Positions 1 to 64,000 of a stretch of 64,000 bases of DNA are shown here, one piece after another. This stretch comes from Alphaproteobacteria bacterium MarineAlpha5_Bin5 (GTDB lineage: Bacteria > Pseudomonadota > Alphaproteobacteria > HIMB59 > GCA-002718135): positions 124,001 to 188,000 of the forward strand of contig PTKZ01000001.1 of the NCBI GenBank assembly GCA_002938205.1, in the 5' to 3' direction. The notes under the pieces were generated by a model. It did not search any database and was not told where the DNA came from. It worked only from the letters and a program-made list of their open reading frames with translations. The position numbers were made by a program, and so were the translations under genes. The stretch's first letter is position 1. Every line of letters starts with the position of its first letter.

Positions 1-376
1 CTGTACGGTGAAAGCGAATTACTTCACCTAAGACGATTACAGCTAAAATAGTTGTAAATAGAGGAGTAGTAAATCCAAGAGCTGTTGCTTTTTCAAAATA
101 CATTATACCAATAGCCGTAAACCAACAAATCATTGAAAAGATATTTATTGTAGCTCTTATTAGTTGAAGTTTAAAATTATTTGACTTTAGAGCTTTGAAG
201 TTATTTTTTGCAACAAAAGGCATTATTAATATCAATCCCATTAAACAACGATAAAAACATATTATAATGGGATGTAAATCGTCAGATAAAAGTTTTACTC
301 CTGCTCCCATGAAAGAGCCAAATAAAGTTGCTCCAATAGCAAGTAAAGTTACATAAAGAAATTTATTTCTTATCAC
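1..376 (-). CDS. EamA/DMT-family transporter, N-terminal part (cut by window edge)
   Basis: The first 125 codons of a drug/metabolite-transporter (EamA) membrane protein are visible; the rest lies beyond base 1. The reading frame gives hydrophobic helices separated by short loops, including a stretch like FMGAGVKLLSDDLHP and a later FEKATALGFTTPLFTTI segment typical of the end of the first EamA domain. A GTG start at 374-376 overlaps the stop codon of the upstream phosphotransacetylase gene by 4 nt, so the two are probably translationally coupled. The substrate cannot be read from the sequence. A second, complete EamA protein is at 41979-42881. Confidence 0.8.
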   Translation of the reverse strand, partial: MIRNKFLYVTLLAIGATLFGSFMGAGVKLLSDDLHPIIICFYRCLMGLILIMPFVAKNNFKALKSNNFKLQLIRATINIFSMICWFTAIGIMYFEKATALGFTTPLFTTILAVIVLGEVIRFHRT

Positions 377-1287
377 TCTTGTGCTGCTATAATGGATGCA
401 GCAATTGAGGCAAGTCTTGAGGCAGAGTTATCTGCTCTACTAGTTACTACAACAGGTACTTTCCCGCCAACAATGAAACCAGCAGCACATGCGCCTAAGA
501 AATAAACCATTATTTTGGATAAGGCATTTCCAGTCTCTAAGTTAGGAACTAATAATACATCTGCTTTACCAGCTACTTCATTGGTAATTTTTTTTATTTT
601 TGCCGCTTCAGGAGACACAGCATTATCAAAAGCTAGAGGACCGTGCACAAAAGCATTTATATTTTCTTTTTTTGCACGTTCCATTACTTCTTTTGCTTCC
701 ATTGAACTTGGCATACTTTCAATTGGATCTTCTGTGCCAGATAAAATAGCTACTCTAGGTTTTTCCATTTCAATTTTATTAGCAAATTCAATGACGTTTT
801 TAAGTATATGCATTTTTACATCTATACGTGGAGCTACATTAAGTGCTCCATCTGTAATAAAAAGTGGTTTTGAACTATTATTTGTTGTCATGTGCCATAT
901 ATGACTAAGTCGCTTTCCTTCGATTAGTGCAAATTCTTTTTTTAAATATGTGCGCATTAAAAGATCTGTATGCAAATTACCTTTGATCATAACTTTTATT
1001 TTATTATCTCTTGCCAGTTCAGCACCAACAACTGCTGATTCTTGATTATCATTAGTATTAATTACTTGATATGAACTAATGTCCCATACTTGATTTTCTG
1101 CTTCTTCAAGAATGGTATCTTTTTGCCCTATAAAAATAGGATCAATTAAGCTCATGTCACAAGCTTCTTTCGCTGACTCTATTGTGGAAGAGTGATTCGC
1201 ACATACAATAGCTACCGGTATTTTGGGAGTTTTTTTAGCCAAAGCAAGTAGATTGTTTGGGACTATTGCTTTTAATTTACTGAGCAT
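373..1287 (-). CDS. Phosphate acetyl/butyryltransferase family enzyme
   Basis: A 304-residue member of the phosphate acetyl/butyryltransferase family, which exchanges acyl phosphate and CoA (acetyl-P + CoA to acetyl-CoA + Pi). It has the family core ending in GKADVLLVPNLETGNALSK near residues 240-260 and the C-terminal VVVTSRADNSASRLASI motif. Many alphaproteobacterial relatives carry an N-terminal MaoC hydratase domain; this one has only the transferase domain. It is followed with 4-nt overlap by an EamA transporter. In sulfonate users such an enzyme handles acetyl phosphate made by Xsc. That role is inferred here, because xsc is not in the window. Butyryl phosphate is an alternative substrate. 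Confidence 0.85.
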   Translation of the reverse strand: MLSKLKAIVPNNLLALAKKTPKIPVAIVCANHSSTIESAKEACDMSLIDPIFIGQKDTILEEAENQVWDISSYQVINTNDNQESAVVGAELARDNKIKVMIKGNLHTDLLMRTYLKKEFALIEGKRLSHIWHMTTNNSSKPLFITDGALNVAPRIDVKMHILKNVIEFANKIEMEKPRVAILSGTEDPIESMPSSMEAKEVMERAKKENINAFVHGPLAFDNAVSPEAAKIKKITNEVAGKADVLLVPNLETGNALSKIMVYFLGACAAGFIVGGKVPVVVTSRADNSASRLASIAASIIAAQE

Positions 1288-1422
1288 ACTTGATATTTTT
1301 TACTTCTATACTAGGCAGTAATTTTTTCCTATGAAATTAAACTTTATAAGAAGAATTCTTCTTGGATTACGTTATTCTATCATGTAAGGCTTAATAAATT
1401 TTGCAGATTTAGGAAGAAAATT

Positions 1423-2763
1423 ATGGATTTAGAAAACAGAAAAGAATTACCAAATTCACTTGAAGAACATTGGATGCCCTTTACTTCAAATAAGGATTAT
1501 AAAAATAGTCCACGTTTAATGGTTAAGGCTGAGGGTGTTTATTACACAGATCATCATGGGAATAAATTAATAGATGCTAGTTCAGGACTCTTTTGCAGTC
1601 CTGCTGGTCATTCAAGACCAGAAATTCGTGAAGCAGTAGCAAATCAATTAGAGCAACTTGATTACGTTCAACCATTTCAACAAGGGTATAGTGGTTCATT
1701 TGAATTAGCTCGAAGAATATCTCAGCATACACCAGGAGATTTAAATAGAATATTTTTTACTATTTGCGGTTCTTCAGCTGTTGAAACTGCTATTAAAACA
1801 GTTATCGCTTATTTTAAAGCAAAAGGTGAAGGTCATCGTTCGCATATTGTAGGTCGTGAAAGAGGATACCACGGTATGAATATTGGAGGAATATCAGTTG
1901 GCGGTATGATTGCTAATCGAAAAACTTTTTCAAATATTTTAATGCCAAATGTTCATCATTTACGTCATACGCATCTTCCTGAAAATTTGTTTGTTAAAGG
2001 CGAACCTGAGACTGGTGCTGATTTAGCAGATGATTTAGAAAGAATAGCAGGGAATATTGGGGCAGAAAATATAGCTGCTTGTATTGTAGAGCCTGTAGCT
2101 GGATCAACTGGTTCGTTAGTACCGCCAAAAGGGTATTTAAAAAGATTACGTGAAATTTGTAATAAGCACGGTATACTTTTAATTTTTGATGAAGTTATTA
2201 CTGGATGGGGGAGAATGGGAGCGCCATTTGCCGCTCAAGCATTTGATGTAACACCAGATATGATCACAATGGCTAAAGCAATTACAAACGGAGTGGTTCC
2301 ATTAGGAGCTGTTGCTTCGCGTGAAGAAATATATGAAACGGTACTTAATGCTTCACCAACTGGAGCCGTTGAATTTTTTCATGGTTATACTTATTCTGCT
2401 ATCCCTGTTTCGATGGCTGCCGGACTTGCAATGCAGGATATTTTTGAAAAAGAAAAACTATTTGATCGCGCTAAAGATATGTCACCATATTTCCTAGATG
2501 GTTTATTTAGCCTTAAAGATCTTGATATTATTTCAGATATTAGAGGTTATGGCATGATGGGTGGCATTGATGTTAAAATGGATGAACGCTTGGGTAAAGC
2601 AGGCTATGCTTGTTTCAAAAAACTATTTGAAGCTGGCCTTAGTTTAAAGGCAACTGGTGATTGTTTAATTGTTGCTCCACCTTTTGTTTGTGAAAAAAAT
2701 CATATTGATGAAATCATTGAAAAGTTAAGAACTGGTATTTCAAACTATATGAAAGATAGGTAA
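1423..2763 (+). CDS. Class III omega-amino acid:pyruvate aminotransferase (beta-alanine/taurine type)
   Basis: A 446-residue PLP-dependent class III aminotransferase. The PLP lysine is K285 in MAKAITNG, and DEVITGWGR (D256) holds the cofactor ring. The N-terminal LEEHWMPFTSNKDY and the RERGYHGMNIGGISVGG segment closely resemble beta-alanine:pyruvate transaminases as I recall them. The enzyme would move the amino group of an omega-amino acid (beta-alanine, taurine, hypotaurine or a polyamine) to pyruvate, giving alanine. Alanine dehydrogenase follows with a 1-nt overlap and would regenerate pyruvate, the classic Tpa/Ald pairing. Ureohydrolase and DUF1989 genes downstream suggest the amine may come from a guanidino compound. 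The exact substrate is not settled. Confidence 0.85.
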   Translation: MDLENRKELPNSLEEHWMPFTSNKDYKNSPRLMVKAEGVYYTDHHGNKLIDASSGLFCSPAGHSRPEIREAVANQLEQLDYVQPFQQGYSGSFELARRISQHTPGDLNRIFFTICGSSAVETAIKTVIAYFKAKGEGHRSHIVGRERGYHGMNIGGISVGGMIANRKTFSNILMPNVHHLRHTHLPENLFVKGEPETGADLADDLERIAGNIGAENIAACIVEPVAGSTGSLVPPKGYLKRLREICNKHGILLIFDEVITGWGRMGAPFAAQAFDVTPDMITMAKAITNGVVPLGAVASREEIYETVLNASPTGAVEFFHGYTYSAIPVSMAAGLAMQDIFEKEKLFDRAKDMSPYFLDGLFSLKDLDIISDIRGYGMMGGIDVKMDERLGKAGYACFKKLFEAGLSLKATGDCLIVAPPFVCEKNHIDEIIEKLRTGISNYMKDR

Positions 2764-3878
2764 TGAAAGTTGGTATTCCAACAGAAATTAAAGCTCAGGA
2801 ATCACGTGTCGGTTTAACTCCCGCAAGTGTTCAAGAACTTATTAATTACGGTCATGAAGTAATCATTCAAAACAATGCTGGATTTGGAGCAGGATTTGAA
2901 AATTCTGACTATGAAATTGTAGGAGCAAAAATTGCACCAAATGCAGAAGATGTGTTTAATGATGCTGATATGATTGTGAAAGTTAAAGAACCTTTATCTG
3001 AAGAAGTATCAATGCTAAGGGAAAATCAAATTCTTTTTACCTATCTTCATCTTTCAGCAGCACCAGAACTTACCCAAGGTTTAATAAACTCAAAATCTAT
3101 TTGTATTGCTTATGAAACAGTAACGGATGAAAATAATCGCCTACCTTTATTAGCCCCAATGAGTGCGGTTGCAGGCAGAATGTCTATTCAAGCTGGTGCA
3201 CGTTCTTTAGAAAAACCGCTTGGTGGGAAAGGGTTGTTAATAGGTGGGGCTCCAGGTGTTAATCCTGGTAATGTTTTGATTTTAGGAGGCGGAGTTGTTG
3301 GAGAGAATGCCGCTACTATTGCCACTGGTATGCAGGCAAAAGTTTTTATAGTTGATAAATCTGAAATAAGATTAAATGAATTAAAATCTCAATTTGGAGA
3401 CAGCATTAGTACACTTCATACTGATGAAATTAAATTAGAAGAAATTATAGCAGAGTGTGATTTATTAATTGGAGGCGTTTTAATACCAGGTGCTAATGCT
3501 CCAAAATTAGTTTCTAAAGAAATGATTAAAAAAATGAAAAGAGGATCGGTTATTGTTGATGTTGCTATAGATCAGGGCGGATGTGTAGAAACTAGTAAAC
3601 CTACTACGCATGCTGACCCAACTTATGTTGTAGATGATGTTGTTCATTACTGTGTTGCTAATATGCCAGGCGGAGTACCAATGACTTCAACTTTAGCGTT
3701 AAATGCAGCTACACTTCCTTTTGTTTTAAAACTTGCTCGTGAAGGATATCAAAGCGCCTTATCTAGTGATGCAAATTTTTTAGCGGGTTTAAATGTATGT
3801 AAGGGGCATATTACTTATAAAGCTGTTGCTGATGATTTAGGTTTAGAATTTGTTGACCCAAGTAAAGCAATTAATTAA
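2763..3878 (+). CDS. ald: Alanine dehydrogenase
   Basis: A 371-residue NAD-dependent alanine dehydrogenase (alanine + NAD+ + H2O to pyruvate + NH4+ + NADH). The N-terminus MKVGIPTEIKAQESRVGLTP is diagnostic, and the NAD-binding loop is LILGGGVVGENAA near residue 178. The C-terminal VANMPGGVPMTSTLALNAAT segment is typical of the family. Length matches the usual 370 or so. Its ATG overlaps the stop of the aminotransferase by one base, so the two enzymes are almost certainly co-produced: the aminotransferase makes alanine, and this enzyme returns pyruvate and releases ammonium. Confidence 0.96.
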   Translation: MKVGIPTEIKAQESRVGLTPASVQELINYGHEVIIQNNAGFGAGFENSDYEIVGAKIAPNAEDVFNDADMIVKVKEPLSEEVSMLRENQILFTYLHLSAAPELTQGLINSKSICIAYETVTDENNRLPLLAPMSAVAGRMSIQAGARSLEKPLGGKGLLIGGAPGVNPGNVLILGGGVVGENAATIATGMQAKVFIVDKSEIRLNELKSQFGDSISTLHTDEIKLEEIIAECDLLIGGVLIPGANAPKLVSKEMIKKMKRGSVIVDVAIDQGGCVETSKPTTHADPTYVVDDVVHYCVANMPGGVPMTSTLALNAATLPFVLKLAREGYQSALSSDANFLAGLNVCKGHITYKAVADDLGLEFVDPSKAIN

Positions 3879-3890
3879 TTTATTAAAATA

Positions 3891-4865
3891 ATGAGTAAAT
3901 CAAATGATGAATTAATGATGGAGACTATGTATTGGTGGGGTATACCTACATTATTTCGGTGTCCTCATCAAACTGATCCATCAAAATGTAATATTGCTCT
4001 TGCTGGAGTGCCTCATAGCACAGGTAATGGCACAACTGAAAGAGATCAGCATTTGGGACCAAGAGCTGTAAGACATGTGTCTTCAGGGTTAAGAAGAGTT
4101 CATCTAGATTTTAATTTTAATCCATGGGAGAAAAAAGTTATTCATGATTTAGGCGATGTTCCTTTGCCTGAAGCAAATAATAATGAAAAGTGTATTGAAG
4201 ATATTACAGATTATTATGCAAACATTGCAAATTTAAAAAAACCTGTTGTGTCTATTGGCGGTGATCATTCAATTACAGGAGGTATTTTACAAGGATTGGG
4301 AACAAATAATCTTGATTTTACAAAAGGACAAAAAATCAGTTTCCTGCATATAGATGCTCATATTGATACATATAATCAATTAGATCATTTTCTAGGCGCT
4401 AAAAAAAGTGCAGCTCATTGGGGATCATATTTAGTTAAGGATGGTATTATTGATGCCTCTTCAAGTATGCAGATTGGAATTAGAGGAAATCCACGATCAC
4501 TTGATTGGTTAAAACCAAGTTATGATTTAGGTTACAACGTAGTAACAATGCAGGAGTTTCAAAAAAGAGGAATTGAAGATGTTATAAATGAAACATTAAG
4601 TACATTAGGTGATAATCCTATTTATATAACATTTGACCTAGATAGTTTAGATGCTGCAGTAGCACCAGCAGTATCAAATTTAGAACCTAGTTTTACTGGT
4701 TTTACCATTGATGAAGCAAAACTACTTATACAATCTGTAAAAAACAAAAATGTTATAGGTGGCGATGTAGTTTGTTTAATGCCAACAAAAGATAGTCCAA
4801 ATAATATTACTGCAATGGTTGCAGCTTCAATTATGTTTGAAATTATAAGTGTTATTGCTTTTTAA
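3891..4865 (+). CDS. Arginase/agmatinase-family ureohydrolase of unknown substrate
   Basis: A 324-residue ureohydrolase, which removes urea from a guanidino compound at a two-metal site. All six expected metal ligands are visible: H126 (GGDHS), D155, H157 and D159 (DAHID), D249 and D251 (FDLDSLD). The loop after the last ligands, normally PGTGTPEPGG in agmatinases, reads PAVSNLEPSFTG here, so the substrate pocket is unlike that of standard agmatinases. It lies 12 nt after ald and 28 nt before a DUF1989 gene in one operon with an omega-aminotransferase. Candidate substrates are 3-guanidinopropionate, taurocyamine, guanidinobutyrate or guanidine; none is proven. Confidence 0.85.
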   Translation: MSKSNDELMMETMYWWGIPTLFRCPHQTDPSKCNIALAGVPHSTGNGTTERDQHLGPRAVRHVSSGLRRVHLDFNFNPWEKKVIHDLGDVPLPEANNNEKCIEDITDYYANIANLKKPVVSIGGDHSITGGILQGLGTNNLDFTKGQKISFLHIDAHIDTYNQLDHFLGAKKSAAHWGSYLVKDGIIDASSSMQIGIRGNPRSLDWLKPSYDLGYNVVTMQEFQKRGIEDVINETLSTLGDNPIYITFDLDSLDAAVAPAVSNLEPSFTGFTIDEAKLLIQSVKNKNVIGGDVVCLMPTKDSPNNITAMVAASIMFEIISVIAF

Positions 4866-4893
4866 TAAAATATTAATTTAAGAATCTTATAAA

Positions 4894-5754
4894 GTGAAAA
4901 GATTAGTAAAATCAACAAAACCAGCAGATGGTGATCAAAGAAAAAAAGCAAAAAAAGTTATTTGTTATCCCAATGATTCTATAAATATAAAATATTGGCA
5001 TAATTATCAAATAGCGCGATTAGATTTGGTAAAAGTTAAAGAAATAATTATTCCCCCAAGAGACGCTAAATGCTTTGAAATAAAAGCAGGGAATTTTTTT
5101 CGTATTGAAAGCGTAGATGGACCACAAGTAGGAGATCTTAATATTTTTAATTTATCGAATTTAGAAGAAAAGTTTTATTCAGGTAAAACACGTGCGCTTC
5201 ACGGTACACATTTATCAACAGGCGATCAGATGTGGAGTACCTTACCTTACTTAAGACCTTTAACTACTATTACTTATGACACACTTGATTGGTATGGATT
5301 TGATCAAGATGGTGGCTCCGTTCATGATGTTATTGGAACAAGATGCGATCCTTATACTGCAAATATGTTATCAAGGTCTAACTATCATTATTGTTGCCAT
5401 TCAAATTTAACAAGAGCACTAGTTAATGAAAAAAAATTAAATGTTGAAGAAGCAGAAAGTCTTATTCATGATGTATTAAATGTTTTTATGTGTACTGGTT
5501 TTACTAAGGACACTCATCAATATTTTATGAAAGCAAGTCCCGTAAGACCTGGAGATTATTTAGAATTCTTTGCTGAAATTGATATTTTAGGAATTTTATC
5601 AGCATGTCCAGGAGGTGATTGCAGTACAGATCATTCTTCTGATAAGGCGCAGTGTTATCCTCTAAAAGTATCTATTTTTCAAACTCAATCTAACGCTTTA
5701 GAAGAATGGGCATCACCTAAAGTATCAAACTATAATAGAGTTCACGGTTTATAA
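4894..5754 (+). CDS. DUF1989 (urea carboxylase-associated) family protein
   Basis: A 286-residue DUF1989 protein starting at GTG. The conserved signature segments are GTRCDPYTANM near residue 148, CCHSNLTRAL near 167 and SACPGGDCS near 236; the clustered Cys/His suggest metal binding. Family members are best known next to urea/guanidine carboxylases, where paired subunits act as a carboxyguanidine deiminase. Here a single copy sits in an operon with a ureohydrolase and an aminotransferase, and no carboxylase is present. A role in guanidino- or urea-related nitrogen metabolism is likely, but the reaction is unknown. An extra basic N-terminus of about 45 residues precedes the conserved domain. 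Confidence 0.85.
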   Translation: MKRLVKSTKPADGDQRKKAKKVICYPNDSINIKYWHNYQIARLDLVKVKEIIIPPRDAKCFEIKAGNFFRIESVDGPQVGDLNIFNLSNLEEKFYSGKTRALHGTHLSTGDQMWSTLPYLRPLTTITYDTLDWYGFDQDGGSVHDVIGTRCDPYTANMLSRSNYHYCCHSNLTRALVNEKKLNVEEAESLIHDVLNVFMCTGFTKDTHQYFMKASPVRPGDYLEFFAEIDILGILSACPGGDCSTDHSSDKAQCYPLKVSIFQTQSNALEEWASPKVSNYNRVHGL

Positions 5755-5755
5755 A

Positions 5756-6808
5756 TTATATTATATCTTTTACTGCCTCAACCATCGTTTTTAACTTACT
5801 AATTGCTAAATCTCTTGGTAAATGTCCCAAACCACAATCTGGCGCAGCAATGAGTTGATCATTTGATATGAATTTTAATGCTTCATCAATTCTATGTTTA
5901 ATTTCCTCAATACTTTCTAATTCAGAACTAGCTATTTTAATAACTCCAAAAATAATTTTTGTATTTGTATAATCTTTAAGTAAACTTAAATCATTATATC
6001 GATGAGCATCTTCAATTGAGACAGTATCAATTATTGATTTATTTAAAGATTTTGCAATTTTCTTATAAGAATCAAGAGGTGCTTTTGGATAATCTACAAC
6101 ATCTATTTTATCTGGATAACCACAACAAATATGAGTAATTTTCTCAATGCTTTTATTATTTACTCCATCAAAACATTTTTCTAAGTTTTGAATACCAAAT
6201 GATAAGGCATTTTCAGGTTTTCTTGCAAACAATGGTTCATCAACTTGTATATATTTGCATCCTGCTTCTACCAATCTCTTAATCTCAACATTAATAGCAA
6301 TAGCTAAATCATTACCAAGCTCCTCATCATTTTTATAAAAGGTATTAGCAATAGTATCAGTAATAGTCATAGGACCTGGAATAGTAATTTTTACAGGGTT
6401 ATTAGATAGGGTTTGATTTTTTTTCCATTCTTCAACTAAAAAAGGATCACCAGCCTGTATTTTGTTAGTGATAGTTGGCAACCAACATTTATAATTTCCT
6501 GTTCTAGCTAATTTTTCTGTGAGTTGATCAAAATCGATTCCTTTTAAATGTCTACAATGATAATGAATATAATTTTCTCTTCTGATTTCACCATCAGTTA
6601 TAATATCAATGCCACAATTTTCTTGGTCTTTAATTACCTCTTTTGTAGCACGAATAAAAATTTCTTCAGAATCTGAACCCATTTTATTAATTTCATCTTT
6701 ATAAAATTTTGTTGGATTTGCAGTATCTGTACCACCTTGAGCATTAAACCAATCGGTAATTTTTAGAAAATTTGGTTTAGGAAAAGCACCAATAACTGTA
6801 GTAATCAT
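5756..6808 (-). CDS. MetE C-terminal-like (cobalamin-independent methionine synthase family) methyltransferase
   Basis: A 350-residue protein equal to the catalytic C-terminal half of MetE. It starts MITTVIGAFPKP and keeps the zinc-ligand pattern H226 and C228 (HICCG), E266 and C325 (APDCGLGHLP), plus the substrate-binding QVDEPLFARKP near 189. The N-terminal half of full MetE (about 750 residues in total) is absent. Such short forms transfer a methyl group to homocysteine from donors other than ordinary polyglutamyl methyl-folate, but the donor here is unknown. The gene is convergent with the DUF1989 gene, leaving a single base between their stops. Confidence 0.85.
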   Translation of the reverse strand: MITTVIGAFPKPNFLKITDWFNAQGGTDTANPTKFYKDEINKMGSDSEEIFIRATKEVIKDQENCGIDIITDGEIRRENYIHYHCRHLKGIDFDQLTEKLARTGNYKCWLPTITNKIQAGDPFLVEEWKKNQTLSNNPVKITIPGPMTITDTIANTFYKNDEELGNDLAIAINVEIKRLVEAGCKYIQVDEPLFARKPENALSFGIQNLEKCFDGVNNKSIEKITHICCGYPDKIDVVDYPKAPLDSYKKIAKSLNKSIIDTVSIEDAHRYNDLSLLKDYTNTKIIFGVIKIASSELESIEEIKHRIDEALKFISNDQLIAAPDCGLGHLPRDLAISKLKTMVEAVKDII

Positions 6809-6934
6809 GTACGTAAATTAGCAAATTTCTTCAAATTATCCAAAATATTTAATAAAAAACTAATATTTTTATTGTTATTTACCTTATGATATGTTCAAAA
6901 TATCTAAATTTATAAATTTAATCGGAGGGAAAAT

Positions 6935-8104
6935 ATGGATAAAAATAAAAAATCCACACACCCAACTTTAAAAGCTGCGAAAAAATTTAATCGACGTACA
7001 GCTATTAAAAGAGGTGCTGCAGTAGCAGCATTTGCAGGTGTAGCCCCTATGTTTGTTAAAAATGCATTTGCTGCGTCAAGTGGACAAGTAAATGTAGTAA
7101 TGTGGGGCGAATATTTACCAGACTCAGTTGTTGCTGATTTTAAAGCAAAAACTGGCATCACTGTTAATCATACTAAGATTGGTGATAATGGAGAAATTAT
7201 TGCTAAGATGAAAGCAGGAGGAGGAGCTGGTTACGATTTAGCTAGTCCTACTAACATGAGAGCACTTCAATGGGAGAACCTTGGAGTACTTCAACCATTT
7301 GATATGAATAGAATTACTAATATTGGTAATGTTAATCCTGGAATGGTTGCTGTTGGAGACAGAGACTGGAACTTTGGTGGTAAAGGATCGCACTGGGTAC
7401 CTCAATTATGGGGAACAGAATCTATTTCTTGGAGAACTGACAAATGGACTCCAGATGGATTACCAAGCTTTGGTGATATTTGGGAACCAAACCCAGGTAT
7501 TAGTGGAGCATTCATGATGGGAAGAACTTATTCCATGATGACTGGTTGTGGAATCTGGATGCATCATCAAGGAAAGATGGACTTCTGGTCTTCTTATAAA
7601 GATGAAGACACTATGAGAAAAAATTGGCAGACTATTACTGATTACTGTATTTCTAAAAAAGGTAACCTAGTAAAATTCTGGTCAGGTGCTGATCCTCAAA
7701 AACAAGGATTTACTTCTGATGGAGTTGTAGTTGGTCAAACATGGGATGGTCCAATTGTTTCAATGATGAAAGCAGGTGAACCAGTAGCATATCAAACTAC
7801 TGACGAAGGAGCATTAGCTTGGGTTGATGGTATTACTTTATCAGCAAAAGCAGAAAACGTAGATGAAGCTTATGAGTTAATAAACTATAGCTTTACTCCT
7901 GAAGTAGGCGGTCAAACTGTTAATGAAATTGGTTATAACAGTGCTGTGATTGGTGCTTCTGATCATTATTCAGATGCAACAAAAGCAATTTCTCAAGCAG
8001 TTTATCCAGGAGATACAGCTTCTAAGCTAAATCCATGGCCACCTGAGCCACCTTGGTACGCAGATGCGAGAGCAGAATACGCGAACAAGTTTGAAACAGC
8101 TTAG
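6935..8104 (+). CDS. ABC transporter substrate-binding protein, spermidine/putrescine (PotD-like) type
   Basis: A 389-residue periplasmic binding protein of the PotD/PotF type. The N-terminus has a Tat-like signal: NRRTAIKRG at residues 19-27, then a hydrophobic stretch ending in AFA, with likely cleavage near residue 47. Export already folded is therefore possible. The mature part begins VNVVMWGEYLPDSVVADF. A strong ribosome-binding site, GGAGGG at 6924-6929, lies 5 nt before the ATG. It is followed by a terminator-like hairpin and then the ATPase and two permease genes. Ligand could be a polyamine or another cationic compound; the sequence does not decide. Confidence 0.88.
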   Translation: MDKNKKSTHPTLKAAKKFNRRTAIKRGAAVAAFAGVAPMFVKNAFAASSGQVNVVMWGEYLPDSVVADFKAKTGITVNHTKIGDNGEIIAKMKAGGGAGYDLASPTNMRALQWENLGVLQPFDMNRITNIGNVNPGMVAVGDRDWNFGGKGSHWVPQLWGTESISWRTDKWTPDGLPSFGDIWEPNPGISGAFMMGRTYSMMTGCGIWMHHQGKMDFWSSYKDEDTMRKNWQTITDYCISKKGNLVKFWSGADPQKQGFTSDGVVVGQTWDGPIVSMMKAGEPVAYQTTDEGALAWVDGITLSAKAENVDEAYELINYSFTPEVGGQTVNEIGYNSAVIGASDHYSDATKAISQAVYPGDTASKLNPWPPEPPWYADARAEYANKFETA

Positions 8105-8126
8105 TTTTTTTTAATTTTTAATTTTT

Positions 8127-8162
8127 AAGCGCCCTAAATTAAATTTGGGCGCTTTTTTTTTA
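8127..8162 (+). terminator. Intrinsic terminator/attenuator after the binding-protein gene
   Basis: An 8-bp GC-rich stem, AAGCGCCC (8127-8134) pairing with GGGCGCTT (8147-8154), encloses a 12-nt loop and runs into a T tract to about 8162. It stands between the binding-protein gene and the ATPase gene of the same transporter, so it probably reduces, rather than abolishes, downstream transcription. Confidence 0.85.
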
Positions 8163-8168
8163 TAGTTT

Positions 8169-8195
8169 TTGTAATAAAATTTGCTAAACTATAAT
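8169..8195 (+). promoter_or_regulatory. Possible internal promoter before the ATPase gene
   Basis: TTGTAA at 8169-8174 and a perfect TATAAT at 8190-8195 are separated by 15 bp, just after the hairpin and 15 bp before the ATG at 8211. The spacing is shorter than the ideal 17 bp and the region is AT-rich, so a chance match is possible. Confidence 0.35.
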
Positions 8196-8210
8196 TATTA
8201 GGAAATATAT

Positions 8211-9323
8211 ATGAGCGCTGATGTAGAACTACAAAATGTTTCAGTTACGTTTGGGAGTTTTTATGCTGCAAAAAATGTTAGTGTAAAAATTAAAGAGGGA
8301 GAATTCTTCAGTTTTTTAGGACCTTCTGGTTGTGGGAAAACAACATTATTACGAGCTATATCAGGTTTTTTAGATCCTTCTGAAGGGAAAGTTTTGATAG
8401 GTGGTCAGGATATGGCTGGCATTGGCCCTAATAAAAGACCAACTTCTTTGATATTTCAAAACTTAGCCCTGTTTCCTTTGATGTCTGTTGCAGATAATAT
8501 AGCTTTTTCTCTAGAGGTAAGAGGTGTGGGGAAAGCTGAAAGAAGAAAAAGAGCAGATGAACTTTTAGAACTTATAGCTTTAACTGGTCAGGGAGATAAA
8601 AAAGTTCATGAATTATCTGGAGGCCAAAGACAAAGAGTCGCTATAGCAAGAGCTCTAGCAATTGAGCCTGAAGTTTTACTTCTAGATGAACCTCTGTCTG
8701 CATTGGATTTAAAATTGCGTCAAAAAATGAGAACAGAATTAAGGGCTATTCAAAAAAGAGTGGGTATTACTTTTATTTATATAACACATGATCAAGGTGA
8801 AGCACTTACTATGTCTGATCGTGTAGCAGTTATGAACGAGGGAGAATTAGAGCAGGTAGGTCTGTGTGATGATGTATATGATTTTCCTCATACTCCATTT
8901 GTTGCAACTTTTGTTGGTGAAAATAATCCCTTTTATGGAAAAGTTATTTCAGTAGAAGGTGATATGGTTAAAGTTGAATCGCATGGAAATATTTTTTCTG
9001 CAAAAGCCGGGAAAATTGAAGATAAACATATACATAAATTTTCAAACGGTGATGATGTAATCATGTTTATTAGACCTGAATCTATATTTATTAAGAATGA
9101 AAATAATAAATTAGACAATAATTTTATTGCTAAAGTTAACACAATTGAATTTGAAGGTAATTTAAAGAATATATATCTTAGTATAAACTCTAATATGAAT
9201 GTTAGATTTAGTGTACCAAATGCAGTAGACACTAGCGAGTTATCAAATGGCAAAGATGTGGAACTAACCTTTTCTTCACAAAAAGCTATAGTACTTCCTA
9301 GAGGATCTCTTGCTGTTGACTAA
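8211..9323 (+). CDS. ABC transporter ATP-binding protein, PotA-like
   Basis: A 370-residue cytoplasmic ATPase that powers the adjacent permeases. Walker A is GPSGCGKTT at residues 37-45, the signature is LSGGQRQRVAIARAL near 138, and Walker B is LLLDEPLSALD near 161. A C-terminal TOBE-type regulatory region follows from about residue 240. The arrangement binding protein-ATPase-PotB-PotC is the usual spermidine/putrescine-type order. An AGGA ribosome site lies 7 nt before the ATG. Confidence 0.93.
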   Translation: MSADVELQNVSVTFGSFYAAKNVSVKIKEGEFFSFLGPSGCGKTTLLRAISGFLDPSEGKVLIGGQDMAGIGPNKRPTSLIFQNLALFPLMSVADNIAFSLEVRGVGKAERRKRADELLELIALTGQGDKKVHELSGGQRQRVAIARALAIEPEVLLLDEPLSALDLKLRQKMRTELRAIQKRVGITFIYITHDQGEALTMSDRVAVMNEGELEQVGLCDDVYDFPHTPFVATFVGENNPFYGKVISVEGDMVKVESHGNIFSAKAGKIEDKHIHKFSNGDDVIMFIRPESIFIKNENNKLDNNFIAKVNTIEFEGNLKNIYLSINSNMNVRFSVPNAVDTSELSNGKDVELTFSSQKAIVLPRGSLAVD

Positions 9324-9334
9324 ATATTTTTTCA

Positions 9335-10246
9335 ATGAATTATTTTTTTAATAAAAACGGACCTTTAATTTCAACTTATTTTGTAATTGCTATAGTTTTT
9401 TGGTTAGTTTTTTTAATTATAATTCCTCAATTGTATATGTTAGATTTATCATTTAGACCTAATCTTCCTCCTTTGTTGAGAGGAGGTCCCGATGACGTGC
9501 ATACTCTTACTCACTACAAATATTTTATTTTTGGCTCTGAAACAAGTGATGATCCTTATAATTATGTTGATATAGGAGTTTTTTTTAACACAATTTCAAC
9601 AGCAATATTTGTCACAATAATTAATCTTTGTTTTTGTTATCCAATTGCTTTCTATATGGCAAAAGTTGCTAGTCCTAATACTTCAAGATTATTAATTGTT
9701 TCTTTAATTATTCCATTTTGGATTAATGAATTATTACGTTCTTTTGCTCTTCGGATTTTATTTGCTGGTGAGGGAGTAATAAATAATATTTTACTAGGAA
9801 CAGGTTTAATCGATTCTGGAATAAATTTTATCGCAATGGATGTAGCACTCTATACAGGCTTAACTTATGCCTATATTCTCCTAATGATTTTTCCACTTTA
9901 TAATGCAATTGAAAGTTTAGATAAAAATCAACTTGAAGCAGCAAAAGATTTAGGCTCGTCAACAATTAGAACTCATTGGCGAATAGTTATTCCTCATGCA
10001 AAAGCAGGAATTGCCTCAGGATGTACAATGGTTTTTATGTTGACTGCTGGAGCATTAGCAACACCAGTAGTATTAAGTAGCCCAAATACATATTGGTTTA
10101 CTCAGCTAATTTACCAATGGTTTAATATGAATGATAACTGGTCTAGAGGATCAGCATATTCAATTTTACTCCTTACCGTTTCAGTAGTGTTTGTACTTTT
10201 AATGATGCGAATTTTTAAAGTAAAAATTGGTGAGATTATAAGATGA
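9335..10246 (+). CDS. ABC transporter permease, PotB-like
   Basis: A 303-residue inner-membrane permease with about six hydrophobic helices. The first is near residues 13-33, followed by a periplasmic loop with LPPLLRGGPDD. The coupling (EAA) loop reads EAAKDLGSSTIRTHWRIVIP near residues 208-227, where it docks on the ATPase. It starts 11 nt after the ATPase gene and overlaps the next permease by 4 nt. Confidence 0.92.
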   Translation: MNYFFNKNGPLISTYFVIAIVFWLVFLIIIPQLYMLDLSFRPNLPPLLRGGPDDVHTLTHYKYFIFGSETSDDPYNYVDIGVFFNTISTAIFVTIINLCFCYPIAFYMAKVASPNTSRLLIVSLIIPFWINELLRSFALRILFAGEGVINNILLGTGLIDSGINFIAMDVALYTGLTYAYILLMIFPLYNAIESLDKNQLEAAKDLGSSTIRTHWRIVIPHAKAGIASGCTMVFMLTAGALATPVVLSSPNTYWFTQLIYQWFNMNDNWSRGSAYSILLLTVSVVFVLLMMRIFKVKIGEIIR

Positions 10247-11481
10247 AATCTCAACATGCATTAAATTTTTTATTAGGAATTTATATTTTTATTTTTTTCT
10301 CTTATTTATTCGGTCCACTAATTATAATGAGTATCACATCTTTTAATTCACTTGAATTTCCTTCCATTACTCCATGGGAATGTTTTAGCTTTAGATGGTT
10401 TAATGAGGGTAAAATTGCTTATGATGGTCAACATTTAGCCGGATTAGCTTCTGATTGGAGACTGCAAGACGGATTGATAAAGAGTTTAATAATAGGGTTA
10501 GGTGTTGTGATCTTATCAGTTCCAATTGGTATGGCAGCTTCTATTGTTTTAACTCAAGTTCACAGTAGATTAAGAACTGTTTTTTATTCTGTATCTATAA
10601 TGCCAGTCTTGTTTCCTGGAGTTATAATAGGTATTTCAACTGTTGTTTTATGGGATCGTATAGCAACTATTGGAGGTGAAGGGTTAATAGCAGATATTGG
10701 AAGAAATGGTATTTTTTTAACTATTTTAGGTCAAACATGTTTTATTTCAACATATTGCTTCTTAATATTTGTAGCAAGATTGCAAAGGTTTGATCAAACT
10801 CAGGAAGAAGCCGCTCTTGATTTAGGAGCAACACAAACTCAAGTATTTTTTAAAATTTTAATTCCCTATTTAATGCCAGCTATTGCTTCTTCTGCAGTTA
10901 TTGCATTTTTAGCCTCTTTTGAAAATTATAATACTACAGTTTTTAGTATATTATCTGATCAAACTTTAACAACCGTTATCGCATCAAAAGTTAGATTAGG
11001 AATTAGTCCTGCAATAAGCGCTCTTGCATTAGTTATTATTTTATTAACTCTTTTTGTAGCAATTATTTATGAAATTTTAAGAAGGCGTGAGGACAGAAAG
11101 AAAAAAGAAAGACAAGATCAATTAATATATGAAGAAACTAAAGATAGTCGTCTTAAAAAAGAAGCAAAAAAATCTTTTAAACTTCCAAAATCAATTTATG
11201 TATTTTTGTTTATATTTATTGTGGGAATATTTGGCTTTAACCAACTTATTAAAAATGGTCTTTATGGGAAAGAATGTGTAGCAGCAGCTGAAGAAGCAAA
11301 AAAATCAAATTTTAGCGATCAACTTAAATTATTACAGCAAAACGCTGAATCAGTTGATGAAAAAGCCTTAGAAGGTGGAGAGCTAGGAGGAAACAAAGAT
11401 TATGGAGATATTTTTGGAGACACAAATCTATTTAAAGATTTTGGAGGATTTGATACTAAGGAAGATAATAAAGAAGAATAG
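10243..11481 (+). CDS. ABC transporter permease, PotC-like, with unusual C-terminal extension
   Basis: A 412-residue permease whose first 280 residues form a normal PotC-type domain with an EAA loop (EEAALDLGATQTQVFFKILI). Family members are usually 260-290 residues. Here about 130 extra residues follow: a highly charged segment, an additional predicted membrane helix at about 317-336, and a roughly 75-residue acidic, Gly/Asp-rich tail ending DTKEDNKEE. The added helix would put the tail on the opposite side of the membrane from the charged linker. The extension's function is unknown. The open reading frame is continuous, so this is not an obvious frameshift product. Confidence 0.9.
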   Translation: MKSQHALNFLLGIYIFIFFSYLFGPLIIMSITSFNSLEFPSITPWECFSFRWFNEGKIAYDGQHLAGLASDWRLQDGLIKSLIIGLGVVILSVPIGMAASIVLTQVHSRLRTVFYSVSIMPVLFPGVIIGISTVVLWDRIATIGGEGLIADIGRNGIFLTILGQTCFISTYCFLIFVARLQRFDQTQEEAALDLGATQTQVFFKILIPYLMPAIASSAVIAFLASFENYNTTVFSILSDQTLTTVIASKVRLGISPAISALALVIILLTLFVAIIYEILRRREDRKKKERQDQLIYEETKDSRLKKEAKKSFKLPKSIYVFLFIFIVGIFGFNQLIKNGLYGKECVAAAEEAKKSNFSDQLKLLQQNAESVDEKALEGGELGGNKDYGDIFGDTNLFKDFGGFDTKEDNKEE

Positions 11482-11483
11482 AA

Positions 11484-12533
11484 TTGCAAATAAAAAAATT
11501 AAAAATTGATCAACAGAACAATAAAGACATTATCTCTATCAGTTTAATTAATGATAATAATTTTGAAATTTGTTTTTACAATTATGGAGGATATATTCAT
11601 AATATTTTTATTCCATATAAAAATGATAAAAATAAAAGAGAGGATGTTGTACTTGGATATAATAATTTAAGCGAATGTTACGAATCACCTGGTTATTTCA
11701 ATTCGATAATAGGAAGAGTGAGTAATAGAATTGGATCTTCTAAATTCAATTTAAATAATAAAGAGTATAAATTATACTCAAATACCCCCCCAGATCATTT
11801 ACATGGAGGGAAGAGTGGCTTTAATAAAAAAATTTGGAAAATAGAAAATATTGATGAAACAGAACATTCTATCAAATGTATATTAAAATATCTTTCACAT
11901 GATATGGAAGAAAACTATCCTGGCAATCTTGATTGTACTGTTACTTACGAATTAAATAATAATAACGAGTTCTTGATATATTTTCAAGCAATCTCAGATC
12001 AAGATACGATTGTTAATTTGACAAACCATAACTACTGGAATTTTCATGGCCATGGAAATCAATATAAAAATAATGAAGATCATGTTGTGTATTTAAATTC
12101 TGAATCCATTTGTGAAACAGATGAACAGTCTATTCCTACAGGTAAAATATTAGATGTAGAGGGAACAAAATTTAATTTAAAAAATGGTTTTTTAATTGAT
12201 AAAGATTTTCTTGATTCAGGTGGCATTGATCATAATTATGTTCTTGATGATCAAAGTATGCAAGAGCCTGTAGCAAAAATTTATAGTAAAAAAACTGGTT
12301 TAGGAGTGGAGTATTTTACAAACCAACTTGGTATTCAATTTTATACGGGTAATATGATGTTAGATAAATATATTGGTAAACATGGCAAGTCCTATGGTCT
12401 ACAATACGGAATGTGTTTAGAACCACAATATTATCCAGATGCAATAAATCATCCTAATTTTACTTCCCCAATACTAAGAAAAAATAAAAATTATTTATCT
12501 AAAATAAAAATTAAATTACGTAATGATTTTTAA
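11484..12533 (+). CDS. Aldose 1-epimerase (sugar mutarotase)
   Basis: A 349-residue GalM-family mutarotase that interconverts alpha and beta forms of an aldose. H107 (DHLHGGKSGFNKK), H182 (LTNHNYWNF) and E313 (CLEPQYYPDA) match the catalytic His, His and Glu of the family. It starts at TTG, 2 nt after the PotC stop, so it may be read through from the transporter operon. It also directly precedes the sulfopyruvate decarboxylase/YihV-like kinase genes. The E. coli yih (sulfoquinovose) operon also carries a mutarotase (YihR), so a sulfosugar is one possible substrate. That is inference; a neutral hexose is equally compatible with the motifs. Confidence 0.88.
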   Translation: MQIKKLKIDQQNNKDIISISLINDNNFEICFYNYGGYIHNIFIPYKNDKNKREDVVLGYNNLSECYESPGYFNSIIGRVSNRIGSSKFNLNNKEYKLYSNTPPDHLHGGKSGFNKKIWKIENIDETEHSIKCILKYLSHDMEENYPGNLDCTVTYELNNNNEFLIYFQAISDQDTIVNLTNHNYWNFHGHGNQYKNNEDHVVYLNSESICETDEQSIPTGKILDVEGTKFNLKNGFLIDKDFLDSGGIDHNYVLDDQSMQEPVAKIYSKKTGLGVEYFTNQLGIQFYTGNMMLDKYIGKHGKSYGLQYGMCLEPQYYPDAINHPNFTSPILRKNKNYLSKIKIKLRNDF

Positions 12534-12582
12534 AAAAATAAAATCTTGTTTTATTGTTTCTATACATTATTAATCATAAACA

Positions 12583-13080
12583 ATGAAAATCAGCCAAAAA
12601 ATTATTAGTAATTTGAAATCAGGTGGAGCAGATTTTTTCTTAAGTGTCCCATGTAAGCTTTTAGCAAATATGATTATAATATTAGAGAAAGATAAAGATA
12701 TTTATTATTCAGCAATACCAAGAGAAGAAGAAGGTATGGGTATATGTGCTGGAGCTTATTTAGGTAATAAACTCCCTTGTATCATGATGCAAAATACTGG
12801 TATTGGTAATTCAGTTAACGCAATAGTTTCTCTTCTTCAATTATATCAAATGCCTGTTGTTTTTTTAATAAGTTACAGAGGCACTCCTGGTGAACCTGTT
12901 GGAGCACAAGGAGGAATGGCAAGTGTAACTGAAGACATTCTTAATACACTAAGAATACCAATGCTTCATTGTAATACCGAAGAAGATCTAGACAAGATTT
13001 CTACTTTTGCCAATCACGCTAAAGTAATTGAAAGTCCAGTAGCTATTTTGTGTAATTTTAATTTAATGAAAGATGATTAA
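12583..13080 (+). CDS. comD: Sulfopyruvate decarboxylase, alpha subunit (ComD-like)
   Basis: A 165-residue protein matching the PYR-domain half of the split ThDP enzyme sulfopyruvate decarboxylase (sulfopyruvate to sulfoacetaldehyde + CO2). The cofactor-activating glutamate lies in IPREEEGMGICAGA (E48-E50), and QNTGIGNSVNAI and YRGTPGEPVGAQG are family segments. The beta subunit follows after 2 nt. Phosphonopyruvate decarboxylase is the closest alternative, but that enzyme is normally a single chain of about 375-400 residues. The downstream kinase and dehydrogenase favour the sulfonate reading. Confidence 0.8.
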   Translation: MKISQKIISNLKSGGADFFLSVPCKLLANMIIILEKDKDIYYSAIPREEEGMGICAGAYLGNKLPCIMMQNTGIGNSVNAIVSLLQLYQMPVVFLISYRGTPGEPVGAQGGMASVTEDILNTLRIPMLHCNTEEDLDKISTFANHAKVIESPVAILCNFNLMKDD

Positions 13081-13082
13081 AG

Positions 13083-13652
13083 ATGAATAGATTTGAATTA
13101 CTTAACCTTTTACAAAATACTATCCAAGATGAGCTTGTTATTTGTAATATTGGTCTTCCGTCTCAAGAGTTATATAAAATTAATGATAGGCCTAATTATT
13201 TTTATATGTTGGGAAGTATGGGTTTAGCTTCATCAATAGGTTTAGGACTTTCCTTAGCAGTAGATAAAAATGTTATAAGTATTGATGGTGATGGTTCAGT
13301 TTTAATGAACATGAATACACTTGCAACTATTGGTAATAGAGCACCCTCAAACTATACTCTTTTAATAGTAGATAATGGCTCATATGGATCTACAGGAGAT
13401 CAAAAAACATTTACAAACGAACACACATCATTAAAAAATGTTGCTATTGGAGCTGGTTGTAATAATGTAATTGAATGCTCAGGTGAAGAAACAAATGAAA
13501 ATTTACGAAAAGCTATAGCTGATAAAAATAATTCGTACGTTATTATATCAAAAATAAAGTCAGGAAATGTACCAATAAAGCCTTTACCTCTTAATGCTGT
13601 TACAATAAGAGATCGATTTAGAAAAGAAATAGGTTTAGTTAATTACCTTTAA
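13083..13652 (+). CDS. comE: Sulfopyruvate decarboxylase, beta subunit (ComE-like)
   Basis: A 189-residue protein matching the PP-domain half of the ThDP enzyme. The diphosphate/magnesium motif begins GDGS at residues 69-72 and ends at N98 (VDNGSYGSTGDQ). YMLGSMGLASSIGLGLSLA near 41-59 is the usual segment ahead of it. Together with the preceding ComD-like subunit it should form an active decarboxylase producing sulfoacetaldehyde. ComDE occurs in coenzyme M synthesis in archaea and in breakdown of sulfolactate, cysteate and dihydroxypropanesulfonate in bacteria. No coenzyme M genes are seen here, so breakdown is the better reading. Confidence 0.82.
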   Translation: MNRFELLNLLQNTIQDELVICNIGLPSQELYKINDRPNYFYMLGSMGLASSIGLGLSLAVDKNVISIDGDGSVLMNMNTLATIGNRAPSNYTLLIVDNGSYGSTGDQKTFTNEHTSLKNVAIGAGCNNVIECSGEETNENLRKAIADKNNSYVIISKIKSGNVPIKPLPLNAVTIRDRFRKEIGLVNYL

Positions 13653-13669
13653 TTTTTTTAAATGAAACT

Positions 13670-14575
13670 ATGATTTACTCAGTTGGTTCAATTTTTCTTG
13701 ATCATATTATTAAAATTAAATCTTTTCCTAAAACACCAGTTAAAGTTTTTGCTCAAGGAATTGAAAAAAGGCTTGGTGGATCAGCTGCAGTAGCTAGTTT
13801 TACTATAAAAAAACTTGGAACAGATGCATCATTTATTGGAAGGTTGGGGGATGATGATATTTCAAAATATTTAATAGCTGAATTGAGTAAATTTAACATA
13901 AAACACAATAATCTTATTACTGTTAAAGGAGCACAATCATCGCAAAGTTATGTTTACGAAGACAAGCAAGGTGAAAGATTTCTCGCTGCATTTAGTGAAA
14001 AAAAATTATTAAATAATAAAAAAATACCAAAAATCTCATTCAAAAAAAATACAACTTTTATAAGTGATCTAAGATGGATTAAAGCAACTCTTTATGTTGC
14101 TAAACATTGTAATAAAAATAATTTGAAGCATGTTGTTGATTTGGATAATTATGAATTAAACTCTAGAGTAAAAAAAATTATTGATCTTTCCTCGTATCCT
14201 ATCTTTTCAGAACCAGGAGCTTTTGAATTTACAAAAACCAAATCAATTATTGGTTCATTAAAAAAAATGTACTCAATTAAAAATAAATTTTATGCAATAA
14301 CCGCTGGTAAAAAAGGTGTTTATTGGATTGAAAATGGTTTTATTTTTAATTGCAAACCTCCAAAAATAAAAGTTGTTGAAACAAATTGTGCAGGAGATGT
14401 CTTCCACGGCGCTTTTGCGGCCTTTATTCATCAAAAGCATTCAATTATTGACTCAATGAAATTAGCTACTGCCACTGCTTCATTAAAATGCACAAAGAAT
14501 GGAGGTATTTATTCTATACCTTCTTATTCATCAGTTAGGAAGTTTGTAAAAAAAATTCAATTAAGGAAATTATGA
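13670..14575 (+). CDS. PfkB-family kinase, YihV (6-deoxy-6-sulfofructose kinase)-like
   Basis: A 301-residue PfkB sugar kinase. The catalytic Asp is D243 in CAGDVFHGAFA. Several stretches match E. coli YihV as I remember it: GAQSSQS near 88, GERF near 101, SDLRW at 132-136, FSEPG at 179-183, DVFHGA and SLKCTKNGG near 271. K25 and R135 align with residues I recall as sulfonate contacts in YihV (K27, R138), while the recalled Asn is Ala here. Expected reaction: ATP-dependent phosphorylation of a keto-sugar, possibly sulfofructose. It sits 17 nt after comE and 4 nt before a sulfolactate-dehydrogenase-like gene. The substrate is inferred; no alignment could be run. Confidence 0.75.
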   Translation: MIYSVGSIFLDHIIKIKSFPKTPVKVFAQGIEKRLGGSAAVASFTIKKLGTDASFIGRLGDDDISKYLIAELSKFNIKHNNLITVKGAQSSQSYVYEDKQGERFLAAFSEKKLLNNKKIPKISFKKNTTFISDLRWIKATLYVAKHCNKNNLKHVVDLDNYELNSRVKKIIDLSSYPIFSEPGAFEFTKTKSIIGSLKKMYSIKNKFYAITAGKKGVYWIENGFIFNCKPPKIKVVETNCAGDVFHGAFAAFIHQKHSIIDSMKLATATASLKCTKNGGIYSIPSYSSVRKFVKKIQLRKL

Positions 14576-14579
14576 TCAT

Positions 14580-15503
14580 ATGAAAATACTGGTCACAGAA
14601 TTTATGGAAGCTAAAAGTATAGAAACGTTAAAAAAACATTTTGATGTTACAGTTGATCAAAATCTATCTATAAATTCTAATGAGTTAAAAAAAATAATTA
14701 GTAAATTTGATATCTTAATTGTTAGGAATAAAACTCAGGTTGATAAAGAAATACTAGAAAATGCATCTAATTTAAAATTTATTGGACGTTTAGGAGTTGG
14801 TCTAGATAATGTTGATACCGAATATTGTAAAAATAATAATATTTATGTGCAACCAGCAACAGGTATGAATGCAGACTCTGTTGCAGAATATGTAATTAAT
14901 GCAACACTATGTTTATTAAAAAAAATACCATTAATACATCAAGAAACTTCAATAGGAAATTGGCCCAGAACTTCAATTTTTTCAAGAGAACTAAAAGGTA
15001 AGAAAATTGGCCTATTGGGTTTTGGCTTAATTGCAAAAAAAGTAACTATTATGGCAAAGATATTTAATGCTCATATATTTGCATATGATCCATTTGTTGA
15101 TCAAAGTATTGCTAATGAATTTGATATTAAACTAGTAGATATAAATGAAATATTTGAAAAGGCTGAGGTTATTTCAATACATTTACCTCTTACTGAAACT
15201 ACTAAAAATTTATTGAATTATGAAGCTTTTAAGAAAATGCTAAAACAACCTATCATTATTAATTCTTCAAGAGGGTCTATAATTAATGAAGAAGACTTAT
15301 TAAGAGCTTATGATGAAAAACTAATATCTGGCTTTGCTTTAGATGTTTATAATAATGAGCCAGTACAAAAAAATTTTTTAGAGAGTATAAAGAATAATAC
15401 TAATTGCATGCTTACACCTCACATTGCTGGTGTGACTATAGAATCGAATATCAGAGTAAGTGAGTTTATTGCAAATTCAGTAAAACAGTTTTTTAAATTA
15501 TAA
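14580..15503 (+). CDS. D-isomer 2-hydroxyacid dehydrogenase (sulfolactate dehydrogenase/SlcC-like candidate)
   Basis: A 307-residue NAD(P)-dependent 2-hydroxyacid dehydrogenase of the SerA-type fold. Catalytic residues R231 (NSSRGSIIN), E260 (NNEPV) and H281 (TPHIAG) are present. The nucleotide loop is GFGLIA (147-152), with Ala in place of the last Gly. The family includes phosphoglycerate dehydrogenase, glyoxylate/hydroxypyruvate reductases and the sulfolactate dehydrogenase SlcC. Next to ComDE, oxidation of sulfolactate to sulfopyruvate is the simplest fit, feeding the decarboxylase directly. It is the last gene of the 12583-15503 operon and overlaps the convergent oxidoreductase gene by 6 nt. 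Confidence 0.82.
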   Translation: MKILVTEFMEAKSIETLKKHFDVTVDQNLSINSNELKKIISKFDILIVRNKTQVDKEILENASNLKFIGRLGVGLDNVDTEYCKNNNIYVQPATGMNADSVAEYVINATLCLLKKIPLIHQETSIGNWPRTSIFSRELKGKKIGLLGFGLIAKKVTIMAKIFNAHIFAYDPFVDQSIANEFDIKLVDINEIFEKAEVISIHLPLTETTKNLLNYEAFKKMLKQPIIINSSRGSIINEEDLLRAYDEKLISGFALDVYNNEPVQKNFLESIKNNTNCMLTPHIAGVTIESNIRVSEFIANSVKQFFKL

Positions 15504-16586
15504 TTTAAACTCTTCCATAAATACAACTCGTTTTTCTTTAATAGAGTTTTCAGCAGCTTCACCTATTGCAACTGACATTAACCCATCTCTTAAAGAAACT
15601 TCTGGTTCTCTATTATTTTGAATAGAATTTATAAAAGCTAAATGCTCAAAATAAGTTGATCCATGATGATGTCCTGCCGCTAAAATTTTTTTATCAACTT
15701 TGACATCATTTACTTTAAGAACGTTATCTTTTCTTAAGCCTATTATTACTTCTGAGGAATCTTTTCCTGAAGCACTTGATGGTACAAATGTTTCTATCTT
15801 GCCTATATCTCCAATAGCCACAATCTCTTCTTGGTATTCAGAATTTTCTGCAAACATACATAAATCAAGCATTCCTCGAACACCATTTTCAAAATCCACA
15901 ATAACAAATGCATTATCTATAATATCCGGAGTTTTACCATCATATTTTTCTTTCAGGTGATTAACGTCTTGATTTCCACTGGCATAAACTTTTTTTGGTT
16001 CACTTTGAATAACAAGTCTCATTAGATCAAAGAAATGACAACACTTTTCAACTAAAGTCCCTCCAGTATTAATTGCAAATCTATTCCAGTCGTCTACTTT
16101 ATGTAAAAAAGGAAATCGATGTTCACGAATAGAAAGCATTTTAATTTCACCAATTACATTATTGTGTACTTCACTAATTAACTGTTTTACTGGAGGCATG
16201 TATCTGTATTCCATTCCAGTCCAAATTATCTTGGAATAATTTTTTGAAAGTAACTCAAATTTTTTACAATCATCAGTAGTTGTGCATAAAGGTTTTTCTA
16301 TTAACAAATGTTTATTTGTTTTTAAAATTTGTTCTAATATATTGATGTGTGTAAAATTTGGTGTAGCAATAATATAAGCATCTGCAATATTTTGACTTAT
16401 TAACTCATTTAAATTATTATAAAACTTTGCAGACTCCTTAACTAAAGATTTTGCTTGGCTTCTTGAACTTTCGTTGGTGTCACAAACTGCTACTACCTCT
16501 GCATTTTCAATAATATTAATATTTTGAATATGTTCCTGTCCCATTACGCCAGCTCCAATTATTCCATATTTTATAGTCTCTCTCAT
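15498..16586 (-). CDS. Gfo/Idh/MocA-family oxidoreductase
   Basis: A 362-residue NAD(P)-dependent sugar oxidoreductase. The Rossmann motif is GIIGAGVMGQEH at the N-terminus, EKPLCTTTDDC lies near residue 95, and a catalytic-type His sits in VEKCCHFFDLMRLV near 190. Its start overlaps the stop of the FucI-like isomerase gene by 4 nt, so they form one minus-strand operon. It could oxidise a sugar or sugar derivative handled by the sulfosugar block, for example at C1 or C3, or act on an aldehyde product. Substrates of this family cannot be predicted from motifs alone. Confidence 0.88.
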   Translation of the reverse strand: MRETIKYGIIGAGVMGQEHIQNINIIENAEVVAVCDTNESSRSQAKSLVKESAKFYNNLNELISQNIADAYIIATPNFTHINILEQILKTNKHLLIEKPLCTTTDDCKKFELLSKNYSKIIWTGMEYRYMPPVKQLISEVHNNVIGEIKMLSIREHRFPFLHKVDDWNRFAINTGGTLVEKCCHFFDLMRLVIQSEPKKVYASGNQDVNHLKEKYDGKTPDIIDNAFVIVDFENGVRGMLDLCMFAENSEYQEEIVAIGDIGKIETFVPSSASGKDSSEVIIGLRKDNVLKVNDVKVDKKILAAGHHHGSTYFEHLAFINSIQNNREPEVSLRDGLMSVAIGEAAENSIKEKRVVFMEEFKL

Positions 16587-17962
16587 ATTGTATATGTTGG
16601 TATCTTTAATTTTTTTCCTAAATTTTTAATATCTTCTATTATATCACCATAAGTAAAGGCTAGATGATGCTCTAAACCACTTAAAATAATATTTTTAATT
16701 TTTTTATATGTATTTTTTCCCAAACTTATTACACCTGATGTTCCAGAAAAAGAGTTTTTTCTCCTAAGCACCGTTCCTTTCATTAAAAAAAATTTTAATT
16801 TATTTTCTGATTTTGAAACACGAAATATTGTAATTTCTCCAGATTTAAATGCAAAATTATGAAGTAAAGGTTTTCTTCTATTTGAGTGAACTGTTGCACT
16901 AGAAGTATTTTTTTCAGCCATACTTATAGGGGCAAGACCGCAGTGCCAAAAAACCGTGGTATTATCTTTCTCATCTACATCGACAATATCTACTAGCAAG
17001 GAAGGTTTATTATTTAATTGATTTAATATGTTACAACTTAAACTACCAAGAACATCACTTTCACACGCACAACTTATTTTCTTTTCATTCATCATAGCCA
17101 TTGGTCCACATGAAGCACATCCATATTCTGTAAACATTTCAGGCCAACAACGTACAGCAAAAGCATCAATATTTTCTTTTTGTTGAATTTGTTCAAGTCC
17201 ATGGAACAAAGATATACTTTTATTTACTTCTTTTTGATTTAACTGATTTAAGTTTTGTAGATTATTATTAATACTTCTCTTAGTGATATTAATAGTCTTT
17301 GTTTCAACTTTACTTGAAATATCAAATAATTTTGGCAAATTTAGCTTTGTTATTTTTGCATCAAATATTTTTTTCAATTCTTTAGTATTGAAATCACAGG
17401 TATCAAATCCCTCAGGTCTTTCACCAATTAGACCTAAATTTGGTTTTTTAAATACAATTAAATTTTTATTAAATTTTTTTGAAATTAGAGTACTTTTCAA
17501 ATAATTTTTTTTTGTAAAATGATTTTTATTTTTTACAAATTTTAATATTTCCTTAGAAAAAGACTTTTCATCATTTGAGTAAATTACAAAATTGGAATAA
17601 AATTTATTTTTAATTAAAGAATGCAATCCTAAATTAACACCACAAAGCGAATTTAGTCTTAATCGTCCCCCAGTTCTCTTTTCCTTAAATGATATAAATA
17701 AAATTGGTTTTTTAAATTTTTTAACAAACGAAGAAATAAATTTTGCATCTGTAAAAGTAGATTGTATAACTATAAATTTTGTACATTTACTATTTTCAAA
17801 AAATTTTAGTGCTTCTTTTCCAATTTTGTCATTAACAATTAAATCATCAAAAAATTTAATGCCTCTATTTAATTTATTTATAATATTTATTGTTTTCTTT
17901 AATTTTTTCTTAGCATACTCAATATCAAAAGTTTCTCTTGCTAAGCCTAAGCACCCAATCAT
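16583..17962 (-). CDS. L-fucose/L-arabinose isomerase-like ketol-isomerase
   Basis: A 459-residue protein of the FucI/AraA-like sugar isomerase group, which converts an aldose to a ketose with a divalent metal. Likely metal ligands are E275 (VRCWPEMF), E301 (CACESDVLG) and H432/H433 (LEHHLAF). A Cys-rich patch, YGCASCGPMAMM, lies between the first two. Some sulfoglycolysis clusters use isomerases annotated as FucI/AraA-like for sulfoquinovose; the YihV-like kinase 2 kb away makes that role attractive. Residues 110-260 are Lys/Asn-rich and poorly conserved in appearance. Its ATG overlaps the stop of a short upstream ORF (TAATG), indicating coupling. Confidence 0.75.
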   Translation of the reverse strand: MIGCLGLARETFDIEYAKKKLKKTINIINKLNRGIKFFDDLIVNDKIGKEALKFFENSKCTKFIVIQSTFTDAKFISSFVKKFKKPILFISFKEKRTGGRLRLNSLCGVNLGLHSLIKNKFYSNFVIYSNDEKSFSKEILKFVKNKNHFTKKNYLKSTLISKKFNKNLIVFKKPNLGLIGERPEGFDTCDFNTKELKKIFDAKITKLNLPKLFDISSKVETKTINITKRSINNNLQNLNQLNQKEVNKSISLFHGLEQIQQKENIDAFAVRCWPEMFTEYGCASCGPMAMMNEKKISCACESDVLGSLSCNILNQLNNKPSLLVDIVDVDEKDNTTVFWHCGLAPISMAEKNTSSATVHSNRRKPLLHNFAFKSGEITIFRVSKSENKLKFFLMKGTVLRRKNSFSGTSGVISLGKNTYKKIKNIILSGLEHHLAFTYGDIIEDIKNLGKKLKIPTYTI

Positions 17963-18165
17963 TAAAAACCTTTATACGTATTATTAAATATTATAGATTT
18001 TTTTTGAATTAAATTTTTTTTTATAATATTAAAAATAGAAGGTATTTGATTAATAGCTAACATCTCTAAGTGATTGTTTTTGTTGAATAGTTTAATTAAA
18101 TGTAAGTATTTGCTTTTTCTATAAGATTCCATAATAATTATAAAATTTATTAATTTTTTATGCAT
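17962..18165 (-). pseudogene. 67-codon ORF resembling the N-terminus of a LacD/YihT-type class I aldolase
   Basis: A short ORF immediately upstream of, and overlapping, the FucI-like gene. Its middle part, KNNHLEMLAINQIPSIF (residues about 29-45), resembles the N-terminal strand of LacD/YihT-type aldolases, where the pattern is roughly MLAxDQRxx. The usual Asp and Arg are Asn and Ile here. Real aldolases of this family are about 290-330 residues, so at best this is a remnant or an N-terminal leader. No continuation is visible, since the isomerase gene begins at its stop. It may also be a chance ORF or a translational-coupling leader. The assignment rests on one short motif. Confidence 0.35.
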
Positions 18166-18224
18166 TTTTAATCCTTGTATAACGTTTTAGGATATGTTTT
18201 AAAGTTAAAAAAATTGGAGGAAAA

Positions 18225-19499
18225 ATGATTAAATATTTTTTTAAAGCCTTTTCAATTGCTTTAATTTCAATCTCATTGACATTAATTTCTGCAGTTTCTT
18301 TCGCTGCTACTGATGTAAGAATCATGTGGTATGGAGATGGAGATAAGGAAAATGTGCCAATGCAAGCACAAATAGATGCATTTAATGCAGCTAATCCAGA
18401 TATTAACGTAATATTAGATATTGTACCTTATGATGCAATTATGAATACTTTACCTATTCAATTAGCAGCTGGAGAAGGTCCTGATATTGCTCGTGTAACA
18501 GATCTTGGTGGTTTAAATAAATATTATGCTGATATTACCGCTCATGTTGCTGATCCTAGTTACTACGAAAAAAGTTTTGGGCCATTTTTAAATTGGTATC
18601 GTAAATCTGGTGATACAACTTCAATACATGGTTTCCATTCTACAATGACAGTAACGGGTCCATATGTGAATAAAACATTATTCGAACAAGCTGGCGTTGA
18701 TCTTTTAGGTCCTGGTGCTACTTGGGAAGAATGGGCAGCAGTAGCTAATGAAGTTGCTGGTAAAGTAGGGGCTCCTATTCCAATGGCTTGGGATAGATCC
18801 GGTCACCGTGTTTCTGGCCCAGCAATTTCAATGGGCGCTAAATATTTTGATTCTAATGGAGATCCAAAGCTAGTTGATGATGGTTTAAAATCAATGACTC
18901 AAATGCTTTATGACTGGCATCAAGATGGCACTATGTCAAAAGATCTTTGGGGTTCAGTTTCTGGAACAAAATATCATGCTCCAAATGATTGGTGGAATGC
19001 TGCAGAAGTAGTATTTATGATGAGTGGTTCTTGGCAAATTGGAAGATTTGCTAATGAAGTAGGCGATGATTTTGACTGGTGGGCAGTTCCGGCTCCTTGT
19101 GGCCCAGCTGCTTGTACAGGAATGCCAGGTGGGAACGCATTACTAGCATTTACTGCTAATGATGCTGTAGGTAAAGTAATGGATTATTTATCTAGTAAAG
19201 AAAAACTAAGTGAATTTATAGGTCAAGTTCTTGCTATTCCTGGCCACTTAGACTTGCAAGTTGATTATCAAACTGATGATCCTAATGCGAAACATGCACT
19301 AAACACTTTTGCAGGTGCTGTTCCGACTATTGATCAAGTTGCTTTTGATCTTCAAGCACACGTTGATAACCGTATTATGTTTAATGCGATTATATCAAGA
19401 TTAGGGCAAGCAATTGTTGGAGAAATGACAATGGAAGAAGCTTGGACTCGTATGGATGAAGATGTTGAAAAACAACTTAAAGAGAAATACGGCGGATAA
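18225..19499 (+). CDS. Sugar ABC transporter substrate-binding protein (MalE/UgpB family)
   Basis: A 424-residue extracellular solute-binding protein of the carbohydrate type. A Sec signal peptide covers about residues 1-27, ending SAVSFA. The mature protein begins VRIMWYGDGDKENVPMQ and contains AAGEGPDIARVTDLGGL near 85, typical of disaccharide/alpha-glucoside binders, plus an NALLAF segment near 302. A GGAGG ribosome site lies just before the ATG. It is transcribed divergently from the isomerase/oxidoreductase operon across a 59-bp gap. A hairpin follows, then two permeases, a dehydrogenase and the ATPase. Possible cargo: a uronate-containing or sulfo-glycoside; this is inferred from neighbours only. 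Confidence 0.92.
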   Translation: MIKYFFKAFSIALISISLTLISAVSFAATDVRIMWYGDGDKENVPMQAQIDAFNAANPDINVILDIVPYDAIMNTLPIQLAAGEGPDIARVTDLGGLNKYYADITAHVADPSYYEKSFGPFLNWYRKSGDTTSIHGFHSTMTVTGPYVNKTLFEQAGVDLLGPGATWEEWAAVANEVAGKVGAPIPMAWDRSGHRVSGPAISMGAKYFDSNGDPKLVDDGLKSMTQMLYDWHQDGTMSKDLWGSVSGTKYHAPNDWWNAAEVVFMMSGSWQIGRFANEVGDDFDWWAVPAPCGPAACTGMPGGNALLAFTANDAVGKVMDYLSSKEKLSEFIGQVLAIPGHLDLQVDYQTDDPNAKHALNTFAGAVPTIDQVAFDLQAHVDNRIMFNAIISRLGQAIVGEMTMEEAWTRMDEDVEKQLKEKYGG

Positions 19500-19523
19500 T
19501 TATATCCAAATTTATAAAAACAT

Positions 19524-19552
19524 AAAGCTGCTCAAAATGAGCAGCTTTTTCT
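19524..19552 (+). terminator. Intrinsic terminator/attenuator after the sugar-binding-protein gene
   Basis: An 11-bp perfect stem, AAAGCTGCTCA (19524-19534) with TGAGCAGCTTT (19538-19548), has a 3-nt AAA loop and ends in a T run. It lies 25 nt after the binding-protein stop and 12 nt before the first permease gene. Confidence 0.87.
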
Positions 19553-19564
19553 TGAAATACTTTA

Positions 19565-20596
19565 ATGAAAAATACTAGAAATCAAATCAAATCTTTTTTC
19601 ATTAGAATTTTAAATATCCCTTTTGCTTTTTTCATGCATGCAATTGATCTAATAATGTGGCCAATTCAAAAAATTATAGGAGTAAGAAATATGCCCTATA
19701 TTTTTTTGCTTCCAAACTTAATTTTTTTTGGATTATTTGTCATCATTCCACTTGGGGCAAATATTTTCTTTTCACTTTCATCGGGAGATGAACTATTATT
19801 TGCTGAAAGAGAGCTTCCTACTACAAAACAATATGATGAGTTGCTTACCTGTGATAACTATTTAAATCCAAATACATGTACAGAAGATTTTTTTTGGAGA
19901 GGTGTTTACAACACTATATTTTTTGTTTTTTTTCAAGTTGGTTTAATGATTTTCTTTTCTGTTTTAACAGCAGTAATCTTAAATAAAAATATTATTGGTA
20001 GGGGGTTTTTTAGATCAGTATTCTTTTTTCCTGTTTTATTATCTCCTGTTGTTGTTGGTTTAATATGGCAATGGATACTTCTTAAAAATGGAGCCTTTAA
20101 TGCAGTTATAGAATCTTATGGAGGTAATAAAGTATCATTTTTAACTGATCCTTCTTGGGCTATGGCATCAGTAATTTTTGTTTCAATTTGGGCGCATATG
20201 GGTTTCTATACTTTAATTGTTCTTGCAGGCCTTCAGGCAATACCTCCAAATTTATACGAGGCAGCTGAAATGGATGGAACTAGTAGAGAGAGAATTTTTT
20301 TTAGAATTACCTTGCCTCTGCTTATGCCTAATTTGCTCGTAGTGTTTATTCTCGCCTCAATTAAAGGTGTACAAACATTTGATGAAATTTACGTATTAAC
20401 CGGTGGTGGTCCTGGAACATCTACATCGCTAATTGTTCAGTATATATTTACTACAGGATTTGCTTCATCTGGATCAGTTCAAAATTTTGGTCTTGCAGCG
20501 GCAGCATCAATGATACTTGGGGTAGTGCTTTTAATTTTAACTCTCATGCAACTGTATTTTAGTAGAAATAAAGAAAGTAAACATCAAGAAATTTAA
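19565..20596 (+). CDS. Sugar ABC transporter permease, MalF/UgpA-like
   Basis: A 343-residue inner-membrane permease. About 40 residues precede the first helix (MPYIFLLPNLIFFGLFVIIP). A periplasmic loop with two Cys (LLTCDNYLNPNTCTEDF) follows. The coupling loop is YEAAEMDGTSRERIFFRITL near residue 229, and the TGGGPGTST motif near 278 is typical of carbohydrate permeases. It starts 12 nt after the attenuator hairpin and is followed after 1 nt by its partner permease. Confidence 0.93.
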   Translation: MKNTRNQIKSFFIRILNIPFAFFMHAIDLIMWPIQKIIGVRNMPYIFLLPNLIFFGLFVIIPLGANIFFSLSSGDELLFAERELPTTKQYDELLTCDNYLNPNTCTEDFFWRGVYNTIFFVFFQVGLMIFFSVLTAVILNKNIIGRGFFRSVFFFPVLLSPVVVGLIWQWILLKNGAFNAVIESYGGNKVSFLTDPSWAMASVIFVSIWAHMGFYTLIVLAGLQAIPPNLYEAAEMDGTSRERIFFRITLPLLMPNLLVVFILASIKGVQTFDEIYVLTGGGPGTSTSLIVQYIFTTGFASSGSVQNFGLAAAASMILGVVLLILTLMQLYFSRNKESKHQEI

Positions 20597-20597
20597 T

Positions 20598-21662
20598 ATG
20601 TCAGATACAAAATCAACTTTAATAGAAATTGCTACTAAAAAAAGATATAAAAATAAATATCATTGGACTGATTATTTCTCCTATTTTTATTTATTTTTAG
20701 GTGTGTTATTAATGTTTGGTCCTGTTGTGTGGTTAGGATTATCTTCACTTAAGACACAGGCTGGCATTCAAGAATATCCTCCAACAATACTTCCACTTTC
20801 ACAAATTCAAGTTCAAGTTGATGGATATGATAAACCTTTACCAATTTTTAATGTTACACAGGAAGATGGATCAGTAAAACAGCTAGCTCAAATAAAGAGA
20901 ATTGGAATTAAAGCCAAAATGGTTGATCCTCTAAATCCAGAAGAAACAATCAAGGTTCCTATAGATAAAAGAGAAAAAATTAGAGAATTTAAAATTCAAT
21001 GGGAGAATTATGTTGATCCTTTAAGAAAATATAATTTTCTTCTTTATTTTAAAAATTCAACTTTCATCACTGTTATTGCAACAATTATAACTTTAATAAT
21101 TAATTCAATGGCAGCCTATGCTCTTTCTATTTATGAATTTAGAGGTAAAAACTTTGCTCTTGTTTTTGTTATTGGAACTTTGCTTATACCTTTAACAATA
21201 ATATTGGTACCAGTGTTTTATGTTATTGCAAATTTTGGAATGATAAACTCATTATGGGGTGTAATATTACCTGGGGCCGCAACACCAACAGGAGTTTTTT
21301 TATTACGTCAGTATATGCTTACATTACCTAGAGAACTTATAGAGGCAGCAAGAATGGATCATGCTAGTGAATGGGCAATCTATTGGCGAGTTGTTTTACC
21401 ATTATCTATTCCAGCGATTGCTGTTTTAGCAATTTTCTCAATAATGTGGCGATGGAATGATTTCTTATGGCCTTTGATTGTTTTATCAAAAAGTGAAGTT
21501 TACACACTGCAGATTGGTTTGAATGCATTTCACGGTGAACTTACCAGTCAATGGAATTATGTTTTATCTATGACTATGGTAACGCTTTTACCAATTGCAA
21601 TAATTTTTGCTTATTTACAAAAATTTATAACAACGGGAATAGCAAGTACAGGTATGAAATAA
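20598..21662 (+). CDS. Sugar ABC transporter permease, MalG/UgpE-like, with periplasmic insertion
   Basis: A 354-residue permease partner. Helix 1 is near residues 27-48. An insertion of about 80 mostly hydrophilic residues (about 65-145) then sits in the first periplasmic loop, which in most MalG proteins is short. Alpha-glucoside permeases of the AglG/ThuG sort have a similar insert as I recall. The coupling loop is IEAARMDHASEWAIYWRVVL near residue 249. Its stop overlaps the start of the next gene by 1 nt. Confidence 0.92.
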   Translation: MSDTKSTLIEIATKKRYKNKYHWTDYFSYFYLFLGVLLMFGPVVWLGLSSLKTQAGIQEYPPTILPLSQIQVQVDGYDKPLPIFNVTQEDGSVKQLAQIKRIGIKAKMVDPLNPEETIKVPIDKREKIREFKIQWENYVDPLRKYNFLLYFKNSTFITVIATIITLIINSMAAYALSIYEFRGKNFALVFVIGTLLIPLTIILVPVFYVIANFGMINSLWGVILPGAATPTGVFLLRQYMLTLPRELIEAARMDHASEWAIYWRVVLPLSIPAIAVLAIFSIMWRWNDFLWPLIVLSKSEVYTLQIGLNAFHGELTSQWNYVLSMTMVTLLPIAIIFAYLQKFITTGIASTGMK

Positions 21663-22675
21663 TGTCAATAAAACCACTGATTCTTTTTGATCCATTTCCA
21701 AGAAATGAAGAAATGGTTTTTACTGAAGATGTAAAATCTGAATTAAATAAAATTTCAAGATTAGTTTATCACTTTGGGAGTAGAGCACCAGAGGCCCTAA
21801 TTGAAAAGAATTTAGAGGATATTGAAATTTTAGTTGGACAAACTGCCATGCCAAAAGAACGTTTAGATAAATCTAAGAAAATCAAGGCTATTATTAACGT
21901 AAAAGCTAATTGGGAACCAAATATTGATTATCATGAAGCTCACAAGAGAGGAATATATGTTTTGTCAGCTGCTCCCGCAATGGCCCCAGCAGTAGCTGAA
22001 GCTTGCCTTGGTTATGCAATTTCTTTGTCTAGAGATGTATTAGGAGTTTATAAAAAATTTTTAAAATCAGAAGAGCAATACGGAATTAAACAAAATAAAT
22101 ATGCTTACACATTATTTAATTCCAAAGTAGGTTTTATTGGTTTTGGAAATTTAGCAAAAAGTTTACTTACCCTTTTGGAGCCATTTCATTGCAATGTTTC
22201 AGTTTATGATCCATGGCTATCTGAAGACTATTTGTTAAAACAAAATGTACAACCTACTTCTCTGGAAAGTGTGTTATCTAATAATGAATTTATTTTTATT
22301 TTAGCTGGAGTTACAACTGAAAATGAAGGATTTATAAATAGAGATAAACTTAATCTTATTAAAAAAAATAGTTCAGTCATTTTAGTTAGTAGAGCAGAAG
22401 TGGTTGACTTTGATGCTTTTATAGAATTAGCAGAAAATGAACATTTTAGAGCAGCTATTGATGTTTTTCCAGTTGAACCTGTTCCAAAGAATTCTAATTT
22501 TAGAAAAAAATCAAAAATTTTATTTACATCTCATGTTGCAGGGGCTCTACATTATTCATATAAAAATATTAGAGAAATGATGATGAGTGATATCAAAAAT
22601 ATTTTAAAAGGAATGCCTCCATTAAATTTACAAAGAGCTGATCCGGATAAAGCTATAATGAGAAGGGATAGATAA
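21662..22675 (+). CDS. D-isomer 2-hydroxyacid dehydrogenase-family protein
   Basis: A 337-residue NAD-binding hydroxyacid dehydrogenase. I chose the ATG at 21662, which overlaps the permease stop (TAATG) and begins MSIKPLILFDPFPRNEE; a longer frame reaching back to 21551 runs inside the permease gene. The NAD loop is GFIGFGNLAKS near 157. The active-site Arg, Glu and His are in VSRAEVVD, PVEPVPK and TSHVAG. It lies inside the transporter operon, between permease and ATPase, so its substrate is probably the imported compound or a product of it, such as a hexonate or keto-acid. Precise function unknown. Confidence 0.85.
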   Translation: MSIKPLILFDPFPRNEEMVFTEDVKSELNKISRLVYHFGSRAPEALIEKNLEDIEILVGQTAMPKERLDKSKKIKAIINVKANWEPNIDYHEAHKRGIYVLSAAPAMAPAVAEACLGYAISLSRDVLGVYKKFLKSEEQYGIKQNKYAYTLFNSKVGFIGFGNLAKSLLTLLEPFHCNVSVYDPWLSEDYLLKQNVQPTSLESVLSNNEFIFILAGVTTENEGFINRDKLNLIKKNSSVILVSRAEVVDFDAFIELAENEHFRAAIDVFPVEPVPKNSNFRKKSKILFTSHVAGALHYSYKNIREMMMSDIKNILKGMPPLNLQRADPDKAIMRRDR

Positions 22676-23752
22676 ATGACTGAAATAATTCTTAAGGATA
22701 TTTTTAAAAGTTATGATCAAACAGAAGTTATTCACGGTGTAAATCTAAAGGTAGAAAGTGGTAAATTTTTAGTTCTTGTAGGTCCCTCAGGTTGTGGAAA
22801 ATCAACATTACTAAGAATTATTGCAGGATTGGAGAGAATTACATCTGGTGAAATATTAATTGATGGAAATGAAGTGAGCAATATTCCTGCTTCTGAAAGA
22901 GGATTAGCAATGGTTTTTCAATCATATGCTTTATACCCTCATATGTCTGTTTTTAAAAATATGGCATTTGCTCTAGAAAATTTAAAAATGGATAAAAAAA
23001 TAATTGAAGAAAAAGTAAATAGTGCTGCAAAACTTTTACAGATAGAAGATTATCTTCAAAGAAAACCTAAGGCACTCTCAGGTGGTCAACGTCAAAGAGT
23101 TGCAATCGGTAGAGCGATAGTTAGAGATCCAAAAGCTTTTTTATTTGATGAACCTTTATCTAATCTTGATGCTGAACTTCGTGTTACAATGAGAAAAGAA
23201 CTTTCATCTTTGCATGAAAAAATTGGCGGTACTATGATTTATGTTACTCATGATCAAGTAGAAGCTATGACACTTGCCGATCAAATTGTTGTATTAAATA
23301 ATGGTTATGTAGCGCAAGCAGGAGCACCACTTAATTTGTATAATAATCCAAGCGATATTTTTGTAGCCGGTTTTATAGGTTCACCAAAAATGAATTTTAT
23401 AAAGATTACTGCTGATGAAAATGCTGGATCATTTAATTTATGTTCGGACTCATTTAATTTAAAATCTGGTCATAAAAATTTAAAGCATAACTCTATTTAC
23501 ACACTTGGTATAAGACCCGAACATATTGAAGTTACCAATAAGGAAGATTCTGATTTAATTGTAAATGTTGATTTTTCAGAGCAACTTGGAAGTGAGACAT
23601 ATTTTTATTGTAATAGCAAAGATATCAATCAACTCATTGTTCATCATACAGGTCAGTATAAAATTAACAAAGGAGATGAACTATATTTACGATTTAAAAG
23701 AGATTCATTACACCTTTTTAGTGAAGATGGAATGTCAGTAACTAATAATTAA
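22676..23752 (+). CDS. Sugar ABC transporter ATP-binding protein (MalK/UgpC-like)
   Basis: A 358-residue carbohydrate-type ATPase. Walker A is GPSGCGKST near residues 36-44, the signature LSGGQRQRVAIGRAI near 133, and Walker B FLFDEPLSNLDAELR near 156. A TOBE domain occupies the C-terminal third (GIRPEHIEV near 280). The start codon abuts the previous stop (TAAATG). It energises the permeases encoded at 19565 and 20598. Confidence 0.94.
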   Translation: MTEIILKDIFKSYDQTEVIHGVNLKVESGKFLVLVGPSGCGKSTLLRIIAGLERITSGEILIDGNEVSNIPASERGLAMVFQSYALYPHMSVFKNMAFALENLKMDKKIIEEKVNSAAKLLQIEDYLQRKPKALSGGQRQRVAIGRAIVRDPKAFLFDEPLSNLDAELRVTMRKELSSLHEKIGGTMIYVTHDQVEAMTLADQIVVLNNGYVAQAGAPLNLYNNPSDIFVAGFIGSPKMNFIKITADENAGSFNLCSDSFNLKSGHKNLKHNSIYTLGIRPEHIEVTNKEDSDLIVNVDFSEQLGSETYFYCNSKDINQLIVHHTGQYKINKGDELYLRFKRDSLHLFSEDGMSVTNN

Positions 23753-23757
23753 AATTT

Positions 23758-24786
23758 ATGAATTCAAAAAAAATAGGTGTGGCAGTAATTGGAACTGGTA
23801 TGGCAGCTAAACCACATGCTTTAGCATTAAATGATATCAAAGAAAAAATAGATGTAATTGGAGTTTTTTCTCGCAATAAAAATAATAGAGAAAAATTTGC
23901 AAAAAATTATAATTTTGAAACTTTTCCAGATATTGAATCAATTCAGAATAATACTGAAGTTGATATGGCAATACTTATAACACCGCCAAACCAAAGATTA
24001 GAACTTGTAAATAAATTAAGTAGTGCAGGAAAACATATTTTAATGGAAAAACCTATTGAAAGAACATCAGAAAATGCAGAAAAAATAGTTTCTATTTGTG
24101 AAAAAAATAATGTTAATTTAGGAATAGTTTTCCAACATAGATACAGAAAATCATCTATTAAATTAAAATCATTGATTGAAGAAAATAAGTTTGGTCCAAT
24201 TTATTCAGCTCAAATTAATATCCCTTGGTGGAGAGAGCAGTCTTATTATAATGAACAAGGAAGAGGGACATATGAAAGAGATGGAGGAGGCGTCCTTATT
24301 AGCCAAGCAATACACACACTAGATCTGATTTTAAATCTTTTGGGTGATGTTAAAGAAGTCCAAGTAATGACAGAAACTACTAAGTTCCATACAATGGAGT
24401 CAGAAAACTTTGTAACAGGTGGTTTAAAATTTAAGACAGGTGTTATTGCTTCACTGTATGCAACTACATCTGCATTTCCAGGTGCTCCTGAGTCGATAGT
24501 TCTGCACTGTGAGAAGGTAACAGTAAAATTAGAGGCAGGAATTCTAAATATAAATTGGAGAAATGGTAAAGTTGAACAATTTGGTGAAGAGTCTGGAACT
24601 GGAGGAAGTGCTGACCCAATGGCTTTTCCTTTTGATTGGCATAAAGATTTGATTATTGATTTTGCAAATTCTATTTTATCTCAAAAAACATTTAGAGTTT
24701 CAGGAAAAGAGGCGTTAAAAGTTCATTATTTGATTGATGCAATCATGCAATCATCAAAACAAAGCAAACTTATATCTATGGAATAA
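23758..24786 (+). CDS. Gfo/Idh/MocA-family oxidoreductase
   Basis: A 342-residue NAD(P)-dependent oxidoreductase with Rossmann motif VIGTGMAAKPHALAL at the start, MEKPIERT near 95 and the conserved GGGVLISQAIHTLDLIL near 178, whose His is the expected catalytic residue. It follows the transporter ATPase by 5 nt in the same operon and precedes a second, more divergent family member. The target is likely a sugar or glycoside brought in by the transporter. Confidence 0.9.
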   Translation: MNSKKIGVAVIGTGMAAKPHALALNDIKEKIDVIGVFSRNKNNREKFAKNYNFETFPDIESIQNNTEVDMAILITPPNQRLELVNKLSSAGKHILMEKPIERTSENAEKIVSICEKNNVNLGIVFQHRYRKSSIKLKSLIEENKFGPIYSAQINIPWWREQSYYNEQGRGTYERDGGGVLISQAIHTLDLILNLLGDVKEVQVMTETTKFHTMESENFVTGGLKFKTGVIASLYATTSAFPGAPESIVLHCEKVTVKLEAGILNINWRNGKVEQFGEESGTGGSADPMAFPFDWHKDLIIDFANSILSQKTFRVSGKEALKVHYLIDAIMQSSKQSKLISME

Positions 24787-24795
24787 ATAATAATC

Positions 24796-25815
24796 ATGAG
24801 AAAAATTAAAGTAGCAGCAATGGGAGTTGAACATAGACATATATTTGGTCAATTAAAAGGTATGTTAGATTTAGATTGTGAATGTATAGGTTGGTGGAAT
24901 GATGGCGATAATAAAATAACTCAAGATTTTAAAAATAAATATCCAGCTATTCCTCGCTTTGAAAAAAAAAATCATATTTTAGATAATAGTGATGTTGACC
25001 TTATATTAATTGCAGATATCCCTGTGAAAAGAGCTTCACTTGCAATAGAGTGTATGAATGCAGGTAAAGATGTGATGTTAGATAAACCAGGTTGTACAAC
25101 TTTAGAACAACTTAAGAATATTGAAAATACAATTAAAAAAACAGGAAGAATATTTTCTATTGATTTTTCAGAAAGATTTGAAGTACCTTCAGTTCAAGTA
25201 GCATACAACTTAATTCAAGATGGCGAAATTGGTGACGTTGTTCAAACAATCGGAATGGGTCCTCATAGACTTAATATAAGCACTAGACCAGATTGGTTTT
25301 TTGATGATGAAAAATATGGAGGTATTCTTTGTGATATTGCTTCACATCAAATAGATCAGTTTATGTATTTTACTGAATCCAAGTCAGCTCAAATTATTAG
25401 CTCTTCTGTTGGAAATTTTGCAAATAAAGAGCACACTAAATTTCAAGATTTTGGAGAAATTTTAATTCGTAGTGATAAAGCCCAGGGCTATATAAGAGTG
25501 GATTGGTATACACCAGATGCATTACCAAATTGGGGTGATGGACGTTTAACTATTTTAGGTACAGAAGGGTATATTGAATTAAGAAAATATGTAGATGTAG
25601 CTGGAAGAAACGGCACAGACCATCTTTTTCTAGTTAATAATAGTAGATGCGAACACATAGATTCTTCAAATGAGCCGCTAACTTATTTCATAAAATTGAA
25701 AAACGATATAATCAATAGAACTGATACTGCAATGAAACAAAAACATTGTTTAAAAGTAATGGAACTCGCAATTAATGCCCAAACTTTATCTAATAAATTA
25801 GGATATCTAGAATAA
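24796..25815 (+). CDS. Divergent Gfo/Idh/MocA-family oxidoreductase
   Basis: A 339-residue protein with the Gfo/Idh fold. The C-terminal part is typical (GGILCDIASHQIDQFMYFT near 175), but the nucleotide loop is AAMGVEHRHIFGQL in place of the usual GxGxxG, and the EKP motif is LDKPGCTT. Cofactor binding may therefore differ, or the enzyme may keep its cofactor bound as some glycoside-processing relatives do. It is 9 nt after the previous oxidoreductase and 3 nt before the uronate isomerase, firmly in the operon. Confidence 0.85.
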   Translation: MRKIKVAAMGVEHRHIFGQLKGMLDLDCECIGWWNDGDNKITQDFKNKYPAIPRFEKKNHILDNSDVDLILIADIPVKRASLAIECMNAGKDVMLDKPGCTTLEQLKNIENTIKKTGRIFSIDFSERFEVPSVQVAYNLIQDGEIGDVVQTIGMGPHRLNISTRPDWFFDDEKYGGILCDIASHQIDQFMYFTESKSAQIISSSVGNFANKEHTKFQDFGEILIRSDKAQGYIRVDWYTPDALPNWGDGRLTILGTEGYIELRKYVDVAGRNGTDHLFLVNNSRCEHIDSSNEPLTYFIKLKNDIINRTDTAMKQKHCLKVMELAINAQTLSNKLGYLE

Positions 25816-25818
25816 TTA

Positions 25819-27015
25819 ATGGAAAAAGATTATAAAAAGTTAATATCAAAATATTTAAAAGATACTATTGATTCCACATCAATTTTTGACTGCCATACTC
25901 ATCTTTTTCCACCTGAGCACAAAAATTATTATTTATCTGGTTTAGAAAACATATTAAATTATCATTATTTAATTGCTGAATTATTAACTATTGCTGGCAC
26001 ATCTACCAAAGAGTTTTATTCATTGGAGCATAGCAAAAGGGCTAATTTAATTTGGGATGAATTGTTTCAAAAAAGAACACCTATGTCAGAATCTTGCAAA
26101 GGTGTTATCACAACATTAAATCATTTTAATATATCTATAAAAAATAAAAATTATTATGAAATTGACAAAGAATTAAAAAGTAAGAACTATTCTGACAAAG
26201 ATATCTTAAATATTTGTAATATTAATTCATTAGTTATGACTAACAATCCCTTTGATGATGAAGAATGGTCATTATTTGAGAGAAATGATTGGGATAGAAA
26301 TATATATCTATCTTCTATGAGGCTAGATAATTTATTAAATGATTCTGATAGCTTAATTAAAAAAAAATTTGAAAATAATCAATCAATAATTTCTTTTCTT
26401 GAAAAGTGTTATAATCAATCAAAACCTGTTTATGCTGCTATATCTGCTAGTACAAATGAATTTAAGCAATTGTTAAAAAACAATTTATGGAAGGAAATAT
26501 TAACATGGCTTAATAATAAAAAACTTCCACTTTCATTAATGTTAGGAGTTAAAAGAGCTATCAATAAAGATTTTGGATTAGCTGGAGATGGTATTGGCGA
26601 CATAGATCTTAAGGATTTATCTAAATTATGTAACTCACACCCTAATAATAAATTTTTTGTAACCTGCCTTTCCTTAAATGATCAACATGAACTTACAGTG
26701 CTTGTAAGAAAACATCCTAATTTAAAGATGTTTGGTTTTTGGTGGTTTATGAATCAACCAAGTTTAATTGAACAGATGTTAAAAATGCGCATAGATATGC
26801 TAGGCTTGTCTATTATTCCTCAACATTCAGATGCTAGAGTTACTGATCAGCTGATATACAAATGGTCTAAATTTAAAAAAATATTGCATAAAGTTCTTTT
26901 AGAATATTATGTTGATTTGAATGAAAACAATTACGAAATTGATTTAGAAGTTATTAAAAATGATATTTCAAATTTATTAAATAATAACGCAAAAAATTTT
27001 CTTAATATCAAATAA
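25819..27015 (+). CDS. Uronate isomerase-like amidohydrolase-superfamily protein (short form)
   Basis: A 398-residue protein of the amidohydrolase fold resembling uronate isomerase (glucuronate to fructuronate, galacturonate to tagaturonate). The metal motif DCHTHLFPP is near residues 24-32. GFWWFMNQPSLIEQMLKMR near 313 and PQHSDARVTDQLIYKWSKF near 333 match the family's C-terminal active-site region. Canonical UxaC is about 470 residues; shorter divergent forms such as the one from Bacillus halodurans (Bh0493) do catalyse the same reaction. UxuB-, UxuA-, KdgK- and Eda-type genes nearby support this role. Confidence 0.78.
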   Translation: MEKDYKKLISKYLKDTIDSTSIFDCHTHLFPPEHKNYYLSGLENILNYHYLIAELLTIAGTSTKEFYSLEHSKRANLIWDELFQKRTPMSESCKGVITTLNHFNISIKNKNYYEIDKELKSKNYSDKDILNICNINSLVMTNNPFDDEEWSLFERNDWDRNIYLSSMRLDNLLNDSDSLIKKKFENNQSIISFLEKCYNQSKPVYAAISASTNEFKQLLKNNLWKEILTWLNNKKLPLSLMLGVKRAINKDFGLAGDGIGDIDLKDLSKLCNSHPNNKFFVTCLSLNDQHELTVLVRKHPNLKMFGFWWFMNQPSLIEQMLKMRIDMLGLSIIPQHSDARVTDQLIYKWSKFKKILHKVLLEYYVDLNENNYEIDLEVIKNDISNLLNNNAKNFLNIK

Positions 27016-27783
27016 CTATTTAGATAGTAGATTTAAATATTTGTAGCTAATTTTTATTGCTTCAAAAGGATCTTTATTGCATTCATCTTGTTCTACAATG
27101 AACCATTTACAACCTGAATTTTCAGCTTCAAAAATTATTCTGGGAATATTTAAATTTCCTTGCCCTAATTCAGCATAAAAACCTTCATCATTTTCATTAA
27201 TTACAAAATCCTTTAAGTGGATTAAAGGAAGTCGATTATTAAGATGAATACACCAATCGATCGGATTATGTCCTCCTTTTTGAATCCAAAAAATATCAGG
27301 TTCACCTTGAACATTGTGGTGATTTGTTTTTCTATAAATTCTTTCTAAAATTGTTTCATTTTCAATTTTTTTAAACTCAATTGCATGATTATGATAACAA
27401 AGCACTTTACCTGATTCTTTCATTATTGAGCCTGCTTTATCAATTTTTTTTATAAATAAATCAATTTCCTTAATACTATTTAAATTGACATTTAATGGAT
27501 ATGGTAGAGCGGTATATATGCAGTCAAAAATATTCAATTTTTCAATTATTTTATTTGTATTATTAATAATTAATTCATTAGGTTCGTGTGTAGCACAAAT
27601 TAATAATTCTAAATCATCACATATGTTCTTAACAATTCTTGGATTAATTGGACCTATACTACTAACCTGAATAGCAGAATAACCTATATTTTTTACTTTT
27701 TGCAATGACTTAACTAAGTCCTTTTCTGTCTGACAGAAATTTCTAATAGTGTAAAGTGTTAAAGCGATTTGTTTCTTATTCAT
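27016..27783 (-). CDS. Sugar phosphate isomerase/epimerase (xylose-isomerase-like TIM barrel)
   Basis: A 255-residue TIM-barrel protein of the AP-endonuclease-2/xylose isomerase-like group (IolE/IolI relatives). The start IALTLYTIRNF is characteristic. Metal-type ligands appear in CYHNHAIEF near 130, EPDIFWIQKGGHNP near 162, HLKDF near 189 and IVEQDE near 230. Its start overlaps the stop of a Gfo/Idh gene by 4 nt. Such Gfo/Idh plus TIM-barrel pairs are known to cleave or epimerise glycosides through 3-keto intermediates, but isomerisation of a free sugar acid is also possible. Confidence 0.82.
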   Translation of the reverse strand: MNKKQIALTLYTIRNFCQTEKDLVKSLQKVKNIGYSAIQVSSIGPINPRIVKNICDDLELLICATHEPNELIINNTNKIIEKLNIFDCIYTALPYPLNVNLNSIKEIDLFIKKIDKAGSIMKESGKVLCYHNHAIEFKKIENETILERIYRKTNHHNVQGEPDIFWIQKGGHNPIDWCIHLNNRLPLIHLKDFVINENDEGFYAELGQGNLNIPRIIFEAENSGCKWFIVEQDECNKDPFEAIKISYKYLNLLSK

Positions 27784-28883
27784 AAAGAATTACTAATCAT
27801 TTCATTTATTTTATTTTCATATTTCTTTCCATTTATTGGTAGTTCTACTTCAACATTATTTAAACCTGAATAAATCATTGCATTTATTAGCTCTACAGAA
27901 TGTATTCCTTCTCGGCCATCAACAAAAAGTTTTTCTTTACCTAAAATATGATTTGTAAAATTTTGAATTATATTTTCATGCCCTCCTAAAATTTCATCCA
28001 CATATTCATATTTTTCTACTGAATTAGCAGGAAATTCAAAAAGTGTTTTAGAATTTTTAATGTAATCACTAGAAGGAGTTTCATTTATATTAAAAATAAT
28101 TTTATTATTTTCAACAACTATTAATCCATTTTCACCAGCAATTTCTAACCTATTAATTCCAGGTGATTCTCCAGTTGTAGTAACAAAAATACCGTGTGCA
28201 CCATTTTTGTATTTTAAAAAACTTGTCACATCATCTTCAACTTCAATTTCGTGGAAACGACCTAATTTAAGACGAGTATAAACACTTTCAGGCAAACCAA
28301 ATAACCATTGCCATAAATCAAGCTGATGAATACTTTGGTTTATTAATACTCCTCCTCCTTCACCACTCCATTTAGCTCTCCAATCAGAAATTTTGTAATA
28401 ATAGTTTGTTCTCAACCAGTCGGTAATTGTCCAATGTATTCTATGAATTTTACCCAATTGATTATCATCAATAATTTTTTTTAATTTTTTATAAATTGGA
28501 ATAGTGCGTTGATTTAGCATTACTCCAAAAGAAGCATTGCAATTATTTGCAACCTCAATTAATTTCTTACAATTATTTGCCGTTACCGCTAAAGGTTTTT
28601 CAACAATAGTATGTTTTCCATTCTTTAAAGATTGAATAGCAAGAGGAACATGGGAATCATGTGGAGTGGCTATTATTACTGCTTCAATATTTTTGTTATT
28701 AAAAAATTCGTGTATATTATTATAAAATAATACCTGTGGAAAATTTTCTTTATATTTCATATTGAGATCACATACACCTTCTAAGGAAGCATTGGTTACA
28801 GTATTAGATAAAATTGTTTTTGCGTGATTACTGCCCATACCACCAATACCGACGATGCCATATTTTACTATTTTGTTTATCAT
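27780..28883 (-). CDS. Gfo/Idh/MocA-family oxidoreductase
   Basis: A 367-residue NAD(P)-dependent oxidoreductase. GIVGIGGMGSNHAKTI is the Rossmann motif, EKPLAVTANNC lies near 95, and EGGGVLINQSIHQLDLWQWL near 178 holds the expected catalytic His. It is the first gene of a two-gene minus-strand operon with the TIM-barrel isomerase/epimerase, divergent from the fructuronate reductase-like gene across 72 bp. Substrate unknown; likely part of processing of the imported glycoside or sugar acid. Confidence 0.9.
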   Translation of the reverse strand: MINKIVKYGIVGIGGMGSNHAKTILSNTVTNASLEGVCDLNMKYKENFPQVLFYNNIHEFFNNKNIEAVIIATPHDSHVPLAIQSLKNGKHTIVEKPLAVTANNCKKLIEVANNCNASFGVMLNQRTIPIYKKLKKIIDDNQLGKIHRIHWTITDWLRTNYYYKISDWRAKWSGEGGGVLINQSIHQLDLWQWLFGLPESVYTRLKLGRFHEIEVEDDVTSFLKYKNGAHGIFVTTTGESPGINRLEIAGENGLIVVENNKIIFNINETPSSDYIKNSKTLFEFPANSVEKYEYVDEILGGHENIIQNFTNHILGKEKLFVDGREGIHSVELINAMIYSGLNNVEVELPINGKKYENKINEMISNSL

Positions 28884-28955
28884 TATAAATAAATATGTTT
28901 GTTCTTTTGAAGTTATAAATTTAATAATAAATTAAAATATCATAGAGTAGAATAA

Positions 28956-30404
28956 ATGATTAATTTAAACAAAGCAAACATAGGATTGATTAAAAATATT
29001 AATACATATCCTAAATATAATATTGAGAAAATGCAAAATACCATTCTTCATTTTGGAGTAGGAAATTTTCATAGAGCGCATCAGGCTTTTTTTGTACATG
29101 AAATTATAAACGCTAATAAAGATTTATCTATTATTGGAATAAATTTGAGATCAAAAGATACAAAAGAGATTTTAGAAAAACAAAATTATTTATACTCTTT
29201 GCTTGAATGTTCTAAAAATAGAAATAAAATTCATGTGATTAATTCAATAAAAAAAATATTATATGGCCATGAAGATAAAAAAGAAATAAGGAAATTAATA
29301 TCTAATAGTTTTACTAGAATTATCACTATAACGATTACTGAAAAAGGTTATTGTTATGACAATCTAAATAAGTGTTTAAATTACAATTATGAAATACAAA
29401 ATGACTTTGAAGATAAAAACTTATTTACCTTAGTTGGGCACTTATCGTATGGTTTGATAGAAAGATTTAATAAAAATAAGGAGGAATTATACATTATAAG
29501 TTGTGATAATCTCTCAAATAATGGAAAAATTTTAAAAACTGTAATTCTAGATTTTATAAATAATGTAAATAAAAATGCCGCTTCTTGGGTTAATCAATCA
29601 GTTTATTTTCCTTCTACAATGGTTGATTGTATAGTTCCTAATAGTAAGAAATTGGCAAATGAAATTAAGTTAAATTATTGCGATGAAGCGTTGGTTATTT
29701 GTGAGTCATATAGAGATTGGTATATTGAAAATAAAGATGACTATTTAAAAACTATTTTATCTCACAAAGATATTAAATTTGTTGAAAATGTTTCATTTTA
29801 TGAACAGATAAAGTTAAAGATGTTGAATGCTTCTCATTCAGCTGTTGCCTACATAGGCCTTCTTTTAGATTATAAATATGTACATGAGGTAATAAACAAC
29901 AACATATGCTATAAATTTATAAATACATATCTAGAGCGTGAAGTTATACCTACAATTTTATTGGAAGATCAATTTGATATTCAAAAATATAAAAAAATTA
30001 TTTTATCAAGATTTAAGAATAAATTTTTAAACCATAAACTTGAACAAATTGGGGCTGATGGATCTTTTAAAATTCCAATCAGAATTATAGATACTTATGT
30101 GAACAGACAAGTGAAATTCAAATATAATTTTACCTTTATTATAATTGCATCATGGATATATTTTTTATCAGGTAAAACCATTAAAGGTAATAACTACAGT
30201 GTAATAGATCCAAATAAAAATGAATTAATGAAAATTATATCAGAAAATAAGAATTTTATTGGGGAAATTTTAAAGATTAAAAAAATTTTTGATTTATCTG
30301 AAAGTGACAGGATAGAAATGCAAAAAGGTGTTAATTATTTTTACAATAAAATTGAAAAAGTTGGACTACAGAAAGTTCTAGGTGAAATTGTAAAGAAATT
30401 ATAA
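28956..30404 (+). CDS. uxuB: Mannitol dehydrogenase-family protein, probable fructuronate reductase
   Basis: A 482-residue long-chain polyol dehydrogenase (mannitol dehydrogenase family). The nucleotide-binding start is ILHFGVGNFHRAHQAFF near 29-45. The catalytic Lys/Asn/His cluster reads KLKMLNASHSAVAYIG near residues 286-301. In the family this fold serves mannitol, altronate and mannonate; neighbours encoding uronate isomerase and mannonate dehydratase make fructuronate reduction to mannonate the best fit. The gene lies between two minus-strand units, with only 1 nt between its stop and that of convergent uxuA. Confidence 0.78.
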   Translation: MINLNKANIGLIKNINTYPKYNIEKMQNTILHFGVGNFHRAHQAFFVHEIINANKDLSIIGINLRSKDTKEILEKQNYLYSLLECSKNRNKIHVINSIKKILYGHEDKKEIRKLISNSFTRIITITITEKGYCYDNLNKCLNYNYEIQNDFEDKNLFTLVGHLSYGLIERFNKNKEELYIISCDNLSNNGKILKTVILDFINNVNKNAASWVNQSVYFPSTMVDCIVPNSKKLANEIKLNYCDEALVICESYRDWYIENKDDYLKTILSHKDIKFVENVSFYEQIKLKMLNASHSAVAYIGLLLDYKYVHEVINNNICYKFINTYLEREVIPTILLEDQFDIQKYKKIILSRFKNKFLNHKLEQIGADGSFKIPIRIIDTYVNRQVKFKYNFTFIIIASWIYFLSGKTIKGNNYSVIDPNKNELMKIISENKNFIGEILKIKKIFDLSESDRIEMQKGVNYFYNKIEKVGLQKVLGEIVKKL

Positions 30405-30405
30405 G

Positions 30406-31599
30406 TTATTTATTTTGTAATATTTTTATTGCACCTTTTAATTCACTAAGACCTTTCATTCTGCCTAATAAAGAGTAGCCAGGGATAATTTTTTTATTTT
30501 TGTCATCCAATATTGTATGTCCATGATCAGGTCTCATAGGAATATTAGAATGCTTATGGTTTATTTTTTCTCTCCTTCTTTCTTCTTTAAGTATTAATTT
30601 GATAATCTCGATCATATTTATATCACCATCTAAGTGTGCAGATTCATGAAAATCATAACTATTGGGATATCTTTTAATATTTCTAAGGTGGATAAAATTA
30701 ATGAATTTTCCATATTTAGAAATTATTTTTTTTAAATTGTTTTTTTTACTTACTCCTAGTGAACCTGTACATAAAGTAAGACCTATAGCATCATTATTAT
30801 ATATTGAAGTTATAAATTGTATATCTTTTTCATTAGACATAACTCTAGGTAATCCATAAATGTTATAAGGAGGATCATCGGGATGAATACAATATTTAAT
30901 ATTTTGTTCTTTAAGAATTGGATAAATTTCATCTAAAAAAAGTTTTAGATTATTTCTTAAATCACCATGTTTTAGTTCTTTAAAAGCATCTATTTCATAA
31001 TTTAAATCATTAATAGAGTATTTCCTATCTGTAGCTGCTAAACCACCTAACAAGGATTTTTTTAAAAATTTTATTTCTAAAGATGTCATTTTATTCAATA
31101 TTTTTTTAGATAAATTAATATCTTTAGAAGTATATCTATTAATTGCATCCTTGGATTTTAAAATAAAATTTTCAAAAGCACATACATGCAAATGATTGTA
31201 TTTTAATGCAATTGATCCATTTGGTAACTTAAAATTTAAGTCTGTACGAATCCAATCAACCAAAGGCATAAAATTATAACATACAATTTTAATATTTTGC
31301 TTTCCCAGATTAACTAAGGATTTTTTGTATTGATCAATATAGTATTTGTACTTTCCATCTCTTTTTTTTATATCATTATGTACTGGAAGACTTTCAACTA
31401 CACTCCATTTAAGATTCTTTTTTTGAGAAATTTTATGTTTTTCAATGAATTTTTTTCTTTTTATTATTTCATGATTTGTCCATTTTTCACCATACTTCAC
31501 ATTAGCTAATGAGGTAACTATTCCTGTTACACCAATTTGTCTTATATCATTGAGAGATGAAGGATCATGTTGCCCAAACCATCTAAAAGTATATTCCAT
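30406..31599 (-). CDS. uxuA: Mannonate dehydratase
   Basis: A 397-residue mannonate dehydratase (mannonate to 2-keto-3-deoxygluconate). Diagnostic segments are all visible: RWFGQHDPSSLNDIRQIG at the start, CIHPDDPP near 240, CTGSLG near 278, FHESAHLDGD near 317, RPDHGH near 354 and PGYSLLGRMKGLSELKG near the end. Length agrees with the usual 390-400. It is alone on the minus strand between the fructuronate reductase-like and KdgK-like genes. Confidence 0.95.
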   Translation of the reverse strand: MEYTFRWFGQHDPSSLNDIRQIGVTGIVTSLANVKYGEKWTNHEIIKRKKFIEKHKISQKKNLKWSVVESLPVHNDIKKRDGKYKYYIDQYKKSLVNLGKQNIKIVCYNFMPLVDWIRTDLNFKLPNGSIALKYNHLHVCAFENFILKSKDAINRYTSKDINLSKKILNKMTSLEIKFLKKSLLGGLAATDRKYSINDLNYEIDAFKELKHGDLRNNLKLFLDEIYPILKEQNIKYCIHPDDPPYNIYGLPRVMSNEKDIQFITSIYNNDAIGLTLCTGSLGVSKKNNLKKIISKYGKFINFIHLRNIKRYPNSYDFHESAHLDGDINMIEIIKLILKEERRREKINHKHSNIPMRPDHGHTILDDKNKKIIPGYSLLGRMKGLSELKGAIKILQNK

Positions 31600-31660
31600 A
31601 TTTAAAGTATATTATTATAAGTGTTTTAAAAAAAAACAACTTAAATTATAATAATACAAA

Positions 31661-32554
31661 ATGTCAAAAATAAAAATTTGTGCAATCGGTGAAAGCATGA
31701 TTGAAATTACAAATATTCAAGGCAGTAAATTTGTACAGTCCTTTGCTGGTGATACCTTAAACTTCTTAAGTTATCTAAATAAAAAAAACATATCTGCAGA
31801 TTATTTAACTGCAGTAGGAGGTAGTAAAATAAATAAAGATTTTTTTTATTTATTAAAATCACGATCTATTTCTAATAAATTTATACATGTAGATAATAAA
31901 AATGAAACTGGATTGTATTTAATTAAGAATGATAATAAAGGTGAAAAGAGTTTTTATTATTGGCGGGACAATAGTGCTGCAAAAATACATTTAAATAAAT
32001 TAAACTATAATAAAATATCAGTAGCTTTAAAGAAATACGATTATTTGTATTTTTCGGGTATTACTTTATCGGTTATTTCAAACAAAAAACAAAATGAATT
32101 ATTATATGCAATTAAAAAAATAAAAAATCATAATGTAAAAATAATTTTTGACTTAAATGTTAGAGTTAAAAGATGGTTATCCAAAAAAACTTTAACTAAT
32201 TCTATGAATCTTTTTTTGCCATATATTGATATTTTATTTTGCAGTGGTGAAGATATAAAAAATTGGAAAAATAATCAAAGTTTAGAATTCTTTAAAAATT
32301 TTGTTAAATTTTATAATATAAAACATGCAATTTTCAGACAAAATGCATCTAAAAATTATGTTTTCTTAAACAATAGTTTATATCAAATAATGAACAAAAC
32401 TAAAAAAAAAATTATAGATTCTTCAGGAGCAGGGGATGGCTATAATGCAGCCTATATTTCTGAGTATTTAATTTCTAATGATGTATATAGATCTCTTAAA
32501 TCAGCTCATTTTTTAGGTTCAAAAATAGTAATGAAAAAAGGCGCAATAGTATGA
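31661..32554 (+). CDS. kdgK: 2-keto-3-deoxygluconate kinase (PfkB family)
   Basis: A 297-residue PfkB kinase. Features of KDG kinases are visible: FAGDTLNFLSYL near 28, FYYWRDNSAAKIHL near 98, FDLNVRVKRWL near 161 and the catalytic SSGAGDGYNAAY near 253. It would phosphorylate the UxuA product to 2-keto-3-deoxy-6-phosphogluconate. The stop overlaps the next gene (aldolase) by 4 nt, so kinase and aldolase are coupled. Confidence 0.88.
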   Translation: MSKIKICAIGESMIEITNIQGSKFVQSFAGDTLNFLSYLNKKNISADYLTAVGGSKINKDFFYLLKSRSISNKFIHVDNKNETGLYLIKNDNKGEKSFYYWRDNSAAKIHLNKLNYNKISVALKKYDYLYFSGITLSVISNKKQNELLYAIKKIKNHNVKIIFDLNVRVKRWLSKKTLTNSMNLFLPYIDILFCSGEDIKNWKNNQSLEFFKNFVKFYNIKHAIFRQNASKNYVFLNNSLYQIMNKTKKKIIDSSGAGDGYNAAYISEYLISNDVYRSLKSAHFLGSKIVMKKGAIV

Positions 32555-33108
32555 CAAGTGTTAGTATTGATTTAATAAATCTATTAAGAGAGCAAAAATT
32601 TTTACCTATAATTAATTCTAAAGAAATTGAAGAAGATATTCGTAAAATTGATTCATTATTAAAAAAAAACAACTCTATTAAGTGTATTGAAGTTACTCTA
32701 AGAGAAGAAAGATCATTTGATAATGCAATAGCATTAAAAGAAAAATTTCCTTTTATTTATTTTGGCTTAGGATCAATATTAAATATTGAGATGTATAATG
32801 AATACAGTAGTAATAAATTTGATTTTTATGTCTCACCAGGCTTAATCCCTGAAATTATTTCTTTAAACCTAAAAAATTATATACCTGGCGCAGAAACAAT
32901 TAGTGAATTTAATACTCTGCAAAATTTTAACTTTAAGTTAGTGAAATTTTTTCCCGCTAGTTTAAGTGGAGGTCCAGAAAAATTAATATCAATTCAAAAT
33001 ATTTATAAAAAATTAAATTTCATTCCTACAGGTGGTATTAATAAAAATAATATGAATAATTATTTGCAACTAAAAAATGTTGTATGCGTAGGTATGTCAA
33101 ATTTCTAA
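32551..33108 (+). CDS. eda: 2-dehydro-3-deoxyphosphogluconate aldolase
   Basis: A 185-residue KDPG aldolase that splits KDPG to pyruvate and glyceraldehyde-3-phosphate. The expected Glu sits in CIEVTLR near residue 46, the Schiff-base Lys in VKFFPAS near 132, and the phosphate loop in FIPTGGINKNN near 155. It is slightly shorter than typical (200-215). The overlap with kdgK and the uronate genes upstream place it as the last step of the hexuronate route. Confidence 0.9.
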   Translation: MTSVSIDLINLLREQKFLPIINSKEIEEDIRKIDSLLKKNNSIKCIEVTLREERSFDNAIALKEKFPFIYFGLGSILNIEMYNEYSSNKFDFYVSPGLIPEIISLNLKNYIPGAETISEFNTLQNFNFKLVKFFPASLSGGPEKLISIQNIYKKLNFIPTGGINKNNMNNYLQLKNVVCVGMSNF

Positions 33109-33113
33109 AAAAA

Positions 33114-33320
33114 TTAATTTTTTTTTCTTTTTTGAATAAATAAATATAATTCGGAAATTTTATTTGAAGCACTTTTAGTGAATAGACCTGGAACAATAGC
33201 ATGTGTGAATGCTTTTGTTCCTGCAATTATTAAATTCAATGCTACTCTTAATGCTATTAACATATGTAAGAAATAGCTTTCATTAGCTTCTTTTAGATGT
33301 TTTTTTGATGAATTGATCAA
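33114..33320 (-). CDS. DUF6356 family small protein
   Basis: A 68-residue protein matching the small alphaproteobacterial DUF6356 family as I recall it: HLKEANESYFLHMLIALRVA near residues 8-27, then AGTKAFTHAIVPGLF. It has one hydrophobic central helix and a basic C-terminus. It uses a TTG start one nucleotide after the stop of the ureohydrolase gene on the same strand, so the two are probably co-transcribed. Function unknown; a membrane-associated role is likely. Confidence 0.7.
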   Translation of the reverse strand: MINSSKKHLKEANESYFLHMLIALRVALNLIIAGTKAFTHAIVPGLFTKSASNKISELYLFIQKRKKN

Positions 33321-33321
33321 A

Positions 33322-34260
33322 TTAATTTGTCCTTGTCATTGTACATAGAATTTCAAAAGCTATTGTTGCACCTATATGTGAAGTCATATTATTTATATCA
33401 AATGGTGGTGAAACTTCTACGACATCTGCACCAATAAATTTAATTTTATTTAAAGCTCTTATAATTGTTTGCGATTCTCGAACAGTAAATCCTCCTACTT
33501 CAGGAGTGCCTGTTCCAGGAGCATAAGTACAATCTATACCATCAATATCAAAAGTTAAATATGTATGTATATCTCCAAGAACACTATAAATTTTATCTAT
33601 GACTTTATTAAATCCCATTTCATGAAAATCATCTATTGTTATAATAGTAACACCTTGTTCTTTTGCCCAATTTAAATCATCTGGATGGTACAATGATCCT
33701 CTAATACCAAGCATTACGTATTTTTTTGGGTCAATTAAGTTTTCTTCAATAGCTCTTCTGAAAGGTGTTCCATGAGTATATTTAAAACCACCAAAATATG
33801 TATCATATGTATCTGTATGAGAATCAAACTGGAACAACCCAACAGGTTTATTTTTTGCCAAAGCTCTTAATACAGGTAGACTAACTAAGTGGTCACCTCC
33901 AATTGAAATGGGTATAGTTTTTGAATTAAAAATTTCATTATAAAAATTCTCAATTTTTACTAATGAATCTTGCAAGTCAGCTGGATTTACTGGACAGTCA
34001 CCAATATCAGCTACATTAAATTTATCATATGGACTTTTTAATGAGGTTGGGTGATATAATCTTACTAAAGAAGATGAGTTTCTAATTTCTCTAGGACCAT
34101 GTCTTGCACCTGGTCTATTTGTAGTTCCTCCATCCCAAGGAACACCACAAATACAATAATCTAATTTATTCAAATCTTTTATAATAGGTAGACGAAAAAA
34201 AGTTGCTATATCAGCAAAACGCGGAGTCATCATACCTTCTAAAGGTTTTATTTGAGTCAT
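33322..34260 (-). CDS. Agmatinase/guanidinobutyrase-like ureohydrolase
   Basis: A 312-residue ureohydrolase with all metal motifs: GGDH near residue 121, FDSHTDTYD near 143 and TFDIDGIDCTYAPGTGTPEVGG near 236. The classical GTGTPE loop is intact, unlike in the ureohydrolase at 3891. The DSHTD form resembles guanidinobutyrase/guanidinopropionase-type enzymes more than arginases. It would release urea from agmatine, 4-guanidinobutyrate or a relative. No urease is in the window. It is divergent from the peroxiredoxin gene across 48 bp. Confidence 0.87.
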   Translation of the reverse strand: MTQIKPLEGMMTPRFADIATFFRLPIIKDLNKLDYCICGVPWDGGTTNRPGARHGPREIRNSSSLVRLYHPTSLKSPYDKFNVADIGDCPVNPADLQDSLVKIENFYNEIFNSKTIPISIGGDHLVSLPVLRALAKNKPVGLFQFDSHTDTYDTYFGGFKYTHGTPFRRAIEENLIDPKKYVMLGIRGSLYHPDDLNWAKEQGVTIITIDDFHEMGFNKVIDKIYSVLGDIHTYLTFDIDGIDCTYAPGTGTPEVGGFTVRESQTIIRALNKIKFIGADVVEVSPPFDINNMTSHIGATIAFEILCTMTRTN

Positions 34261-34308
34261 AATTTATTGTTATGATATAAAGAAATAGATTTTACAACAT
34301 TAATCATT

Positions 34309-34863
34309 ATGGAATATCAAAATTTATCTAAAGAATTGCCTGTTCCTGAGGATGATGGAGCTTGTAATCATCTTATGAATTCAATTTTACCAGATATTTC
34401 TTTGCCAAATCAGTATGGAAATTTATTAAAGATGAATCGTTCGGATACGTTCCGAATTGTTATATATTTTTTTCCTATGACTGGCAGACCTGATCGACCG
34501 CTTCCAAAAGATTGGAATCGTATACCTGGAGCTAGTGGATGCACCCTTCAAACAACCAGTATAAGAGATCATTACGATGAGATTGTAAGTCTAAATTCCG
34601 TTCCGATTGGAGTATCTACTCAGAGTTGTGAAGATTTAAAAGAAATGTCCGATCGTTTGTCTATACCATTTGACCTACTAAGTGATTCTAATCTTTTACT
34701 AAGAAACTCAATAAATCTTCCAACTTTCTCTATAGGGGAAAAGGTTTTTATTAAGAGAGTAACTTTAATTGTTGAAAAATCTACAATTAAAAAAGTTTTC
34801 TACCCTATCTTTCCACCACACAAACATATAAATGAACTTATAAAATGGTTAAAAACAAATTAA
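34309..34863 (+). CDS. Peroxiredoxin (AhpC/TSA family)
   Basis: A 184-residue thiol peroxidase. The peroxidatic Cys is C78 in RIPGASGCTLQT, with the following GVSTQSCEDLKEMSDRL segment and a further Cys at 107. It would reduce hydrogen peroxide and organic peroxides in the cytoplasm. The N-terminal 25 residues carry a C19 that could serve as an alternative resolving Cys. The 3' end overlaps the next gene by 19 nt. Confidence 0.85.
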   Translation: MEYQNLSKELPVPEDDGACNHLMNSILPDISLPNQYGNLLKMNRSDTFRIVIYFFPMTGRPDRPLPKDWNRIPGASGCTLQTTSIRDHYDEIVSLNSVPIGVSTQSCEDLKEMSDRLSIPFDLLSDSNLLLRNSINLPTFSIGEKVFIKRVTLIVEKSTIKKVFYPIFPPHKHINELIKWLKTN

Positions 34864-35180
34864 TAATTTTGCTATTTTCTTTATATACTTTTTTGCCCAA
34901 TTTTTTATTTGCAAATCCTAATTCTGATCAATGGCTGGATTCAGATAAAACTTATAAAGATTTAATTGAAGAGGGTTTTGAAGTCAAAGGATATGCAATG
35001 AACACTATAGAAACAGACAGTGGTTTAAAGTTACTTTTGTTTGTTACTGTATTACAAAATGAAAATGATATATATGAATGTCAAGAGTATCAGACTTTAG
35101 ATGGCAATATGGAAACACTCGATATGAGAATAGTTTGTAGACAGTTAGTACAACCTTATGAAAGAGGAATTGGAACTTAA
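34845..35180 (+). CDS. Small secreted protein of unknown function
   Basis: A 111-residue protein with a clear signal peptide (LIILLFSLYTFLPNFLFA, residues 6-23), likely cleaved after FLFA. The mature part is acidic and has two Cys (YECQEY near 87, IVCRQL near 103) that could form a disulfide in the periplasm. It overlaps the peroxiredoxin gene by 19 nt and converges with the Nudix gene with 4 nt of shared sequence. I do not recognise a family with confidence. Confidence 0.65.
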   Translation: MVKNKLIILLFSLYTFLPNFLFANPNSDQWLDSDKTYKDLIEEGFEVKGYAMNTIETDSGLKLLLFVTVLQNENDIYECQEYQTLDGNMETLDMRIVCRQLVQPYERGIGT

Positions 35181-35758
35181 CTTTTATAATAATTTAAAAA
35201 GAACCATTGTAAGGCAATCAAAGTTAATCCATTCTTTATAATATTATTATTCAACATTTTACGAACCTCGTTAACTTTAAAAGTTGAAACAAGTATATCT
35301 TCATTTTCACTTTTAAGGCCTTGAATTCTTTTGCCTTTAAACGATTTAACTTCACCTAAAAAAAGATGATAATAAGATTCAGATGAACCTGGTGCAGGGA
35401 AATAACTTAGTATTGGAGTTGCTTTTATTACGTCGCATCCAGTTTCTTCTTTACATTCTCTAACCGCGGTATCCAATGGTTCTTCCTCATCACCTATAAT
35501 ACCTGCTACAATTTCATATAGGTAACTTTCATTGTGCCTAGATAATATTCCAGCTCTGAATTGTTGAATTAATATAATTTCATCTTTAATTGGATCATAG
35601 GGAAGAAGTGTTGAGACATGACCACCTCCAAATATTTCTCTTTGAATACTATTACTCCAAGTGCCATCATGTTTTTTATGAACAAATTCAATTTTGCTCA
35701 TCTCAAAAAAACCTTTGTGAATATTATTTTTGCTAATAATTTTATATCTTGGCTTCAT
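35177..35758 (-). CDS. Nudix hydrolase (ADP-ribose pyrophosphatase-like)
   Basis: A 193-residue Nudix enzyme. The box reads from GIIGDEEEPLDTAVRE to CKEETGCDV (residues about 86-110) and contains the REx2EExG core. Upstream HVSTLLPYDPIKDEIILIQQ and the later SYFPAPGSSES match ADP-ribose pyrophosphatases (NudF-like). It would hydrolyse ADP-ribose or related nucleotide sugars. Confidence 0.88.
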   Translation of the reverse strand: MKPRYKIISKNNIHKGFFEMSKIEFVHKKHDGTWSNSIQREIFGGGHVSTLLPYDPIKDEIILIQQFRAGILSRHNESYLYEIVAGIIGDEEEPLDTAVRECKEETGCDVIKATPILSYFPAPGSSESYYHLFLGEVKSFKGKRIQGLKSENEDILVSTFKVNEVRKMLNNNIIKNGLTLIALQWFFLNYYKS

Positions 35759-35801
35759 TCTAATTTGATAATATCTTAATTAACTATATATTGGAATCAC
35801 T

Positions 35802-36260
35802 ATGGCAAAAGCATTATTTGGAGCTGGTTGTTTTTGGGGTGTGGAAGAATACTTTAAACAAATTAAAGGTATTACTAATACAAAAGTTGGTTACTCTGGA
35901 GGTAATACTGAAAATCCAACATATGAAAGTGTTTGTTATGGTAATACAGAACATGCAGAAGTAATATTTTTAGAATTTAATGAAAACATTATATCGTATA
36001 AAAATTTAGTAGAATATTTTTGGCAATGTCATGATCCAACTACATTAAATAGACAAGGTCCAGATGTAGGAAGACAATATAGATCGTCAATTTTTTATTT
36101 TTCTGAAGAACAAAAGAATATTGCCGAAAAATCAAAGAAGGAGAATCAAAAAAATTTTAATAATAAAATTGTGACTGAAATTAAAGAGGCGGGTAAATTT
36201 TTTTTAGCAGAAGAATATCATCAGAATTATATTCAAAAAAATAAGATATTAAGTGTCTAG
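35802..36260 (+). CDS. msrA: Peptide-methionine (S)-S-oxide reductase
   Basis: A 152-residue MsrA, which repairs methionine S-sulfoxide. The active-site motif GAGCFWGVEEYF places the nucleophile at C10. YSGGNTENPTYESVC and FWQCHDPTTLNRQGPDVG are classic family segments. The protein is near the minimum length of the family and seems to lack the C-terminal recycling cysteines. A small membrane-protein gene overlaps its end by 8 nt. Confidence 0.95.
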   Translation: MAKALFGAGCFWGVEEYFKQIKGITNTKVGYSGGNTENPTYESVCYGNTEHAEVIFLEFNENIISYKNLVEYFWQCHDPTTLNRQGPDVGRQYRSSIFYFSEEQKNIAEKSKKENQKNFNNKIVTEIKEAGKFFLAEEYHQNYIQKNKILSV

Positions 36261-36450
36261 TGATTTTTATTACGCTTTCTTAATAAGTTGGTTAATTCTT
36301 ATTGTTTTTTGGTCGATTGTGATCATATTTATTTATTTAAGAAAACCACCTAATTCTAAATTATCTTTTAAAATAGTATTATTTTCCTTTGGATTATTTT
36401 TATTAACTTTGTTATTTATAACTATATTTAGAAACTCCGATTCGTTTTAA
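36253..36450 (+). CDS. Small two-helix membrane protein of unknown function
   Basis: A 65-residue ORF starting at GTG, overlapping msrA by 8 nt. It has two hydrophobic stretches (about residues 7-28 and 42-60) separated by a short basic loop (LRKPPNSK), a plausible hairpin membrane protein. No family recognised. Lack of a strong ribosome site leaves some doubt that it is translated. Confidence 0.45.
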   Translation: MSSDFYYAFLISWLILIVFWSIVIIFIYLRKPPNSKLSFKIVLFSFGLFLLTLLFITIFRNSDSF

Positions 36451-36621
36451 CATAGCAAAATAACTTACTTTAAATCTATATATAGTAGTTAGTTGATTAA
36501 ATAGTACTAAGATATTGGGATATAACGATTTTTTATTAATTTTTATTGAATACTCTAACATTGACACATATAACCTATTTGTTTTTAAAAAAGGTTTTCA
36601 ATCAAATTTAGGGGTAAAGAA

Positions 36622-36846
36622 ATGTCGATTATTAAGAATTATTTTAAACAAAATAGAGTAACACATAGTTTTTCTAGTTGCCAATGGCCGATTGGCGATC
36701 CACAGGAAAAAGATTTTCATTTCTGTGAGCTGGATACAGTAGCGGGAAAACCATATTGCAAAGAGCATTGTGATGTGGCCTATATTGATGAAAGAGAGCT
36801 TAAAAAAGAAAAAGAAGCTCAAAAAAATCGTCGTATTGCTGCTTAA
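36622..36846 (+). CDS. GcrA C-terminal-domain-like small protein
   Basis: A 74-residue protein matching only the C-terminal Cys/His module of GcrA-family cell-cycle regulators: CQWPIGDPQEKDFHFC near residues 20-35, then GKPYCKEHCDVAY near 42-54, followed by a Lys/Glu/Arg-rich tail. Full GcrA is about 170 residues and begins with a DNA-binding helix-turn-helix, absent here. The C-terminal part of GcrA contacts sigma70, so this could act on RNA polymerase without its own DNA specificity. It is followed by a clear terminator and is probably a single-gene transcript. Confidence 0.8.
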   Translation: MSIIKNYFKQNRVTHSFSSCQWPIGDPQEKDFHFCELDTVAGKPYCKEHCDVAYIDERELKKEKEAQKNRRIAA

Positions 36847-36866
36847 TTAAAAAATTCATTAACATT

Positions 36867-36897
36867 AAAGGCTATATTGATTCATATAGCCTTTTTC
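36867..36897 (+). terminator. Intrinsic terminator after the GcrA-like gene
   Basis: A perfect 11-bp stem, AAAGGCTATAT (36867-36877) with ATATAGCCTTT (36884-36894), has a 6-nt loop and runs into a T tract. Confidence 0.88.
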
Positions 36898-36949
36898 ATT
36901 TTATTGACTTTATTATTCATTTTCTTAAAATAATGAAAGTAAACAAATT

Positions 36950-38134
36950 ATGCTTTTTTCTGTTTTAAAAAATATTAAATTGAATGGTAGTCTTGAAATA
37001 ATAGATTCAAAAAATTGCATTCATAAATTTGGATCAAATAATCCAACAGTAAGAATAAAATTTACCAACAAATCAATTGAAAAGAAACTTTTTCGAAATC
37101 CTGGCCTATATTTTGGCGAAGGTTATATGAACAAAGAGATAATAATTAAAAAGGGATCCATAGAACAATTGGTTGATTTAGTTACTTCCTGCTACGATGA
37201 TTTTATTAAACATAATAAGATATATAAATATTATGAAAAATTTTCTTCGTTCTTCAAAACGTTCCAACAATTAAATGAATTTGTTAATTCCAAGAAAAAT
37301 GTTGCTCATCATTATGACTTAAATGAAGAATTATACCGTTTATTTTTAGATAAAGATATGCAGTATTCTTGTGCTTATTATCATAATCAAAACATAGGTT
37401 TAGAACAGGCTCAAATTGATAAAAAAAATCACATAATTAATAAGCTGCAAATTTCTGAAAATATGAAAGTCTTAGATATAGGTTGTGGGTGGGGAGGAAT
37501 GGCAATAGAAATAGCAAAAAAAACAGGAGCTAATGTAAAAGGTATAACACTTTCAAAGAACCAAATGCTAACAGCTTCTAAAAGAGCAAAAGAAGAAGGT
37601 TTATCTGATAGAGTGAAATTTCAATTACAAGACTATAGAAATGAAACTGATCAATATGATCGAATTGTTTCTGTTGGAATGTTTGAGCATGTTGGAGTTA
37701 AATATTTTAAAACTTTTTTTAAGAAAACTTATGATTTACTAAATGATAGTGGTGTTTTCTTATTACACACAATAGGTCAGAGAGGAGTTCCGACTGCAAC
37801 TAGTCCTTGGATAAGAAAATATATTTTTCCAGGAGGCTATATTCCTTCATTATCTGATATTATTAAAGATTGTGAAAAATTAAATATCAATATAACTGAT
37901 ATAGAAGTATTACGACTGCATTATGCACACACACTTGCTGATTGGTATAATAATGTTAAAAAAAATAAAGATAAAATTATACAGATGTTTGATGAGCGTT
38001 TTTTTCGCATGTGGGAATTTTATTTATTAGCAAGTAAATATTCTTTTATTAATATGGGTAATGTAGTTTTTCAGATTCAAATTGCAAAAAATATACAAAA
38101 TTTGCCTTTAACAAGAAATTATATTTATAATTGA
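36950..38134 (+). CDS. cfa: Cyclopropane-fatty-acyl-phospholipid synthase family methyltransferase
   Basis: A 394-residue SAM-dependent enzyme that adds a methylene to unsaturated acyl chains of membrane lipids. HHYDLNEELYRLFLDKDMQY near 119 is the family entry motif, VLDIGCGWGGMAIEIAK near 176 binds SAM, and SVGMFEHVG near 241 lies at the active site. The N-terminal 110 residues form the lipid-binding part. A related lipid-methylating activity cannot be excluded. Confidence 0.92.
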   Translation: MLFSVLKNIKLNGSLEIIDSKNCIHKFGSNNPTVRIKFTNKSIEKKLFRNPGLYFGEGYMNKEIIIKKGSIEQLVDLVTSCYDDFIKHNKIYKYYEKFSSFFKTFQQLNEFVNSKKNVAHHYDLNEELYRLFLDKDMQYSCAYYHNQNIGLEQAQIDKKNHIINKLQISENMKVLDIGCGWGGMAIEIAKKTGANVKGITLSKNQMLTASKRAKEEGLSDRVKFQLQDYRNETDQYDRIVSVGMFEHVGVKYFKTFFKKTYDLLNDSGVFLLHTIGQRGVPTATSPWIRKYIFPGGYIPSLSDIIKDCEKLNINITDIEVLRLHYAHTLADWYNNVKKNKDKIIQMFDERFFRMWEFYLLASKYSFINMGNVVFQIQIAKNIQNLPLTRNYIYN

Positions 38135-38190
38135 CATAATTTTTATATAATTATTTTGCTAAACATCTTATAAATTGTATAACTCATATT

Positions 38191-39231
38191 ATGCAGCAAA
38201 GTTTAAATCATTATATTTTAAGAGCAGGTTTGTTTTTAGCAATAATATTTATTGTGATAGTTTTAATTTATCCTGTTTTACAATCTGCATTTTTATCGAA
38301 TATTTTTATAAATATTATAATTTTAGGAGCTTTAGCACTTGGTATAATATTTAATTTATTTAAGTTAAATCAATTAAGTGTAGATTATAGTTCATTAGTC
38401 AATTTTGATATTAGTAAATCTCCAAAATCATTTGTTAATTCTAAAGGAAATTTAAAAAATATAATTTCAGATATGAAACAATTAGAGGGTCGTTTTGTTT
38501 TTAAAAGTTCATCAGTTAATAGATTAATAGAAAATAGCGATATGACACTATCAAATATACGTGAAACTTCTAGATACTTAGTGGGGTTGTTAGTTTTTCT
38601 AGGACTGCTTGGTACATTTTGGGGGTTATTAAAAACAATAGGATCTGTTGGGAATGTTATAAGCGGCTTAGGTATAGATGATACAAATGTAGCAGGTTTT
38701 TTTAATTCTTTGAAAGATGGTTTAAATGCGCCACTTCAAGGAATGAGCATTGCTTTTAGTAGTTCCCTTTTAGGTTTAGCAGGATCTTTGATTTTAGGTT
38801 TTATGGATATTAACTTAGGTCAAGCACAAAATAAATTTAGTCAATTTTTTGAAAAGATTTTAAATAAAAATTCAATACCAGATATTCTTAATCAGTCATC
38901 TTCAGATAATATTACAGCAACAGCAATTCAAAAAATTTATGATAATTTAGACAATATAGTATTTGCTCTTAAAGAAACTAGTCAAAATCAGAATCAAATC
39001 TATTCTCACCTTAAGGAAATTAATAAACAAATTAAACAAATCAATAATAATTCTGTAGATTTAGATAAAAAATTATCAAATTTCCTTTCCACACAACTTA
39101 ATATACAAACAAGCATTCTGCAACTTGTTGAACAACTTAATAAAAATGGTTTATTTGATAAAAAAACAAAAAAATTATTTGAGAATTTAGATAAAGGCAT
39201 AAATCATCTTATTTCTAAGAAAAAAAAATAA
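38191..39231 (+). CDS. MotA/TolQ/ExbB-like proton-channel protein
   Basis: A 346-residue membrane protein with two N-terminal helices (about 10-60) and a second pair around residues 126-215. The second region contains SRYLVGLLVFLGLLGTFWGL and LQGMSIAFSSSLLGLAGSL, typical of the TolQ/ExbB/MotA channel core. The C-terminus is coiled-coil-like. It is paired, 3 nt apart, with an OmpA-domain protein, as in alphaproteobacterial envelope motor pairs outside flagellar loci. No flagellar genes are nearby, so a role in envelope energisation or peptidoglycan linkage is more likely than motility. Confidence 0.85.
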   Translation: MQQSLNHYILRAGLFLAIIFIVIVLIYPVLQSAFLSNIFINIIILGALALGIIFNLFKLNQLSVDYSSLVNFDISKSPKSFVNSKGNLKNIISDMKQLEGRFVFKSSSVNRLIENSDMTLSNIRETSRYLVGLLVFLGLLGTFWGLLKTIGSVGNVISGLGIDDTNVAGFFNSLKDGLNAPLQGMSIAFSSSLLGLAGSLILGFMDINLGQAQNKFSQFFEKILNKNSIPDILNQSSSDNITATAIQKIYDNLDNIVFALKETSQNQNQIYSHLKEINKQIKQINNNSVDLDKKLSNFLSTQLNIQTSILQLVEQLNKNGLFDKKTKKLFENLDKGINHLISKKKK

Positions 39232-39234
39232 ATA

Positions 39235-41358
39235 ATGGTATCTCGGTCTTTAAGAAATAGACTTGGCGAATCAACAAATATTTGGCCAGGATTTGTTGAT
39301 GTTTTAGCAACATTGCTAATAGTTATAATATTTGTTTTAATGGTTTTTACTGTATCCCAAATATATTTAAGTGATGCGATTTCAGGAAGAGATAAAGCTC
39401 TTCAAGATTTACGTAACCAGATTGATCAATTATCAAAAATTTTAACTGTTGAGATATCGGAAAAAGAAGATGCTTTATCAAGTTTATCTCAAACTCAATC
39501 TGAATTAGGAATGACAAAAAAAAATCTTGAATCTCAAAGACTTTTAAGCGATGAACTGCAAACAGATATATCAAAAAAACGTTCTGAATTATTTGTACAA
39601 GAACAAAACATATTGGCATTATCTGAACAAATTACAAAGCTTTTAAATGAATTAAGAATAGTTTCAAATGCATTAGAAACTTATGAAGGCATTGATAATG
39701 CCGCATTAGTTACAGAAGGACTAGGTGAAAGAATAAATAAAGCTTTAGCAACTCGTATTGATCAACTCAAGTCCTTAAATCTCAAGTTAGATGAAACAAA
39801 TCAAAAATTAGCTGTAAGTGAAAGTAATTTGAAACAAAAAGTAACTGAACTTAATATCTTGAATGATAAATTGACACAAAATGAAAGTGAATTAGAATTA
39901 AAAATTAAAGAATTAAATGTCTTGAATGATAAATTGACACAAAATGAAAGTGAATTAGAATTAAAAATTAAAGAATTAAATGTCTTGAATGATAAATTGA
40001 CACAAAATGAAAGTGAATTAGAATTAAAAATTACAGAATTAAATGTCTTGAATGATAAATTGACACAAAATGAAAGTGAATTAGAATTAAAAATTACAGA
40101 ATTAAATGTCTTGAATGATAAATTGACACAAAATGAAAGTGAATTAGAATTAAAAATTACAGAATTAAATGAAAAAAATAATGACTTACTAGCAATTAAT
40201 CAAAGTTTAGGAATAGAAGATGGTGATTTAGCGGCTCAGTTAAATGCGATTCAAAATAAAAATGATGAATTGTTGCAATTAAACAATAATTTATTGGAAT
40301 CAAAAAAAGAAACAGAAATAACTCTTCAGTTATTAGAAAAAGTAAATACTGAACTAACTTTACGAGATGAAGAACTGCAAAACCAAATTTTGCAGTATAA
40401 AGAGCTAATGAGTGATTTATTAGCAATTAATGATACTTTGGGATTAAATGATGTAACTCTACAAGAACAGCTTGACGCAATAAGATTCAAGAATCAAGAA
40501 TTGGTTAGATTAAATGAAAATCTAATTGAAAAAGATAGCACTATATTTGACTTAAGAGGGAAAATTATAGAATTGAATGATATTCTATCAATTTCAGAAG
40601 AACAACAGTTAGCTCAAAAATCACAAATACTAACACTGAAAAAAAATATTCAATCTTTAGAGGATTCAAGCAAAAATGAAAAAGAAATATCCTCTAAACA
40701 ACTTCAGGAAATGGAAATGCGCGCATCCCTAACCCTTGAACAAGTGGCTAGTCTTACTGATGAAATTGATAAGTTAAAAAATGAAATTTTAACTTTAAAT
40801 CGTGCCTTATTATCCAGTGAGAAAGAAACTGCTTCGAAAAATTTAGAAATTGAAGCTTTAGGAGAAAGATTAAACAAAGCACTTACATCGCAAATATTTG
40901 AATTACAAAAATATAGATCTGAATTTTTTGGAAAATTGCAATCTTTACTAGGGGACCGTGAAGACATCAAGGTTGTCGGAGATAGATTTATTTTTCAATC
41001 TGAATTATTATTTGATTCAGCTTCTGCAAATCTTCAGAAAATTGGAAAAGAAAAATTGAAAGAAATTGGAATCACTTTAAAAGAAACTACTAGTAAAATA
41101 CCAACAGATATTGATTGGATTATTCAAGTAGAAGGTCATACGGATAAAAGACCTATCAATACCACTCTATATCCATCAAATTGGGAACTGTCTTCTGCAA
41201 GAGCTAACTCAGTTTTGAAATTATTATTAGATTTAGGATTTGAGCCTAATAGATTAGCAGCAGCTGGCTATGGAGAGTTTTATCCAATAAGTAATGGTGA
41301 TACAGAAAGGGATTTCCAGCAAAATAGAAGAATAGAATTGAAATTAACTTCAAGATAA
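39235..41358 (+). CDS. MotB/OmpA-type peptidoglycan-binding protein with long repeat-containing coiled coil
   Basis: A 707-residue protein partner of the channel subunit. A single membrane helix (VDVLATLLIVIIFVLMVF, about 22-39) is followed by about 500 residues of predicted coiled coil and a C-terminal OmpA domain (VEGHTDKRP, YPSNWELSSARANSVL, GDTERDFQQNRRIELKL). The segment before it, GDREDIKVVGDRFIFQSELL, is typical of this alphaproteobacterial family. The coiled coil contains five near-identical 21-residue repeats (about 209-312) and degenerate longer repeats. It would span the periplasm and bind peptidoglycan. Repeat number may set its reach. Confidence 0.88.
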   Translation: MVSRSLRNRLGESTNIWPGFVDVLATLLIVIIFVLMVFTVSQIYLSDAISGRDKALQDLRNQIDQLSKILTVEISEKEDALSSLSQTQSELGMTKKNLESQRLLSDELQTDISKKRSELFVQEQNILALSEQITKLLNELRIVSNALETYEGIDNAALVTEGLGERINKALATRIDQLKSLNLKLDETNQKLAVSESNLKQKVTELNILNDKLTQNESELELKIKELNVLNDKLTQNESELELKIKELNVLNDKLTQNESELELKITELNVLNDKLTQNESELELKITELNVLNDKLTQNESELELKITELNEKNNDLLAINQSLGIEDGDLAAQLNAIQNKNDELLQLNNNLLESKKETEITLQLLEKVNTELTLRDEELQNQILQYKELMSDLLAINDTLGLNDVTLQEQLDAIRFKNQELVRLNENLIEKDSTIFDLRGKIIELNDILSISEEQQLAQKSQILTLKKNIQSLEDSSKNEKEISSKQLQEMEMRASLTLEQVASLTDEIDKLKNEILTLNRALLSSEKETASKNLEIEALGERLNKALTSQIFELQKYRSEFFGKLQSLLGDREDIKVVGDRFIFQSELLFDSASANLQKIGKEKLKEIGITLKETTSKIPTDIDWIIQVEGHTDKRPINTTLYPSNWELSSARANSVLKLLLDLGFEPNRLAAAGYGEFYPISNGDTERDFQQNRRIELKLTSR
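39859..40170 (+). repeat. In-frame 63-bp tandem repeat, five copies
   Basis: Copies begin at 39859, 39922, 39985, 40048 and 40111, each 63 bp (21 codons, unit starting LNDKLTQNESELELKI). They are almost identical at the DNA level. The main difference is a Lys/Thr codon (AAA/ACA) that separates early from late copies, indicating recent duplication. Because the unit is a multiple of three, copy-number changes would keep the frame. Confidence 0.95.
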
Positions 41359-41399
41359 CTGCCTTAAATTGAACATAAAGTTTCCTTAATTTATAAATT

Positions 41400-41903
41400 A
41401 TGAAAACTATACTCATATTAATTGGCATATTAATATTTTCTAGCAAAATTTTTGCAGCTTGTGATGATCAGCCAAAAAATGAAGTAGATTGGACAAATTG
41501 CAATTTTGTAGAAAATTTAGATTTAAAAGGTGTAGGCTTAGCAAAAGCTGAAATGTCAGGAGTCAATCTTTCTTTAGCAAATCTTGAAAAATCGCAACTA
41601 AATAATTCTAATCTTTCAGTAGGGAATTTCATTTTTTCTAACTTTAGTAATTCAAATTTATATGCATCTAACTTACAAGGAGCTAACTGCAATAACGCTA
41701 ATTTTGAAAATGCAAATTTAGCAAAGGTGAATTTTGAGGGTGCAAATTTATTTGCATCTTCCTTTAAAGGGGCTAATTTATTTGAAGCTAATTTTTTGGG
41801 GGCAAACATTTCTGGAGCTATTTTTGAAGAGGCTAATTTATCAGGTGCTATTTGGGTAGATGGTAAAAAATGTGCCCTTGGATCAATAGGTACTTGTAAT
41901 TAA
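41400..41903 (+). CDS. Secreted pentapeptide-repeat protein
   Basis: A 167-residue protein with a signal peptide (about 1-20, ending SSKIFA) and then repeated A(N/D)Lxx units from residue 40 on (ANLEKSQLNNSNLS, GANLFEANFLGANISGA), which fold as a right-handed square helix. Four Cys, two at each end (CDDQPKNEVDWTNC and CALGSIGTC), probably form disulfides that cap the helix in the periplasm. Function of such proteins is varied and not predictable here. Confidence 0.85.
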   Translation: MKTILILIGILIFSSKIFAACDDQPKNEVDWTNCNFVENLDLKGVGLAKAEMSGVNLSLANLEKSQLNNSNLSVGNFIFSNFSNSNLYASNLQGANCNNANFENANLAKVNFEGANLFASSFKGANLFEANFLGANISGAIFEEANLSGAIWVDGKKCALGSIGTCN

Positions 41904-41978
41904 TTTTTAAATCTTTAAATTTTTAGAATATTCTAATTTACTTTTTATAACTTTTATTACAGATACTTATTTGATTTT

Positions 41979-42881
41979 ATGGAAACCAATAATTATTTTT
42001 ATGCATTTATTGTAGTATTATTAGCAGGGCTTTCCTGGAGTTTTGGAGCTGTAGTTGTGCGTCATATGCATGAAGCAAATTTATATGTTTTTCAATATTT
42101 ATTTTATAGGGGCTTTTCTATAGCTTTAATCCTATTAATTTATCTTTTTGTTAAAGAAGGTTTAAGTTTTTATAAGAATTTTTTTAATATTGGTATCTCG
42201 GGAGTTTTGGGAGGAATATTTTTAGCTACAGCTTTTACAGGATTTATTTATTCAATTACCATAACTACTGCAGCAGTGACTCTTTTTATGTTAGCTGCTA
42301 TGCCATTTATTGCTGCAATATTTGCATATATTCTTCTTGGCGAAGTTTTAAATCGTTCAACGTTTATAGCAATGATTATTGCTTTTATTGGTGTGTGTGT
42401 AATGATCATTAATGACTCTATATCTGGTACAATAATAGGTGCAATAATCGGACTTGTATCTGCAGCAGGTTTTGCTTTATACACAGTTACTATAAGATGG
42501 AAACCTGAAACACCTAAATTTGCAACTGTTGTACTTGCAGGATTATTTTGTTCATTTTTTTCTTTTTTATTTTTAGATTTTTCTTTTGAACCTTTTACAA
42601 CTATGCCTATAAAAAACTCTTACTTAAGTTTGTTACATGGTTTATTTGTAGCAACAGGTTTAATACTCTATAGCTTAGGGGCAAAGTATTTACCCTCTGC
42701 AGAACTTGCTTTACTATCATTAATGGAAGTTGTTGGTGGAGTTTTGTGGGTATGGATTCCTATTTTCGGTATTAATGAAGTACCAACTTTAACTGTACTT
42801 ATTGGTGGAGCAATAATTACTTTAGCTGTTATTTATTACGGATATAGTTCGAAAAGTAAAAATGATCCTGTGACACAATGA
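41979..42881 (+). CDS. EamA/DMT-family transporter
   Basis: A 300-residue membrane protein with ten hydrophobic helices in two EamA repeats. The first repeat holds GLSWSFGAVVVRHM near 17 and TAAVTLFMLAAMPFIAAIFA near 95; the second ends in ALLSLMEVVGGVLWVWIPIF. These proteins usually export amino acids, nucleosides or related metabolites; the substrate is unknown. It is a stand-alone gene preceding the DUF454/hemH pair. Confidence 0.88.
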   Translation: METNNYFYAFIVVLLAGLSWSFGAVVVRHMHEANLYVFQYLFYRGFSIALILLIYLFVKEGLSFYKNFFNIGISGVLGGIFLATAFTGFIYSITITTAAVTLFMLAAMPFIAAIFAYILLGEVLNRSTFIAMIIAFIGVCVMIINDSISGTIIGAIIGLVSAAGFALYTVTIRWKPETPKFATVVLAGLFCSFFSFLFLDFSFEPFTTMPIKNSYLSLLHGLFVATGLILYSLGAKYLPSAELALLSLMEVVGGVLWVWIPIFGINEVPTLTVLIGGAIITLAVIYYGYSSKSKNDPVTQ

Positions 42882-42937
42882 ATAATTTTCTATAAGTTAC
42901 AAAATAATTATAATTTTTTTTAAATTATTGTGAGAGC

Positions 42938-43315
42938 ATGAAAAGAATAATATTATTATCCCTAGGATGGTTATGTGTTGGTTTAGCTTTTGTTGGTATT
43001 TTTGTACCAGGAATTCCAACGACACCTTTTTTAATTGTTGCGTTATGGGCGTTTGCTCAAAGTTCTAAAAAATTTCATGCTTGGCTATTAAGTCATAAAA
43101 GATTTGGACCCATGTTGCAGAATTGGGAGTCACATAGAGTAGTACCGCGAAAAGCAAAAACTTTAATGGTAATATTACAGATTTTTGCAGTGATATTGTT
43201 TCACTATTCTATCCAAAATATTTATTTTACCGCTATACTTGCTGTTACTTTAATAATCGTAGCACGTTGGGTATTGACTTTCCCAAGTGAGTTACCTGTA
43301 GATGAAAAAAAATAA
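42938..43315 (+). CDS. DUF454 (YbaN-like) inner-membrane protein
   Basis: A 125-residue protein with the DUF454 signature: LGWLCVGLAFVGIFVPGIPTTPFLIVALWAFA at the N-terminus (residues about 8-39; shown here as the family's hydrophobic start), FHAWLLSHKRFG near 46 and NWESHRVVPRKAK near 62. Two or three membrane helices are visible. Function is unknown in the family. It overlaps the ferrochelatase gene by 14 nt, so the two are translated together. Confidence 0.88.
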   Translation: MKRIILLSLGWLCVGLAFVGIFVPGIPTTPFLIVALWAFAQSSKKFHAWLLSHKRFGPMLQNWESHRVVPRKAKTLMVILQIFAVILFHYSIQNIYFTAILAVTLIIVARWVLTFPSELPVDEKK

Positions 43316-44264
43316 TATTAAAGGTATTTTAATTGTTAATACAGGATCACCTTCTTCATTAGATTCTCAATCTATTCGATTATATTTAAAAGAATTTTTA
43401 TCAGACAAAAGGGTTATTCATCTTCCTAGACTATTTTGGTTACCTATACTTTATTTATTTATATTGCCTTTTAGACCACAAAAAAAAATTAAAGATTATA
43501 GAAAAATTTGGATGAAAGATGGATCACCTTTACTAGTACTTTCAAAAAAATTAATTAAAAAACTAAACAAGGGTATTGGTGATAAAGGTATATATTATCG
43601 TCTTGCAATGCGATACGGTGAACCAAATATAAAAGATCAGTTAATCTGTTTTCGTGAACAAAAAATTTCTAAATTGATAATTCTTCCTCTTTTTCCTCAA
43701 TTTTCTTATTCTACCACTGAAAGTGTTATTGATAAAGTTCAGTTATCTTTAAAAGAATTAAATTGGGAACTAGATTATGAAATTATTAAAGAATATTATA
43801 ATGAACATCTATTTGTTAGTTCAATAGGTAATAAAATAAAAAATGAATGGAAAGAAAACGGGAAAAAAGATTTATTAGTTTTTTCATATCATGGTTTACC
43901 AAAAAAATATGTAGATAAAGGCGATACTTACTATCAAGCTTGCTGTAATACTTCAGAATTAATTGCAAAAAACCTTAGTCTTGATCATAAAGATTACATC
44001 ACATCATTTCATTCAAAGTTTGGATTTGGAGAATGGACAAAACCCTATACTGAAAATTTATTAACTGACCTTCCTAAGAAAGGAATTAAATCAATCAATA
44101 TTATTTCTCCAACTTTTAGTATCGATTGTTTGGAGACTTTAGAGGAAATAGCTATACAGTTTGAAAATGACTTTATTGAATCTGGAGGTAATTACTTTAA
44201 ATATATTCCATGCCTAAATGATAGTGATGAGCATGTTAAACTGATTGAAAGGCTAGTTAATTAA
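43302..44264 (+). CDS. hemH: Ferrochelatase
   Basis: A 320-residue ferrochelatase that inserts Fe2+ into protoporphyrin IX, the last step of haem synthesis. The catalytic His lies in VFSYHGLPKKYV near residue 198, the Glu in DCLETLEEI near 280, and the AMRYGEPNIKDQ segment is near 102. Length fits the bacterial enzyme. Its start is inside the DUF454 gene (14-nt overlap). Confidence 0.94.
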   Translation: MKKNNIKGILIVNTGSPSSLDSQSIRLYLKEFLSDKRVIHLPRLFWLPILYLFILPFRPQKKIKDYRKIWMKDGSPLLVLSKKLIKKLNKGIGDKGIYYRLAMRYGEPNIKDQLICFREQKISKLIILPLFPQFSYSTTESVIDKVQLSLKELNWELDYEIIKEYYNEHLFVSSIGNKIKNEWKENGKKDLLVFSYHGLPKKYVDKGDTYYQACCNTSELIAKNLSLDHKDYITSFHSKFGFGEWTKPYTENLLTDLPKKGIKSINIISPTFSIDCLETLEEIAIQFENDFIESGGNYFKYIPCLNDSDEHVKLIERLVN

Positions 44265-44393
44265 GAGATGATATTTATGAGATATCAAAAAATCCTTATA
44301 AACAGCTATATTTTAAGGGCTATATATTAATATTGAATTAAAACTAGTTAGTTGTATTGTTTCTTTATTGAATTTCTATGGAGGAAATAAATT

Positions 44394-45953
44394 ATGAAAA
44401 AAATACTTAATATTTTTTTATCGTTAATTGTTGTGGGTTTAGTTTCCCCTTTATTTGCTGCTTCAATAAAATGGTCAATGCCGGGAGATTCCCTGACACT
44501 TGATCCTCATGCACAAAATGAAGGACCAACTCACATGGTTTCTAGACAGGTATACGAGAGTTTAGTTACTCGCGGTATAGATATGTCACTTGAACCACAA
44601 TTAGCTACATCATGGGAAGCTACTGACCCTGAAACATGGGTATTTACTCTTCGTGATGGTGTAACATTTTCAAATGGAAAAGCATTAAGAGCAAGCGATG
44701 TTGTGTTTAGTATCAATAGAGCTCTTTCAGGCGCTTCTGATATGATTGAATTAATAGATAGCATTACTTCAGTTAAAGCTCTTAATCCTTCAACTGTTGA
44801 AATTAAAACAGAAGGACCAAATCCTATTTTGTTAAATCAATTATCTCAAATATTTATTATGTCTGAGGGATGGTCAAAACAGAATGGTTGCGAATTATCA
44901 CAAGACTTTGATGCTTCTGAAGAAACTTATTGTTCAATTAATGCAATGGGAACAGGTCCATTTAAAATTACTTTAAGAGAACAGGATACAAGAACTGTTT
45001 TTGAAAGAAATGATTCTTGGTGGGGAGATCAATCTCAACACAATATTGATCGAATAGAATTATTACCTATTAAAAATGATGCGACAAGAGTAGCTGCATT
45101 ATTATCTGGAGACATAGATTTTACTAATTTTACTCCAGCACAAGATATTAATAGGATTAATAGCTCTTCTAGTCATAAAGTTGAAAGTACTCCTCAAGCA
45201 AGAACTGTTTTTTTTGGTATGGACCAAGGATCTGATGAATTAAGATCTTCAAATATAAAAGGTGCTAATCCGTTTAAAGATAAAAGAGTTCGTTTAGCAA
45301 TGTATCACGCTCTTGATATGGATGCGATTAAGGACAAAGTAATGAGAGGCCTTAGTCAACCTGCAGGTATGATCACCTATCCTGGTGTTCAAGGATATAC
45401 TGATGCATTAGATGCTAGATTGCCATATGATCCGGAACTATCAAAAAAACTTCTTGCTGAAGCTGGTTATCCAGATGGCTTTGAAGTAACTTTGGACTGT
45501 CCTAATAATCGATATATCAATGATGAAGCAATTTGTGTTGCTGCAGTTGGTATGTTTGCAAAAGTAGGAGTTAAAGTGAATTTAGATGCTCAACCTAAAA
45601 GTATTCATTTCAAAGATTTACAAAATGATCTGAGTGATTTTTATATGCTAGGTTGGGGTGTCCCTACTTTCGATAGTCATTATGTTTATTCATTCTTACT
45701 TTCATCTGAAGGTAGTTGGAATAAAGTTGGATTTAGTGATGCTCGTGTAGATGAATTAGTAGGTACTATGTTAACTGAAACTAACTTAGATAAGAGAAAT
45801 GCTAATATTGCTGAAGCTTGGGCTATTGTTCAAGATAATATGCCGTATTTGCCTCTTCATCACCAAGTTATATCTTGGGGTAGTAAAGGTAACGTAAATG
45901 TTCCTATAAGAACTAATAACGAACCTCTATTTCGTCACGCTAAAGTAAACTAA
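44394..45953 (+). CDS. Peptide-type ABC transporter substrate-binding protein (family 5)
   Basis: A 519-residue periplasmic binding protein of the DppA/OppA family. The signal peptide covers about residues 1-22 (LFAAS). SLTLDPHAQNEGPTH near 33 and WVFTLRDGVTFSNGKALRA near 81 are standard family segments. A GGAGG ribosome site at 44380-44384 precedes the ATG. It is followed by a hairpin, then DppB/DppC-type permeases and a fused ATPase. Cargo may be di/oligopeptides, but family members also bind other compounds. Confidence 0.93.
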   Translation: MKKILNIFLSLIVVGLVSPLFAASIKWSMPGDSLTLDPHAQNEGPTHMVSRQVYESLVTRGIDMSLEPQLATSWEATDPETWVFTLRDGVTFSNGKALRASDVVFSINRALSGASDMIELIDSITSVKALNPSTVEIKTEGPNPILLNQLSQIFIMSEGWSKQNGCELSQDFDASEETYCSINAMGTGPFKITLREQDTRTVFERNDSWWGDQSQHNIDRIELLPIKNDATRVAALLSGDIDFTNFTPAQDINRINSSSSHKVESTPQARTVFFGMDQGSDELRSSNIKGANPFKDKRVRLAMYHALDMDAIKDKVMRGLSQPAGMITYPGVQGYTDALDARLPYDPELSKKLLAEAGYPDGFEVTLDCPNNRYINDEAICVAAVGMFAKVGVKVNLDAQPKSIHFKDLQNDLSDFYMLGWGVPTFDSHYVYSFLLSSEGSWNKVGFSDARVDELVGTMLTETNLDKRNANIAEAWAIVQDNMPYLPLHHQVISWGSKGNVNVPIRTNNEPLFRHAKVN

Positions 45954-45966
45954 TTTAATAATAAAT

Positions 45967-45998
45967 TACTGGCCAATTAAATATTGGCCAGTATTTCT
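45967..45998 (+). terminator. Intrinsic terminator/attenuator after the peptide-binding-protein gene
   Basis: A perfect 11-bp stem, TACTGGCCAAT (45967-45977) with ATTGGCCAGTA (45983-45993), has a 5-nt loop and a short, imperfect T run. It lies between the binding-protein gene and the first permease gene, 11 nt before the permease ATG region, and probably lets some transcription through. Confidence 0.8.
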
Positions 45999-46008
45999 TA
46001 ATATTTAA

Positions 46009-46992
46009 ATGACAAATTATTTTCTTAAACGACTAATACAATCTGTACTTGTTATGTTGGTTGTAGCATTTGTTTCTTTTTCTTTATTTAATTTTGTAGG
46101 TGATCCAGTTCATAATATGGTTGGTCAAGAAGCTTCAACAGAAAAGAGACAGGAGATTAGAGAAAAATTAGGATTAAATGATCCTGTTTATATTCAGTTT
46201 TTAAGATTTGTCCGGAATGCTTCTGTAGGTGAATTTGGAATTTCATATCAATTAAGAAGACCTGTTGCTGAATTAATTTCTGAGAGACTACCCGCCACTT
46301 TAGAACTAGTTTTTATTTCAGCACTCATAGCAATTGTATCTGGTGTTGCTTTTGGTGTTTATACAGGTATTAACCGTGATGGTTTCTTAAGCAATGTTAT
46401 ATTAATTTTATCTCTCTTTGGTGTTTCGCTACCTACTTTTGTTATTGGTATTTTATTCATTTATTTATTTTCAGTTATTCTAGGAATTCTCCCTTCATTT
46501 GGAAGAGGAGAAGTCGTTGATATTGGTTTTTGGAGCACTGGCTTTTTAACTCTAAGCGGAATTAAAGCAATTATTTTACCTTCTATAACACTAAGTCTTT
46601 TTCAAATGACTTACATCATCAGATTAGTTAGAGCTGAAATAATGGAAATTTTGCAAACCGATTATATTAAGTTTGCAAGAGCTAGAGGTATTAAAAAGAA
46701 TATTATTAATTTTAAACATGCTTTAAAAAATGGTCTTATTCCAGTTATTACAATAACAGGAATTAACGTCGGTACATTAATTGCATTTTCAATTATCACT
46801 GAAACTGTTTTTCAATGGCCAGGAATGGGTTTCTTATTCATTAACGCGGTTCATTTCGTCGATATTCCAATAATGTCTGCTTATTTAATTATGGTAGCTT
46901 TTATTTTTGTAATGATTAATTTTATTGTTGATATAGCTTATTATTTCATTGATCCTAGAATTAGAATAAAAGAAGAGACATCTTCAGAATGA
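46009..46992 (+). CDS. Peptide-type ABC transporter permease, DppB-like
   Basis: A 327-residue permease. The N-terminal helix LIQSVLVMLVVAFVSFSLFN is followed by a periplasmic domain with REKLGLNDPVYIQFLRFV. The coupling loop is DYIKFARARGIKKNIINFKH near 222, and ETVFQWPGMGFLFINAV near 263 is characteristic of DppB. It overlaps the DppC-like gene by 4 nt. Confidence 0.94.
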   Translation: MTNYFLKRLIQSVLVMLVVAFVSFSLFNFVGDPVHNMVGQEASTEKRQEIREKLGLNDPVYIQFLRFVRNASVGEFGISYQLRRPVAELISERLPATLELVFISALIAIVSGVAFGVYTGINRDGFLSNVILILSLFGVSLPTFVIGILFIYLFSVILGILPSFGRGEVVDIGFWSTGFLTLSGIKAIILPSITLSLFQMTYIIRLVRAEIMEILQTDYIKFARARGIKKNIINFKHALKNGLIPVITITGINVGTLIAFSIITETVFQWPGMGFLFINAVHFVDIPIMSAYLIMVAFIFVMINFIVDIAYYFIDPRIRIKEETSSE

Positions 46993-47912
46993 TTGCTAAA
47001 ACTTTACATAAAATCATTGATAGTGATATTGGCTATAGTTTCTTAAAGTCAAAAATTGCAATTATTTCAGCAATTGTTTTTTTAATTATTTTATTTTGCT
47101 CTATATTTGCAGAGTTAGTTTCTCCATACGATCCGTTCAATCCTTTGAATGTTTCTTTAATGGATGCTTTTACACCCCCAGTTTGGTCAGAAGGAGGAAA
47201 TATAAACTTTCTTTTAGGTACTGATCAACAGGGAAGAGATATGCTATCAACAATGATTTATGGATCAAGAATTTCTCTGATTGTTGGTTTTGCCTCAATA
47301 TTATTTGCTATGATTTTAGGTGTTTTTTTAGGTGTAACTTCAGGTTACTTAGGAGGCAGATACGAAATTATCGTAATGCGATTTACTGATGTTCAATTAA
47401 CCATTCCAAGCATTTTAATGGCTTTATTAGTTGATGGAATAGCAAGAGGATTTATCTCAAAATCCTTGCATGATGATATGGCAATATATGTTTTAATATT
47501 TGCTATAGGAATTTCAGAATGGCCTCAATTTGCTAGAGTTACTAGGGCAGCAACTTTAGTTGAAAAAAATAAAGAATATATATCAGCTTCTAAAATTATT
47601 GGTTTATCAAATATTGTGATTATGTTTAAACATATTTTGCCAAATATATTGAGACCTGTTCTTGTAATAGCAACAATTGGACTTGCTCTAGCTATAATAA
47701 CTGAATCAACTTTAAGTTTTTTAGGAGTTGGCGTTCCTCCTACTACTCCATCTCTTGGAACATTAATTAGATTTGGGAATAATTTCTTATTTTCTGGTGA
47801 ATGGTGGATAACATTTTTTCCTGCAATTTTTTTAGTAGTTCTAGCATTATCTATAAATTTATTAGGAGATTGGATGAGAGATACGTTAAATCCAAAATTA
47901 AAAACACGATGA
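46989..47912 (+). CDS. Peptide-type ABC transporter permease, DppC-like
   Basis: A 307-residue permease with the DppC hallmarks: SPYDPFNPLNVSLMDAFTPP near 39, LGTDQQGRDMLSTMIYGSR near 67, and the coupling loop KEYISASKIIGLSNIVIMFK near 190. SFLGVGVPPTTPSLGTLI near 245 is the usual C-terminal signature. It overlaps both the preceding permease and the following ATPase gene by 4 nt. Confidence 0.94.
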   Translation: MIAKTLHKIIDSDIGYSFLKSKIAIISAIVFLIILFCSIFAELVSPYDPFNPLNVSLMDAFTPPVWSEGGNINFLLGTDQQGRDMLSTMIYGSRISLIVGFASILFAMILGVFLGVTSGYLGGRYEIIVMRFTDVQLTIPSILMALLVDGIARGFISKSLHDDMAIYVLIFAIGISEWPQFARVTRAATLVEKNKEYISASKIIGLSNIVIMFKHILPNILRPVLVIATIGLALAIITESTLSFLGVGVPPTTPSLGTLIRFGNNFLFSGEWWITFFPAIFLVVLALSINLLGDWMRDTLNPKLKTR

Positions 47913-49606
47913 GTTTTTTAGAAGTTAGTAATTTAGATATCAAATATTTAACTCGAAAAGAAACTATTGAGGCTAGTAAAGATGTAACTTTTACACTTGA
48001 AAGAGGAGAAATACTTGGCATTGTTGGTGAGTCTGGATCAGGTAAATCTACGGTGGCCAACGCAATTATCAATTTAATAGATAAGCCTGGTAAAATTACT
48101 AACGGCTCAATAAGACTTGACGATATTGAATGTTGTCAAAATGAAAACATTATACAAACTATAAGAGGTAAAAAAATTGGATTTGTATTTCAAGATCCTC
48201 AAACTTCTTTAAATCCATTGTTTAGAATTAAAGATCAATTAGTCGAAACTATACAAACACATCTAAAGTTATCTACAGAGGAGGCTATTAGAAGATCAGT
48301 TAATTTATTGCGCGAAGTAGGGATTGAAAATCCCGAAAAGAGAATTAATGAATATCCTCATCAATTTAGTGGAGGTATGCGACAGCGAGTAGTAATAGCT
48401 CTAGCAATAAGTTGTGAACCCGATTTAATTATTGCAGATGAGCCCACAACCGCATTGGATGTTAGCATACAATTCCAAATATTAAAGTTGTTAAAAGATT
48501 TAACTGTTCAAAGAAATTTAGGTGTTATTATTATTACTCATGACATGGGTGTAATAGCAGAAACAACTGATAAAGTTGTTGTTATGAGATATGGAAAAAT
48601 TGTAGAACAAGGAAAAACATTAAATATTTTAACCAATCCGCAATCTAATGAATGTAAAAGTTTAGTAATGTCTGTTCCTCCAACAAATAAAAAAATAGAT
48701 AGATTTAAGTTAATAAGTCCTGAGGGAAAGGAAATTTCAGAAAATTCAACAAACCTTACAAATAATATCATTAAAAACTGGGGTGCAAGAGAAAGCTCTA
48801 ATGAGCAATTATTAAAATTTGAAAATATAACTAAAATTTTTGATGAAGGATCAGTAATTCTTTCATCAAAAAAAACTGATAAACTTAAGGCATTGGATGA
48901 TGTTTCTTTTAATATTTTTGAAGGAGAGTCATTTGGTTTGGTGGGTGAGTCAGGTTCAGGTAAGTCTACAATTGCAAAGATCATTACAAGTTTAGTAAAA
49001 CCAACATCAGGTGAGGTTTATTTTGAAAATATTTCTCTACATGATCCTAAAAATAGAAAAATTAAATATAAATATAGAGGTCAAATTCAAATGATTTTTC
49101 AAGATCCTTACTCCTCTCTAAATCCGCGTTTTAAAGTAAAAGACATTATTGCAGAACCAATTAAATTTTTTCAAAAAAATATTAATTCAAATGAAATACA
49201 AAGTAATGTTTATGATTTAATTGATATTGTGGGCATGACAAGACAATCTCTAGACAGATATCCTCATGAATTTTCAGGCGGTCAAAGACAAAGAATTTCA
49301 ATAGCTCGAGCTTTAGCAACAAGACCTAGGCTTCTTATATGCGATGAACCAACATCAGCTTTGGATGTAAGCATTCAAGCACAAGTTCTTAATTTGTTAA
49401 AAGATCTTCAAGATGAATTAAATCTAACCATTTTGTTTATCAGCCATGATTTACCAGTAATCAGACAAATGTGTGATAGAATAACTGTGTTAAAAAATGG
49501 CAAGGTATGTGAAATAAATGAAACAGAAAAGCTTTTTAACAATCCTACTCATGAATACACAAAAGAACTTATTCATTTAATGCCGAAGATAGAATCAATA
49601 TTGTAA
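47909..49606 (+). CDS. Fused dual ATP-binding protein of the peptide ABC transporter (DppD-DppF type)
   Basis: A 565-residue protein with two complete ABC ATPase domains joined by a short linker. Domain 1: Walker [10 protein letters not shown] at residues 40-48, signature [13 protein letters not shown], Walker [13 protein letters not shown]. Domain 2, from about residue 300: a second GESGSGKST, signature [15 protein letters not shown], Walker [13 protein letters not shown]. In many bacteria DppD and DppF are separate. I chose the ATG at 47909, which overlaps the permease stop (ATGA); a longer frame back to 47801 lies inside the permease gene. Confidence 0.94.
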
Positions 49607-49658
49607 ATTTCTTATATTGTAATTGGTGAAACAAGTTCTTTAGTCTAAAAAATACACT

Positions 49659-50093
49659 GTGATTTATATTTCTTTATTAGCAGTATGTTTTATGGTTGCC
49701 ACTATAGTTCCTTTTGGATCAGAAATGTACTTTGCAACACTTTTATCTCTAAATAAATATAATAATTTTTTATTATTAATGGCAGCTTCAACTGGAAATG
49801 TTTTAGGATCAGTATTTAATTGGATTTGCGGCTATTATGTAAATTATTTTATCAAGAAGTCGTGGTTTCCAATTAAACAAAATAAAATACAAAAAGGAAC
49901 TGAATTATTTAATAAATATGGAAAATGGTCATTATTATTGTCTTGGGTTCCATTTATAGGAGATCCTATAACTTTTGTTGCAGGTACTCTTCGATATCCG
50001 ATAATTCCTTTTTTAATATTAGTATCCATTGGGAAAGTAGGAAGATATTTGGTAATATATTTTTCAATAATTTGGGCAATAAAAATTTTTTGA
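49659..50093 (+). CDS. YqaA-like small inner-membrane protein (DedA/VTT related)
   Basis: A 144-residue membrane protein starting at GTG. ATIVPFGSEMYFATLL near 13, AASTGNVLGSVFNWICGYY near 42 and WVPFIGDPITFVAGTLRYP near 95 match the YqaA/SNARE-associated group. Four hydrophobic segments are visible. Relatives of this fold are linked to lipid handling across membranes, but this member's role is unknown. It precedes rmuC by 1 nt. Confidence 0.82.
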   Translation: MIYISLLAVCFMVATIVPFGSEMYFATLLSLNKYNNFLLLMAASTGNVLGSVFNWICGYYVNYFIKKSWFPIKQNKIQKGTELFNKYGKWSLLLSWVPFIGDPITFVAGTLRYPIIPFLILVSIGKVGRYLVIYFSIIWAIKIF

Positions 50094-50094
50094 A

Positions 50095-51060
50095 ATGGAA
50101 TTTAGCAATCAAGTAATTGTTTTTTTAGTTGGATTTTTCTGTGGAGTTGGAGTTTTAACAGTACTTTATTTTATAAAAAATTCTAAAAAATATAAAGAAA
50201 CTGAAGAAGATGAAAATCTTATATCTCTTAGAAATCATATGAATTCTATTCAACAATCTTTACAAAATTTTAATCTTGCTCAAGATCGTATTGAAAATAC
50301 TCTTATTAGAGGAGGCGCCCAACAACAAGGACCTTGGGGTGAATTTGTTCTTAAAAATATCTTAGATAGTGTAGGTTTGCGTGAAGGAGAAGAATATGAA
50401 ACGCAAAAAGCCTTTAGAGATAGTGAAGGCAATTTTCAAAAACCTGATGTTGTAGTACGCATGCCTGGCAATAGAGATATAGTTATTGATTCAAAAGTTT
50501 CATTAAATGCTTGGCATGATTATTCAAATACTAATGATGAAATTAAAAAAAATACTTATCTAAAAAAATTTTTAGATTCTGTTAAAGTTTTTGTCAAAGA
50601 TTTAAGTAAAGATAATTATGAAAATATTTATGAAATTAATACAGTAGATAATGTATTAATGTTTATTCCAATAGAGCCAGCACTTTTAACATTGTACAAT
50701 GAAGGCATTAAAATAGTTGAAGATGCTTGGCAAAAAAAGATAATAATTGTTGGACCTTCTACACTTCCATTTTTATTAAAAACTATAGAAAATATGTGGC
50801 GCATAGATAAGCAAACAAAAACAATTAAAGAAATTGCAGCATCAGCTACGGAAATTTATGATAAAACTGTTACTGTTTATGATTCTTTTATTCAAGCAAA
50901 TCAATCGCTAGAAAAAGCAAAATCAAAAATGGAAGAAGCGAAATTACGATTACAAGATGGTCCCGGTAGTTTAACAAAAAAAGTTAACAAAATGAAAAAA
51001 CTAGGTCGCTTAAATACAAAAAAAGAGTTGCCAGATGGTATGGAGGATGACATAAATTAA
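50095..51060 (+). CDS. rmuC: DNA recombination protein RmuC
   Basis: A 321-residue RmuC. An N-terminal membrane helix (VIVFLVGFFCGVGVLTVLYF) is followed by a short coiled coil. The nuclease-like core contains GPWGEFVLKNILDSVGL near 81, KPDVVVRMPGNRDIVIDSKV near 118 and MFIPIEPALLTLYNEG near 186. RmuC limits rearrangements at inverted repeats. The coiled coil is shorter than in E. coli RmuC (475 residues), as in many streamlined genomes. Confidence 0.92.
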   Translation: MEFSNQVIVFLVGFFCGVGVLTVLYFIKNSKKYKETEEDENLISLRNHMNSIQQSLQNFNLAQDRIENTLIRGGAQQQGPWGEFVLKNILDSVGLREGEEYETQKAFRDSEGNFQKPDVVVRMPGNRDIVIDSKVSLNAWHDYSNTNDEIKKNTYLKKFLDSVKVFVKDLSKDNYENIYEINTVDNVLMFIPIEPALLTLYNEGIKIVEDAWQKKIIIVGPSTLPFLLKTIENMWRIDKQTKTIKEIAASATEIYDKTVTVYDSFIQANQSLEKAKSKMEEAKLRLQDGPGSLTKKVNKMKKLGRLNTKKELPDGMEDDIN

Positions 51061-51078
51061 AAAAAACTTCTTTAATTT

Positions 51079-51564
51079 ATGCCAAGCTTTGATGTAGTAA
51101 GTAGATTAGATTACCAAGAAATAGATAATGCTATCGGTAATGCAACACGAGAAATAGCAAATCGATATGATTTTAAAGGCTCCGACACTTCTATAGAGCG
51201 TAAAGATGCTGAAGTAATTGTTATTACTGATGATGAATTAAAACTTAATCAGGTACACGATTTAATTATTACCCATTTTGTTCGCCGCAAAGTTGATTCC
51301 TTATGTTTAAAAAAAGAAAGTATGGAAAAGGCAGGGGGAAATAAAATTCGTCAACTGTATAAATTGATTGAAGGAATTGAACAACCAATTGCAAAACAAA
51401 TTACTGCCGATGTGAAAAGTTCAAAAATTAAAGTACAAGTAAAGATAAATGGCAATGAATTACGTGTGGATGGAAAGAAGAAAGATGATTTACAAGCAGT
51501 AATGCAAATGATTAAAGATTCAAAAATTGGTATTCCAGTACAGTTTATAAATTTTCGCGACTAA
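51079..51564 (+). CDS. yajQ: YajQ family protein (DUF520)
   Basis: A 161-residue YajQ-family protein: MPSFDVVSRLDYQEIDNA at the start, NRYDFKGSDTSIE near 28 and the C-terminal DDLQAVMQMIKDSKIGIPVQF are conserved. Some members bind cyclic di-GMP and affect transcription; whether this one does is not known. Length is standard. Confidence 0.95.
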   Translation: MPSFDVVSRLDYQEIDNAIGNATREIANRYDFKGSDTSIERKDAEVIVITDDELKLNQVHDLIITHFVRRKVDSLCLKKESMEKAGGNKIRQLYKLIEGIEQPIAKQITADVKSSKIKVQVKINGNELRVDGKKKDDLQAVMQMIKDSKIGIPVQFINFRD

Positions 51565-51568
51565 TTAA

Positions 51569-52177
51569 ATGATAACATGGGAATTAATAGTAGCTATAAG
51601 TGCTTATAATTTTGTAATGTATGTAACCCCTGGTCCTAATAATAGTATTTTAACTGCTTCAGGAATAAAGTTTGGTTTTTTTCGCTCTATTCCTAATATT
51701 TTTGGCATTCCAAGTGGTCATGGTTTGCAATTAGCTCTAGTATGCTTAGGTTTGGGGAGTCTGTTTACTACCTTTCCAATACTACTTGATATTTTACGAT
51801 ATGTTGGAGCTGCATATATTTTATATCTAGCATATAAAATGCTGGGCTCCTTAAATGTTGCCTCTGCTGAAGAAAAATCAAGACCATTAAAATATTATGA
51901 AGCCATTTTGTTTCAATTTGTTAATCCCAAGGCTTGGGTTATTTGTATTACAGCTGTATCGTTATTTTATCCTGAAAAAGAAAACTTATTTATAGGAACG
52001 CTTTTCATGGTGATTATGTCTACAGTTATTAATATACCTTCAATAAGTATCTGGGCTTTTGGAGGAAGTGTTATTAGACATTATTTAAGTAATAATATTT
52101 TAAAAAAAATTATAGAATGGTTTTTAGCTTTCCTCCTTTTAGGTACGGCAATTTCTGTTTTACTATATAAAACTTAA
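51569..52177 (+). CDS. LysE/RhtB-family translocator
   Basis: A 202-residue membrane protein of the LysE/RhtB exporter group. The signature YVTPGPNNSILTASGIKFGF near 18-37 and GHGLQLALVCLGLG near 50 are clear, as is FQFVNPKAWVICITAVSLF near 113. Six hydrophobic segments fit the family. It would export amino acids or similar metabolites; the substrate is not predictable. It converges with the glutathione S-transferase gene with a 4-nt overlap. Confidence 0.92.
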   Translation: MITWELIVAISAYNFVMYVTPGPNNSILTASGIKFGFFRSIPNIFGIPSGHGLQLALVCLGLGSLFTTFPILLDILRYVGAAYILYLAYKMLGSLNVASAEEKSRPLKYYEAILFQFVNPKAWVICITAVSLFYPEKENLFIGTLFMVIMSTVINIPSISIWAFGGSVIRHYLSNNILKKIIEWFLAFLLLGTAISVLLYKT

Positions 52178-52797
52178 ACTATCGGAATATCAATTTTTTC
52201 ACCAACAGCATTATATCCTTTAATAACCGCAGGTCTTTTTGCAATTAATCGATACCATTTTAAAACATTTGGATAATTTTCTAAATTTGTCTTGTGTATT
52301 TCAAAACGTGCCACCCATGGCCATGTAGCAATATCAGCAATAGAATATTCAATGCCTAAATATTTATTTGACGTAAGTCTTGTATCTAGTGTCGAATAAA
52401 CACGTTTTACATAATCTTTATATTTTTCTTCAGCATATACACTTTTTCCAGCGTTATAATGTAAGAATTGATGGGCTTGCCCAAGAAATGGTCCTACTTG
52501 TGAGATTTGAAAAAAATACCACTGCATTACATCCCAATAATAATTTTCAGGAATCAATTTATTATATTTATTTGCAAGATAGAGCATGATTGCTCCTGTT
52601 TCAAAAATACTCGTATTATTATCTGTATCAACTAAGGCAGGTATTTTGTTGCTTGGAGATATTTTAGTAAATTCTTTTGAAAATTGTTCATCTTTTGTAA
52701 TGTTAATTGGTATTATTTTATAAGGTACTTCAATTTCTTCTAATAAAATACTTACCTTTCTACTATTTGGAGTTGGCCATGTGTAAAGATTAATCAT
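52174..52797 (-). CDS. Glutathione S-transferase family protein
   Basis: A 207-residue GST. The thioredoxin-like N-terminal domain begins INLYTWPTPNSRKVSILLEE; SNKIPALVD near 50 holds the cis-proline and IFETGAIMLYLANKY near 64 binds glutathione. The all-helical C-terminal domain contains YSIADIATWPWVARFE near 147. It resembles YfcG/GstB-type enzymes with disulfide-reductase activity. It precedes the AEC transporter gene's region in a minus-strand run. Confidence 0.92.
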   Translation of the reverse strand: MINLYTWPTPNSRKVSILLEEIEVPYKIIPINITKDEQFSKEFTKISPSNKIPALVDTDNNTSIFETGAIMLYLANKYNKLIPENYYWDVMQWYFFQISQVGPFLGQAHQFLHYNAGKSVYAEEKYKDYVKRVYSTLDTRLTSNKYLGIEYSIADIATWPWVARFEIHKTNLENYPNVLKWYRLIAKRPAVIKGYNAVGEKIDIPIV

Positions 52798-52803
52798 TTA
52801 ATA

Positions 52804-53739
52804 TTAAAAACCAAATATTATCAGCAGGAATGATAATGTAAAGAAACTAACAAGTGTACTTAAAACGATATTTGCTGATAAGATATTTTGCCGAGAATTA
52901 TAACGATAACTAAAATAGTATGACTGCGAACCACTAGGTAATGCTGCTGCCATAGTTACAATAAAAACTAACATTGGTCCCATTCCAAATAGATATTTTG
53001 AAATAATAAAAGCAAAAGAAGGGTGAATAAAATTTTTTAAAAATGTCAATATTAATGCGATATTAAAATGTTTTTTTATCTGAAATTTTGCTAATGCAAA
53101 TCCTAAAGAAATTAAGACAGCAGGTAGAGCAATTGTAGAAAGAGGATTTAACATATTACTAATTAGCAACGGAGCTTCAATTCCAGAATAATTTAGTGTT
53201 ATCCCTAAAAACATTCCAAATAAAACAATGTTTTTAAACAATCCTAATATAGATTTTAACATGATAAAAATGTATGATGAATTTCTATTTCTGTATCCTT
53301 CAATTATTATAGTTGTATAAGTAAAGTGTATAAATCCATGAAAGAAAACCAAAATCATGTAAGGCATTGAGTTTATTGGACCCAATATTGAATACATTAA
53401 AGGTATACCAAGAGCCACAGAGTTTCCAAAACATGAACCAAGACCAAATAAAGCACTATCATCGGGTTTAAATTTTAAAAAGTTGGCACTAATGTAGAAA
53501 CCAATAAAAAAAACTATTATACCAGAGCCAAAAAAAGAAAATAATAAGTGCAAAGTATTAATAGTTGGAAATTGAATTTTCCAAAAATACGTAACTAAGG
53601 CTAGTGGTAATAAAATATTAAAACTGCTAAAATCAAACCACTTTACTATACGATCCGGAATTATATTAATTTTTCTTATTATGTAGCCAGCTATAACATA
53701 ACCAAAAACATTGAGAATAATTACAAATAAATCAGTCAT
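52804..53739 (-). CDS. AEC-family transporter (auxin efflux carrier superfamily)
   Basis: A 311-residue protein with about ten hydrophobic helices in two halves. FGLGSCFGNSVALGIPLMYS near 96 and VTMAAALPSGSQSYYFSYRY near 265 are the two broken-helix motifs of the AEC/PIN fold. Bacterial members move carboxylates such as malate or malonate. It overlaps the AsmA-like gene by 8 nt. Confidence 0.88.
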   Translation of the reverse strand: MTDLFVIILNVFGYVIAGYIIRKINIIPDRIVKWFDFSSFNILLPLALVTYFWKIQFPTINTLHLLFSFFGSGIIVFFIGFYISANFLKFKPDDSALFGLGSCFGNSVALGIPLMYSILGPINSMPYMILVFFHGFIHFTYTTIIIEGYRNRNSSYIFIMLKSILGLFKNIVLFGMFLGITLNYSGIEAPLLISNMLNPLSTIALPAVLISLGFALAKFQIKKHFNIALILTFLKNFIHPSFAFIISKYLFGMGPMLVFIVTMAAALPSGSQSYYFSYRYNSRQNILSANIVLSTLVSFFTLSFLLIIFGF

Positions 53740-54826
53740 TTAAATTTAATAGTTTATCTATAAGTGTATTAACACCATCTCCAAAAACTTTATTTAGATC
53801 ATTTTTAATTTTTTCATTATTAAAAGTTGTATTTTCATTAACTATTTTAATTTTTGGATTTTCTAAATTTCCTTCAATTTTTGCTTCAACTATTATTTTT
53901 TCTGATTCAATAAAAAATAATTTAGTATCAAAATAATTATTTATTATATCGTAAGTGCCATTAACATTTATTTTGTTATTATTATTTATTGCTGATAAGT
54001 TGGTGGTATGAACAACTCCATTATTTATTTCTAAAGTGCCTTTAAAGAGAACAGGCTTATCACTATAGTTATTTATTATTTGAGAGAGTGATTTGCTTAA
54101 ATTTTTATAATCTGGCAATAATTTTTCAACTAACAAATTAAGAAATGCAACACTAAATCGCTCTTCTTCTGTTGTAACAAAATATATACTGCCACTAATA
54201 GGTATATTTCCCAGGATGTTTCTTAGAAAAATATCATTGCTACCTAATTTTGAAGATATATCATAATTATCAGCTGAGAGGCGTATTTCAATTCTTTCCC
54301 AATTTGCTAAATTCAATTGTTTAAATATTTGGTTTAAATATAAATTGCTTAAATTACCTTTTAATTTTATTTCTTCCTTTTCTAATAAATTAATTTTACC
54401 TGAGGTGTTAAATGCACCATTAAATATTTTGCCTTCAACATTAATAAGATTAATATTCTTATTATTTACATTATAATTTCCAAGTATGTTTATGTTTTTT
54501 ATTTCCAAACCTTCTAAAAAAAAAGATGGCATATTTATAGTAAAATTCAGTGGTTCAATCTTATAAGGCTGAACAAAAGAAAAATTTGTGTTTTCAGCGT
54601 AAAATTGATTTGTGCTGTTTTTTATTTTGCCCCTAAAATTTAATTCTATTTCTGGAAAAAATTTCCAATCTGGTTCTGTTGTGAAGTTTATTATAATATC
54701 ATGATCATTTTCTATGTTTTTAATGGTTTTTTTTATGTTAAATTTGTCTGCAATGATAAGCAAAAAAATAAATGATAAGACAAAAAATATAAATATGAAA
54801 AAAAATGTTTTCTTTAAAATAGTCAT
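53732..54826 (-). CDS. AsmA-like membrane-anchored periplasmic protein
   Basis: A 364-residue protein with one N-terminal membrane helix (about 6-26) and a long beta-rich periplasmic part. Segments such as FNTSGKINLLEKEEIKLKGN and VLFKGTLEINNGVVHTTNLS resemble the repeating strands of AsmA/TamB-type proteins, which are thought to help move lipids across the envelope. It is shorter than typical AsmA (about 600). It lies 30 nt downstream of the enoyl-CoA hydratase-family gene on the same strand. Confidence 0.7.
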   Translation of the reverse strand: MTILKKTFFFIFIFFVLSFIFLLIIADKFNIKKTIKNIENDHDIIINFTTEPDWKFFPEIELNFRGKIKNSTNQFYAENTNFSFVQPYKIEPLNFTINMPSFFLEGLEIKNINILGNYNVNNKNINLINVEGKIFNGAFNTSGKINLLEKEEIKLKGNLSNLYLNQIFKQLNLANWERIEIRLSADNYDISSKLGSNDIFLRNILGNIPISGSIYFVTTEEERFSVAFLNLLVEKLLPDYKNLSKSLSQIINNYSDKPVLFKGTLEINNGVVHTTNLSAINNNNKINVNGTYDIINNYFDTKLFFIESEKIIVEAKIEGNLENPKIKIVNENTTFNNEKIKNDLNKVFGDGVNTLIDKLLNLND

Positions 54827-54856
54827 CTTATTAATAAGTTAATTCAATAGTTTATA

Positions 54857-55852
54857 TTAAAATAATTGATTCTTTTTTTCTTTAAAAAAACTCTCTACTT
54901 CCTTTAAATTTATCTCTTGAATTGATTGAGGATTCCATTTAGGCTGATGATGTTTACTAACTAAAACAGCATCTATACCCGTACTAAAATCGTTGCGGTA
55001 CACCATTTGTTGACTTAAATTAAATTCCATTTCCAAACATTCTTTCAAATTTTTATTTTTGCCTTTTTTTATAAGTTCAGTTGTTGTCGCTAAACTCATT
55101 GGGCATTTTTTTTGTATAATTTCATAATATTTATTATTTAAGGAAGTATTTTTAATATTCTGTACAATATTATGAATATTACTATCAAAGCTTTGTTCTA
55201 TTAATTCAATATGATTAAGAATTGAGTTTTCATTAAGGGAAGATATTTTAAAATTTTTTATTGTTCCTTTGGATATATATTCATCAATTAAATTCTCTAT
55301 TTCATTTTCTGGGCAATAATGTGTGCCCAATTTAAGAAACATTATTTCACTGGCATTTAAAATATGACCAGTTAAACCTAAAAATACTCCAAGATTATTA
55401 TTTAATCGAGATAAAAAATAACTGCCACCAACATCAGGAAAAAATCCAATTGCAGTTTCTGGCATTGCAAATTTAGTTGTATCAGTAACAATTCTAAAGT
55501 TACCGTAAATTGAAAGACCAACTCCTCCACCCATGACTACTCCTCTCCAAATTGACAAATAAGGTTTTGGAAAATTATATATTTGAAAATTTAATCTGTA
55601 TTCTGTTAAAAAAAATTTTTTTTTAAGATCGGAATTATTACCTGATAAATGAATCTTTTTCACATCTCCACCTGCACAAAAGTGTTTTCCCTCACCTTTT
55701 AATAGTACTCTTTTTATGTTATTATTATTGGACCATTCATTTAATTTTTCTGAAAATTGCTCTGCCATTTCTAAATTTAACGCATTTAAAGCATCTGGAC
55801 GATTTAACGTGATTACTCCAGTTGAGCTTATGGTATCAAATTTAATTTCCAT
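54857..55852 (-). CDS. Enoyl-CoA hydratase/3-hydroxyisobutyryl-CoA hydrolase family protein
   Basis: A 331-residue crotonase-fold enzyme. RVLLKGEGKHFCAGGDVKKI near 48-67 forms the first part of the oxyanion hole, GVVMGGGVGLSIYGNFRI near 103 the second, and PETAIGFFPDVGGSYFLSRL near 130 carries the Glu/Asp typical of 3-hydroxyisobutyryl-CoA hydrolase. That enzyme acts in valine breakdown and on 3-hydroxypropionyl-CoA. The stop of uvrB directly abuts its start. Confidence 0.85.
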   Translation of the reverse strand: MEIKFDTISSTGVITLNRPDALNALNLEMAEQFSEKLNEWSNNNNIKRVLLKGEGKHFCAGGDVKKIHLSGNNSDLKKKFFLTEYRLNFQIYNFPKPYLSIWRGVVMGGGVGLSIYGNFRIVTDTTKFAMPETAIGFFPDVGGSYFLSRLNNNLGVFLGLTGHILNASEIMFLKLGTHYCPENEIENLIDEYISKGTIKNFKISSLNENSILNHIELIEQSFDSNIHNIVQNIKNTSLNNKYYEIIQKKCPMSLATTTELIKKGKNKNLKECLEMEFNLSQQMVYRNDFSTGIDAVLVSKHHQPKWNPQSIQEINLKEVESFFKEKKNQLF

Positions 55853-57907
55853 TTATTTATGCTTAAACTTTAATATTTTTTTTGGTAACCCAGCTTCTTT
55901 AGCTGTTAATCTATTTATTTCATCTCTAATTCTAGCAGCATCTTCAAACTCAAGTTTCGCAGCAAAATCATTCATTGTTTTTTCTAAATTTTTGATGTGT
56001 TTATCAAGATCTTTTCCCACTAATTCTTTTGCATGTTCCAGTTCTACTGTAACATGATCTTGTTCTGCTGTTGTTTCTAGTATTTCCTCAATATTTTTTT
56101 TAATACTAAGGGGAGTAATATTATTTTTTTTATTGAACAATAGTTGCTTTTGACGTCTGCGATCAGTTTCATTTATTGCTTCCTTCATACTTTTTGTTAT
56201 GGTATCGGCATACATAATAACTTTACTATCTACATTTCTTGCCGCACGTCCTATTGTTTGAATTAAACTTGTTTTTGACCGTAAATAACCTTCTTTATCG
56301 GCATCTAATATCGCCATTAATGCACACTCGGGTATATCCAATCCTTCTCGGAGTAAATTAATACCAATTAATATATCAAAAACACCAAGTCTTAAGTCAC
56401 GAATTATGGCAACTCTTTCTAAAGTATCTATATCAGAATGAAGATAACGTACTTTTAAACCTTCCTCGTGCATATATTCAGTTAAATCTTCTGACATTTT
56501 TTTAGTCAAAGTTGTAATAATAATTCTATAGCCTTTTGAAATTGTAGATTTGCATTCATCTATTAAGTTATCTATTTGATGTTTTGTAGAACGTATTTCT
56601 ATAGGAGGATCAATCAATCCTGTTGGTCGAATAACTTGCTCTACAAAAACGCCACCTGTTTTTTCAAGTTCATAATCACCAGGAGTGGCACTTACAAAAA
56701 TTGTTTGAGGTCGCATTGCATCCCATTCCTCTCTTTTAAGTGGTCTGTTATCTATGCAGCTTGGCAACCTAAAACCATATTGTGATAATGTGGATTTTCT
56801 TGAAAAGTCTCCTTTGTACATTCCAGATATTTGACTACAAGTGATATGGCTTTCATCAATAAATAATAATGAATCTTCAGGTATATATTCATAAAGAGTA
56901 GGAGGAGGTTCCCCTGGCTTTCGTCCTGATAAATACCTAGAATAATTTTCAATACCACTACAACTTCCTGTAGTTACCATCATTTCTAAATCAAAGTTTG
57001 TTCTTTCTTCTAATCTTTGTTTTTCAAGGTATTTTTTTTCTTTTTCAAAAACTATTAATTGTTTTTTTAAATCTTCTTTTATTAACGTTATTGCTTTTTT
57101 TATTCGCGGTTTAGGAGTTACATAATGAGAATTGGCAAAAATTCTTATTTGATCAAGGTTACCTAAATTTTCACCTGTTAAAGGATCAATTTCAGTTATA
57201 TTTTCTATTTCATCACCAAACATAGAAATTCTCCAAGAACTATCTTCATAATGTGATGGAAAGATTTCTAATATATCTCCTCTGGCACGAAAACTTCCTC
57301 TTCTAAAGTCCATATCTCTTCTTTTATAAAGAAGTTCTACTAATTTTCTTATTATGACATCACGATTAATCGATTGATTTTTTTCTAATGTAAATGACAT
57401 TGACGAATAAGCTTGCACTGAACCAATACCGTATATGCATGAAACAGAAGCAACTATAATTGTATCTCTTCTTTCTACTAATGAACGAGTGGCAGAATGT
57501 CTAAGTCTATCAATCTGTTCATTAATTGATGATTCTTTCTCTATATAAGTATCACTTTTTGGCACATAAGCTTCTGGAGTGTAATAATCATAATAACTCA
57601 CAAAGTATTCTACAGCATTTTGTGGAAATAAACTTTTCATCTCCCCATACAATTGTGCTGCTAATGTTTTATTAGGAGCCATAATCAATGTAGGTTTTTG
57701 CATTTCTTCTATCACTTTGGCCATTGTAAAAGTTTTACCTGATCCCGTTACACCAAGTAACACTTGTTCATTTTCTCCTTTTATTAAATTATCAACGAGT
57801 GTGCTAATTGCACCTGGTTGATCACCGTTAACTTTAAAATTACTTTCAATTTTAAATTTTTTATTACTGTTGAAATTTAGAACATTGTTATTTTTTGATA
57901 AATTCAT
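55853..57907 (-). CDS. uvrB: UvrABC excision repair protein subunit B
   Basis: A 684-residue UvrB, the helicase-like damage-verification subunit of nucleotide excision repair. Walker A is LLGVTGSGKTFTMAKVI near 51, the beta-hairpin region includes YYDYYTPEAYVPKSDTYIEK near 105, and helicase motifs include DESHIT near 350 and QTIGRAARNV near 552. The C-terminal UVR motif (LEFEDAARIRDEINRL) contacts UvrC. Its ATG overlaps the stop of the lysine-ketoglutarate reductase-like gene by 1 nt. Confidence 0.97.
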   Translation of the reverse strand: MNLSKNNNVLNFNSNKKFKIESNFKVNGDQPGAISTLVDNLIKGENEQVLLGVTGSGKTFTMAKVIEEMQKPTLIMAPNKTLAAQLYGEMKSLFPQNAVEYFVSYYDYYTPEAYVPKSDTYIEKESSINEQIDRLRHSATRSLVERRDTIIVASVSCIYGIGSVQAYSSMSFTLEKNQSINRDVIIRKLVELLYKRRDMDFRRGSFRARGDILEIFPSHYEDSSWRISMFGDEIENITEIDPLTGENLGNLDQIRIFANSHYVTPKPRIKKAITLIKEDLKKQLIVFEKEKKYLEKQRLEERTNFDLEMMVTTGSCSGIENYSRYLSGRKPGEPPPTLYEYIPEDSLLFIDESHITCSQISGMYKGDFSRKSTLSQYGFRLPSCIDNRPLKREEWDAMRPQTIFVSATPGDYELEKTGGVFVEQVIRPTGLIDPPIEIRSTKHQIDNLIDECKSTISKGYRIIITTLTKKMSEDLTEYMHEEGLKVRYLHSDIDTLERVAIIRDLRLGVFDILIGINLLREGLDIPECALMAILDADKEGYLRSKTSLIQTIGRAARNVDSKVIMYADTITKSMKEAINETDRRRQKQLLFNKKNNITPLSIKKNIEEILETTAEQDHVTVELEHAKELVGKDLDKHIKNLEKTMNDFAAKLEFEDAARIRDEINRLTAKEAGLPKKILKFKHK

Positions 57908-59145
57908 TAAGAGTTAATATAATTTTCTAAATAATTATATTTTTTTAAAAAATGACCATTTTCCGCAATTGTTGCATTTAATATTCTGCCATCATCTTTT
58001 GCAAATATATAAGGTAGAATCTCATTTACAACACCATCACCAAATTCAGTACTGGAATTTCTAGGTAGTTCAGAAGGTAAGTTATCTACAGCCATAATGC
58101 CTAAACTACTATTTTCAAATTTTGATTCTTGAAAATTAATTTTATCCAAATAAAAATTAGGATTTTCAATTGTTGTAGACTTTATTGTTGAAGGTACTGA
58201 ACCATCAACATCACAAGTTATATCACCAATTACTTGTAGATTATTAAGATTTTTTAATTCATTTTTATTAAAAATTTTTGGTGAAGCTGGATCCCAGTAA
58301 TGAGCACTAATATAAATATTACTTTCTTTTAAATATTTGACTGCATTACTATGGTACTCTTGCGGAAATTGAATAAAATGCTCAAGTTCAAAAACTGATT
58401 TATTAGGATGAGTAACATAGTCTTTTGTTTCTAAATTAACATAAACAGGTTCATTAAAAGATTTTTTTAAAAAATCTGACTTAGAAATTTTTTTTATATT
58501 TGTTTTATTTAAAACTTCTAAAACACCTTTGGCGACACGTCCATCACCTGTAACAAGTAATTTAAAATTAGGAAATCTTATTTGTTGCAGATTATTAATG
58601 AGTCTATCATAATTATTAATCTTAAAAGCTCGTGCCATTGGAATAAATTTATTATAAGATAAAAATAAGTTTAGAGTATTATAACAACCAACAATTCCAG
58701 CAAATCTGCCAAAACCAAGATATCTAGATCCATTATTATTACGTATATTTTCATAATCAATTAACTTAATTTTTTTTGATAGAATAGTTTTTAAAAGTTC
58801 TTTTTTATCCATGCCAGGCGTACCTTGAGCATTAACTAAAGTATCTTTATTTAATTTATAAGTATGCGAGAAAAAAAGATAAGTTTTTTCAGGAATCAAA
58901 ATATTATTATCAATTTCCTTTACACCAAAAATAATATCACATTTTTCAAGATTACTAGAAATTGTGGCACCATATTCAGCATACTCAGTGTTACTAAAGG
59001 ATCTCAAAGTAGAAGGTTGGACAATAATTTCTATATTGGTATATTTTTCTTTTATTTGTTTTATGTGCAAGGGCGTAAGAGGAGCTCTACTTTCATCATT
59101 TCTACTTTCTTGAATAATTCCAAGAGACGTGATTTCTGATTTCAT
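57907..59145 (-). CDS. Lysine-ketoglutarate reductase-like protein (AlaDH/PNT N-terminal domain)
   Basis: A 412-residue protein related to the LKR half of the eukaryotic bifunctional LKR/SDH enzyme, which joins lysine and 2-oxoglutarate to saccharopine. It opens with GIIQESRNDESRAPLTPLHI, has FSHTYKLNKDT and LIDYENI segments in the first half, GFGRFAGIVGCYNTLNLFL near 150 and LVTGDGRVAKGVLEVL near 204. FGDGVVNEILPYI lies near 367. A saccharopine dehydrogenase gene precedes it on the same strand with 4-nt overlap, supporting lysine breakdown by the saccharopine route. Confidence 0.82.
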   Translation of the reverse strand: MKSEITSLGIIQESRNDESRAPLTPLHIKQIKEKYTNIEIIVQPSTLRSFSNTEYAEYGATISSNLEKCDIIFGVKEIDNNILIPEKTYLFFSHTYKLNKDTLVNAQGTPGMDKKELLKTILSKKIKLIDYENIRNNNGSRYLGFGRFAGIVGCYNTLNLFLSYNKFIPMARAFKINNYDRLINNLQQIRFPNFKLLVTGDGRVAKGVLEVLNKTNIKKISKSDFLKKSFNEPVYVNLETKDYVTHPNKSVFELEHFIQFPQEYHSNAVKYLKESNIYISAHYWDPASPKIFNKNELKNLNNLQVIGDITCDVDGSVPSTIKSTTIENPNFYLDKINFQESKFENSSLGIMAVDNLPSELPRNSSTEFGDGVVNEILPYIFAKDDGRILNATIAENGHFLKKYNYLENYINS

Positions 59146-60266
59146 ATATTTTTTGTGATATTTATTTTGTTTTCTTTTAAAATTTTGAAAAAATACTCTA
59201 TTAAATCAGGTTGATGTGGAGCAGCTTGAACTCCTGATAATAATTTATCTTGTAACAACAAATCTATTGCAGCAGATAATGTTAGAGAAACTAATTTACC
59301 CATTGCGGTATTTTCTCCAGAACCTTTTTCATCTAGAAAATAAGAACTTTTAAAAATTTGTTTATTATTTTGTTCAGCTTCTAATTTAACATATAAAACA
59401 ACTCTATCTTCTTCATTTTTAGCATAAGGATGCTTAGCCCATAATTCATCACCTAAAATGCTAATCTGATTATCTAAACTAGGATTTTTATTTTCTAATA
59501 AATTAAATATTTCCTTCCATGCATTTTGCCATCCATTTAGTCTTAATGTACCTCTAACAAATTCATTAATTTTCCAATTAGGATCAAAATTATATTCATT
59601 AATATATGTTGTTGAATCTCTATTTGGATAGGCTTCATATTTTTCATTGTTAACTTCGTAATTTCCAATATTTTTATAAGGTATTTTTACATGTGTTTTA
59701 AAATTATGAATATATTTTGCATCATTATTTAAGGCTTTAATAACCCCAACTGGAGACCAACTAAATTTATATTTAAAATCATTCGGTATAGCAGGAAATC
59801 CACCACAATAAGATTGATAGCAGACTGAAATATTGTTTTCGTTTAATCTTTTTAAATCATTAACCAGTAAATGTGAAAAAAAATGATCAATTCCAGGATC
59901 AAGCCCTATTTCATTGATAAATGTTAAACCATTATTTTTTGCTTCAGTATCAAGAGAATTAATCTCATCAGAGATATAACTACTTGATGCAAAATGACAT
60001 TTTTTTTCTAAACAAATCTTGGCTATTCTAAAATGATGACTTGCTGGTAATTGAGAAATTACAATATCATCTGGTTTTAAAAGAGAAGATAATTGTTCTA
60101 TGTTAAATTTTTTTGCGGAAACGTTATGCTTTGTAACATGACTAAGGGCAGATTCAGCTTTAGCTAGCGTTCTATTCCAAACAGTAAAATTATCAAAACG
60201 CTTAGCCAAGCGCCTGATGCCAGGTATTGAAGATAAACCAGTTCCTAACCAATGAACATGTTTCAT
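59142..60266 (-). CDS. Saccharopine dehydrogenase family protein
   Basis: A 374-residue saccharopine dehydrogenase-type enzyme (saccharopine to aminoadipate semialdehyde + glutamate). The Rossmann start is VHWLGTGLSSIPGIRRLAKR, with SQLPASHHFRIAKICLEKK near 74 and INEIGLDPGIDHFFSHLLVN near 116. CYQSYCGGFPAIPNDFKYKFSWSP (residues about 148-171, named here by its Cys/Gly-rich core) is the family's substrate region. It is the first gene of the minus-strand run saccharopine dehydrogenase-LKR-uvrB. Functionally paired with the next gene. Confidence 0.87.
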   Translation of the reverse strand: MKHVHWLGTGLSSIPGIRRLAKRFDNFTVWNRTLAKAESALSHVTKHNVSAKKFNIEQLSSLLKPDDIVISQLPASHHFRIAKICLEKKCHFASSSYISDEINSLDTEAKNNGLTFINEIGLDPGIDHFFSHLLVNDLKRLNENNISVCYQSYCGGFPAIPNDFKYKFSWSPVGVIKALNNDAKYIHNFKTHVKIPYKNIGNYEVNNEKYEAYPNRDSTTYINEYNFDPNWKINEFVRGTLRLNGWQNAWKEIFNLLENKNPSLDNQISILGDELWAKHPYAKNEEDRVVLYVKLEAEQNNKQIFKSSYFLDEKGSGENTAMGKLVSLTLSAAIDLLLQDKLLSGVQAAPHQPDLIEYFFKILKENKINITKNI

Positions 60267-60332
60267 ACTATTAATTTACTTTTATTTTAAAAAGTTTACT
60301 ACAATAAATATACTTTCTATAAGGAAAAATCA

Positions 60333-61142
60333 TTGACTATTCTAATAATTATTTTTTTATTTACGGGATTACTGTCTGGTTTTTTAGCAGGACTCTTGGG
60401 AGTAGGAGGCGGTATAATCATTGTTCCTATTACATATTTTGTTCATTTGCATCTGGGTTATGCCATAGATTATGCAATGCACATTGCAATTGCATCTTCA
60501 CTTGGAATTATATGCTTTACATCAATTTCTTCTATTAGATCCCATTTAAATTTAAAAAATGTCAATCTACTAATTGTTAAAAAATGGGTACTAGGCATCG
60601 TTACTGGATCTCTTTTAGGTTCTTATTTTGCTAGCAATATCTCTGGTGAAATTTTAGTAATTATTTTTGTGATGCTTGCTATTGCAATTGCCCTGAATAT
60701 GGCGCTTCAAACAAATCCTTTTATTGTCTCCAAAGATATTCCAAAGTCAAAATTTATTAATTTTTTAATTAGTTCTTTGATTGGTTTTTTATCTGTTTTA
60801 ATAGGTATAGGCGGTGGGAGTTTTAGTGTTCCAACTTTAACTATGTTTTCAAAACAAATTCATGAAGCAGTTGGTACTTCAGCAGTATTTGGTTTCTTTA
60901 TTGCTTTACCAGGGGTCATTATTTTTATGATCACAGGAAATATAGAAGGCAATATATCAAAATATTCAATAGGTTATGTAAATATTGCTATAGTGTTACT
61001 TGTTTCAATAACAAGTGTTTTTACTGCTAATATTGGAGCGAAAATTTCCTCCAGAGTAAATAAAATTACACTAAGAAGGCTTTTTGCTATTTTTTTATTG
61101 TTTACTTGTACAAGTCTAATTATTGAACATTATATTATTTAA
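60333..61142 (+). CDS. TauE/SafE family sulfite/sulfonate-type permease
   Basis: A 269-residue membrane protein of the TauE/SafE group. The two repeat signatures are visible: GLLSGFLAGLLGVGGGIIIV near 13 and SSLIGFLSVLIGIGGGSFSV near 147. Eight hydrophobic helices fit. Members export sulfite, sulfoacetate or other anions; a link to the sulfonate genes is possible but they lie more than 40 kb away. It starts at TTG, preceded by an AAGGAA ribosome site. The aspartate aminotransferase gene follows after 4 nt. Confidence 0.88.
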   Translation: MTILIIIFLFTGLLSGFLAGLLGVGGGIIIVPITYFVHLHLGYAIDYAMHIAIASSLGIICFTSISSIRSHLNLKNVNLLIVKKWVLGIVTGSLLGSYFASNISGEILVIIFVMLAIAIALNMALQTNPFIVSKDIPKSKFINFLISSLIGFLSVLIGIGGGSFSVPTLTMFSKQIHEAVGTSAVFGFFIALPGVIIFMITGNIEGNISKYSIGYVNIAIVLLVSITSVFTANIGAKISSRVNKITLRRLFAIFLLFTCTSLIIEHYII

Positions 61143-61146
61143 TATT

Positions 61147-62349
61147 ATGGGCATAATAGCAGATCGATTAAATAGAATTAAGCCTTCAATGACAGTAGGC
61201 ATTAATGTTAAAGCCAATGCTTTGCGAGCAGAAGGTAAGGATGTTTTAGTTTTAGCAGCAGGAGAGCCTGATTTTGATACTCCTAAAAATATTAGAGATG
61301 CAGCAAATAAGGCTATGGAAGAGGGGCAGACTAGATATGTTCCTGGCAAAGGCACACCTGCTTTACAAAAAGCGATTCAAGAAAAATTTTTAAAAGATAA
61401 TAATATTAAATATGAGCTTGATGAAATAATGGTTGGTGTTGGCGGTAAGCACATAATTTATAATGCAATGATGGCTACAGTTAATCCAGGAGACGAAGTA
61501 ATTATTCCAGCACCTTTTTGGGTAAGTTATCCTGATATAGTTTTGTTAGCTGAAGGAATACCAGTAATTGTTGAATGCTCTCAAGAACAAAATTTTAAAA
61601 TTACTGCAAAACAATTAGAAGAAAACATTAGCACAAAAACAAAATGGCTAATGTTAAATAGTCCAAGTAATCCAACGGGATTTATATATTCAAAAGAAGA
61701 ATTAAAAGAACTAGCAAAAGTATTATTGAAGCATCCTGATGTATTAATAATGTCTGATGATATTTATGAAAAAATTATTTACGATGGGTTACAGTTTTCG
61801 ACACTTGCATCTGTGGAGCCATCATTAAAAAATAGATGCTTAACATTAAATGGTGTTTCAAAATCATATTGTATGACTGGTTGGAGACTTGGTTATTGTG
61901 GTGCTTCTAAAGATATAATTAGTGCTATGAATAAAATCCAATCACAAAGCACGACTTCTACATCATCTATAACTATGGCTGCTTCTGTTGAAGCTTTAAA
62001 AGGACCTCAAAATTTTATAGAAATTCATAATCAATCTTTTATTAAAAGAAGAGATATGGTTGTTGATTTACTTAATGAAATTGAAGGTATTTCCTGTCTC
62101 ACTCCTGAAGGAGCTTTTTATGTTTATCCAAGCTGTGATGGAATTATTGGAAAATCAACTACCAATGGTAACGAAATAAAAAATGATGAAGATTTTATGA
62201 ATTACTTATTAGAAAGTGAAGGCGTGGCAGGTGTTCATGGAGCAGCTTTCGGTTTATCGCCTTATTTTAGATTATCATATGCTACTAGTGATGAAATATT
62301 AAAAGAAGCTTGTATTAGAATCAAAAGAGCTTGTGATAAACTTAAGTAA
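61147..62349 (+). CDS. aspC: Aspartate aminotransferase (class I/II)
   Basis: A 400-residue PLP aminotransferase of the AspB/AspC Ib group. I take the ATG at 61147 (MGIIADRLNRIKPS); an extension to a TTG at 61123 would overlap the permease gene. LAAGEPDFDTPKNIRDAA near 37, MLNSPSNPTGFIYSKEE near 167 and the PLP lysine in LNGVSKSYCMTGWRLGY near 233 are visible. It converts aspartate and 2-oxoglutarate to oxaloacetate and glutamate. Confidence 0.93.
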   Translation: MGIIADRLNRIKPSMTVGINVKANALRAEGKDVLVLAAGEPDFDTPKNIRDAANKAMEEGQTRYVPGKGTPALQKAIQEKFLKDNNIKYELDEIMVGVGGKHIIYNAMMATVNPGDEVIIPAPFWVSYPDIVLLAEGIPVIVECSQEQNFKITAKQLEENISTKTKWLMLNSPSNPTGFIYSKEELKELAKVLLKHPDVLIMSDDIYEKIIYDGLQFSTLASVEPSLKNRCLTLNGVSKSYCMTGWRLGYCGASKDIISAMNKIQSQSTTSTSSITMAASVEALKGPQNFIEIHNQSFIKRRDMVVDLLNEIEGISCLTPEGAFYVYPSCDGIIGKSTTNGNEIKNDEDFMNYLLESEGVAGVHGAAFGLSPYFRLSYATSDEILKEACIRIKRACDKLK

Positions 62350-63778
62350 GATTTTTATTAGCAATTATTTTAGCTATTCTTAATAAATTTGTAGATCCAG
62401 CATTGCCAAAAGGCACTCCTGCTGTAATTACAACATTATCATCAGCACTTACTAGTTTTTTGTCTTTGGCTACAGAGCAAGCAATATTAACCATTTCAGT
62501 AGCATTTTCTGAATCTGGAGAAAAACAAGAGTTTACACCCCAAAGTATTTGCATTTTTCTAGCAGTTCTAATGTTTGGAGAAAGACCAATAATTTGAACT
62601 GGGGCTCTTTCTTTTGCCATTCTCATTGTGGTTTTTCCACTTACAGAAAATGTAATAATAGCTTTTGCGCCAGCATTTTTAGCTATTGAATATGCAGCAT
62701 TAGTTATGGCATCTGTATTATCAATTTTGTGATTTAATTCTTGGGTTTCAAATTCAAGATCAAAATTATTTTTATCTGCTTCTACATATTCAATGATTTT
62801 ATTCATCGTAGTCACTGATTCAATTGGAAAATTACCTATAGCAGATTCTCCAGATAACATTACAGCATCAGTTCCATCATATATAGCATTTGCAACATCT
62901 GATGCTTCTGCTCTAGATGGTACTAAATTAGTAATCATGCTCTCAAGCATTTGTGTAGCAACAACAACTGGTTTACCAAAACTTCTACATCTTTTAATTA
63001 TATTTTTTTGAACAATTGGAACTCTTTCAGGCGGCATTTCTACACCTAAATCTCCCCTTGCAATCATAATGCCATCTGCAGCATTTATTATTTCATCAAC
63101 ATTTTTTACTGCAGAAGGTTTTTCAATCTTAGCCATAATTAACGCTTTGTTTTTAACAATTTGTTTTATGTTTTTTATATCTTCAAGTTGCTGAACAAAA
63201 GATAACGCAACCCAGTCTACTTCCATTTCAAGAGCTTTCATTAAGTCAGATTTATCTTTTGTTGTTAATGAATCTATCGGTAAAATTATATCTGGAATAT
63301 TCACTCCTTTGTTATCAGAAATTACTCCATCATTTAATACTTCTGTTTTTAAAGAATCTTTTTTTTGTTCAATTATTTGTAAGCGAATTCTTCCATCATT
63401 TATCAAAAGTATTGTGTTAGGTGTTAAATTTTCATAAATATTTGGATGAGGAAAATTGACTCTGCTTTTTGAACCTAGTTCATTTTTAAGATCTAGTTGA
63501 AATAGATCTCCTTTTACTAATTTTTCTTCTTTATTTGCAAAATTTCCAACTCTTAACTTAGGTCCTTGTAAATCAGCTAAAATGCATGTTGCATGATTAT
63601 ATTTTTTTTCTATTTGACGAATTGTCTTAATATTTGATCTGTGAGTTTCAATTGATCCATGAGAGAAATTTAAACGAAATACATCGCAGCCAGCAATAAA
63701 TAATTCCTCTATTAATTTAGGAGAAGATGAGGATGGGCCCAATGTAGCTAATATTTTAGCTTTTCTATTACGTTTCAT
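62342..63778 (-). CDS. pyk: Pyruvate kinase
   Basis: A 478-residue pyruvate kinase. It begins RKAKILATLGPSSSSPKLIE, has LRLNFSHGSIETHRS-type substrate contacts (FRLNFSHGS near 35), the catalytic MAKIEKPSAV near 214, MIARGDLGVEMPPERVPIVQ near 238 and VATQMLESMI near 272. It makes ATP and pyruvate from phosphoenolpyruvate. It converges with the aminotransferase gene with 8-nt overlap and is divergent from the DUF1244 gene. Confidence 0.96.
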   Translation of the reverse strand: MKRNRKAKILATLGPSSSSPKLIEELFIAGCDVFRLNFSHGSIETHRSNIKTIRQIEKKYNHATCILADLQGPKLRVGNFANKEEKLVKGDLFQLDLKNELGSKSRVNFPHPNIYENLTPNTILLINDGRIRLQIIEQKKDSLKTEVLNDGVISDNKGVNIPDIILPIDSLTTKDKSDLMKALEMEVDWVALSFVQQLEDIKNIKQIVKNKALIMAKIEKPSAVKNVDEIINAADGIMIARGDLGVEMPPERVPIVQKNIIKRCRSFGKPVVVATQMLESMITNLVPSRAEASDVANAIYDGTDAVMLSGESAIGNFPIESVTTMNKIIEYVEADKNNFDLEFETQELNHKIDNTDAITNAAYSIAKNAGAKAIITFSVSGKTTMRMAKERAPVQIIGLSPNIRTARKMQILWGVNSCFSPDSENATEMVNIACSVAKDKKLVSADDNVVITAGVPFGNAGSTNLLRIAKIIANKNLT

Positions 63779-63835
63779 TTATTTTGCATATATATAATAA
63801 TTTTCTTTAAATTAAACTTATTTGATTAAAATTAT

Positions 63836-64000
63836 ATGAAAAAAAAGTTAGATAGAGATTTATTAGCAGATGTTGCTCAAAGATTGATTGATCATCTTCA
63901 AAAAAGAAATGATGTACAAAATATTGATTTAATGAATTTGTCAGGTTTTTGTAGAAACTGTCTCTCTAAGTGGTACGTTAATGCTGCTGAACATAAAAAT
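63836..64000 (+). CDS. DUF1244 family protein, N-terminal part (cut by window edge)
   Basis: The first 55 codons of a DUF1244 protein, begun at ATG 63836. The core motif SGFCRNCLSKWYVNAAE near residues 36-52 is diagnostic, and AQRLIDHLQKRNDVQNIDLM precedes it. The family is small (about 90-105 residues), so roughly half is visible. Function unknown. The gene is divergent from pyruvate kinase, a neighbourhood I recall from other marine Alphaproteobacteria. Confidence 0.88.
   Translation, partial: MKKKLDRDLLADVAQRLIDHLQKRNDVQNIDLMNLSGFCRNCLSKWYVNAAEHKN

What the first reader, a model, noticed from the sequence alone, without database searches (positions are those of the whole stretch)
13670..14575. 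YihV-like kinase retaining Lys and Arg but not Asn of the recalled sulfonate pocket
Long-range similarity to YihV from memory is strong (GAQSSQS, SDLRW, FSEPG, DVFHGA, LKCTKNGG in the same order). K25 and R135 align with the Lys and Arg I recall as contacting the sulfonate, whereas the recalled Asn aligns with A107. The substrate could be sulfofructose bound in a slightly different way, or a related acidic keto-sugar (for example a uronate-derived ketose). The recalled YihV contacts should be verified before use.
Basis: partly seen in the sequence, partly recalled or inferred. Interest (0 to 1): 0.6.

Follow-up and report, generated by a model that had tools for sequence, protein, structure and literature searches.

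The report
Sulfofructose kinase in ocean sulfosugar cluster
This gene very probably encodes the kinase of a previously unrecognised sulfosugar (sulfoquinovose) degradation cluster in abundant, uncultured ocean bacteria, with a sulfonate pocket that has drifted from the E. coli version and, in this species, no dedicated aldolase gene for the next step.

Summary
ORF 13670-14575 is a PfkB kinase whose best solved relative is E. coli sulfofructose kinase YihV (31% identity, E=1.8e-40). K25, A107 and R135 align with K27, N109 and R138. The residues do not settle the substrate: Lys and Arg are also kept in kinases without sulfo-gene neighbours, and Thioglobus-type relatives in the same cluster have Val and His/Asn at the last two positions. 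The neighbourhood does settle it. The adjacent gene 15498-16586(-) is a GH188 NAD-dependent sulfoquinovosidase (E=3.4e-110 to PDB 8QC2) with all eight sulfoquinovose-contacting residues. Next to it is a distant SftI-type isomerase, and the kinase sits between sulfopyruvate decarboxylase (ComDE) and a 2-hydroxyacid dehydrogenase. The block recurs across the genus and, with the missing aldolase and a sulfolactaldehyde-dehydrogenase-like gene, in an unrelated alphaproteobacterium. Best reading: sulfofructose kinase of a hybrid sulfo-EMP pathway that also carries genes for degrading its C3 sulfonate product, in what is probably an AEGEAN-169 bacterium. The uronate alternative is disfavoured. Oddities: the LacD/YihT-type aldolase is missing here and in the 50% sister clade, and published survey thresholds would probably miss this kinase.

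The parts
13670..14575 (+). YihV-like sulfofructose kinase (PfkB family, 301 aa); K25, A107, R135; catalytic Asp243 in CAGDVFHG
   Evidence: PDB 7ag6 E=1.8e-40; PF00294 125 bits; alignments; tree
15498..16586 (-). GH188 NAD+-dependent sulfoquinovosidase (SqgA-like); K98, Y127, R157, L161, K163, E180, H184, H307 match the eight SQ-contacting residues of ArSqgA
   Evidence: 8qc2 E=3.4e-110; residues checked against the paper
16583..17962 (-). sulfoquinovose isomerase-like protein (SftI family, L-fucose-isomerase fold)
   Evidence: NF048012 E=1.1e-88, 298 bits, below the equivalog cut-off of 700; PF02952
11484..12533 (+). aldose 1-epimerase (candidate SQ mutarotase)
   Evidence: PF01263 223 bits; TIGR02636 below cut-off
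12583..13080 (+). sulfopyruvate decarboxylase alpha subunit (ComD)
   Evidence: TIGR03845 156.5 bits, cut-off 147.95
13083..13652 (+). sulfopyruvate decarboxylase beta subunit (ComE)
   Evidence: TIGR03846 221.0 bits, cut-off 221.5
14580..15503 (+). D-2-hydroxyacid dehydrogenase (PGDH-type), candidate sulfolactate dehydrogenase SlcC
   Evidence: TIGR01327 259.6 bits, below cut-off 454; also in the L108 block and in Thioglobus loci; substrate inferred
17963..18224 (.). empty interval where the closest relatives carry a class I LacD/YihT-type aldolase gene
   Evidence: L048, L049, L052 neighbourhoods; aldolase search of the order
18225..23752 (+). carbohydrate ABC transporter (binding protein, two permeases, ATPase) with an embedded 2-hydroxyacid dehydrogenase gene; possible importer, substrate not assigned
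   Evidence: ORFs; no match to a sulfosugar-binding structure; replaced by other transporters in L051 and L052

Best explanation
The gene encodes 6-deoxy-6-sulfofructose kinase, which phosphorylates O1 of sulfofructose with ATP, in a sulfoquinovose (SQ) degradation cluster. Proposed route: SQ glycosides are cleaved inside the cell by the GH188 sulfoquinovosidase (15498-16586). SQ is equilibrated by the mutarotase (11484) and isomerised to sulfofructose by the SftI-type isomerase (16583). The kinase (13670) makes sulfofructose-1-phosphate, which is split to DHAP and sulfolactaldehyde. In most close relatives a LacD/YihT-type aldolase does this; in this species it is inferred to be another aldolase, perhaps the class I fructose-bisphosphate aldolase. 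Sulfolactaldehyde is oxidised to sulfolactate by a GabD-type dehydrogenase elsewhere in the genome, then to sulfopyruvate by the 14580 dehydrogenase. ComDE (12583/13083) decarboxylates it to sulfoacetaldehyde, and Xsc (46 kb away) cleaves that to acetyl phosphate and sulfite. Shown by sequence: homology, motifs, conserved clustering and presence of Xsc. Inferred: every substrate and the order of steps. The kinase pocket has drifted: Lys is fixed, Asn is replaced by Ala, and Arg is kept in this genus but lost in Thioglobus-type relatives.
For: YihV is the best solved relative, E=1.8e-40; in the tree the window clade is sister to yih-cluster YihV, support 90/94. Neighbouring GH188 has E=3.4e-110 to SQ-bound 8QC2, and all eight SQ contacts listed in PMC10755693 are conserved. 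SftI hit E=1.1e-88, ComD over its cut-off, ComE 0.5 bit below. Kinase present in 66 of 162 genomes of the order, all one genus, with the same gene block in the eight neighbourhoods read. Unrelated alphaproteobacterium L108 has kinase, LacD-type aldolase, SftI, GH188, mutarotase, SSADH/SLADH-type dehydrogenase, 2-hydroxyacid dehydrogenase, ComD and ComE together. Four Thioglobus-type loci have kinase, GH188, SftI, LacD and the dehydrogenase together. Xsc 953 bits, cut-off 676. Aldehyde dehydrogenase 51% identical to the L108 one at G000:C12.
Against: No dedicated sulfofructose-phosphate aldolase was found in the window genome (92% complete): PF01791 gives only DeoC, and the LacD query gives no match. 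The isomerase scores far below its equivalog cut-off. The 2-hydroxyacid dehydrogenase and mutarotase matches are generic. N109 is replaced, and no model could be made to see how the sulfonate is held. Xsc does not track the kinase within the genus: 54 of 66 with the kinase against 27 of 36 without, p=0.45. No biochemical data.
Confidence: 0.85

Rival explanations
1. The kinase acts on a different 6-sulfo-ketohexose, such as sulfotagatose from sulfofucose or sulforhamnulose, and the cluster degrades a sulfosugar other than SQ.
For: The LacD-type aldolase of relatives is named after tagatose-bisphosphate aldolase and the isomerase has an L-fucose-isomerase domain. A PfkB kinase plus DeoC/LacD-family aldolase was considered for sulfofucose in Paracoccus but was not induced there.
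Against: The GH188 residues contacting the C4 hydroxyl (E180) and the other hydroxyls of the gluco-configured SQ are all conserved, and the only isomerase family matched is SQ isomerase SftI.
Confidence: 0.08
2. The kinase acts on a carboxylated keto-sugar, for example fructuronate or a 2-keto-3-deoxy acid.
For: A hexuronate-type block with mannonate dehydratase, a fructuronate-reductase-like protein, KdgK and KDPG aldolase lies 11-18 kb downstream.
Against: That block has its own KdgK-like kinase at 31661. Known hexuronate pathways do not phosphorylate fructuronate (own knowledge). The sulfo block is kept in L051 and L052, where the flanking transporter differs.
Confidence: 0.03
3. It is a neutral fructokinase or ribokinase-like enzyme that has drifted from YihV and lost sulfonate recognition.
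For: N109 is replaced by Ala here and by Val in Thioglobus types, where Arg is also lost. The window clade has a long stem in the tree, 1.95 changes per site.
Against: The drifted kinases stay within the same sulfosugar gene block across Alphaproteobacteria and Gammaproteobacteria, with the neighbouring GH188 sulfonate triad (R, L, K) conserved. K25 is invariant in alignment A2.
Confidence: 0.04

Closest known systems
E. coli YihV, 6-deoxy-6-sulfofructose kinase (PDB 7AG6)
   Same: Same family, 31% identity over the full length, same motif order, Lys and Arg of the recalled sulfonate pocket, catalytic Asp
   Different: N109 replaced by Ala; GAGD changed to CAGD; sits with GH188 and SftI-type proteins and ComDE instead of YihQ, YihS, YihT, YihU
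Sulfo-EMP gene clusters (E. coli; Arthrobacter sp. AK01 with GH188 SqgA)
   Same: Glycosidase, isomerase and kinase in one block; GH188 gateway enzyme as in Arthrobacter
   Different: SftI/SqvD-type isomerase instead of YihS; downstream sulfolactate to sulfoacetaldehyde genes included; no aldolase in this species
GH188 'Tyr variant' clusters of Actinobacteria IMCC26103 and Clavibacter sp. (PMC11465081)
   Same: GH188, fucose-isomerase-type protein, SF kinase, PGDH-type dehydrogenase and ABC transporter; the Clavibacter cluster also lacks the SFP aldolase
   Different: Those have Tyr at L170 and sulfolactate sulfo-lyase; here Leu is kept and ComDE takes the place of the lyase
Hybrid sulfo-EMP/EMP2 cluster of Vibrio mediterranei (PMC13372026)
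   Same: YihV-type kinase combined with a non-YihT aldolase
   Different: Uses YihS and a class II aldolase and releases DHPS; here SftI type, ComDE and probable further degradation in the same cell

Membership tests
YihV sulfofructose kinase | Closest by sequence to YihV rather than ribokinase or other PfkB kinases | tested here: met
   7ag6 E=1.8e-40, next 2rbc 1.8e-27, ribokinase 3e-14; sister to yih-cluster kinases, 90/94
YihV sulfofructose kinase | Sulfonate-pocket residues K27, N109, R138 | tested here: inconclusive
   K and R kept, N replaced by Ala. Two of 34 yih-cluster kinases have Ser there, and Thioglobus types have Val plus His/Asn. The contact list itself is from memory
YihV sulfofructose kinase | Catalytic Asp of the [GA]AGD motif | tested here: met
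   A241 G242 D243 invariant in the alignments
YihV sulfofructose kinase | Encoded with sulfosugar catabolic genes | tested here: met
   GH188, SftI-like and ComDE genes in the same block; conserved in relatives
YihV sulfofructose kinase | Phosphorylates sulfofructose | not testable with these tools
   Needs an enzyme assay
GH188 NAD-dependent sulfoquinovosidase (gene 15498) | Homology to SqgA and conserved SQ-contacting residues | tested here: met
   E=3.4e-110; K98, Y127, R157, L161, K163, E180, H184, H307 match the residues in PMC10755693
SftI sulfoquinovose isomerase (gene 16583) | NF048012 equivalog cut-off of 700 bits | tested here: not met
   297.9 bits over nearly the full length, only NCBIfam family matched; treated as SftI-like, not as a member
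Sulfopyruvate decarboxylase ComDE | TIGR03845 and TIGR03846 cut-offs | tested here: inconclusive
   Alpha 156.5 over 147.95; beta 221.0 just under 221.5; L108 homologues pass both
Canonical sulfo-EMP cluster | Dedicated SFP aldolase (YihT or SqiA type) | tested here: not met
   No LacD/YihT-type aldolase in the window genome. The only class II hit sits among IolB, MtnP and MtnA genes; a LacD-type gene is present in seven close relatives
Canonical sulfo-EMP cluster | YihS-type SQ isomerase | tested here: not met
   SftI-type protein instead; no YihS match in the relatives' loci of this type

The most novel reading that the evidence does not exclude
Abundant uncultured ocean bacteria (probably AEGEAN-169, plus Thioglobus-type Gammaproteobacteria) use a hybrid sulfo-EMP pathway that, in the alphaproteobacteria, carries SQ glycosides to acetyl phosphate and sulfite within one cell. 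The sulfofructose kinases rebuilt their sulfonate pocket around a single fixed lysine, and in this species and the 50% sister clade a housekeeping fructose-bisphosphate aldolase replaced the dedicated SFP aldolase.
Probability: 0.4. Interest if true: 0.75.

Novelty: new variant of a known kind. Interest (0 to 1): 0.55.

Why it matters
SQ is among the most abundant organosulfur compounds, and its degradation in the open ocean has mostly been assigned to Roseobacter and other cultured taxa. This cluster would add streamlined surface-ocean lineages. The AEGEAN-169 genome description does not mention sulfo compounds (zero hits for 'sulfo'). A recent marine survey used at least 30% identity and E<=1e-50 to known proteins (PMC13372026). 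The window kinase reaches only E=1.8e-40 to E. coli YihV by phmmer, so such screens would probably miss it. It also makes a defined question testable: how sulfofructose is recognised when the Asn, and in Thioglobus the Arg, are gone, and which aldolase acts next.

Tried and rejected
The YihV structure paper is not held. The ABC transporter was tested as a sulfosugar importer by PDB sequence search: no sulfosugar-binding protein came up. The isomerase has no PDB sequence match. The class II aldolase at G000:C30 was considered as the SFP aldolase and rejected as the first choice: it lies among IolB, MtnP and MtnA genes and is also common in genomes without the kinase. The Gfo/Idh/MocA protein at 15498 was first taken for a sugar dehydrogenase; the PDB search showed it is GH188. 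Xsc co-occurrence as support was rejected because Xsc is common throughout the genus with or without the kinase (p=0.45).

Full report
Observation. The ORF 13670-14575 (+), 301 aa, is real. It is a PfkB-family kinase (PF00294, 125 bits). Among solved structures its best relative is E. coli sulfofructose kinase YihV (7ag6, E=1.8e-40), then an uncharacterised Agrobacterium kinase (2rbc, 1.8e-27) and ribokinase (3e-14). K25, A107 and R135 align with YihV K27, N109 and R138.

What the residues do and do not say. Among 34 kinases encoded with YihS and/or YihT homologues (E. coli YihV included) all keep Lys and Arg, 32 have Asn and two have Ser at position 109. In the window's genus the pattern Lys/Ala/Arg is invariant in every locus read. 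In four Thioglobus-type gammaproteobacterial loci with the same kind of gene block the pattern is Lys/Val/His or Lys/Val/Asn. Eleven alphaproteobacterial homologues with Pro at position 109 also keep Lys and Arg; none of those whose neighbourhoods were examined shows sulfo genes. So Lys and Arg retention is neither sufficient nor, for Arg, necessary for membership in a sulfosugar block. The His/Asn substitution has a parallel: sulfolactaldehyde dehydrogenases are proposed to swap sulfonate-binding Arg residues for His and Asn (PMC10599462).

The neighbourhood. Directly around the kinase are an aldose epimerase (11484), the two sulfopyruvate decarboxylase subunits (TIGR03845 over its cut-off, TIGR03846 0.5 bits under), a PGDH-type 2-hydroxyacid dehydrogenase (14580), a Gfo/Idh/MocA protein (15498, -) and an SftI-like sulfoquinovose isomerase (16583, -; 298 bits, cut-off 700). 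The Gfo/Idh/MocA protein is the strongest single clue. It matches the SQ-bound GH188 NAD-dependent sulfoquinovosidases (8QC2, E=3.4e-110). The SQ contacts reported for ArSqgA are Lys107, Tyr136, Arg166, Leu170 (backbone), Lys172, Glu189, His193 and His321 (PMC10755693). All eight are identical in the window protein: K98, Y127, R157, L161, K163, E180, H184, H307. The Arg-x3-Leu-x-Lys sulfonate triad is kept in the relatives inspected.

Conservation. In the window's order 66 of 162 genomes have the kinase, all in one genus. Eight neighbourhoods read in full have the same seven-gene block, although the flanking transporter differs in some. An unrelated alphaproteobacterium (G183, L108) carries kinase (with Asn at 109), LacD-type aldolase, SftI-like isomerase, GH188, mutarotase, an SSADH/SLADH-type dehydrogenase, the 2-hydroxyacid dehydrogenase, ComD and ComE as one run of genes. 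Four Thioglobus-type loci carry kinase, GH188, SftI-like, LacD-type aldolase and the dehydrogenase, with no ComDE match in the stretch held. In a maximum-likelihood tree the window clade is sister to yih-cluster kinases (90/94) on a long stem.

The missing aldolase. Seven close relatives carry a class I aldolase (PRK12858 subfamily, 323 bits over a cut-off of 184; related to YihT 7ag7, E=3.9e-14) near the kinase; in the three read in full it lies between the isomerase and the transporter. In the window only 262 bp separate these genes. The window genome (92% complete) has no LacD match, only DeoC from PF01791, one class II aldolase set among IolB, MtnP and MtnA genes, and a class I fructose-bisphosphate aldolase that occurs in only three of the order's 162 genomes. 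The 50%-identity clade of the genus also lacks the gene at that site. Two other close relatives (G005, G008) have the kinase near a contig end, so their lack of the gene is not informative. I infer that another aldolase, perhaps FBA, acts on sulfofructose-1-phosphate, which resembles fructose-1,6-bisphosphate. A published GH188 cluster (Clavibacter, PMC11465081) also lacks the aldolase. A gene in the missing 8% of the assembly is not excluded.

Downstream steps. Xsc is encoded 46 kb from the kinase (953 bits, cut-off 676). A GabD-type aldehyde dehydrogenase 51% identical to the one in L108 is at G000:C12. Xsc is common throughout the genus and does not track the kinase (54/66 against 27/36, p=0.45), so it is compatible with the pathway but not independent support.

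Alternatives. A uronate-derived substrate is disfavoured: the uronate-type block 25819-33108 (mannonate dehydratase UxuA over cut-off, a KdgK-like kinase, KDPG aldolase) is separate and has its own kinase. Another sulfo-ketohexose remains possible but is less likely given the conserved GH188 hydroxyl contacts and the SftI match.

Organism. The related records are uncultured marine Alphaproteobacteria single cells. Window GC is 29.07%, matching the mean of the GCA002718135 family reported alongside HIMB59 (29.09%; PMC10734472). This suggests an AEGEAN-169-type bacterium; it is an inference, not a placement.

Novelty. Hybrid sulfo-EMP clusters and GH188 clusters with a fucose-isomerase-type protein are known (PMC13372026, PMC11465081). 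In the literature searches made I found no report of the block in these pelagic lineages or joined to ComDE; the library holds only open-licence papers. I file it as a new variant of a known kind.

Noticed in passing
window 25819-33108: Hexuronate-type degradation block: weak glucuronate-isomerase-like protein, mannitol-dehydrogenase/fructuronate-reductase-like protein, mannonate dehydratase UxuA, KdgK-like kinase and KDPG aldolase, separate from the sulfosugar block.
   Followed up: partly
L116 to L119, around 10001-10897: Candidatus Thioglobus and Pseudothioglobus type genomes carry the same kinase, GH188, SftI-like and LacD block, with Val at position 107 and His or Asn at position 135.
   Followed up: partly
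G000:C54:17025-18035 (L201:7022-8038, -): A class I fructose-bisphosphate aldolase, found in only three of the order's 162 genomes, next to a sugar ABC transporter; candidate stand-in for the missing SFP aldolase.
   Followed up: partly
L044:72-5722: IolB-like protein, a class II aldolase, MtnP- and MtnA-like proteins and a 674-aa aldolase/dehydrogenase-like protein in a row, resembling a methylthioadenosine or 5-deoxyribose salvage shunt.
   Followed up: no
window 13670-14575, codons 238-243: The GAGD anion-hole motif reads CAGD in the window's genus, while Thioglobus-type relatives keep GAGD.
   Followed up: no
window 21659-22675 and 23758-24786: A second D-2-hydroxyacid dehydrogenase and another Gfo/Idh/MocA protein accompany the ABC transporter genes; their substrate is unknown.
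   Followed up: no

Follow-up and report, generated by a model that had tools for sequence, protein, structure and literature searches.

Stalk length moves mostly in whole heptads in a motor-like envelope protein family of Alphaproteobacteria

We found that, in most sampled members of a PRK09039-type protein family of Alphaproteobacteria, the two ends of a long coiled-coil stalk keep one overall heptad phase whatever the length between them. This was shown statistically for lengths from 163 to 775 residues. Stalk length moves mostly in whole heptads, which suggests a continuous in-phase rod of free length. We read this rod as part of a non-flagellar motor of the 5:2 type, free in length, fixed in phase and lengthened by slippage, and a 63-bp minisatellite in one of the genes as a recent module-adding event; the probability of this joint reading, including the presumed motor function, is roughly 0.6.

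The gene with the minisatellite lies in the window, the whole 64-kb stretch of DNA analysed here, directly downstream of the gene for a putative partner subunit. The features to which we refer are the following, all on the + strand:

38191..39231, +, A subunit, a MotA/ExbB/TolQ/ZorA-like membrane protein of 346 aa (PADLOC ZorA; Foldseek of the predicted model)
39235..41358, +, B subunit of 707 aa, with a membrane helix, a long coiled-coil stalk and an OmpA-type peptidoglycan-binding domain (NCBIfam NF006543, PF00691)
39283..39363, +, membrane helix WPGFVDVLATLLIVIIFVLMVFTVSQI of the B subunit, residues 17-43, with invariant Asp22 as candidate proton-carrying residue
39364..40950, +, coiled-coil stalk, residues 44-572 (529 residues), predicted from AlphaFold helices and the hydrophobic-pair frame
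39688..39720, +, predicted helix break 1, residues 152-162, GIDNAALVTEG (AlphaFold, local pLDDT <50)
39819..40171, +, 63-bp in-frame minisatellite, 5.6 copies, unit of 21 residues or 3 heptads (TRF and unit comparison)
40207..40227, +, predicted helix break 2, residues 325-331 (AlphaFold, low confidence)
40438..40458, +, predicted helix break 3, residues 402-408 (AlphaFold, low confidence)
41008..41328, +, OmpA/MotB-type peptidoglycan-binding domain, residues 592-698 (PF00691; Foldseek)
41400..41903, +, pentapeptide-repeat protein of 167 aa with a signal-peptide-like start, directly downstream of the B gene (PF00805, 75.2 bits)

The B subunit belongs to the NCBIfam family NF006543 (PRK09039.1-2, 'peptidoglycan-binding protein'; 343.9 bits, cut-off 305) and scored below the cut-offs of the other four PRK09039.1 models in the same search. 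It differs from the PRK09039 type in size, since the model has 350 positions and the window protein 707 residues and a fresh minisatellite. Members of the family (NF006543, E 1e-30 or better) were present in 92 of the 142 class genomes sampled. In the portions of the open-licence literature available to us, the PRK09039 name appeared in phage-genome and blue-light genetics contexts, with no function or length rule found there. The C-terminal domain matched PF00691 OmpA (60.2 bits, cut-off 27.2) and, by Foldseek, the periplasmic domains of MotS, PomB and MotB (best E 1.1e-9). The membrane helix starts with WPGFVD, and its Asp22, invariant in 26 of 26 aligned B sequences, is presumably equivalent to the proton-carrying Asp of MotB, ExbD and TolR. 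Between these two ends, a low-confidence AlphaFold model (pLDDT 68.6, pTM 0.30) placed helices at residues 17-151, 163-324, 332-401, 409-451 and 455-572.

For the A subunit, Pfam and NCBIfam profile searches at E 0.001 gave no match and a PDB sequence search gave one chance-level match only (E 0.51), while PADLOC ZorA models were matched when the A and B proteins were scanned (best E 4.7e-13). Its AlphaFold model, of low confidence (pLDDT 67.1, pTM 0.44), was nearest to ZorA, ExbB, TolQ and MotA chains. ZorA and ExbB chains ranked first in Foldseek (best ZorA E 1.1e-3, probability 1.00, with no match at 0.001 or below), and the best VIA match was to ExbB 9ddo_B (rmsd 4.6, 190 aligned residues), with a Z of 11.9 that lies below the 13 advised for helical bundles and compares with 9.9 for an unrelated designed bundle. 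Of the 84 class loci with 700 nt or more of upstream sequence, 81 have a MotA-like gene ahead of the B gene. The window genome has one PF01618 match, located elsewhere than the A-B pair. Because of the weak A-fold likeness, the invariant Asp, the OmpA domain and the MotA-like gene upstream, we read the pair as a non-flagellar motor; from sequence and predicted models, it is probably ion-driven and of the ExbBD/TolQR/MotAB/ZorAB (5:2) type.

We rejected a flagellar role, although the order of Asp-bearing membrane helix, linker and OmpA domain is that of flagellar MotB. The B subunit scored far below the cut-offs of the flagellar models (MotB NF006548, 36.8 vs 277 bits; MotD, 104.4 vs 283; MotS, 97.3 vs 264), and NF006548 had no match in the window genome at E 1e-15. 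What sets the window B subunit apart from known 5:2 motors is its stalk of ~529 residues. A survey of 379 MotB homologues reported that the plug and linker are typically absent from non-flagellar members, and the word 'coiled' is absent from its main text (PMC12505986, in the part available to us). A review of 5:2 motors describes coiled coils as dimer anchors and, in the accessible text, raises the speculation that such motors are limited by how much torque the coiled coils can bear (PMC9389320).

Run on the whole window, TRF returned a single strong array, at 39819-40171, with a period of 63 bp, 5.6 copies as assembled, 96% matches, no indels and a score of 613, compared with 72 for the runner-up. 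It lies in frame within the 707-aa ORF. The sequence-only reading had described five near-identical in-frame units in the coiled-coil stalk of a MotB/OmpA-type envelope protein, and both the units and the location hold, the array being inside the predicted stalk of a protein with an OmpA domain. In that reading's register (39859 to 40173), the five units differ from the second unit by 0, 0, 1, 1 and 3 bases, while the 63 bases preceding 39859 differ from it by 24. Set in codon register, the array has four full units (39880-39942, 39943-40005, 40006-40068 and 40069-40131) whose sole difference is an A/C change that gives Lys in units 1-2 and Thr in units 3-4; the outer units flanking them have 14 mismatches each. 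Near-identity of this kind supports the recent expansion that had been proposed, and the ordered Lys/Thr variant fits stepwise recent duplication. Within the array region of the protein, the hydrophobic frequency was 1.0 at position 0, 0.59 at position 2 and 0.33 at position 4, and since position 2 exceeds position 4 the repeat departs from the textbook two-position core.

Repeat number had also been suggested to vary, and comparison with related genomes showed that it is not invariant among them. The array-holding segment between two conserved stalk landmarks measured 40, 61, 82, 103 or 145 residues, which corresponds to 40+21k with k = 0, 1, 2, 3 and 5, the window having 145 residues (k = 5); segments off this series were 75 residues in ten rows and 33 in L050/L151. 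The table from which these lengths come has 14 segment classes, with 1 row lacking the first landmark, 15 lacking the second and some genomes entered twice. Across helix break 1, the distance from the N-terminal anchor (WPGFVD) to the next landmark was 157 residues in 13 of these classes and 150 in the remaining one (L050/L151). Two relatives outside the window's species, L040 and L047, have flanks 98.7-99.0% identical and are one 63-bp unit apart (623 vs 644 aa), such that copy number differs between close relatives as in a variable-number tandem repeat. Another pair, L069 and L057 (flanks 97-98% identical), is one 84-bp unit apart further along the stalk than the array segment, and in other species the B gene contains arrays that differ in sequence.

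Unit sizes and gaps pointed to the heptad as the step. TRF on 194 distinct B genes gave 47 arrays, with a unit that was a multiple of 21 nt in 36, another multiple of 3 in 7 and neither in 4; degenerate 21-nt arrays may stem from heptad coding rather than duplication. Among arrays of 2 copies or more that reached 90% matches, a subset picked after the table was seen, all 11 had units that were multiples of 21 nt (21, 63, 84 or 105 bp; 11 of 13 when the copy limit was lifted). Gaps in 24 tree-derived B-protein pairs, not all close (identity down to 0.70) and counted over the stalk and OmpA domain, were multiples of seven in 9 of 11 cases, and the remaining two, of 8 and 6 residues in one pair, sum to 14. 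By comparison, neighbouring genes (184 pairs, 49,895 columns) had 9 gaps, of which 1 was a multiple of seven. The sequence-only reading had stressed that 63 is divisible by 3. The in-frame part of that argument stands, but the relevant divisor is 21 nt, or one heptad: 63 matters as 3 × 21 because stalk length moves in heptads, and we rejected the frame-only reading since stalk lengths, array units and gaps all favour 21 nt.

We measured stalk length as the distance from the N anchor WPGFVD to the C anchor GDRF at the OmpA domain, which is 565 residues in the window protein. Within the order, 22 of 23 distinct anchor distances (264 to 565) and 107 of 108 distinct genes were 5 mod 7, the exception being a length of 491 from one genome under two handles (L050/L151). 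Distinct lengths or distinct genes were used because the order set of 130 entries holds some genomes twice; L086 and L090, whose B gene is split over two frames, were left out, as were nine entries having no B gene with both anchors (L042, L046, L053, L054, L102, L103, L127, L150 and L153). The class sample comprised 142 Alphaproteobacteria genomes, mostly one per family, from which 90 loci were taken and 86 had both anchors. L193, L223, L243 and L253 were dropped for a missing anchor, a few genomes were entered at two places, and the places of G185, G292 and G299 and some second places were omitted.

Across the class sample, 61 of 86 proteins shared phase 5 mod 7 (binomial p 2e-32, kinship ignored), and the rest were spread over phases 2 (11), 1 (8), 6 (3), 3 (2), 4 (1) and 0 (none). 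Counted by distinct length, 31 of 52 were in phase (p 5e-14). Deviants were not scattered evenly: 19 of 25 missed the shared phase by 3 residues in one direction or the other (p 1.6e-5), a shift as large as that of a coiled-coil stutter or stammer. When periods between 2 and 20 residues were scanned over the 86 proteins, coherence was highest at 3.50 (R 0.82) and lesser maxima appeared at 2.33 and 7.0; among whole moduli 7 and its multiples stood out while others exceeded expectation only modestly. The shortest stalks (160-219 residues) kept the phase in 17 of 31 cases.

Hydrophobic residues in the 61 in-phase proteins preferred positions 0 and 4 at every tested distance from either anchor with one exception: 45 to 25 residues ahead of the C anchor, position 1 exceeded position 0. 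For the window protein, the best hydrophobic pair (spacing 0/+4) fell at positions 0 and 4 from the N anchor in 10 of 13 blocks; it lay outside this main frame in the other three, which begin at residues 420, 462 and 546 and together cover 420-503 and 546-581. Similar frame shifts were seen in the other five proteins examined.

Relatedness was controlled for by parsimony counts on a tree of conserved blocks from 167 distinct sequences. The tree had 101 length changes vs 25 phase changes, while a null in which phases were dealt randomly per distinct length gave a mean of 74 phase changes and a minimum of 62 in 300 draws. Split by sample, there were 26 length changes and 1 phase change within the order, and 75 and 24, respectively, within the class sample. 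Tree-derived pairs of unequal length (n = 56) differed by a multiple of seven in 35 cases, were off by 3 either way in 15 and fell otherwise in 6.

As the only control for protein type, we used flagellar MotB of the same class, with GHTD instead of GDRF as C anchor. A match was present in 75 of 133 genomes; 30 loci from among those with the best scores were taken, and 29 were kept after removal of L267, which yielded no anchors. In these proteins, whose lengths range only from 167 to 207, the linker showed no heptad phase (phase counts 6, 5, 4, 4, 4, 3 and 3; R 0.105 at 3.5), in contrast to the window family.

These observations suggest a mechanism in which the B subunit would form a coiled coil of great length, presumably dimeric and parallel, that joins the membrane helix to the peptidoglycan-binding OmpA domain. 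Slippage or unequal recombination in heptad-periodic DNA would add or remove whole heptad modules, and the fresh arrays have units of 1, 3, 4 and 5 heptads. Modules of 7n residues would survive because the hydrophobic seam then runs on unchanged and all parts past the insertion keep their orientation. To judge from the lengths, other in-frame indels would mostly be purged, while shifts of 3 or 4 residues could be absorbed by a stutter or stammer. Selection would hold the phase as the stalk would form one continuous coiled coil linking the motor to its wall-binding head. In the boldest form of this proposal, the stalk would be stiff and would carry torque or a pulling force from the motor in the membrane to the wall. 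We regard as tentative the still more specific view of an in-register drive shaft, in which selection would hold the rotational phase between motor and head, length would float over more than 600 residues, and heptad-unit minisatellites would tune it by 1, 3, 4 or 5 heptads per step with the phase intact.

Heptad-stepped indels can also arise from coiled-coil folding alone, with no role in transmission. This underlies the main rival reading, in which the stalk is a passive tether, a spacer whose heptad steps reflect the generic stability of parallel coiled coils and which passes no torque or force. A merely stable rod would be expected to produce the same statistics, and flagellar MotB is the sole family against which they were set. 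Lengths that step by seven are indeed described elsewhere: linkers of PadC, a phytochrome-linked diguanylate cyclase, differ by multiples of seven in 54% of cases, with -4 next at 38% (PMC9587094, in the text available), and chemoreceptor length classes are set by heptad number (PMC6759762, likewise in part). Those are signalling proteins, whereas the stalk described here, presumably periplasmic and part of a motor, runs to hundreds of residues and carries heptad-adding minisatellites. A pure tether could, moreover, hold flexible linkers of free length, as same-class flagellar MotB seems to with its evenly spread phases, yet most sampled lineages of this family keep phase over 163-775 residues and in 81 of 84 loci the gene has kept a motor-type A subunit gene as its neighbour. 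We consider a passive tether possible but doubtful.

Slippage between stretches of heptad-periodic DNA is probably where the units come from, and one may ask if mutational bias alone, through the 21-bp-spaced homology of heptad coding, yields slippage in multiples of 21 bp with no selection on phase. The fresh array units of 21, 63, 84 and 105 bp agree with this, and the stalk seems to acquire indels at a high rate, with 11 gaps in 24 B-protein pairs vs 9 across 184 pairs of neighbouring genes. Slippage by itself, however, does not explain phase retention across class-level divergence: small indels should scramble the phase over such distances, as flagellar MotB suggests, yet 61 of 86 proteins keep it, and 19 of the 25 deviants are of stutter or stammer size. 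This makes bias as the whole explanation improbable.

An assembly artefact, either false expansion or collapse of the array, would concern the minisatellite. At 353 bp the array exceeds a typical short read, and short-read assembly breaks at this site, because the contigs of two relatives (L042 and L046) stop there; many relatives bear single-cell-style isolate names, and we take these to be amplified single cells. The ordered Lys/Thr variant across units and the differing arrays in the same gene of other species speak against an artefact, and the phase result is independent of any array. We assign this explanation a very low probability.

The repeat had further been proposed to give a length ruler between the inner membrane and peptidoglycan, a claim that the dimensions do not sustain. 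With a helix rise of 0.1485 nm per residue, the 529 residues from 44 to 572, helical save for short breaks in the low-confidence model, would span ~79 nm if straight, which is several times the gap between inner membrane and peptidoglycan and makes a straight ruler unlikely. Anchor distances differ by up to 301 residues, or ~45 nm, within the order (264 to 565) and by up to 612 residues in the class sample (163 to 775), and k = 5 vs k = 0 at the array site amounts to 105 residues, or ~16 nm. On this length and range, we rejected a straight ruler as the main reading. Being far longer than the periplasm is wide, the proposed rod could be accommodated only if bent, folded back or tilted.

Coiled coils can set envelope spacing, as E. 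coli Lpp lengthened by 14 or 21 residues (2 or 3 heptads) widens the envelope by 3 or 4 nm (PMC5736177, in the part available), but the figures above leave a stalk that fixes the distance from inner membrane to peptidoglycan highly improbable. Lpp+14 and Lpp+21 resemble the present case in that a periplasmic coiled coil tolerates whole-heptad lengthening; they differ in being engineered lipoproteins that do set membrane spacing. Gammaproteobacterial TolA is described, in the available text, as typically much longer than the width of the periplasm, with excess reach (PMC12204202).

The results provide a measurable rule, in that stalk length in a motor-like family is largely quantised in heptads across the sampled class and the linker of same-class flagellar MotB is not. 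With a natural series of stalk lengths at hand, it becomes testable whether the stalk is a rigid shaft passing torque or pull or a mere tether, and the minisatellites indicate a route for stepwise growth of long coiled coils with no loss of register. In searches of the open-licence literature on family function, on heptad-stepped lengths or repeats and on Zorya, the titles and opening parts of abstracts held nothing on this stalk.

Directly after the B gene, a pentapeptide-like protein was recognised by motif count in 70 of 70 nearest loci, in 0 of 33 sister-family loci and in 0 of 29 class loci with at least 400 nt downstream, making the pentapeptide-repeat protein a candidate lineage-specific accessory on sequence grounds. 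The nearest loci come mostly from uncultured Alphaproteobacteria, including two MarineAlpha5 bins.

The genes flanking the A-B pair, which encodes a MotA/ExbB/ZorA-like protein and a MotB/OmpA-type protein with a long coiled-coil stalk, were as follows:

36950-38134, cyclopropane fatty acid synthase-like gene, 5' of the pair
41400-41903, pentapeptide-repeat protein with a signal-peptide-like start, directly 3' of the B gene

Motif counts placed a similar pentapeptide-repeat protein 3' of the B gene in all 70 of the nearest loci, in none of 33 sister-family loci (two genomes counted twice) and in none of the 29 alphaproteobacterial class loci with at least 400 nt downstream. This protein is lineage-specific and possibly a third component. 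On the upstream side, a relative of the cyclopropane fatty acid synthase-like gene was present in 76/78 related loci.

The site of the 63-bp in-frame array in the B-gene stalk coincided with a contig end in two loci, L042 (5118-5897) and L046 (6045-6737), and because these contigs stop at the array, copy numbers obtained from short reads may be underestimates for this lineage. The B gene was split within the stalk into two overlapping frames in L086 (6020-7877) and likewise in L090 (6020-7793); the splits are either genuine frameshifts, in DNA that is prone to repeats, or mistakes of assembly.

Stalk length, counted as residues between the WPGFVD and GDRF anchors, departed from the usual heptad phase (5 mod 7) in a single member of the order, a genome represented by two handles (L050 and L151), with 491 residues (1 mod 7) and, by alignment, a 24-residue additional stretch close to the stalk end. 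The longest stalks measured, 775 residues in L241 and 761 in L255, both kept 5 mod 7, and L241 carried two separate 84-nt arrays with ~80% matches.
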